Part shown: positions 1 to 22,689 of the stretch, piece by piece
Numbering within the stretch: the first letter of the stretch is position 1
Layout of the letters: each line of letters begins with the position of its first letter
DNA from: a virus
Virus record (IMG/VR): IMGVR_UViG_3300025810_000090
Location: 1 to 22,689 of that record
Strand: one strand, 5' to 3'
DNA: 22,689 nt
The notes under the pieces: model-generated
What the model was told of the DNA's origin: nothing
The model's input: the letters and a program-made list of their open reading frames with translations, nothing else
Database searches by the model: none
Made by a program: the position numbers and the translations under genes

Positions 1-432
1 ACACCTGAAGGACAAGCAAAATTTTCAGATATGAATAAAGAGGCTTTGGAAAGAGGCTATGAAGGATTAATGGTCAAGCCAGTTGATTCAATTTATGAAT
101 GTAAACGAAGTTATTCTTGGTTAAAAATTAAACCTTTTATTGAAGTAACTCTTACAGTAACAGAAGTCGAAGAAGGCACAGGCAGAAACGAGGGTAGACT
201 CGGCGCACTAATTTGTGAAGGCACAGATGATGGACAGTTTATCAAAGTAAATGTTGGTAGTGGGCTTAGCGACACCGACAGAGATGTATTCTGGGATGCT
301 AAGGATAAAGTAATAGGACAGTTGGTTGAAGTAAGAGCAGATGCAATTACACAAAACCAAGATGGTTCCTACAGTTTAAGATTTCCTCGTTTTAAAACAT
401 TTAGAGGATTTGAAGTTGGAGAAAAACTATAA
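1..432 (+). CDS. ATP-dependent DNA ligase, C-terminal part (5' end outside window)
   Basis: The reading frame is open from base 1 and runs to TAA at 430-432, giving 143 residues of the C-terminal part. Visible motifs are nucleotidyltransferase motif IV (EGLMVK, about residues 21-26) and motif V (SWLKIK, about residues 39-44). They are followed by roughly 100 residues fitting an OB-fold domain. This order (end of the adenylation domain, then OB fold) is that of ATP-dependent DNA ligases, which seal nicks through a ligase-AMP intermediate. The lysine motif I lies upstream of the window and cannot be checked. T4-like phages carry such a ligase (gp30), but I cannot tell from this fragment whether it is gp30-like or another phage ligase lineage. 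The next gene overlaps the stop by one base. Confidence 0.85.
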   Translation, partial: TPEGQAKFSDMNKEALERGYEGLMVKPVDSIYECKRSYSWLKIKPFIEVTLTVTEVEEGTGRNEGRLGALICEGTDDGQFIKVNVGSGLSDTDRDVFWDAKDKVIGQLVEVRADAITQNQDGSYSLRFPRFKTFRGFEVGEKL

Positions 433-686
433 TGTATTGCACAGAAATAAATGAAGTTAATGGCGGTAAACAATATGTTTACAAATTTCCAAATGGTTAT
501 GGTGCTTCAGTAGTAAAACATGATTTTTCATACGGCGGTAAGGATGACCTATGGGAGTTAGCAGTTTTAAAAGAAGGGGAACTTTGTTATGATACCCCAA
601 TTACTAATGATGTTTTGGGAAATCTAACTACAGGTGAAGTAAACGAAACTTTGGAACTAATACAGGATATACCAAAGCCACGCTAA
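432..686 (+). CDS. Small conserved-type phage protein, unknown function
   Basis: 84 residues, ATG overlapping the ligase stop (TAATG). A GGAG at 418-421 lies 11 bases upstream and can serve as ribosome binding site, so it is likely translated with ligase. The sequence is soluble in character, with several aromatic residues and short predicted strands (YVYKFPNGYGASVV near the start). There is no signal peptide, membrane helix or catalytic motif I recognise. The composition (C, W, G-rich turns) looks like a small beta-rich domain. I know proteins of this kind as unknowns in marine T4-like phages but cannot assign a role. Confidence 0.75.
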   Translation: MYCTEINEVNGGKQYVYKFPNGYGASVVKHDFSYGGKDDLWELAVLKEGELCYDTPITNDVLGNLTTGEVNETLELIQDIPKPR

Positions 687-701
687 AAAGTTTTTTCTGC
701 A

Positions 702-709
702 TATAAATA
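702..709 (+). promoter_or_regulatory. T4-type late promoter box TATAAATA
   Basis: Exact T4 late consensus TATAAATA in the 46-base gap before the gene at 733. With the T4 geometry (start 6 bases after the box) transcription would begin near 715, leaving an 18-base leader that contains the GGAG ribosome binding site at 722-725. There is no -35 element, as expected for gp55-type late promoters. Confidence 0.75.
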
Positions 710-732
710 ATAGAAAATTATGGAGAAATGTG

Positions 733-951
733 ATGCCAATAAAATTTAAACCTTCCCAAGATATAAGAGACAAAAACTCAGGTAAAGTAAAACAAACTCA
801 TTTTTATATAAAGTCAACACCTAAAGAAGAATTGATAGAATATATTAATTCGTCTAATGGCAAACCAAAAATAAAAATGAAATGTAGAAACGAACTAACA
901 AGACGTGGAGTCCAAATAGTTTGGAAAACGGTTAGCCCAACCGGTATTTGA
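733..951 (+). CDS. Small conserved marine T4-like phage protein, unknown function
   Basis: 72 residues. I chose ATG at 733 rather than the in-frame GTG at 730 because GGAG at 722-725 is 7 bases upstream and the protein then begins MPIKFKPSQ. The body is basic (many K and R) with a conserved-looking HFYIKSTPKEEL segment and a CRNELTRRG segment. I recall near-identical small proteins in cyanomyoviruses and related marine phages, always as unknowns. It is the first gene behind a late box. The stop (TGA, 949-951) overlaps the ATG of the radical SAM gene by one base, so the two are probably translationally coupled. Confidence 0.82.
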   Translation: MPIKFKPSQDIRDKNSGKVKQTHFYIKSTPKEELIEYINSSNGKPKIKMKCRNELTRRGVQIVWKTVSPTGI

Positions 952-1820
952 TGAGACAAAAAACTTACTTAGAAATCTGGCCCGTTTTAGATTGTAATCT
1001 AAAATGTAAAAACTGTTCTATGGCAAGTCCGTATTTCAAAAGTAAACATGCTATTAATCTAGAACAATTTAAAAAAGATTGTGATAGAATGAAAGACTTA
1101 TTTAAACTAGATGTGGTTAGAATAAGTGGAGGTGAACCTACAACACACCCTGATATTATAGAAATTATGAAATATCCAAAGGAGTGTGGACTTGTTTACA
1201 AAACAAATCTTATTACAAACTGTCTTAACTTAGTTAGCCAACCAGATGAATTCTGGGAAGCATTAGACATTTTAAATATTAGTGTTTATCAAAATACAAA
1301 CATTAACTACGATAAAGTGTTTAGAAAGATAGAGGAAAAGTTAAAACAATATCCACATTTAAAATGTAATGATATTACAGACCCTGAGGTATACAATAAG
1401 TTTAGGGGGTATGAAAAAGATGTTAAGTCCAAAGGTATGGAAGTAAACATAGAACAAGGTTACTTCAAAAAAATGTGGGCAACTGAAAAATGGTCAGACG
1501 AAAAGGCAAACGAAATATTTTCAAGTTGCTGGATGAAGGATAGCACCTGGGGATTTCACGATGGACATTTTTATAGGTGTCCAATAACATTAATGAAGGA
1601 CAAACTATACGAACAAGAATCATGTAGTAGGTTTAACTTTGATGCTGATAGAATAAATATACACGACGCTGATGCAGAGGAACAATTAACTAAACTGTTG
1701 GAACAAACTACAGCATTGGAAGCGTGTAAAACGTGTTATGGCTTTAACACAGGTGTTGATGAACCTCACGAACAAATGGACAAAAATAAAATATTAATTA
1801 AAGATATCTTATATGCCTAA
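951..1820 (+). CDS. Radical SAM enzyme with SPASM-like C-terminal cysteines
   Basis: 289 residues from ATG 951, which overlaps the upstream stop; an in-frame TTG at 948 is less likely. Residues 15-22 carry the radical SAM 4Fe-4S motif CxxxCxxC (C15, C19, C22), and GGEP at 60-63 is the SAM-binding motif. The C-terminal third has further cysteines (C193, C210, C225, C259, C262), an arrangement typical of SPASM/twitch auxiliary cluster domains. The family forms a 5'-deoxyadenosyl radical from SAM. Members with auxiliary clusters often modify peptides or small molecules, and here the substrate is unknown. It is co-transcribed with two small genes and lies behind the late box at 702. It is not obviously QueE or the anaerobic NrdG activase: it is too long and has extra cysteines. 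Confidence 0.88.
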   Translation: MRQKTYLEIWPVLDCNLKCKNCSMASPYFKSKHAINLEQFKKDCDRMKDLFKLDVVRISGGEPTTHPDIIEIMKYPKECGLVYKTNLITNCLNLVSQPDEFWEALDILNISVYQNTNINYDKVFRKIEEKLKQYPHLKCNDITDPEVYNKFRGYEKDVKSKGMEVNIEQGYFKKMWATEKWSDEKANEIFSSCWMKDSTWGFHDGHFYRCPITLMKDKLYEQESCSRFNFDADRINIHDADAEEQLTKLLEQTTALEACKTCYGFNTGVDEPHEQMDKNKILIKDILYA

Positions 1821-1828
1821 GCGACCAT

Positions 1829-1845
1829 TATAAATATTATAAATA
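1829..1845 (+). promoter_or_regulatory. Tandem late promoter boxes TATAAATA x2
   Basis: Two exact TATAAATA octamers lie one base apart, at 1829-1836 and 1838-1845, directly after the radical SAM stop. With T4 geometry they would start transcription near 1842 and 1851. The second start is only 3 bases before ATG 1854. Both match consensus fully, with no -35 element. Confidence 0.75.
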
Positions 1846-1853
1846 GAGTAACT

Positions 1854-2162
1854 ATGCCACTATATACATTTGAAAACATTGAAACAGGAGAAGTTTTTGA
1901 TAAACTGATAAAACTTGCCGAACGTGAACAATTTTTGAAGGACAACCCAAATCTAAAACAGCAGATATCTGCACCGAGTTTAATAGGTGGCACAGGTGAT
2001 AGGACTAAGGCACCTGCAGGGTTTAAAGATGTATTACAAAAGATTGCTGATAAGGCACCTGGTTCTAAACTAGCGCAGGATTATGGGCGCAAAGACCCTA
2101 CAACGGTTAGAACTAGAACGGCGATAGAAAAAACAAAGAAGCGCCTTGGAATGGAAGACTAA
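1854..2162 (+). CDS. Small conserved phage protein, FmdB-like N-terminus without the zinc cysteines
   Basis: 102 residues. The N-terminus MPLYTFENIETGEVFDKL resembles the start of FmdB-type zinc-ribbon proteins, but the CxxC pairs are absent, so no zinc site is expected. The middle holds a Gly/Ala/Pro segment (APSLIGGTG, KAPAGFKDVL) and the C-terminus is a basic helix. From memory, similar proteins occur in marine T4-like phages, sometimes labelled as prohead or FmdB-like; I cannot confirm either. The gene sits immediately behind two late boxes with no Shine-Dalgarno, and its stop overlaps the next ATG by one base. A late, virion-related role is an inference from the promoter only. Confidence 0.75.
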   Translation: MPLYTFENIETGEVFDKLIKLAEREQFLKDNPNLKQQISAPSLIGGTGDRTKAPAGFKDVLQKIADKAPGSKLAQDYGRKDPTTVRTRTAIEKTKKRLGMED

Positions 2163-2266
2163 TGATTTTAGAAGCTCTGGGATGGGCTTTCTTAGTATTT
2201 TTAATTTGGAATACAGTAGGAATAGGTTGGATACTATACAAATTTAGAAAAGATATATTTAACTGA
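2162..2266 (+). CDS. 34-residue single-helix membrane peptide
   Basis: A short frame starting at the TAATG junction with the previous gene and ending TGA at 2264-2266. The peptide begins MILEALGWAFLVFLIW and ends with a basic tail (YKFRKDIFN). Residues about 3-25 form one hydrophobic helix with tryptophans at the edges, typical of a small inner-membrane protein. The one-base overlap supports translational coupling. The function is unknown. Phage peptides of this type include holin regulators and membrane-associated host modulators, but nothing here selects among them. Confidence 0.6.
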   Translation: MILEALGWAFLVFLIWNTVGIGWILYKFRKDIFN

Positions 2267-2359
2267 GAACAAATATTATATAATGAAAACTAAGGGGACC
2301 ACTTACAACAATTGATTTATATTTTGGTTTATCCAAAGATATTACCACGAGTAAACGAC
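2267..2359 (+). other. Short non-coding stretch before the tRNA
   Basis: About 90 bases without a credible gene; the only start here gives a 10-residue frame. A TATAAT at 2279-2284 has no good -35 at 16-18 bases, so I do not call it a promoter. No hairpin terminator is evident. Confidence 0.4.
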
Positions 2360-2367
2360 TATAAATA
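2360..2367 (+). promoter_or_regulatory. Late promoter box TATAAATA directly upstream of tRNA-Thr
   Basis: Exact consensus (preceded by C). T4 geometry puts the transcription start near A2373, 2 bases before the first base of the tRNA at 2375. This promoter would also serve the coiled-coil gene at 2469. Confidence 0.72.
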
Positions 2368-2374
2368 AACAAAC

Positions 2375-2450
2375 GCTGGATTAGCTCATTAGGTAGAGCA
2401 GGGGTTTTGTAAACCTCAGGTGGCCAGTTCGAATCCGGCATCCAGCACCA
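2375..2450 (+). tRNA. tRNA-Thr(UGU)
   Basis: A complete 76-base cloverleaf with encoded CCA. The 7-bp acceptor stem (GCTGGAT with ATCCAGC) is perfect. The D arm has GCTC/GAGC with an 8-base loop. The anticodon stem GGGGT/ACCTC has one G-U pair, and its 7-base loop TTTGTAA gives anticodon TGT (2408-2410), reading ACA. The T loop is TTCGAAT, with an A-C mismatch in the T stem (GCCAG/CCGGC). The discriminator is A, then CCA at 2448-2450. ACA is a frequent threonine codon in this AT-rich sequence, so a supplementary tRNA would help translation. It is the only tRNA I find in the window. Confidence 0.93.
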
Positions 2451-2468
2451 TACAACATAAGGAAAAAT

Positions 2469-2990
2469 ATGAATATAAAAATACCAACAGGAACAGAAAG
2501 ACTTTACTTAGAAAAGTTAGTAGATGTTTTAAGAGACGAAATTTCAGGCCTTATGCAAGATAGGTCTAGCTTATCGTCTGCTCTTACAATCTACAATGAA
2601 TTGGAAGTAGAACAAAATAGAAGACTCGATGAAGCACATAAAGAAATTATGGAAAAAGAAATTGAGATTAAACATCTTAAACGAGAACTTGCCCAGGCTA
2701 AAAAGAAGAAACCAGTAAAGAAACAAAAACCTTCAGTATTAGAAAAAGTTACATCAGCAGTTCCTATTGAAGAAGTTACAATACCGACAGGTGAAGAATT
2801 ACATAAGATGCCTAAAGCTAAACTTGTTCAGGCAGCTAAACAGCTAGGGTTTTCATATGATATGAAACAGGCTAAACATCTTATGATAGAACAATTTGAA
2901 AAAGACACAGATGCATTTATTAAAGGCCTTAAAGAAGAGGGTGCTTTTGTAAATTTAGAAGAAGAGGATTTAGATGGCGGAAGCTATTAA
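2469..2990 (+). CDS. Coiled-coil protein with C-terminal HeH/SAP-like segment
   Basis: 173 residues. AAGGA just upstream (2459-2463) supports ATG 2469. Residues about 8-80 are a continuous charged helix with heptad character (EKLVDVLRDEI..., EIMEKEIEIKHLKREL), followed by a poly-Lys patch (KKKKPVKKQKP). The C-terminal part (about residues 118-155, KMPKAKLVQAAKQLG...) resembles the short helix-extended-helix / SAP-type DNA-binding motif. The first 40 residues of the protein at 14282 have a similar K-x-KLV-x-x-AK pattern. The protein may be a DNA-binding or scaffold-type component, but the function is unknown. Its stop overlaps the next ATG by one base. Confidence 0.75.
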   Translation: MNIKIPTGTERLYLEKLVDVLRDEISGLMQDRSSLSSALTIYNELEVEQNRRLDEAHKEIMEKEIEIKHLKRELAQAKKKKPVKKQKPSVLEKVTSAVPIEEVTIPTGEELHKMPKAKLVQAAKQLGFSYDMKQAKHLMIEQFEKDTDAFIKGLKEEGAFVNLEEEDLDGGSY

Positions 2991-3634
2991 TGTTCTGGGT
3001 CTTTGGTGATAGTTGGGCTGAAGGATATGGCCTAAAGAAAAACGAAAAGAATTTTAGTAACTGGATTCAAGAATTTACAGGTGAAAGAGTAGCCAACTAT
3101 GGTAAAGCTGCCTCCTCATTAGGACATATTACATTTGATGTTCTAAAACATTCTAACTCCTTTTCAGTTGGCGACACTCTAATTGTCGTTACCCCTCCTG
3201 ATGTTAGATGGTATGATATTAAAAGCAAAACTCAATGCACTTCATTGTTTGAAGGTATGACGAAGTATGACGAATTCTTAGAGGATAAAACTGTAGAGTG
3301 GTTTACTTATCACCATAATTTATTCGGTATGACGATTGTAAATAAAGCTATACAAAGGGGCATGAAAGTTGTTCTTATGAGAAACTTTGGTTCTTTGCAC
3401 TTGTGGGATTGGGCGGAAGATATTATACTACGACATACATTAAATAAAGAGCAAAGTCTTACAGAAATGCTAACAGATAATAAATTCAATTTAAGTTCTG
3501 GATTGGTTGAGCAAGGATTTAAAATTAACCAATTTAAAGAAATACCACATCCAAACTTTATTCCTGGGGATAATCATCCTAACGAAACAGGACACAAAAT
3601 AATAGCAAGAAAAGTGCTTGACTTTTTGAAATAA
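2990..3634 (+). CDS. SGNH/GDSL-type hydrolase
   Basis: 214 residues, starting at the TAATG junction. Block I is at the extreme N-terminus (FGDSW, Ser at residue 8), and NYGKAASS near residue 37 can be the second block. Block V is DNHPNETGH, with H196 followed by PN. The aspartate is two residues before the histidine rather than three. SGNH enzymes hydrolyse esters on lipids, glycans or acetylated sugars with a Ser-His pair. No signal peptide is present, so the enzyme acts in the cytoplasm or is carried in the virion. In phages such proteins often act on host surface glycans or remove acetyl groups; the substrate here cannot be told. The promoter of the next gene lies inside its last codons. 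Confidence 0.8.
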   Translation: MFWVFGDSWAEGYGLKKNEKNFSNWIQEFTGERVANYGKAASSLGHITFDVLKHSNSFSVGDTLIVVTPPDVRWYDIKSKTQCTSLFEGMTKYDEFLEDKTVEWFTYHHNLFGMTIVNKAIQRGMKVVLMRNFGSLHLWDWAEDIILRHTLNKEQSLTEMLTDNKFNLSSGLVEQGFKINQFKEIPHPNFIPGDNHPNETGHKIIARKVLDFLK

Positions 3635-3646
3635 CGAACTTATAAT
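3618..3646 (+). promoter_or_regulatory. Sigma70-type promoter (TTGACT-N17-TATAAT) giving a leaderless start
   Basis: TTGACT at 3618-3623, a spacer of exactly 17 bases, then TATAAT at 3641-3646: 11 of 12 consensus bases. The -35 lies in the end of the SGNH gene. The expected start, about 7 bases after the -10, is A3653, the first base of the start codon of the next gene. Confidence 0.78.
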
Positions 3647-3652
3647 AAGTGT

Positions 3653-4738
3653 ATGAATAAGAACTTACACTTAGAACACTTAGAAGATACAGTTTTAAAC
3701 TTCGGCACACAGGGTGCTAAAGATAGTGTTGAACTGTTGAACAAAGGTTTTGTTCCTACTGTAAAATATGACGGCTCCCCAGCTGTCTTTGCAGGCACAG
3801 ACCCAAGTGATGGTAAGTTCTTTGTTGCTAAAAAGTCCGTCTTTAATAAAACTCCTATATTATATAAGACCCCTGGTCAAATTAAAAAGGCGGACTTGCC
3901 TAATGACCTTAAAGATAAATTTATGGTCGCACTTAAAGAATTTAAAAAGTTAGACATCAAGGGTGTTATACAAGGTGATATCATGTTTACTAAAAATGAT
4001 ATTAAAAGAATAAATAGTGCTTATGTTACATTTCAACCTAATACGATTACTTACAGATTACAAGAAGTTGAAGTCAGAGATAAAAACATAGGAGTTGTTT
4101 GGCATACACAATACACAGGTAAGTCATTAGAAACTATGACAGCATCCTTTGACTTTAGTATTGATTCCTTAAAACAAACTAAAAATGTATGGCAACGAGA
4201 TGCAAACTACAAAGGTGGCTTCGTTAGTGTAGACACAAACAATATCAATATACCAACTAAACTTACTAAATTCCTTAATATACAAAATAGTTTTCCTAGT
4301 AAACTTATAGGTGCAAAGTTAAAAACATTTAATAACAAGTTCGTAATGGATGGCAAAAAATTACCGTCATCTAAAAGACATGCTAAAAGTTATATTACAT
4401 ATGTTAAAAACAGATATAATATTGAAATAGATAAACTTAAGACAGTCAAAGCACGCACACAGCTAACTGAACAAAGAGACCAGGTAGTTAAGGCACTACA
4501 GGCAGAAGTAAACACTATACAGAGTGTCGTAGAGTTTCAGAAAGCTATTACAACGGCTAAAAACAAAGTAATAAACAAACTTAACAAAAATCATGACGTG
4601 GCTTGTTTTATAGGTGAACAAAGAACTAATCCTGAGGGCTATGTGGCAATCAGTAAAAGTGGTCCTATAAAACTTGTAAATAGATATGAATTTAGTTATA
4701 ATAACTTTAACGGAGAAAAACAATGGCAAAAACAGTAG
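3653..4738 (+). CDS. Ligase-like covalent nucleotidyltransferase (DUF6267-type)
   Basis: 361 residues. The sequence carries the hallmarks of the ligase/capping nucleotidyltransferase fold. Motif I is KYDG at 38-41 (putative AMP-accepting Lys38), an acidic GDIMF segment lies at 109-113, motif IV is EGYV at 328-331, and motif V is IKLVNR at 339-344. The long insert between motifs (about 130-310) and the lack of a C-terminal OB fold separate it from the DNA ligase at the window start. From memory it matches a phage family named DUF6267; the name should be checked. Ligation of RNA or modification of a protein or nucleotide are possible roles, and the substrate is unknown. It has its own early-type promoter and no ribosome binding site. 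Its last 16 bases overlap the next nucleotidyltransferase gene. Confidence 0.75.
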   Translation: MNKNLHLEHLEDTVLNFGTQGAKDSVELLNKGFVPTVKYDGSPAVFAGTDPSDGKFFVAKKSVFNKTPILYKTPGQIKKADLPNDLKDKFMVALKEFKKLDIKGVIQGDIMFTKNDIKRINSAYVTFQPNTITYRLQEVEVRDKNIGVVWHTQYTGKSLETMTASFDFSIDSLKQTKNVWQRDANYKGGFVSVDTNNINIPTKLTKFLNIQNSFPSKLIGAKLKTFNNKFVMDGKKLPSSKRHAKSYITYVKNRYNIEIDKLKTVKARTQLTEQRDQVVKALQAEVNTIQSVVEFQKAITTAKNKVINKLNKNHDVACFIGEQRTNPEGYVAISKSGPIKLVNRYEFSYNNFNGEKQWQKQ

Positions 4739-5268
4739 TATTTACATATGGCAGATTTAACCCACCAACTAAGGGGCATGCTAAATTGATTAGCAAAATT
4801 AAAGACGTCGCACAAAGTAATAATGCTGACCATGTAATTGTTGCATCCCATACACAGGACAACAAAAAGAATCCGTTACCACAAGACGTAAAAGTAGAAC
4901 ATTTAAATAACTTGTTCCCAGAAACAAACTTTAGATGTTCAGATAAAACAAATCCTACTTTTGTCAATCAACTAGCTTTGTTAGATAAAGAGTATGATAA
5001 TGTTGTATTTGTTGCAGGAAGCGACCGTGTAGAAACTTACGCCTCGGTTCTTAATAAATACAATGGTAAAGACTTTACATTTAAAAATGTAGAGGTTGTA
5101 TCCGCAGGTCAAAGAGACCCAGACGGTGATAGCGTTGAAGGTATATCCGCAACACAAATGCGAGAGTATGCTATTAACAATGACCTCGAAAGTTTTAAGA
5201 AAGCTTTACCTAGCGATTACGCATTATCAGAAAATTTATTTAACGAGGTTAGAAAATGTTTAAATTAA
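4723..5268 (+). CDS. HIGH-type nucleotidyltransferase (cytidylyltransferase / NMN adenylyltransferase-like)
   Basis: 181 residues, ATG 4723 behind GGAG at about 4711. The N-terminus has the nucleotidylyltransferase signature RFNPPTKGH (residues 11-19, with GH at 18-19), and ISATQMRE at 141-148 is the ISSTxxR-type motif that contacts the triphosphate. This fold (Rossmann-like, NadM/NadD/cytidylyltransferase superfamily) joins a nucleotide to a phosphorylated substrate. The NadE-type gene at 19397 in the same window makes NAD chemistry attractive, but substrate specificity cannot be read from these motifs. Similar proteins in marine T4-like phages are usually called cytidylyltransferases. It overlaps both the upstream gene and the endolysin gene. 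Confidence 0.85.
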   Translation: MAKTVVFTYGRFNPPTKGHAKLISKIKDVAQSNNADHVIVASHTQDNKKNPLPQDVKVEHLNNLFPETNFRCSDKTNPTFVNQLALLDKEYDNVVFVAGSDRVETYASVLNKYNGKDFTFKNVEVVSAGQRDPDGDSVEGISATQMREYAINNDLESFKKALPSDYALSENLFNEVRKCLN

Positions 5269-5705
5269 GTAACATAAGCAAAGAAAGATTAGAAGGCATC
5301 AAGCCTGAATTACGTGCAGTTGTAGAAAGAGCAATAGAAATTACAGAAGTTGATTTCGGAGTAACTCAAGGACTAAGAACAATAGAAGAACAAGAAGCAC
5401 TTGTAGCTAGAGGTGCAAGTAAAACTATGAAGTCCAAACATTTAACAGGTGACGCTGTAGATTTAGCTGCCTATGTGGGCTCTAGAGTTAGTTGGGAAAT
5501 TAAACTTTATGATGATATTGCTGATGCTATGAAACAGGCAGCTATAGAATTAAATACTCCTATTAGATGGGGAGCAGCTTGGACAGTAGCAGATATTACT
5601 AAATGGGAAGGCACAATGGAAGAGGCTATGAATGCCTATGTCGATTGGCGTAGAAAAGAAGGAAGAAGACCATTTATTGATGCACCGCATTTTGAACTAG
5701 TTTAG
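5256..5705 (+). CDS. Endolysin, M15-type L-alanyl-D-glutamate / D-Ala peptidase
   Basis: 149 residues, about the usual size for single-domain phage M15 peptidases. The zinc site is clear: SKHLTGDAVDL (H62 and D69, the SxHxxGxAxD motif), then APHFEL at the C-terminus (H145, with the catalytic region before it). The early VTQGLRTIEEQEALVARG segment is also typical of this family (VanY/peptidase_M15_4, e.g. phage T5 endolysin). It cuts peptidoglycan stem peptides at lysis. No signal peptide is present, so it needs a holin to reach the cell wall. The start overlaps the preceding gene by 13 bases. Confidence 0.9.
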   Translation: MFKLSNISKERLEGIKPELRAVVERAIEITEVDFGVTQGLRTIEEQEALVARGASKTMKSKHLTGDAVDLAAYVGSRVSWEIKLYDDIADAMKQAAIELNTPIRWGAAWTVADITKWEGTMEEAMNAYVDWRRKEGRRPFIDAPHFELV

Positions 5706-5708
5706 TCT

Positions 5709-5716
5709 TATAAATA
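5709..5716 (+). promoter_or_regulatory. Late promoter box TATAAATA 5 bases before a start codon
   Basis: Exact consensus between the endolysin stop and ATG 5722. In T4 geometry (+1 six bases after the box) transcription starts exactly at A5722, the first base of the start codon. No Shine-Dalgarno is present. Confidence 0.78.
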
Positions 5717-5721
5717 GTCGT

Positions 5722-7131
5722 ATGAGTAAACGACTACAATCATTTAAAGACTCAATAAAAGAGCAAACATTTATGGATAAAATCCGTAGTCGTGTTGCCA
5801 CAGCTAAAAAGAATTTACAAAAAGGGGCTGATGCATACGCTGCCGACCATAAAAAGAGAGCCAGCCAAAATCCCTTAAAACCCACTCCAGGTGGTATATT
5901 TGATAGAATGTCTAAAAAGAATGAAGAATTAGACACACTAAAAGGACTAACTTTACCAAAGATAAAAAAGAATTTATCTACCAATCAGAAAAAATTGAGA
6001 AAGGATAAAGAGAAAAACAAAACTTTTAAAAAGATAGATATACAGGATAACACGAATAGGGGTGGGGGCGAGAACGTTGTCGAGGACGCTCAATACAACG
6101 CTAAGCCGGGCGGGCATGAATGGGGCACCGCAAAAGGAACGGAGTATTATAAAAAACTTACTCCGGGTCAAAGTTCTAAGTTTAATCAAAAACCTGAACC
6201 AGTAAAAGTTCCAGTAGAAGAAGATGTCGCAGGAGCAATTAAGGACACAATAAAAAGTTTAGCAAACCCAAGCAAAGTTGTTAGACAAAAGGTTAAAGTT
6301 GCTGGTCGTAAATACAATCCTAAAACACCCCTAAATAAAACACAAGCTTTTCATGCCAAAATGAATAGAAATATGTCTCATGGATTAAAACAAGCATTAA
6401 GAGCCAAAAAGGTTGCTTGGGTTGACGATGTTAACCACGATGAAGATTTAATAGAAGGATTAAATAAGGAACTATTAGATTACATTAGTCAAGTAGAAGA
6501 GCATGGCTTTACAGAACAAGACATTCTCGAAATGGAAAAAGAAGTTGATTCAATGGATTTGGAAGACTTTTTAACATTGGGAGGTTATTCAGACGAAGAC
6601 TTCTATGATGAAGATGAGGATAATGATGGCGATGTAGATATCTATGACGACTTAAACATTACAGAAGTTCTAACTATTCAAGGACGTATTAAAAGAAGGT
6701 TCGCAGCTAGACGTAATAGACAAAAATTAAAAGTTGCGAGGGCAAGGGCATTAAGAAGGTCAAGTTCTCCAGATAGAATTAAACTTAGGTCAACTAGGTC
6801 AGCAAGAAACTTTATGTATAAAAGGCTCTTACGTGGAAGAGATAAAACTAATCTCCCACCATCAGAGAAACAACGTTTAGAAAAACTTATTAAACGTTTT
6901 GAGCCGATTGTAAGTAGAATTGCTGTTCGTATGTTACCACAAATTAGGAAGAAAGAGGTAGAGCGTCTAAAACGTAGAGGTTCAATGAAGTCTCAGAAAG
7001 CTAAGAAATTCAGAGTTTCAAAAGGCGGTTCAGCTTCCAAATATAAAGCTAAGAAATTTAAAATTAAAAACAAGCCAACTCTTAGACCAAAATTGACTAA
7101 GAAGGCTAAAGCAGTAGGGAAAAGAAAATGA
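5722..7131 (+). CDS. Long modular Lys/Arg-rich late protein with EF-hand loop
   Basis: 469 residues, low complexity and modular. Residues 1-115 are highly basic. Residues 116-150 (EDAQYNAKPGGHEWGTAKG...) come from a GC-rich patch. Residues 165-290 alternate basic and acidic helices. Residues 298-309 form a textbook EF-hand calcium loop (D298, D300, D302, G303, D306, D309). Residues about 318-418 are a very basic helical domain (RIKRRFAARRNRQKL...), a module I recall from many marine T4-like phage proteins. The tail is Lys-rich. The exact late box at its start codon indicates late expression, and nucleic-acid binding inside the capsid is a plausible inference. It overlaps the next gene by 4 bases (ATGA). 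Confidence 0.75.
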   Translation: MSKRLQSFKDSIKEQTFMDKIRSRVATAKKNLQKGADAYAADHKKRASQNPLKPTPGGIFDRMSKKNEELDTLKGLTLPKIKKNLSTNQKKLRKDKEKNKTFKKIDIQDNTNRGGGENVVEDAQYNAKPGGHEWGTAKGTEYYKKLTPGQSSKFNQKPEPVKVPVEEDVAGAIKDTIKSLANPSKVVRQKVKVAGRKYNPKTPLNKTQAFHAKMNRNMSHGLKQALRAKKVAWVDDVNHDEDLIEGLNKELLDYISQVEEHGFTEQDILEMEKEVDSMDLEDFLTLGGYSDEDFYDEDEDNDGDVDIYDDLNITEVLTIQGRIKRRFAARRNRQKLKVARARALRRSSSPDRIKLRSTRSARNFMYKRLLRGRDKTNLPPSEKQRLEKLIKRFEPIVSRIAVRMLPQIRKKEVERLKRRGSMKSQKAKKFRVSKGGSASKYKAKKFKIKNKPTLRPKLTKKAKAVGKRK

Positions 7132-7865
7132 AAACATTTCTAGAATACGTAATTGAAAATCAATTAGGAGTTAAACAAAGAACAGATATGGCAGGTAAAG
7201 GCATATTTCCTAAGGATGGTGCAGGAAAACCTTTAAAGAAACATCTATTTTTTAAAACTCCACAGAAGAATAAAACAACAGGCAAAACTTCTATGCAACC
7301 TCATGCTAAAATAGGAGCAACTGCGGACACCTTTAGAAAAGAAGAAAAACAAAAAGGTGTTGACGGCAAAGTATGCTGGAAAGGCTATAAGCGTATGGGC
7401 ACTAAGAAAAAAGGTGGCAAAACTGTAGATAATTGTGTTCCAATAAAAGAAGTAAGCACTAATACTATGGCAAACTATTCACAGGCTGCACAACAATCAA
7501 TGAAAAAGGATTCTTCACCTGAGAATGTTAAGAAAAGAACAAAGGGTTTAGCCAATGTAGGTAAAAGATTAGGATTCAAGGCATTCAATAAAAAACTGAA
7601 TGAGGACGATAAACCTAATAAAACAGGCGACGATGCTAAAGGGCATAAAAGACCTACAGAAGATGGTGCTGGACTTACAGCTAAAGGTGTAGCAGCCCAT
7701 AGAAGAGCTAATCCAGGCAGTAAGTTACAAACAGCTGTAACAACACCGCCAAGTAAATTAAAGAAAGGTAGTAAAGCAGCCAAAAGACGTAAGTCATTTT
7801 GTGCTAGAAGTAAATCATGGACAGGTGAAAGGGGCAAAGCTGCCAGACGTAGATGGAACTGTTAA
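7128..7865 (+). CDS. Lys-rich protein with two Cys/Trp modules (DUF6321-like C-terminus)
   Basis: 245 residues, starting at an ATGA overlap with the previous gene; AGGG lies just upstream. The N-terminus MKTFLEYVIENQLG is of the kind that opens several marine T4-like virion proteins. Two short conserved modules stand out: CWKGYKRMGTKKKGGKTVDNC (about residues 83-103), and the C-terminal KAAKRRKSFCARSKSWTG...RRRWNC. I recall the second as a phage/algal-virus domain (DUF6321, name from memory). Both pair cysteines with Lys/Arg and Trp, perhaps for metal or nucleic acid binding. Function is unknown; co-expression with the late gene before it suggests a virion or packaging role. Confidence 0.75.
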   Translation: MKTFLEYVIENQLGVKQRTDMAGKGIFPKDGAGKPLKKHLFFKTPQKNKTTGKTSMQPHAKIGATADTFRKEEKQKGVDGKVCWKGYKRMGTKKKGGKTVDNCVPIKEVSTNTMANYSQAAQQSMKKDSSPENVKKRTKGLANVGKRLGFKAFNKKLNEDDKPNKTGDDAKGHKRPTEDGAGLTAKGVAAHRRANPGSKLQTAVTTPPSKLKKGSKAAKRRKSFCARSKSWTGERGKAARRRWNC

Positions 7866-8599
7866 TAGATGATATTGTTCAAAAGCAGGAACACTTAGAC
7901 CCTATACTATTTGAAAATAACACTTTAAAACCTGACGTAAAGGAAGAACTTTTATCTCTTTTTGAGGAAATACAACCAGGTTGTTACAATAACTTTCCAG
8001 ACGTTGTTATTTCAGGTTCACGTTCTACTTATTACTATCACGAACATTCAGATTTAGATATAGCCTTTTTGGCTGAACGGCCTTTACCCCATTTACCAAA
8101 CCTCAGAGAAACTATTATGTTTAGAGGCTTACGTCTTGAGTATTCGGTAGTTCCTAAAGATGCCTTTGTTCATGCTACTAGAATAGGAGTTTATAGTCTT
8201 AAAACTGAAACATGGTATCATAATCATGATTGTGAACTGCCTAATGAAGAAAGAAAACAAGAAGCATATCGTATATACAATAGATTAAAAGAAGAGATAT
8301 GTAACTTAGACCCTAAGGATGTAAAACAATATATGGGATTAAGTCATTTAGAAGAAATAGGAAAGTTTGATAGGAAAAAACTTTTTACACCTTATAAACC
8401 AGAACTACCATTAGATGAAGTTGTAAAAGAAGCATCGGATAACATGGGATTCGGTGTTCATATGCATCAGGTGAAATTACGTATACATAATGAATGCCCG
8501 TATAGTATATTTCACCCACTAGTATTAGCAACAAAACTAATAATAAAGAATGGCTACTATGAAAAATTAACAGGGCTAAGAGTAAACGGACAAATATGA
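7853..8599 (+). CDS. Polymerase-beta-type nucleotidyltransferase
   Basis: 248 residues. The catalytic signature is GS (55-56), ten residues, then DLD (67-69), i.e. the GS-x10-DxD of the nucleotidyltransferase superfamily (minimal nucleotidyltransferases, tRNA CCA-adding enzymes, antibiotic adenylyltransferases). The acidic LEYS near residue 95 can be the third carboxylate. The N-terminal segment QKQEHLDPILFENNTLKPDV is a leader I recall from other phage members. The enzymes transfer NMP to RNA, protein or small molecules; the target here is unknown. It overlaps the end of the preceding gene by 13 bases and is followed, again with overlap, by a 54-residue gene. Confidence 0.82.
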   Translation: MELLIDDIVQKQEHLDPILFENNTLKPDVKEELLSLFEEIQPGCYNNFPDVVISGSRSTYYYHEHSDLDIAFLAERPLPHLPNLRETIMFRGLRLEYSVVPKDAFVHATRIGVYSLKTETWYHNHDCELPNEERKQEAYRIYNRLKEEICNLDPKDVKQYMGLSHLEEIGKFDRKKLFTPYKPELPLDEVVKEASDNMGFGVHMHQVKLRIHNECPYSIFHPLVLATKLIIKNGYYEKLTGLRVNGQI

Positions 8600-8760
8600 A
8601 AAGACCAGAAGTAGGAGACAAAATAGAACATTTTTGTCGTTTGAACGGAGCATTTCAAGGTGAAGTAATAGAAATATTATCATCACAATTTGTTTATAAA
8701 ACAGATAAGGGCGAGGAACGTTTCTGTTTATTCAGAGAATTATGGAAAATTGTTAAATAG
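8596..8760 (+). CDS. 54-residue beta-rich small protein
   Basis: ATG 8596 overlaps the stop of the nucleotidyltransferase (ATGA), and the frame ends TAG at 8758-8760. The peptide starts MKRPEVGDKIEHFCRLNG and continues GEVIEILSSQFVYKTDKGEE. This alternation of short strands with G/D turns resembles an SH3-like small barrel. It has two cysteines and no membrane helix. The tight coupling suggests a partner or accessory of the nucleotidyltransferase, but that is inference. Small proteins ending with a Phe-Arg-Glu-x-Trp stretch occur in related phages as unknowns. Confidence 0.65.
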   Translation: MKRPEVGDKIEHFCRLNGAFQGEVIEILSSQFVYKTDKGEERFCLFRELWKIVK

Positions 8761-8773
8761 AGTGGTTTAGAGT

Positions 8774-8781
8774 TATAAATA
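8774..8781 (+). promoter_or_regulatory. Late promoter box TATAAATA within a small inverted repeat
   Basis: Exact consensus with expected start near A8787, giving a 23-base leader before ATG 8810. The box is framed by AGAGT (8769-8773) and ACTCT (8781-8785), a perfect 5-base inverted repeat around it. Confidence 0.7.
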
Positions 8782-8809
8782 CTCTTATACAAACAATTAA
8801 GTAAATAAT

Positions 8810-10081
8810 ATGTCAGAAATAGATTCAATTAAAAGAATAATGTTAGGAGAAATGTCTCCAGACATGAAACGCTTGGACCAACTTGTAAGACAAGGAATGG
8901 CACCGACAGCGTCTTTACCTATGATACATCGAGGATTACAAAAACTTCAAAGTGGACAAACATTAAATCCAACTGAAAGAGCCGCTGTTAATAATGTCAT
9001 GCAAAAGATGATGGCTATGGTAACAGGTGATGATACAGTTTTTCAAAGAACTAGAATGCATACACAAAAAACACGGTATCAAACTGAGGAAGCAGATGAG
9101 TTAGAGATAGAAACTACTGAAATTCCATTAAGCGAATTAATGGAGGAAGTAAAACCTCATAAAATGTTCAAAGATGATAAAGTTAAAATGGCAAAAGATA
9201 AAAAAGACCATGATAAGTTAAAGAAGAAAGGCTATACGCACGATGACCCCGAGACTAAAGAAGTCGAGGAAGAGAAAAAGAATTGTGGGTGTGGAGAAAC
9301 ACCATGTAAAACACACGGCAAAAAGAAAAAGGATATGGAAGAAGGTATAGATATTAAAAAAGCCGACATGGGAGAAGTAATTAAAGATTTTCAGGATTCA
9401 GATGCACCTCAATTTAAAGGTAAATCTAAGGACAAAAAACGAGAAATGGCAATAGCAGCCAAACTTGATGCAAAAGACAAAAAAGAGGAGACCCAAGTGG
9501 AAAACACATTAATATCAAAAACGCTTGAAGTAATAGAACAACAAGTAGTAGACAAAGGTCAGCGAATGAAAATTAAGAAGAAGGGAGCTAAAGTTAAGAA
9601 GCAACTTTCATCTAAAGACTTCGGACAACCTGAGGCAATTAGGCAACAACCTCATATGAGAAAAAAGATGCCTAACTTAAAGAACGAAACAGAATATTCA
9701 AATGTTCTTAAAAGTCTATCTGAAATGGATATTAAATATAAAGTATCTAGACCAAAGGCTATTAGTCCTGAATTAAAAGACACATTAAAGAAAGGTAATA
9801 AAGAACTTTCTAAGTCAATGGACAAACTTAAAAAGATGAAAGGCGATAATATGCCGGAGTCTTACAAAGACAAATTTAAGAAAATGCTTAAGGGCAAAGA
9901 TTTAGGTAAAATGTCAGATGCAGAAACCAAAGAGTTTTTCAAAAATGTAGATAAATCACATAAAGCTGACAATGAGGCATATCAACCAGAACTTCCTGGA
10001 ATGGGGCAAAAGAAACCTGTTCAACCGGAACTTCCAGGTATGAAACCTAAAACTAAACCTGTAATTAAGAAAACAACTTAA
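8810..10081 (+). CDS. Long modular Lys/Glu-rich late protein, probable virion-associated
   Basis: 423 residues. Residues 1-75 are a more ordered helical domain (QLVRQGMAPTASLPMIHRGL..., MQKMMAMVTGDD). The rest is charged and repetitive: a KMFKDDKVKMAKDKKDHDKL module, a CGC...C...H cluster near residue 160, and a DAPQFKGKSKDKKREMAIAAK module near residue 200. It ends with two QPELPGM repeats. I recall the same modules in varied order in other marine T4-like phage proteins. It sits behind an exact late box but has no Shine-Dalgarno (TAAATAAT lies before ATG). A capsid-internal, scaffold or DNA-associated role is an inference. No enzyme motif is seen. Confidence 0.75.
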   Translation: MSEIDSIKRIMLGEMSPDMKRLDQLVRQGMAPTASLPMIHRGLQKLQSGQTLNPTERAAVNNVMQKMMAMVTGDDTVFQRTRMHTQKTRYQTEEADELEIETTEIPLSELMEEVKPHKMFKDDKVKMAKDKKDHDKLKKKGYTHDDPETKEVEEEKKNCGCGETPCKTHGKKKKDMEEGIDIKKADMGEVIKDFQDSDAPQFKGKSKDKKREMAIAAKLDAKDKKEETQVENTLISKTLEVIEQQVVDKGQRMKIKKKGAKVKKQLSSKDFGQPEAIRQQPHMRKKMPNLKNETEYSNVLKSLSEMDIKYKVSRPKAISPELKDTLKKGNKELSKSMDKLKKMKGDNMPESYKDKFKKMLKGKDLGKMSDAETKEFFKNVDKSHKADNEAYQPELPGMGQKKPVQPELPGMKPKTKPVIKKTT

Positions 10082-10091
10082 CAATTTATAG

Positions 10092-10099
10092 TATAAATA
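10092..10099 (+). promoter_or_regulatory. Late promoter box TATAAATA with leader and strong ribosome binding site
   Basis: Exact consensus; expected start near 10105, leaving a 16-base leader with AGGAG at 10110-10114, 6 bases before ATG 10121. This is the best complete late-expression signal of the window, fitting an abundant structural protein. Confidence 0.82.
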
Positions 10100-10120
10100 A
10101 AAATAAAATAGGAGAAAAAA

Positions 10121-10369
10121 ATGTCCGCATGGAATAAAACAACTCAGAAGCCTGTCGTAACTGGTTACGATGCAGCTGATATCTACATGGTAGACGAGGC
10201 CGAAGTCGCAGCTACTAATGGGATTGCACAACCTGGTTGGGTCCACGTTAAAACTGTAGGTTCTAGAAAACTTTACGAAACTCTAGTAGCTATGGCACAA
10301 CCTTCAACAGATGCTGAATATGAGGCAGCTGGTGGAGCAGATGACGACGCTGAATTCCCAGACAGTTAA
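10121..10369 (+). CDS. Small late structural candidate
   Basis: 82 residues, strongly acidic C-terminus (EAAGGADDDAEFPDS). The N-terminal part (WNKTTQKPVVTGYDAADIYMVDEAE) and the middle (GWVHVKTVGSRKLYETLVAMA) look like a compact domain conserved among marine T4-like phages, as far as I recall. The strong late promoter plus AGGAG predicts high expression late in infection, so a minor capsid, neck or decoration protein is plausible. No enzymatic motif, no membrane helix. A perfect 17-base palindrome covers its stop codon. Confidence 0.8.
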   Translation: MSAWNKTTQKPVVTGYDAADIYMVDEAEVAATNGIAQPGWVHVKTVGSRKLYETLVAMAQPSTDAEYEAAGGADDDAEFPDS

Positions 10370-10381
10370 TTAGTAATTAAC
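10365..10381. repeat. Perfect 17-base palindrome between two structural genes
   Basis: GTTAATTA, a single central G, then TAATTAAC: 8-base arms with no mismatch. It covers the upstream stop codon and ends two bases before the next ATG. The one-base centre makes an RNA hairpin poor, so a protein binding site or chance are alternatives. Confidence 0.6.
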
Positions 10382-10382
10382 A

Positions 10383-10829
10383 ATGGCTGATCAAAAATTA
10401 AGTGAACTAACGAGTGTATCGGGAGCAGCTGCTTCTGATACTCTCTATTTAGTTAAAGATGGTGCAAGTAGTAAAATAACTTTTGCTAATCTTTTAGCTA
10501 CGGTTCCTACCCCTGTAGCTTTTACAGATAAAGTTACAATAGGCGATGTAGATACAATGACTTCATTGGGTTCTGTTAGTATAACAACTAACGTTACTTA
10601 TCTTAATAACCTATCATCAGGCGGGACTTTGAGTATTGGAACAGGAACTGAAGGTCAAATTAAAATTATTATTATGACAAGTAATACAGGTGGATATACA
10701 GTAGACTTAGATGACTCTGATGTTCAGCACGACCTTATTAGATTTACGGAGGCAGGTCACACTGCTACTTTACTATGTGCCAACGGTAAGTGGTTTATGA
10801 TTGGAGGAACTGCTACTGTTACTAACTAA
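10383..10829 (+). CDS. Tail-fibre / virion structural protein
   Basis: 148 residues. The N-terminus MADQKLSELTSVSGAAASDTLYLV, followed by a K-I-T segment, is the standard head of phage tail-fibre and receptor-binding proteins in marine phages, where it attaches to the baseplate or neighbouring fibre. The remainder is Gly/Thr/Ser rich with short beta strands (SVSITTNVTYLNNLSSGGTLSIGTG), ending in a beta sandwich-like segment (LLCANGKWFMIGG). It is short for a full fibre, so it may be a fibre tip or connector. It lies in the late block between two structural candidates. Confidence 0.82.
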   Translation: MADQKLSELTSVSGAAASDTLYLVKDGASSKITFANLLATVPTPVAFTDKVTIGDVDTMTSLGSVSITTNVTYLNNLSSGGTLSIGTGTEGQIKIIIMTSNTGGYTVDLDDSDVQHDLIRFTEAGHTATLLCANGKWFMIGGTATVTN

Positions 10830-10836
10830 ATAATGT

Positions 10837-11217
10837 ATGATTGAAATAAATGAGAATAACTTTCTCATATATGCTATAAAGAATTATAACAATCCAGAAT
10901 GCGAAGGCATGGATGATTTAGAACAAGACTTAAAACGGTTTAAGTATCTAAAAAGATTGTTTGGCAGATATGCGAAAAACGGTGTATTAAGCGAAAGGCT
11001 AATACTTAACCATCTAGTAGTGCTATATAATGTGTTCGGGAACTCTGCGACACGTTTACTTTTCTATCAAATTGAGGAAAAGTATTGGGCAATATTAAAG
11101 TCCTTTTTAGTTTATTTGAAAAGGGTGCCGTTGGATGAGATAGCAAAGCCAACAAAGTCGGAATTTTTTAACATTCCATTAGATGGAAAGGTATTGGATA
11201 AACTTAGGGAAATTTAA
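10837..11217 (+). CDS. Conserved T4-like marine phage protein, unknown function
   Basis: 126 residues, mostly helical: DDLEQDLKRFKYLKRLFGRYA, then LSERLILNHLVVLYNVFGNSATRLLFYQIE. I recall this arrangement in cyanomyoviruses as a widely conserved unknown (possibly a DUF72xx family; the number is not certain). No membrane helix is long enough to be convincing, and no catalytic motif is present. The start is preceded by TAAATAATGT rather than a Shine-Dalgarno. It is directly followed by the next gene with no spacing, so the two are probably expressed together as part of the virion assembly block. Confidence 0.78.
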   Translation: MIEINENNFLIYAIKNYNNPECEGMDDLEQDLKRFKYLKRLFGRYAKNGVLSERLILNHLVVLYNVFGNSATRLLFYQIEEKYWAILKSFLVYLKRVPLDEIAKPTKSEFFNIPLDGKVLDKLREI

Positions 11218-11754
11218 ATGTCAAGATTTGTAGACTCCGTAGTAGTATATCGCATATTGCGATTACTTTCCACGCCGATTGTTCAATCAGATGCCTATAA
11301 ATTGGGCCTAGTAGATAAAGACGCCAAGAAAATAAAAGAACCACAAACAAATCAAGAGTTAGAAGCATACAGCTTACTTCAACGTTTCGTATTTAAAATA
11401 CAAAAAGCATTAACAAGGTCTAGCGATATGAACGCTAAAAGACTTTTAACTTTCGCAGCTGCACTCTCTATTTTAAGAGAATATAAAGAGATAGATGAGG
11501 AAACACCAATTGAAACGTTAATCGAATTATTTGAAACAGACCCTAAAGTTCAAGAGCAAGCAAGACTATTAGAAAATCACAATCTAATATCATTTAAAAA
11601 TTACATACAGGACCTAGATGAAATGATGGGTGTAGGTGGTGGTGCCATTGCCGGATTAGGTGTTGGCCCTCAAGGCGAGCCCGGTGTATCTAAAAAGAAA
11701 CAAAAAGAAATACAAAAGAAAGGGGGAACAGTCATAAGACGTAACTCTAAATAA
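11218..11754 (+). CDS. Conserved phage protein with collagen-like tail segment
   Basis: 178 residues, starting on the base after the previous stop. The first two thirds are helical (SVVVYRILRLLSTPIVQSDAY..., LLQRFVFKIQKALTRSSDM). The part after residue 140 is Gly-rich (GVGGGAIAGLGVGPQGEPGV) with one collagen-type G-P-Q-G-E-P triplet, then a basic tail (KKKQKEIQKKGGTVIRRNSK). I recall it as a marine T4-like conserved protein adjacent to the preceding family, without a known role. The paired occurrence of both suggests that the two proteins act together in virion assembly; this is inference. Confidence 0.76.
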   Translation: MSRFVDSVVVYRILRLLSTPIVQSDAYKLGLVDKDAKKIKEPQTNQELEAYSLLQRFVFKIQKALTRSSDMNAKRLLTFAAALSILREYKEIDEETPIETLIELFETDPKVQEQARLLENHNLISFKNYIQDLDEMMGVGGGAIAGLGVGPQGEPGVSKKKQKEIQKKGGTVIRRNSK

Positions 11755-11757
11755 ATT

Positions 11758-12420
11758 ATGAAAATCCTAATAGTAGGCAACTTTCGCACAGGAAGTTGGA
11801 CACTCCTTAACAAATTAAAAGAAGAATATAATCTCGGAAGCATGGGTGAGCTTTTTAGTGATTTTAGAGCTCAAGACGCAGACAAAATAATAGAAGAAAA
11901 GTTCAACACATTTGCCTATGGTAAAAATGTTATTGCTAAATTACATCCTACACAATTGGAAAGAGGCTTTCTTTTAAACTCAAATGAAATAATTGATATA
12001 TGTCTTAAATTTTGTAAGTTTTCAGATAAAATAATATATTCACATAGAAGAAATACATTAGAACAAGTTGTAAGTTATACAGTAGCTAGAGAACAGTCAG
12101 TAGGTAAAGCATTTGCAAACCCAGAAGCATGGTTAGCCGGAGATAAGGACATGACTCCTTTTGATGCTACTAGGGATAATTACACAAAGGAAATGACTGA
12201 TGTAGCTTTATTAAATGGGTATAGAAGGTTATTAGATGGGCATAATTATATACAAAAGATATATGAAAAATATCCACGTGAAGTAATTACTATGGAAGAT
12301 GTCAAACCTTATAACCCATATCCAAATCAATATAAATACAAAGGAAGCTGGCAACCGCCAACAAATTTTATTTTAGGAAAAGGTGAGATGGAACCTAAAC
12401 CTAATACTGAAATTACATAA
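11758..12420 (+). CDS. Sulfotransferase-like protein
   Basis: 220 residues. The N-terminus MKILIVGNFRTGSWTLLNKL holds the 5'-phosphosulfate binding loop pattern (RTGSxxL, residues 10-16) directly after the first beta strand. KIIYSHRRNTLEQVVSY (about 91-107) matches the second PAPS-binding motif (Arg and Ser contacting the 3'-phosphate). These are the two signatures of P-loop sulfotransferases, which move sulfate from PAPS to sugars, proteins or small molecules. The protein is short for the family and the substrate is unknown; some family members bind without catalysis. It lies in the late block, so a modification of the virion, host surface or a metabolite is possible. Confidence 0.75.
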   Translation: MKILIVGNFRTGSWTLLNKLKEEYNLGSMGELFSDFRAQDADKIIEEKFNTFAYGKNVIAKLHPTQLERGFLLNSNEIIDICLKFCKFSDKIIYSHRRNTLEQVVSYTVAREQSVGKAFANPEAWLAGDKDMTPFDATRDNYTKEMTDVALLNGYRRLLDGHNYIQKIYEKYPREVITMEDVKPYNPYPNQYKYKGSWQPPTNFILGKGEMEPKPNTEIT

Positions 12421-12423
12421 ATA
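12416..12423 (+). promoter_or_regulatory. Late-promoter-like box CATAAATA
   Basis: One mismatch to TATAAATA, in the gap before the EF-hand gene. The expected start near 12429 leaves a 36-base leader with GGAGG at about 12453-12457. A 10-base palindrome ATTACGTAAT lies at 12427-12436. Confidence 0.45.
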
Positions 12424-12464
12424 ATCATTACGTAATTAATAAACTATACTATTGGAGGCATATT

Positions 12465-12716
12465 ATGTTACAAAGTTTATTGGAAAAATTAAAAGCCTTT
12501 TTTGACTTTAATAAAGACGGAAAGGTTGACCAAAAGGATGCTGTTGATGCAGGAAAAGCTGTTAAAAAAGCAACTGTAAAAAGAGCAAAGGCAGTTAAAA
12601 AAGAAATCGACGATGTCGGTAAAGCAGTTAAAAATGTTGGCAAACAAGCCAAACAAGTAGCATCTGCAGCTACAGGTAAAAAGCGAAGAGGTCGCAAACC
12701 CACAGTTAAAAAATAA
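12465..12716 (+). CDS. EF-hand (dockerin-type loop) protein with basic AT-hook-like tail
   Basis: 83 residues with a good ribosome binding site (GGAGG, 7 bases before ATG). After an amphipathic start (MLQSLLEKLKAFF), residues 14-25 form a canonical calcium loop (D14, N16, D18, G19, V21, D22, D25). The rest is Lys/Ala/Val rich like a histone H1 tail (KAVKKATVKRAKAVKK) and ends RRGRKPT, close to the AT-hook core. The combination suggests a calcium-responsive or structurally calcium-stabilised DNA-binding protein, possibly packaged. It is the second EF-hand loop in the window (see 5722-7131). Role not known. Confidence 0.75.
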   Translation: MLQSLLEKLKAFFDFNKDGKVDQKDAVDAGKAVKKATVKRAKAVKKEIDDVGKAVKNVGKQAKQVASAATGKKRRGRKPTVKK

Positions 12717-12722
12717 AACATC

Positions 12723-13211
12723 ATGGCTAAGGAATTAGAAACACAAGTTGCTTTATTAGAGAAAGAAATTACTTCTACTAGAGAAGTCTTCTCTAAACTT
12801 GATTCTGCTATTGAAAAAATATCAGATGTTTCTAATTGCATTAATAAAATGTTAGCCGTTCATGAGCAGAAGATTGCCCAAACGGAACAAGATACGGAAG
12901 ATTTATTTCATTTAGTAGAAAAAAGACGTTTGGAGTTAAACGAAGACATGAAGGAGTTGCATAGTAGGATAACAACCGGACAGCGTGAGGCTCAGAAAGA
13001 AGCTCATGCCCAGGTTGATAAAATTATGAATGCTATTGGTGATTTAAAAGTTCATATTGAACAAAAGGATTTAAAACAAGATGAGGCTCGTTGGAAACTA
13101 GAGCAAAAAATGGCTGACCTAGAAAAAAGACAATGGTTTATTTTAGGGGCGGCTTCAATTCTCGGAGTATTATTCGGAAATATGGACTTTTTGATGTCCT
13201 TAATGTCTTGA
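12723..13211 (+). CDS. Coiled-coil protein with C-terminal membrane anchor
   Basis: 162 residues. Residues 1-130 are one long charged coiled coil (LETQVALLEKEITSTREVF..., HIEQKDLKQDEARWKLEQKM). Residues about 138-158 form a hydrophobic helix (WFILGAASILGVLFGNMDF). The layout (N-terminal coiled coil, C-terminal helix near the end) is that of XhlA-type hemolysin/holin-associated proteins and of tail-anchored membrane proteins. With the endolysin elsewhere in the window this makes it a possible lysis component, but the spacing from the endolysin and lack of a second helix leave this weak. Its last codons contain the -35 of the primase promoter. Confidence 0.75.
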   Translation: MAKELETQVALLEKEITSTREVFSKLDSAIEKISDVSNCINKMLAVHEQKIAQTEQDTEDLFHLVEKRRLELNEDMKELHSRITTGQREAQKEAHAQVDKIMNAIGDLKVHIEQKDLKQDEARWKLEQKMADLEKRQWFILGAASILGVLFGNMDFLMSLMS

Positions 13212-13236
13212 CAAAATAATCTAAACCCTATATAAT
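13208..13236 (+). promoter_or_regulatory. Sigma70 consensus promoter (TTGACA-N17-TATAAT) for primase, predicted leaderless
   Basis: A perfect 12 of 12 match: TTGACA 13208-13213, 17-base spacer, TATAAT 13231-13236. The -35 overlaps the preceding stop codon. The -10 contains the upstream ATG 13235, so that ATG cannot start translation of this transcript. The start 7-8 bases after the -10 falls at 13243-13244, where the ATG of the primase begins. Confidence 0.88.
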
Positions 13237-13243
13237 GCTTGGT

Positions 13244-14281
13244 ATGAGTCTATATATCGACGTTAAATACCTTCAGATGATTTCACATCGTTTTGAGATT
13301 TTCAAAAGAAAGGATGATTACACATTTAATGTGCGTTGTCCTGTCTGTGGTGACTCGCAAAAGAACAAACGTAAAATGCGAGGTTACTTTTATAAGAAAG
13401 AAAACTCAATGATGTATAAATGTCATAACTGTTCGCATGGCGCTCATTTTGGAAGTATGCTAAAAGATATGGATAGCTTACTATATAAAGAATACGCATT
13501 GGAAAGGTATGCAAATAGTTCAGGCTATTCAGATACACGTAATAAAAAGACTGTAAAAGACGCTTTACCTGATTTTAAACCTCAATTTAAAACTAAAACA
13601 GATAACAAGTTAGAAGATATTTGTGTCCGTTTAGATATGTTGCCTGCAGATAATGAAGCAGTTATGTATGCTAAATCTAGGAAAATACCTGAAGATAGGT
13701 TCAACAGATTATTTTTTATAAATGATATTAAGGATGCTGTTTTATTAAATAATAAATACAGAAATAGCATTCTTACCAATGAACCTAGATTGGTTATACC
13801 CTTTTATAATAAGGATAAAGAACTAACTGGGTTGTCTCTTAGAGGTATGAGAGATGAAGCACTTCGCTACATACAATTAAAAATAGATGAAGATGCCCCT
13901 ACAGTATTTGGTTTAGACACAATAGACACAAATAGCCCTATGACTGTAGTAGAAGGGCCTCTGGACAGTCTATTTTTAACTAATGCCATAGCCTGTGCTG
14001 GAACTAGTTTTAACAAAATAGAGCATCTACAACTACCTAAGGGTAATGTTACGATTGTTTTTGACAATCAACCGAAGAATAAAGAAATAGTTAAATTAAT
14101 GGAAAAATACATTGATTTAGGTTATGGAATATGTATTTGGCCTGAGTCTATAGAAGGTAAAGACATTAACGATATGGTATTATCTGGTATGGATATTGGT
14201 GAAATACAAAACATAATTGAAGTCAATACTTTTATAAATTTAACGGCAAAAATGAAACTATCAGCATGGAGAAAATGTTAA
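13244..14281 (+). CDS. DNA primase, T4 gp61-type
   Basis: 345 residues from ATG 13244 (MSLYIDVKYL), the start seen in related phage primases as I recall them; the ATG at 13235 lies in the promoter -10. The zinc-binding domain is at the N-terminus (C32, C35, then C60, C63: CPVC...CHNC). The central TOPRIM domain begins with VVEGPLDSLF (catalytic Glu237), followed by VFDNQPKN (D274). GKDINDM near 305-311 is typical of gp61/DnaG-like primases. The protein makes RNA primers for lagging-strand replication together with a gp41-type helicase, which is not in this window. A perfect early promoter fits a replication gene. It is followed with no gap by the Pro-repeat gene. Confidence 0.92.
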   Translation: MSLYIDVKYLQMISHRFEIFKRKDDYTFNVRCPVCGDSQKNKRKMRGYFYKKENSMMYKCHNCSHGAHFGSMLKDMDSLLYKEYALERYANSSGYSDTRNKKTVKDALPDFKPQFKTKTDNKLEDICVRLDMLPADNEAVMYAKSRKIPEDRFNRLFFINDIKDAVLLNNKYRNSILTNEPRLVIPFYNKDKELTGLSLRGMRDEALRYIQLKIDEDAPTVFGLDTIDTNSPMTVVEGPLDSLFLTNAIACAGTSFNKIEHLQLPKGNVTIVFDNQPKNKEIVKLMEKYIDLGYGICIWPESIEGKDINDMVLSGMDIGEIQNIIEVNTFINLTAKMKLSAWRKC

Positions 14282-14710
14282 ATGATTAGTGAAAAAGATT
14301 TAAATAAAAATACAAAAGCAAAACTAGTAACATTAGCAAAAGGTGATTTTAGCCTTGTGCTTGATATGTCTATGCTAAAGAAAGAAATGGTAAATAGCAT
14401 ATTAAATGCTCAGAGTAAACAAATAGCTGCCGAAGCTATTGCTAAAAAGGCTCCAGCCCCGACACCTGCTCCTACTCCAGCGCCGACACCTGCCCCGACA
14501 CCTGCGCCTACTCCTTCCCCGACACCTGCTCCTACTCCGGCCCCAACAATCTCTAAAAGATTTGGTTCGTGGCCCGTGCATTTTGAAAATAATCAAACTC
14601 ATTTTCGTGTAGTAACCTACAATGCAGAAACTAATGCCATTATTGAAGAACGCATGTTCTTGAGTCAAGAAATGGCAGATTTATACATTAAAAAACAAAC
14701 AAACATTTAA
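14282..14710 (+). CDS. Pro/Thr-repeat linker protein
   Basis: 142 residues in three parts. Residues 1-45 are a helical segment resembling a short HeH/SAP-type DNA-binding motif (NTKAKLVTLAK...LKKEMVNSIL). Residues 57-89 are a proline-threonine linker: five APTP units, one SPTP, one APTP and a final APT, preceded by AP. Residues 93-142 are a small folded domain (FGSWPVHFENNQTHFRVVTY). The linker probably separates two domains at fixed distance. It starts on the base after the primase stop, so it may act with primase or ribonucleotide reductase; function unknown. The GC-rich, C-rich repeat contrasts with the AT-rich surroundings. Confidence 0.72.
   Translation: MISEKDLNKNTKAKLVTLAKGDFSLVLDMSMLKKEMVNSILNAQSKQIAAEAIAKKAPAPTPAPTPAPTPAPTPAPTPSPTPAPTPAPTISKRFGSWPVHFENNQTHFRVVTYNAETNAIIEERMFLSQEMADLYIKKQTNI
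14450..14548 (+). repeat. Degenerate 12-base coding repeat (APTP units)
   Basis: Roughly eight degenerate 12-base units of the type GCN-CCN-ACN-CCN. Third bases vary between units (ACA CCT alternates with ACT CCN), so it encodes a constant protein repeat while the DNA is not an exact tandem repeat. Locally GC-rich. Confidence 0.85.
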
Positions 14711-14716
14711 ATAATT

Positions 14717-16510
14717 ATGAAGGAATACAACGGTATTAAAATCGATCTGTCTAGAGATAATCTATTCGACAAATTGGGGTTACAAAGACTAAAAGAAAGT
14801 TATATGCGAGATGAGGAAACAAGTCCTCAACAAAGATTTGCTTATGTAAGTAAAGCATTTGGTTCTAATCCAGAACACGCACAACGACTATATGAATATA
14901 GTAGTAAACATTGGTTATCCTATTCTACACCCATACTATCATATGGTAAAAGTAAAAGGGGTATGCCCATCTCATGTTTTTTAAACTATATAAATGATAC
15001 ATCAGAAGGACTTGTAGAAAATTTATCAGAAACTAATTGGTTAAGTATGTTAGGTGGCGGTGTAGGTATTGGTTTTGGTATACGTTCAAGTGATGCTAAG
15101 TCTACAGGAGTTATGCCACATTTAAAAACATATGATGCAAGTTCTTTAGCATATAGACAAGGTAAAACAAGACGTGGGTCATACGCTGCCTACTTGGATA
15201 TATCACATCCAGATGTTCTTATGTTTTTGGAAATGAGAAAGCCAACAGGCGATCCGAACATGAGAGCATTAAACTTACATCACGGTATTAATATTAGTGA
15301 TAGGTTCATGGAAATCATTGAAAGATGTATGATAGAACCAGATGCAGATGATGGTTGGAATTTAATTGACCCTAACTCTGGATTAATTAAAGATACAGTT
15401 TCTGCTAAAAAATTATGGCAAAAGATTTTAGAACTAAGAATGGAGACAGGTGAACCGTATATTCATTTTATTGATACAAGTAATAAACATTTACCTGAGT
15501 TTCAAAAGAAATTAGGATTAAAAATACATCAGTCTAATTTATGTTCTGAAATTATATTACCGACAAATAAGGATAGAACAGCTGTATGTTGTTTATCATC
15601 TGTGAATTTAGAATACTATGATGCATGGTCTAAGGACCCAATGTTCCTAAAAGACATGGCAGAAATGTTAGACAATGTATTAGAGTTTTTTATAAAAAAT
15701 GCTCCTAAAACTGTAGGCAGAGCTATATATTCTGCAAAACGTGAAAGGAGTATAGGTGTAGGGGCTTTAGGTTTTCATGCTTACCTACAAAGAAAAGGTA
15801 TTCCATGGGAGGGTATTATAGCCCAAGGAACAAACGAACGTATGTTCAAACTTATCAGGAGTAAATTAAATGATGCAAACATTGAACTCGGAAAAGAAAG
15901 AGGAGAGGCGCCAGACGCTAAAGGCACAGGTCAAAGATTTAGCCACGTCATGGCTATTGCTCCCAATGCTTCTAGTAGTATTATTATGGGAAACACTAGC
16001 CCTAGTATTGAGCCTTATAGAGCTAATGCCTATAGACAAGACACGCTTAGTGGAGCGTATCTCAATAAGAATAGATATTTGGATGACCTTATTAAAAGCA
16101 AAGTTGATGGTAACAAAAAATTGGATTATGACGAAATTTGGTCGTCAATAATAGCTAATGATGGTTCAGTTCAGCATCTAGGTATATTAACAGATGATGA
16201 GAAAGATGTATTTAAAACATCTATGGAAATAGACCAACGTTGGTTAGTTCAACACGCTGCCGACAGACAGCAATACATAGACCAAGCACAAAGTTTAAAT
16301 TTATTTTTTAGACCAGATGCAAACATTAAATACATTCATGCTGTCCATTTTAAAGCTTGGAAAGCGGGATTAAAAACATTATATTATTGTCGTTCAGAGA
16401 AACTAGGAAAAGCAGATAAAGTTTCTAAACGTATAGAAAGAGAAGTAATTAAAGAAATAGACATGAGCGCACTCGTTAATAATGATGATTGCATTGCATG
16501 CGAAGGATAA
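14717..16510 (+). CDS. nrdA: Class Ia ribonucleotide reductase, large subunit
   Basis: 597 residues, shorter than E. coli NrdA (761). The missing part is the N-terminal ATP-cone domain: the sequence begins at the segment that follows the cone in E. coli. All catalytic residues are visible. Active-site cysteines are C87 (SCF) and C291 (AVC), the N274/C276/E278 triad is in NLCSE, the radical-relay tyrosines are Y556 and Y557 (LKTLYYC), and the C-terminal CxxC (C592, C595) accepts reductant. It reduces ribonucleoside diphosphates to deoxy forms with NrdB. Without the cone, dATP feedback on overall activity is not expected. The start follows TAAATAATT, without a Shine-Dalgarno. Confidence 0.95.
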   Translation: MKEYNGIKIDLSRDNLFDKLGLQRLKESYMRDEETSPQQRFAYVSKAFGSNPEHAQRLYEYSSKHWLSYSTPILSYGKSKRGMPISCFLNYINDTSEGLVENLSETNWLSMLGGGVGIGFGIRSSDAKSTGVMPHLKTYDASSLAYRQGKTRRGSYAAYLDISHPDVLMFLEMRKPTGDPNMRALNLHHGINISDRFMEIIERCMIEPDADDGWNLIDPNSGLIKDTVSAKKLWQKILELRMETGEPYIHFIDTSNKHLPEFQKKLGLKIHQSNLCSEIILPTNKDRTAVCCLSSVNLEYYDAWSKDPMFLKDMAEMLDNVLEFFIKNAPKTVGRAIYSAKRERSIGVGALGFHAYLQRKGIPWEGIIAQGTNERMFKLIRSKLNDANIELGKERGEAPDAKGTGQRFSHVMAIAPNASSSIIMGNTSPSIEPYRANAYRQDTLSGAYLNKNRYLDDLIKSKVDGNKKLDYDEIWSSIIANDGSVQHLGILTDDEKDVFKTSMEIDQRWLVQHAADRQQYIDQAQSLNLFFRPDANIKYIHAVHFKAWKAGLKTLYYCRSEKLGKADKVSKRIEREVIKEIDMSALVNNDDCIACEG

Positions 16511-16516
16511 AAGAAA

Positions 16517-17494
16517 ATGAATACAAAATTAAAATTACAGGATGAGCGAGATTATTTTAAACCATTCAATTATGCCTGGGCTTATGATGCTTGGTTAAAA
16601 CACGAGCAATCACATTGGCTTCATACAGAAGTTCCTATGGCTGAGGATGTAAAGGATTGGAACAATAAAATATCAAAAGCAGAACAAGGGTTCCTAACAA
16701 ATATTTTTAGATTCTTTACACAAGGAGATATAGATGTTGCAGGAGGGTATGTAAAAAACTATTTACCTTATTTTCCACAACCAGAAATTCGTATGATGTT
16801 ATCTGGATTTGCAGCTAGAGAGGCACTACACGTAGCAGCCTATTCTCACCTCATAGAGACTTTAGGAATGCCTGAGAGCACCTACAATGAGTTTTTAGAG
16901 TATGATGCGATGAAAGATAAACATGAATACTTTCTTGACCTTAGCAGTAAGAATGGGACTAAGGCATCTATTGCTACAAACATAGCAGCCTTTTCAGCAT
17001 TTACTGAGGGAATGCAGTTATTCAGTTCCTTTATTATGCTACTAAACTTTCCAAGACATGGCAAGATGAAAGGTATGGGACAAATTGTTACATGGTCTAT
17101 TGTTGACGAAACAATGCATGCTGAGTCTATGATTAAATTGTTTAGAGAATATGTCAACGAAAACTTAGAAATATGGAATGATAAAACTAAGGGAGACATC
17201 TACACTATTGCAGAACAAATGGTAGAGCTCGAAGATAAATTTATTGACCTAGCATTTGCTATGGGACCAATGGAAAATTTAACTTCTGAGGATGTTAAAA
17301 AATATATTAGATATATTTGCGATAGACGTCTTATTAGTTTAGGCCTAAAGGGTATATTTAAAGTGAAAAAGAATCCGTTACTATGGGTTGAGGAAATGAT
17401 TAATGCTCCTACTCATACTAACTTTTTTGAAAATAGAGCAACCGATTATGCTAGAGGTGCTACTACAGGAGATTGGGGTGATATATGGGCATAG
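16517..17494 (+). CDS. nrdB: Class Ia ribonucleotide reductase, small (radical) subunit
   Basis: 325 residues, close to the usual length. By alignment with E. coli R2 the di-iron ligands are D71, E102, H105, E164, E198 and H201, and Y109 (HVAAY) is the radical tyrosine. So this is a standard tyrosyl-radical subunit, not the Tyr-less or Glu-substituted classes. The C-terminus ends GDWGDIWA with a preceding Tyr (DYARG) fitting the radical transfer and R1-docking tail. It starts 6 bases after nrdA with a weak AAAAGAAA signal, so the two are one operon. It generates the radical needed by NrdA. Confidence 0.95.
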   Translation: MNTKLKLQDERDYFKPFNYAWAYDAWLKHEQSHWLHTEVPMAEDVKDWNNKISKAEQGFLTNIFRFFTQGDIDVAGGYVKNYLPYFPQPEIRMMLSGFAAREALHVAAYSHLIETLGMPESTYNEFLEYDAMKDKHEYFLDLSSKNGTKASIATNIAAFSAFTEGMQLFSSFIMLLNFPRHGKMKGMGQIVTWSIVDETMHAESMIKLFREYVNENLEIWNDKTKGDIYTIAEQMVELEDKFIDLAFAMGPMENLTSEDVKKYIRYICDRRLISLGLKGIFKVKKNPLLWVEEMINAPTHTNFFENRATDYARGATTGDWGDIWA

Positions 17495-17658
17495 AAAAAG
17501 AAGGGAAAATAGAATGCACACATTGTGAAGCTGTTTATACAATAACCTTTGAAGATTTAACTGATTACTATATACCAAAACATTGTGCCTTTTGCGGTGA
17601 GGAACTAGAACACAGCGAGGAACTTAGTTTTGATTTAGCAGATGAAGAAGAAGACTAA
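17485..17658 (+). CDS. 57-residue zinc-ribbon miniprotein after nrdB
   Basis: ATG 17485 overlaps the last 10 bases of nrdB; TAA at 17656-17658. Two CxxC pairs (C11/C14 in ECTHC, C34/C37 in HCAFC) 20 residues apart form a zinc-ribbon, followed by a very acidic tail (EELSFDLADEEED). GGGG upstream (17474-17478) can bind the ribosome. In some T4-like phages a glutaredoxin follows the reductase genes; this is not a thioredoxin fold, and the four cysteines look structural. It may be a small transcription-type or protein-binding factor. Function unknown. Confidence 0.72.
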   Translation: MGIEKEGKIECTHCEAVYTITFEDLTDYYIPKHCAFCGEELEHSEELSFDLADEEED

Positions 17659-17812
17659 AGAATCAAAAGGACTCAAAAAGAAGTTCGGGGATAAGCCTAA
17701 AATTAAACCTATAAATAAAGATGAAGCATTTAAAAGAATGTGGAGTGATAACGATATTATAGGAAGTGATTATGGCAAGGAAGAAAAAGAAAAAGGAACC
17801 TCAAGTTCATAG
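17642..17812 (+). CDS. Possible small Lys-rich protein (doubtful)
   Basis: A 56-residue frame, ATG 17642 inside the end of the zinc-ribbon gene and TAG 17810-17812 inside the next gene, overlapping it by 41 bases. It begins MKKKTKESKGLKKKFG and has a more mixed centre (KDEAFKRMWSDNDIIG). It would fill the 113-base space between the two neighbours, and overlapping small genes are common here. Against it: no ribosome binding site, a long overlap with a well supported gene, and a Lys/Ser-rich tail that looks like out-of-frame reading of the downstream gene. The alternative is a non-coding leader with a late box at 17710. Confidence 0.35.
   Translation: MKKKTKESKGLKKKFGDKPKIKPINKDEAFKRMWSDNDIIGSDYGKEEKEKGTSSS
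17710..17717 (+). promoter_or_regulatory. Late promoter box TATAAATA upstream of the GIY-YIG-like gene
   Basis: Exact consensus, with C before it as in other boxes here. The expected start near 17723 leaves a 49-base leader to ATG 17772 with AGGA at 17761-17764. It would lie within the doubtful 56-residue frame, so either that frame is not a gene or the box is internal. Confidence 0.5.
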
Positions 17813-18107
17813 AGTTTACTGCACATATTTTCCCAACGGAAATTATTATATAGGATATTCCGGAAAGCCAGAAAGATTATATGAAAAATATTATGGCAGT
17901 TCTAAATACGTAAAAGAATACGAGGGTGAGCTCGAAAAAGAAACAATAGCAGAGTTCGATAGAAAAGGTTGGGCTAAGATGCAGGAATTTTTATTGCAAT
18001 GGCAACAACGTAAAGACCCTAAGTGTTTAAATTCTATGTTAAATATCAGATTAAATAAGGAACCATTAACAGACTTTGAGCCTATAAAGTGGTCTCCGAG
18101 GACATAA
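17772..18107 (+). CDS. GIY-YIG-like small protein
   Basis: 111 residues. ATG 17772 is chosen over the GTG at 17766 because AGGA lies 7 bases before it. After a poly-Lys start (MARKKKKKEP) comes VHRVYCTYFPNGNYYIGYSG, i.e. a Y-x(9-10)-YYIG pattern, then KYYGSSKYV, an arrangement close to GIY-YIG nuclease motifs (strand 1, strand 2, and the GS-S segment). The later WxKMQEFLLQWQQ part would carry the catalytic Glu helix, with NSMLNIRL at the C-end. I recall the same family in marine T4-like phages. It could be a small homing-type or repair nuclease, or an inactive fold relative; activity is not certain. Confidence 0.72.
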   Translation: MARKKKKKEPQVHRVYCTYFPNGNYYIGYSGKPERLYEKYYGSSKYVKEYEGELEKETIAEFDRKGWAKMQEFLLQWQQRKDPKCLNSMLNIRLNKEPLTDFEPIKWSPRT

Positions 18108-18110
18108 ATA
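18103..18110 (+). promoter_or_regulatory. Late-promoter-like box CATAAATA giving a leaderless start
   Basis: One mismatch to TATAAATA, overlapping the stop of the preceding gene. Late geometry (+6) predicts the start at A18116, exactly the first base of the membrane protein ATG. No Shine-Dalgarno is present. Confidence 0.5.
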
Positions 18111-18115
18111 GTTAT

Positions 18116-19087
18116 ATGGCATTCATTCTATTATTAATATTTTCAGCATTAGCAGTAAGTTCAGTTGCTGCCTATTTTTCTATTGTCGGATTAATTACAA
18201 TATTCCCGGCAGCTGCCATGTCTATTCTAAGTATGGGTATAGCATTAGAAATAGCTAAACTTGTAACAGCCTCATGGTTGTATAGGTATTGGGAAACAAC
18301 AGGCGCATTGATGAAACTGTATTTTGTGCCAGCAGTATTAGTTCTTTCTCTTATTACATCAATAGGTATCTTTGGCTTTTTATCAAGAGCCCACATTGAC
18401 CAAGAGTCCGTGGGTGTAAATAAAGACTTAAACATAGAAGTTATAGAGTTTAGATTAGATGCAGAGACAAGTAAACTAAGAAATGCTCAAAGTAGAATAG
18501 CAGGTTTAGATGACACTCTTGCTACATCATTAGGCAAAGATAAAAACTATGTAAACAGAACACAGCGACAAGAACGTTTAGAATTAAACGAACAAATAGA
18601 TGAGGCAGTAGCAAACATAGATGCCTTAAACTTAGAACTTTTACCATTACGTAGAGAGATTGCAGACTTAGATGCAGAACTAGGTCCTATTAAATATATC
18701 TCAGAATTATTTTACGGAGAGTCTACAAAGGAAAGTGTGGACCGAGCAGTAAGAATTATTATTCTATTATTAATATTTGTATTTGACCCACTTGCTATTC
18801 TATTGGTCATAGCAGCCAATAAGGCATGGTTAGAACGTAAGGGAGAAATAATAAGTTTTACTAATTTTTCAGATGATGCAGTAGAAGTAGTGAAAGAAGA
18901 AGAATTAGGATTTTCATATCCAGACCCACCTAGTGCAGTTGACGATGCAGCTAATGTTATGTCTAAAACTGATGACTTTGTAACAACACAAAATGAAGAT
19001 TTGGTATCAGTAAAATATGGTGATATTAAAAGAGCAATTAAAAATAGAGACCTATCCTGGTTAATAGACAAAAAAAGGAATAAATGA
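18116..19087 (+). CDS. Four-helix membrane protein with long coiled-coil domain
   Basis: 323 residues from ATG 18116; the upstream GTG at 18089 would add a hydrophilic stretch before the first helix and lacks support. Predicted helices: 2-30, 32-57, 66-90, then a hydrophilic coiled coil of about 115 residues (100-210, with heptads such as LDAETSKLRNAQSRIAGLDDTL), then helix 213-237 (IIILLLIFVFDPLAILLVIA). The C-terminal 80 residues are acidic and soluble. This topology puts the coiled coil on one side of the inner membrane. I recall similar proteins in cyanomyoviruses as conserved unknowns. It may be a membrane or lysis modulator. It overlaps the Fe-S carrier gene by 4 bases (ATGA). Confidence 0.82.
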   Translation: MAFILLLIFSALAVSSVAAYFSIVGLITIFPAAAMSILSMGIALEIAKLVTASWLYRYWETTGALMKLYFVPAVLVLSLITSIGIFGFLSRAHIDQESVGVNKDLNIEVIEFRLDAETSKLRNAQSRIAGLDDTLATSLGKDKNYVNRTQRQERLELNEQIDEAVANIDALNLELLPLRREIADLDAELGPIKYISELFYGESTKESVDRAVRIIILLLIFVFDPLAILLVIAANKAWLERKGEIISFTNFSDDAVEVVKEEELGFSYPDPPSAVDDAANVMSKTDDFVTTQNEDLVSVKYGDIKRAIKNRDLSWLIDKKRNK

Positions 19088-19416
19088 TAGAGGTAACAGA
19101 TGAGGCTTTGGCTAAAGCAATACAGAAATCGGAGGATGATGGCAGAAGTGTTATCCGTGTTGGTGTTACTGGTGGGGGCTGTGCTGGCTTTGAGTATATT
19201 TTTAAGTTTGATGAGTCTACTGATTCAGATTATATTGTAGACTACGGCAAAATAAAATTTGCTATTGACCCAATGTCTAAGCCTTACATTGAGGGGTCAA
19301 CTATTGCTTGGGAACAGTTAGGTTTGAATGAACAATTTAAAATTATTAATCCAAAGGAACAATCAGCCTGTGGATGTGGAGTGAGTATACAATTTGATGA
19401 AAACAAAATACGATAG
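19084..19416 (+). CDS. A-type Fe-S cluster carrier (IscA/ErpA/HesB family)
   Basis: 110 residues, the standard length. The three conserved cysteines are present: C33 (GGGCAGFEY) and C96/C98 (SACGCGVSIQF). The order matches IscA/HesB/ErpA carriers, which receive a 2Fe-2S or 4Fe-4S cluster from a scaffold and pass it to target enzymes. HesB-like genes are known in cyanophages and other marine phages as auxiliary metabolic genes. Possible phage clients in this window are the radical SAM enzyme and, indirectly, host Fe-S enzymes. It starts with an ATGA overlap and itself overlaps nadE by 20 bases, so the three genes are one operon. Confidence 0.93.
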   Translation: MIEVTDEALAKAIQKSEDDGRSVIRVGVTGGGCAGFEYIFKFDESTDSDYIVDYGKIKFAIDPMSKPYIEGSTIAWEQLGLNEQFKIINPKEQSACGCGVSIQFDENKIR

Positions 19417-20176
19417 AATTAAACCTAGTAAAGTAGCAAAACAAATTATAAGATGGTCTAAAGATTATATAGAAGAATCAGGACATAAGGGGTTTGTAGT
19501 AGGTATATCAGGAGGCATCGACTCCGCTCTTACAGCTAATCTAATGGCTATGACAGATAAACCTGTTCAATTGTTATACTTACCTATAAAGAATCAAGGT
19601 AGCGAAGCAGACAGAGCCTACGCGTTGGCTGAAGACCTAACCTCTAAATATGACAATGTCTCATTTAAAGAGATAAATCTTATTCGTATCTTTATGGAAT
19701 TTCAAAACAAATTATATGAACATGATAATGAGTTAGCATTTGCTAATTCAAAGTCAAGAATAAGAATGACAGCTTTATATCAAGTAGCACAGGACTTAGG
19801 TTACTTGGTAGCAGGAACAGGAAACAAAGTAGAAGACTTTGGAGTAGGGTTTTTTACAAAATACGGAGACGGCGGAGTAGATATAAGTCCTATTGCTGAC
19901 CTAACAAAAACAGAAGTTTATATAATGGCAAAAGAAGTATTTGGCGATATACCTGAAACCATACAAAAGGCACCACCAAGTGATGGACTATGGGACGACA
20001 GAAGAAACGATGAAGAACAAATAGGTGCTACATATCAAGAGTTAGAAAAAGCAATGGCAGGTGAGAAACCTTCCACGCCTAGAGAATTAGAAGTCATACA
20101 AATTTATGAAGACTTACATAATAAAAACAAACACAAAATGAAACCTATTCCTGTATGCAAGATAAGATACACTTAA
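19397..20176 (+). CDS. nadE: Ammonia-dependent NAD+ synthetase
   Basis: 259 residues from ATG 19397; an in-frame TTG at 19394 is one codon upstream and less likely. The PP-loop SGGIDS at 38-43 is the ATP-binding signature of NAD synthetase/GMP synthetase. Further NadE motifs follow: SRIRMTALYQVAQ, GTGNKVEDFGVGFFTKYGDGG, DLTKTEVY and PPSDGLWDDRRNDEEQIG. No glutaminase domain is present, so it should use ammonia to convert nicotinic acid adenine dinucleotide to NAD+, the last step of NAD synthesis. NAD+ is needed for host redox chemistry and is depleted by several anti-phage defences; a link is only inference. It overlaps its neighbours on both sides. Confidence 0.93.
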   Translation: MKTKYDRIKPSKVAKQIIRWSKDYIEESGHKGFVVGISGGIDSALTANLMAMTDKPVQLLYLPIKNQGSEADRAYALAEDLTSKYDNVSFKEINLIRIFMEFQNKLYEHDNELAFANSKSRIRMTALYQVAQDLGYLVAGTGNKVEDFGVGFFTKYGDGGVDISPIADLTKTEVYIMAKEVFGDIPETIQKAPPSDGLWDDRRNDEEQIGATYQELEKAMAGEKPSTPRELEVIQIYEDLHNKNKHKMKPIPVCKIRYT

Positions 20177-20640
20177 TACATACTGATTACCCACTTGACC
20201 TAAAGCAAATTCTACAGGATGCTGAGGAAGCTAGTGCAATAAAAGAAACATATACAGATGATAGGTATGATAATCAAGCAGTAGAAGGGTGGGACATAGC
20301 CAGGTGGACATCACCTTATATTGAGAAGATTGTGAATGACTTTGGTTTTGAAAAGGTAAAAACAAGTTTCTATTGGCAAGGGCCTAATATATTACTTCCA
20401 CCGCATATAGATTATGGTTCGACCGTTACGTTAAATTTTGTCTTGACAGATAAACCTGCACCCATTACAATAGACAATGTTGAATATTACTACAAACAAG
20501 GATTAATAAATAGTGGTGTTTTACATTCAGTTCAGAACGGAAATGAACCAAGATTAATTTTAAAAATAACAGTTTACGATAAAACATTTGAGGAAGTAGC
20601 AGAGAATTTAAAATGGCGAAAAAAGGAACAAAGCGTATGA
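20155..20640 (+). CDS. 2-oxoglutarate/Fe(II) oxygenase-like protein
   Basis: 161 residues. The jelly-roll iron site is visible: H84-x-D86 (PPHIDYGS) and the distal H124 (VLHSV), with R133 (EPRLILKI) in the position that binds 2-oxoglutarate. WQGPNILLPPH precedes it as the first strand. This set (HxD...H...R) defines the superfamily that hydroxylates proteins, nucleic acids or small molecules. The size is minimal. The substrate is unknown; in phages such enzymes modify DNA, proteins or cell-surface sugars. It overlaps nadE by 22 bases. A near-consensus promoter lies inside it (20443). Confidence 0.8.
   Translation: MQDKIHLIHTDYPLDLKQILQDAEEASAIKETYTDDRYDNQAVEGWDIARWTSPYIEKIVNDFGFEKVKTSFYWQGPNILLPPHIDYGSTVTLNFVLTDKPAPITIDNVEYYYKQGLINSGVLHSVQNGNEPRLILKITVYDKTFEEVAENLKWRKKEQSV
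20443..20471 (+). promoter_or_regulatory. Intragenic sigma70-type promoter (TTGACA-N17-TACAAT)
   Basis: TTGACA at 20443-20448, spacer of 17 bases, TACAAT at 20466-20471: 11 of 12 consensus bases. It lies inside the oxygenase gene and would transcribe the cluster of micro-genes starting at 20637. Coding pressure can produce such matches by chance. Confidence 0.55.
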
Positions 20641-20768
20641 CATTAGCACAACTAAAAGAAAAGTTGGCACGTCCTATTGCCAGAAAGGTTACTCCTAAAC
20701 ATGGAATAACAAAAGTCCATACACCTAAAAAGAAATACATAAGAGAGAAAACAAAATGGACGGAGTAA
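20637..20768 (+). CDS. 43-residue basic micro-protein
   Basis: ATG 20637 overlaps the oxygenase stop (ATGA) and has AAGGA at 20623-20627 9 bases upstream. The in-frame ATG 20613 would give 51 residues but overlaps deep into the oxygenase gene and lacks a site. The peptide (MTLAQLKEKLARPIARKVTP...) is rich in Lys/Arg and has no hydrophobic stretch, so it may bind nucleic acid. It is the first of four overlapping micro-genes. Function unknown. Confidence 0.55.
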   Translation: MTLAQLKEKLARPIARKVTPKHGITKVHTPKKKYIREKTKWTE

Positions 20769-20932
20769 TATTAATGTTTGTTATTTTACCTACTATTATA
20801 GCATTGTATACGTTTGCCTTTATTAATATTATTAAGGGCGATGTAGGAACAAAAGGTATAACACAACCATACAAAACAAAAAGCGGTGAACAACATACTG
20901 CTAAAAAATCTAGGGAGCAACACCTTGTCTAA
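20756..20932 (+). CDS. 58-residue micro-protein with N-terminal membrane helix
   Basis: ATG 20756 lies 13 bases before the end of the preceding micro-gene. Residues about 4-26 (VILMFVILPTIIALYTFAF) form a strong membrane helix; the rest is a basic, polar tail (KGDVGTKG...AKKSREQHLV). N-out/C-in insertion is likely by the positive-inside rule. It ends TAA at 20930-20932, within the next gene's start region. No family recognised. Confidence 0.6.
   Translation: MDGVILMFVILPTIIALYTFAFINIIKGDVGTKGITQPYKTKSGEQHTAKKSREQHLV
20912..20917 (+). promoter_or_regulatory. Ribosome binding site AGGGAG for a TTG start
   Basis: AGGGAG ends 7 bases before TTG 20925. It is the only good site near this frame and is why the TTG is chosen rather than the GTG at 20886. 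Confidence 0.6.
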
Positions 20933-21107
20933 ACAAAAATATACAGAAGCCACACCGAAGCAACAGCAAGAATGGTTTGAAGAAGACTTCTTTATGAAAG
21001 GAGACTTTGATGTTATGATAATGTTCGTAGTTATTCCAGCCCTAGTTCAAATAGGTTGCATTAGCATGATGATGCTTTTCTTTTGGCTAAACTCTAAATT
21101 ATTCTAA
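20925..21107 (+). CDS. 60-residue micro-protein with C-terminal membrane helix, TTG start
   Basis: Start TTG 20925 behind AGGGAG; it overlaps the stop of the previous micro-gene (TTGTCTAA). After a polar front (SKQKYTEATPKQQQEWFEEDFF) comes one membrane helix at about 32-57 (VMIMFVVIPALVQIGCISMM...), ending NSKLF. The polar front and single C-terminal helix make a tail-anchored membrane protein. The alternative GTG at 20886 would give 73 residues but has no ribosome site. Function unknown; it may act with the neighbouring membrane micro-proteins. Confidence 0.62.
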   Translation: MSKQKYTEATPKQQQEWFEEDFFMKGDFDVMIMFVVIPALVQIGCISMMMLFFWLNSKLF

Positions 21108-21268
21108 TGCGATTTACTCATATTGCTAAATTACTCATAGGGTCTGGTAAAGAAGAAAAGTTTAATCCAACTCCATCCAACATATTATTAACAGCATCCT
21201 TATTGGCACTTGCCTTTTTAGGTTCCATATTTGTATTACTTTTCATAACCAGTCTAATAATTAAATAA
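21107..21268 (+). CDS. 53-residue micro-protein with membrane helix
   Basis: Starts at a one-base overlap (TAATG) with the previous gene and ends TAA 21266-21268, itself overlapping the next ATG. An amphipathic front (MRFTHIAKLLIGSGKEEKFN) precedes a single long helix, residues about 25-50 (ILLTASLLALAFLGSIFVLL). It is the third membrane micro-protein in a row. No family recognised; holin-like functions are possible for proteins of this size but one helix and no charged C-terminal tail give little support. Confidence 0.62.
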   Translation: MRFTHIAKLLIGSGKEEKFNPTPSNILLTASLLALAFLGSIFVLLFITSLIIK

Positions 21269-21879
21269 TGAAACAACTATTTAAAGTCCTAACATCTGAT
21301 ATAAGTATCCCTCGAATACAAAAGGATTTAGTTGACTTCTTAGATGCTTATAATTTTGCAGATTTTAATCACATATCGCTTACTGGTTTAGGGGGCGAGG
21401 ATGATTGGCATGTAAGTGGCCAGAGTGTTATGTGGGAAAAATATCGTGCCCGCTATAATGACAAAGTCTTAGAGACTAAAAATATTGAGATACATTTTAA
21501 CCAACTCAATAAAGGTTTAGAGGGCACCTACATGGGAGACCTTATACAACGGTTTGACCAGTATTATAGATGGCGTCTACTAAAGATTAATCCTTACACA
21601 ACTTATCCAATACATACAGATGCCCCACATAAAGACGTAAACTTTCCTGTTATTAATAAACGAATACATATACCAATACAAACAAACCCATGGTCATTCT
21701 TTTGTTACCTTAAGGACAGACCATCGGACGGAATTGAAACAACTATTAAATATCATCATATGCCAGTCGGGCATGCTTACGAAGTCAATACATCTTTGCT
21801 TCATACTGCGGTAAATTACGGTGAAACTCCGAGATATCATATGGTTGGCGTTAGATATGAGAAAAAAACGGTCATCTAG
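21268..21879 (+). CDS. Aspartyl/asparaginyl hydroxylase-like 2-oxoglutarate oxygenase
   Basis: 203 residues. The site H116-x-D118 (YPIHTDAP), the distal H179 (SLLHTAVNYGE) and R189 (TPRYHMVGVRY) fit the Asp/Asn beta-hydroxylase branch of the jelly-roll 2-oxoglutarate oxygenases. KRIHIPIQTNPWSFF between them is typical of that branch. Such enzymes hydroxylate protein side chains or small molecules. It differs in sequence from the oxygenase at 20155, so the two are not a recent duplication. It begins at a TAATG overlap. No ribosome site separate from the overlap is visible. Substrate unknown. Confidence 0.82.
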   Translation: MKQLFKVLTSDISIPRIQKDLVDFLDAYNFADFNHISLTGLGGEDDWHVSGQSVMWEKYRARYNDKVLETKNIEIHFNQLNKGLEGTYMGDLIQRFDQYYRWRLLKINPYTTYPIHTDAPHKDVNFPVINKRIHIPIQTNPWSFFCYLKDRPSDGIETTIKYHHMPVGHAYEVNTSLLHTAVNYGETPRYHMVGVRYEKKTVI

Positions 21880-21882
21880 AAC

Positions 21883-21911
21883 TTGACAACGGGCCTCCAC
21901 GAAGTTACTAT
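21883..21911 (+). promoter_or_regulatory. Sigma70-type early promoter (TTGACA-N17-TACTAT)
   Basis: TTGACA at 21883-21888, 17-base spacer, TACTAT at 21906-21911 (4 of 6). Located in a real intergenic gap of 62 bases. The expected start near 21918 gives a 24-base leader with AAGGAGA before ATG 21942, i.e. a conventional early gene signal. A GC patch (CGGGCCTCC) lies in the spacer. Confidence 0.68.
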
Positions 21912-21941
21912 ATAGTATATGAAACTAAAAGGAGACCTTAA

Positions 21942-22502
21942 ATGGCAAAACGAAATCAACAAGACCCCGGTGTCTATGAAAGGAAAAAGATTAGACGTCC
22001 AAGAAAACCTATGTCTGAGGAGCAAAAACAGGCAGCAATCGAAAGACTAGCAAAAGCTAGAGAAAAGAGAGCTAAAGAAAACCCACCACAATACAAGAAT
22101 ATACATCCTTCAGTCTTAGCAAAAGATGAAGATGATATGCTAGCCTTTGAGAAAGTTAGAAATTGGATTAAAGCTCAGAAAGAAGAACTATCAGCCTGTA
22201 GGCAAGAAATACGAGCCAATGTAAAAGGTTCTATTGCTAAAGCTGCCTCAATACAAGGTTACATAAAACATATGGAACAGTATTTAAGGTCAGGTGATTG
22301 GGTTGATAGCTATTGGGGAGAACACAGGCAAAACAAAATGACTTGGAATTGTATATCAATGGCATTTCACGATGACGGTTCACCTAAAAGACAAAGGCAC
22401 GTTTATTATCCTGATATAGAAAAAATATGGGAAGGTGAAACTGAGGACGAACTTAGAGACATGGGCTTAAATCCTAGAGTGGGTAAGGTTAGGGTAACAT
22501 GA
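21942..22502 (+). CDS. Conserved early phage protein, unknown function
   Basis: 186 residues with a strong AGGAG ribosome site. It is basic and helical at the front (RRPRKPMSEEQKQAAIERLAK...REKRAKEN), followed by a helical segment (DDMLAFEKVRNWIKAQKEEL) and a WNCISMAFHDDGSPKRQRHVYYP segment near the C-terminus. I recall this protein as conserved in marine T4-like phages next to replication genes, without known activity. It sits between a sigma70-type promoter and the RNase H gene, with which it overlaps by 4 bases (ATGA). A replication- or RNA-associated role is inference. Confidence 0.78.
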   Translation: MAKRNQQDPGVYERKKIRRPRKPMSEEQKQAAIERLAKAREKRAKENPPQYKNIHPSVLAKDEDDMLAFEKVRNWIKAQKEELSACRQEIRANVKGSIAKAASIQGYIKHMEQYLRSGDWVDSYWGEHRQNKMTWNCISMAFHDDGSPKRQRHVYYPDIEKIWEGETEDELRDMGLNPRVGKVRVT

Positions 22503-22689
22503 TATTAGTAGACTTTAACCAAACCGCCATCTCTACCTTTATGGCTGAGACAAGAGGCAGAAACGATATCGAAGTAAACGTGCCATTACTTAGGCATATG
22601 ATTATAAATGCTATACGTTCTTACAAAAAGAAGTTTGGCAATGAGTATGGAGAGATTGTAATCGCCTGTGATAACAGATATTATTGGAG
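22499..22689 (+). CDS. rnh: T4-type RNase H / 5'-3' exonuclease (3' end outside window)
   Basis: 63 codons of the N-terminus, ATG 22499 overlapping the preceding stop. The start MILVDFNQTAISTFMAE has the first catalytic aspartate (D5) of the FEN/RNase H 5'-nuclease family, and LLRHMIINAIRSYKKKFGNEY followed by EIVIACDNRYYW closely follows T4 RNase H, where a DN and a W sit after the same strand. In T4 the enzyme removes RNA primers from lagging-strand fragments, with primase and ligase. Only the first part of the nuclease is visible, so other metal-binding residues cannot be checked. Confidence 0.88.
   Translation, partial: MILVDFNQTAISTFMAETRGRNDIEVNVPLLRHMIINAIRSYKKKFGNEYGEIVIACDNRYYW

Follow-up and report, generated by a model that had tools for sequence, protein, structure and literature searches.

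In the window, the whole 22,689-nucleotide stretch of viral DNA analyzed here, a host-σ70-type promoter at 3618-3646 very probably leaves a DUF6267 gene without a leader, as one case of a layout found across a group of phages. RNA from this promoter would begin 5′-AUG at the DUF6267 start and, lacking a Shine-Dalgarno (SD) motif, would be translated via the leaderless route, in which the ribosome, typically the 70S particle, binds the 5′-terminal AUG directly. On this reading, marine T4-like phages of heterotrophic bacteria would have early and late promoters set so that +1 coincides with the start codon, at genes that include those for gp43 DNA polymerase, gp61 primase, DUF6267, DNA end protector gp2, CsgF and others. 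The 5′ ends, the early timing and the leaderless translation are predictions from sequence.

Promoter and gene at position 3653

The preliminary description of this DNA had pointed out a TTGACT-N17-TATAAT sequence with +1 at about A3653. The layout is exactly as described, and its reading as a leaderless promoter is now backed by genome-wide and cross-phage statistics. The elements at the locus are:

2990-3634, + strand: upstream gene encoding 214 aa, possibly SGNH/GDSL-like (Pfam match under the cut-off)
3618-3623, + strand: −35 hexamer TTGACT, within an extended TGCTTGAC and overlapping the 3′ end of the upstream gene
3641-3646, + strand: −10 hexamer TATAAT, ending 6 nt before the ATG at 3653-3655
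3653, + strand: predicted +1, the A of the ATG, placed by canonical σ70 geometry; base −1 is T
3653-4738, + strand: DUF6267 (phrog_455) gene, assigned by profile matches, 361 aa with a KxDG motif, predicted to be leaderless

A sequence check gives TTGACT-N17-TATAAT-AAGTGT-ATG for 3618-3655, an 11/12 match with a 17-nt spacer. The site thus combines a TTGACA-like −35, a spacer within 16-18 nt and a TATAAT-like −10, as in σ70-type promoters. Counting the A of the ATG as +1, the −10 hexamer spans −12 to −7, which is its canonical σ70 position; the predicted +1 falls within 1-2 nt of the start codon, and there is no SD motif upstream of ATG 3653. Among positions 1-12000 of the window, 3618-3646 is the top promoter match. 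Weak promoter-like matches in the same region number 36 versus 40.5 in shuffles, showing no excess, and only strong matches were therefore used. The TGCTTGAC sequence around the −35 is also common to other leaderless promoters of the window phage. Four nearly identical contigs, all from one species, are the sole carriers of the exact DUF6267 promoter of the window, so that 3618-3646 is supported by its membership of a class and not by conservation of its own. The best-supported reading of this site is a σ70-type, presumably early, promoter that starts transcription at the start codon itself. A palindrome, ACTTAT-A-ATAAGT, covers the −10 at 3638-3650.

The start at ATG 3653 is backed by homologues that align from residue 3 (K-N-LHLEHLED), and no in-frame ATG, GTG or TTG occurs between the upstream stop, TAA at 3632-3634, and 3653. 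The product matches the DUF6267 profile (PF19782) at full length and above the cut-off (E = 1.7e-83, residues 4-356), as well as phrog_455 (E = 4.8e-90), and the family is common among marine T4-like phages. The protein had been labeled a ligase-like nucleotidyltransferase in the preliminary description. Six DUF6267 homologues share invariant K38, D40 and G41 (KxDG), E328 and G329 (EG) and the C-terminal K340, a pattern that is compatible with such an enzyme without proving it; the family, however, is DUF6267, and no ligase family in Pfam or PHROGs matches the protein.

The stop codon of the SGNH/GDSL-like gene shares its frame with the DUF6267 ORF, whose start follows 18 nt after it. Relatives of this upstream gene occur only in contigs of the same phage species, and at its N terminus, the DUF6267 protein of the window falls 10-12 residues short of most relatives. 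Together, the restricted gene, the in-frame stop and the short N terminus suggest that the gene upstream of DUF6267 was swapped in the window species.

Promoters at leaderless distance across related phages

Whole records were searched with the pattern TTGAC-N18-19-TAnnnT-N6-8-ATG, with the reversed pattern as control. Each window-species record contains three to six matches, nearly all on the coding strand, versus none for the control; in P-SSM2 and S-PM2, matches of the motif search are near the control level. One match, at 21883-21921, was discarded as its ATG is out of frame, the real gene starting at 21942 with an SD leader.

In a separate census, strict promoters were compared with ORF starts after deduplication, and the background expectation was taken from neighboring spacing bins; the ORF-based gene caller is crude, which is partly offset by checks against annotated starts. 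The four records of the window species (G000, G001, G003 and G004; 121 kb) hold eight distinct genes with a promoter at 6-8 nt versus 0.21 expected (P = 9e-11). Early sites at this distance are likewise in excess in the IMG/VR relatives (26 versus 3.2 expected, P = 2e-15), in Pelagibacter phage Mosig (5 versus 0.43, P = 8e-5) and in Methylophilales phage Melnitz (4 versus 0.64, P = 4e-3). Pelagibacter phage HTVC008M has no early excess, though its late promoters do show one, and neither early nor late promoters are in excess at leaderless distance in T4, RB49, S-PM2, Syn9 or P-HM2.

The spacing from promoter to start is bimodal, at either 6-8 nt or about 28-34 nt with few cases in between. In the window species, an SD of at least 4 nt is present at none of the eight leaderless genes, compared with seven of eight leadered genes. 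Base −1 is a pyrimidine at all eight leaderless genes, as expected at a transcription start site, compared with 46 of 89 crude ORF starts. The leaderless early set of this species comprises DUF6267 (3653), the gp61 primase (13244), gp43, a kinase-family protein and four others. Members of the set, and leadered promoters for contrast, are listed here (window coordinates unless another record is named):

13208-13236, + strand: promoter TTGACA-N17-TATAAT, a 12/12 match, 7 nt before ATG 13244
13244-14281, + strand: gp61-type DNA primase gene, predicted to be leaderless
12562 of record G001: gp43 DNA polymerase (phrog_262), with a promoter at leaderless distance
14048 of record G004: polynucleotide-kinase-family protein, HAD type, with a promoter at leaderless distance
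4674-4702, + strand: leadered promoter TTGTAA-N17-TATAAT, 20 nt before ATG 4723, with SD GGAG
21883-21911, + strand: leadered promoter TTGACA-N17-TACTAT, 30 nt before ATG 21942, with SD AAGGAG

The primase and polymerase genes allow the layout to be followed across relatives. Among 24 non-redundant primase loci, a promoter 6-8 nt before the start occurs at 16; all of these have a 17-nt spacer and none a 4-nt SD, and the sequence between the elements differs among them while the spacing stays. The other eight loci either have the promoter at 22-26 nt (three) or have none (five), and six of the eight carry an SD of at least 4 nt. The annotated primase start of Melnitz, at 26014, is exactly the predicted leaderless position. 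For gp43, seven loci (70-100% identity) hold a distance of 6-7 nt, and at two of these the −10 reads TATAAC. Promoter and start codon are displaced together in L387, by 3 nt. The gp43 relatives at 56-68% identity mostly have leaders of 23-30 nt with an SD, and most of those at about 47% identity are promoterless. These patterns indicate that the layout switched state between lineages, with the spacing held where the layout is present. Between the primase and nrdA genes of the window, 14282-14710 encodes a 142-aa protein with a long proline-rich PTPA repeat.

Whether related phages keep the spacing had been proposed as a check on the original reading. At other genes they do, with 6-8 nt at the 16 of 24 primase loci and at the seven polymerase loci. 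At DUF6267 itself the outcome is divided. Relatives of this gene mostly abut or overlap the gene upstream and have no promoter, and most of the distant ones (37-45% identity) are without any promoter at the gene, but four relatives (L033, G008, G010 and G016) carry the strict late promoter TATAAATA-N5-ATG, also at leaderless distance. In several phages, then, DUF6267 seems to lack a leader whether its promoter is early or late. Several 11/12 early promoters at 6-8 nt in DUF6267 relatives of the L067 type were rejected as support, because their −10-like TATAAT is flanked by the arms of an inverted repeat that follows a late-type box, and some members have lost the −35.

A set of DUF6267 relatives with a short N terminus (L304-L383) has a late-type box, CATAAATA or CTAAATA, about 50 nt upstream (for example, L304 1451-1500). 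Behind the box comes an inverted repeat, AATAGTAG...CTACTATT, which runs right up to the ATG, and there is no SD. The repeat is possibly a 5′ hairpin leader; its seven pairs are invariant except for GU/GC and show no covariation.

In T4-type late promoters, the box TATAAATA precedes the start by about one helical turn (PMC2988020). In the arrangement TATAAATA-N5-ATG, +1 would fall on the A, and the occurrences form a sharp peak at this one position. There are 14 cases versus 0.8 expected in the IMG/VR relatives, five versus 0.19 in HTVC008M and two each in Melnitz and Mosig, and none in T4, RB49 or the cyanophages (S-PM2, Syn9 and P-HM2). All five HTVC008M sites are annotated CDS starts, belonging to genes for a dioxygenase, CsgF, a baseplate wedge subunit, DNA end protector gp2 and a hypothetical protein, and the gp2-like gene of Mosig is also preceded by TATAAATA-N5-ATG. 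In Melnitz, six early or late leaderless-distance sites coincide with annotated starts. The window contains one exact case:

5709-5716, + strand: T4-type late box TATAAATA, exact, 5 nt before ATG 5722 of a predicted leaderless late gene
5722-7131, + strand: the 469-aa gene behind this promoter

Relatives show the excess and T4, RB49 and the cyanophages do not, which suggests that having leaderless early and late genes is characteristic of the heterotroph-infecting marine T4-like group. A leaderless early gene had been flagged in the preliminary description as unusual; the layout is indeed present, but it is no isolated oddity, as at least eight genes of the species share it and late promoters do too.

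Alternative readings of the DUF6267 promoter

Other explanations for the sequence ahead of DUF6267 were weighed against a leaderless σ70-type promoter. The match at 3618-3646 could be fortuitous, with DUF6267 translated off a polycistronic mRNA by ribosomes that reinitiate after the upstream stop. The −35 does lie in coding DNA (CTT GAC, Leu-Asp codons of the upstream gene), the −10 could be ordinary AT-rich DNA, read-through with reinitiation across a same-frame gap of only 18 nt could supply the protein, and the abutting or overlapping arrangement without a promoter is the usual one among DUF6267 relatives. We nevertheless consider this quite unlikely, as an 11/12 match with the optimal 17-nt spacer has a chance of ~1.2e-5 per position under a Markov model of the window and here stands at the exact leaderless offset. 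In addition, the TGCTTGAC extension and the pyrimidine at −1 recur at other sites of the species, and eight such genes in ~121 kb cannot all have arisen by chance. A very improbable alternative takes the box at 3641 as a degenerate T4-type late promoter, which depends on gp55 and needs no −35, making the gene leaderless but late. This would fit the four relatives with the strict late promoter, and TTATAATAAGTGT abutting the ATG in the window resembles TTATAAATAGTCGT abutting an ATG, minus one base. However, with the box placed 5 nt before +1, 3641-3649 matches the late box at 5/8 positions, and the best match of 6/8 is in the wrong register, whereas 5709-5716 is exact; the 11/12 σ70 match, its 17-nt spacer and the species-typical −35 also argue against a late promoter.

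It is also possible, though unlikely, that the promoter is real but that upstream read-through yields most of the DUF6267 protein, the leaderless transcript being a minor or pulse source, and that, as happens with some T4 early/late genes, a weak hairpin hides the AUG solely in the read-through RNA. An 8-bp inverted repeat, TAAGTGTA/TACACTTA (3646-3653 with 3666-3673), spans the AUG and would be lost in the leaderless RNA. Its fold, however, is no stronger than that of shuffled sequences (z = 0.18 for 80 nt and −1.38 for 90 nt), and its downstream arm also codes for protein.

Comparison with known systems

To our knowledge, leaderless genes in phages are mostly single cases. The group considered here, in contrast, consists of lytic T4-like phages with leaderless expression predicted for many genes of both classes, early and late, among them those for the replicative polymerase and the primase. 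The mRNAs resemble known leaderless mRNAs of bacteria and phages, such as lambda cI from PRM, which likewise begin at or next to the AUG and have no SD (PMC9031893). Bacterial leaderless initiation proceeds mainly by 70S ribosomes on the 5′-terminal AUG and differs in its response to IF2, IF3 and initiator tRNA (PMC9031893). Leaderless mRNA and single phage examples are already known, whereas systematic use in T4-like phages is apparently new, as in the literature searched leaderless genes are nowhere described as a systematic feature of T4-like phages or of pelagi- or methylophages.

The standard example of replication genes controlled at translation through their leaders is T4, which represses gene 43 via an operator over the gene 43 ribosome-binding site. 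A leaderless gp43 mRNA would consequently lack a T4-style operator of this kind. The T4 early (σ70) and late (gp55) promoters have the same hexamers as those of the window group, the late TATA box lying about one helical turn upstream (PMC2988020). The difference is in placement: T4 and RB49 have no leaderless-distance excess in the census, and T4 late boxes are mostly 17-29 nt before the ATG.

Melnitz, HTVC008M and Mosig are related T4-like marine phages (PMC9004378, PMC7892664), and leaderless-distance promoters are found in all three, at annotated starts in Melnitz and HTVC008M. Predicted promoters in the Melnitz paper number 31 for the early and 15 for the late class (PMC9004378), and leaderless expression is not described in the passages covered of either the Melnitz or the Mosig paper (PMC9004378, PMC7892664); the word ‘leaderless’ appears once in each, in the Mosig paper within a gene-finder citation.

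The conserved spacing could be due to a habit of the host. In the streamlined marine bacterium Prochlorococcus MED4, 6-8% of the primary transcription start sites are no more than 10 nt away from a start codon (PMC5607370). MED4 is, however, a cellular host, and the three cyanophages S-PM2, Syn9 and P-HM2 are without the pattern. A more tentative idea, which we regard as doubtful, is a deliberate leaderless program that shields early replication genes and selected late genes from SD- or leader-based control. It is similarly doubtful, as part of the same idea, that leaderless genes are favored when the ribosomes or initiation factors of the infected cell change, perhaps via phage-made factors. 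Phage-encoded ribosomal protein bS21 was rejected as the cause: the window-species records, which are fragments, do not contain it, and of the 26 records searched just these four do:

35461-35619 of record W01: bS21
91237-91392 of record W03: bS21
6197-6352 of record G021: bS21
16565-16720 of record G027: bS21

If the group-wide leaderless layout is true, abundant ocean phages would express their polymerase, primase and some late genes without leaders, and control of these genes must differ from that in T4. They would also serve as a large natural experiment on leaderless initiation in streamlined hosts, SAR11 and OM43 for example, with HTVC008M, Mosig and Melnitz at hand as isolates of the group. 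Gene finders trained on SD motifs may misplace leaderless starts.

Elsewhere in the window, 19084-19416 encodes an IscA-like protein with a C-terminal CGCG motif. Host assignment through this gene was rejected, the nearest bacterial match being only 54%; that match lies in a contig binned as Pelagibacter that holds several small phage-like ORFs. A tRNA-Thr (tgt) gene is located at 2375-2450.
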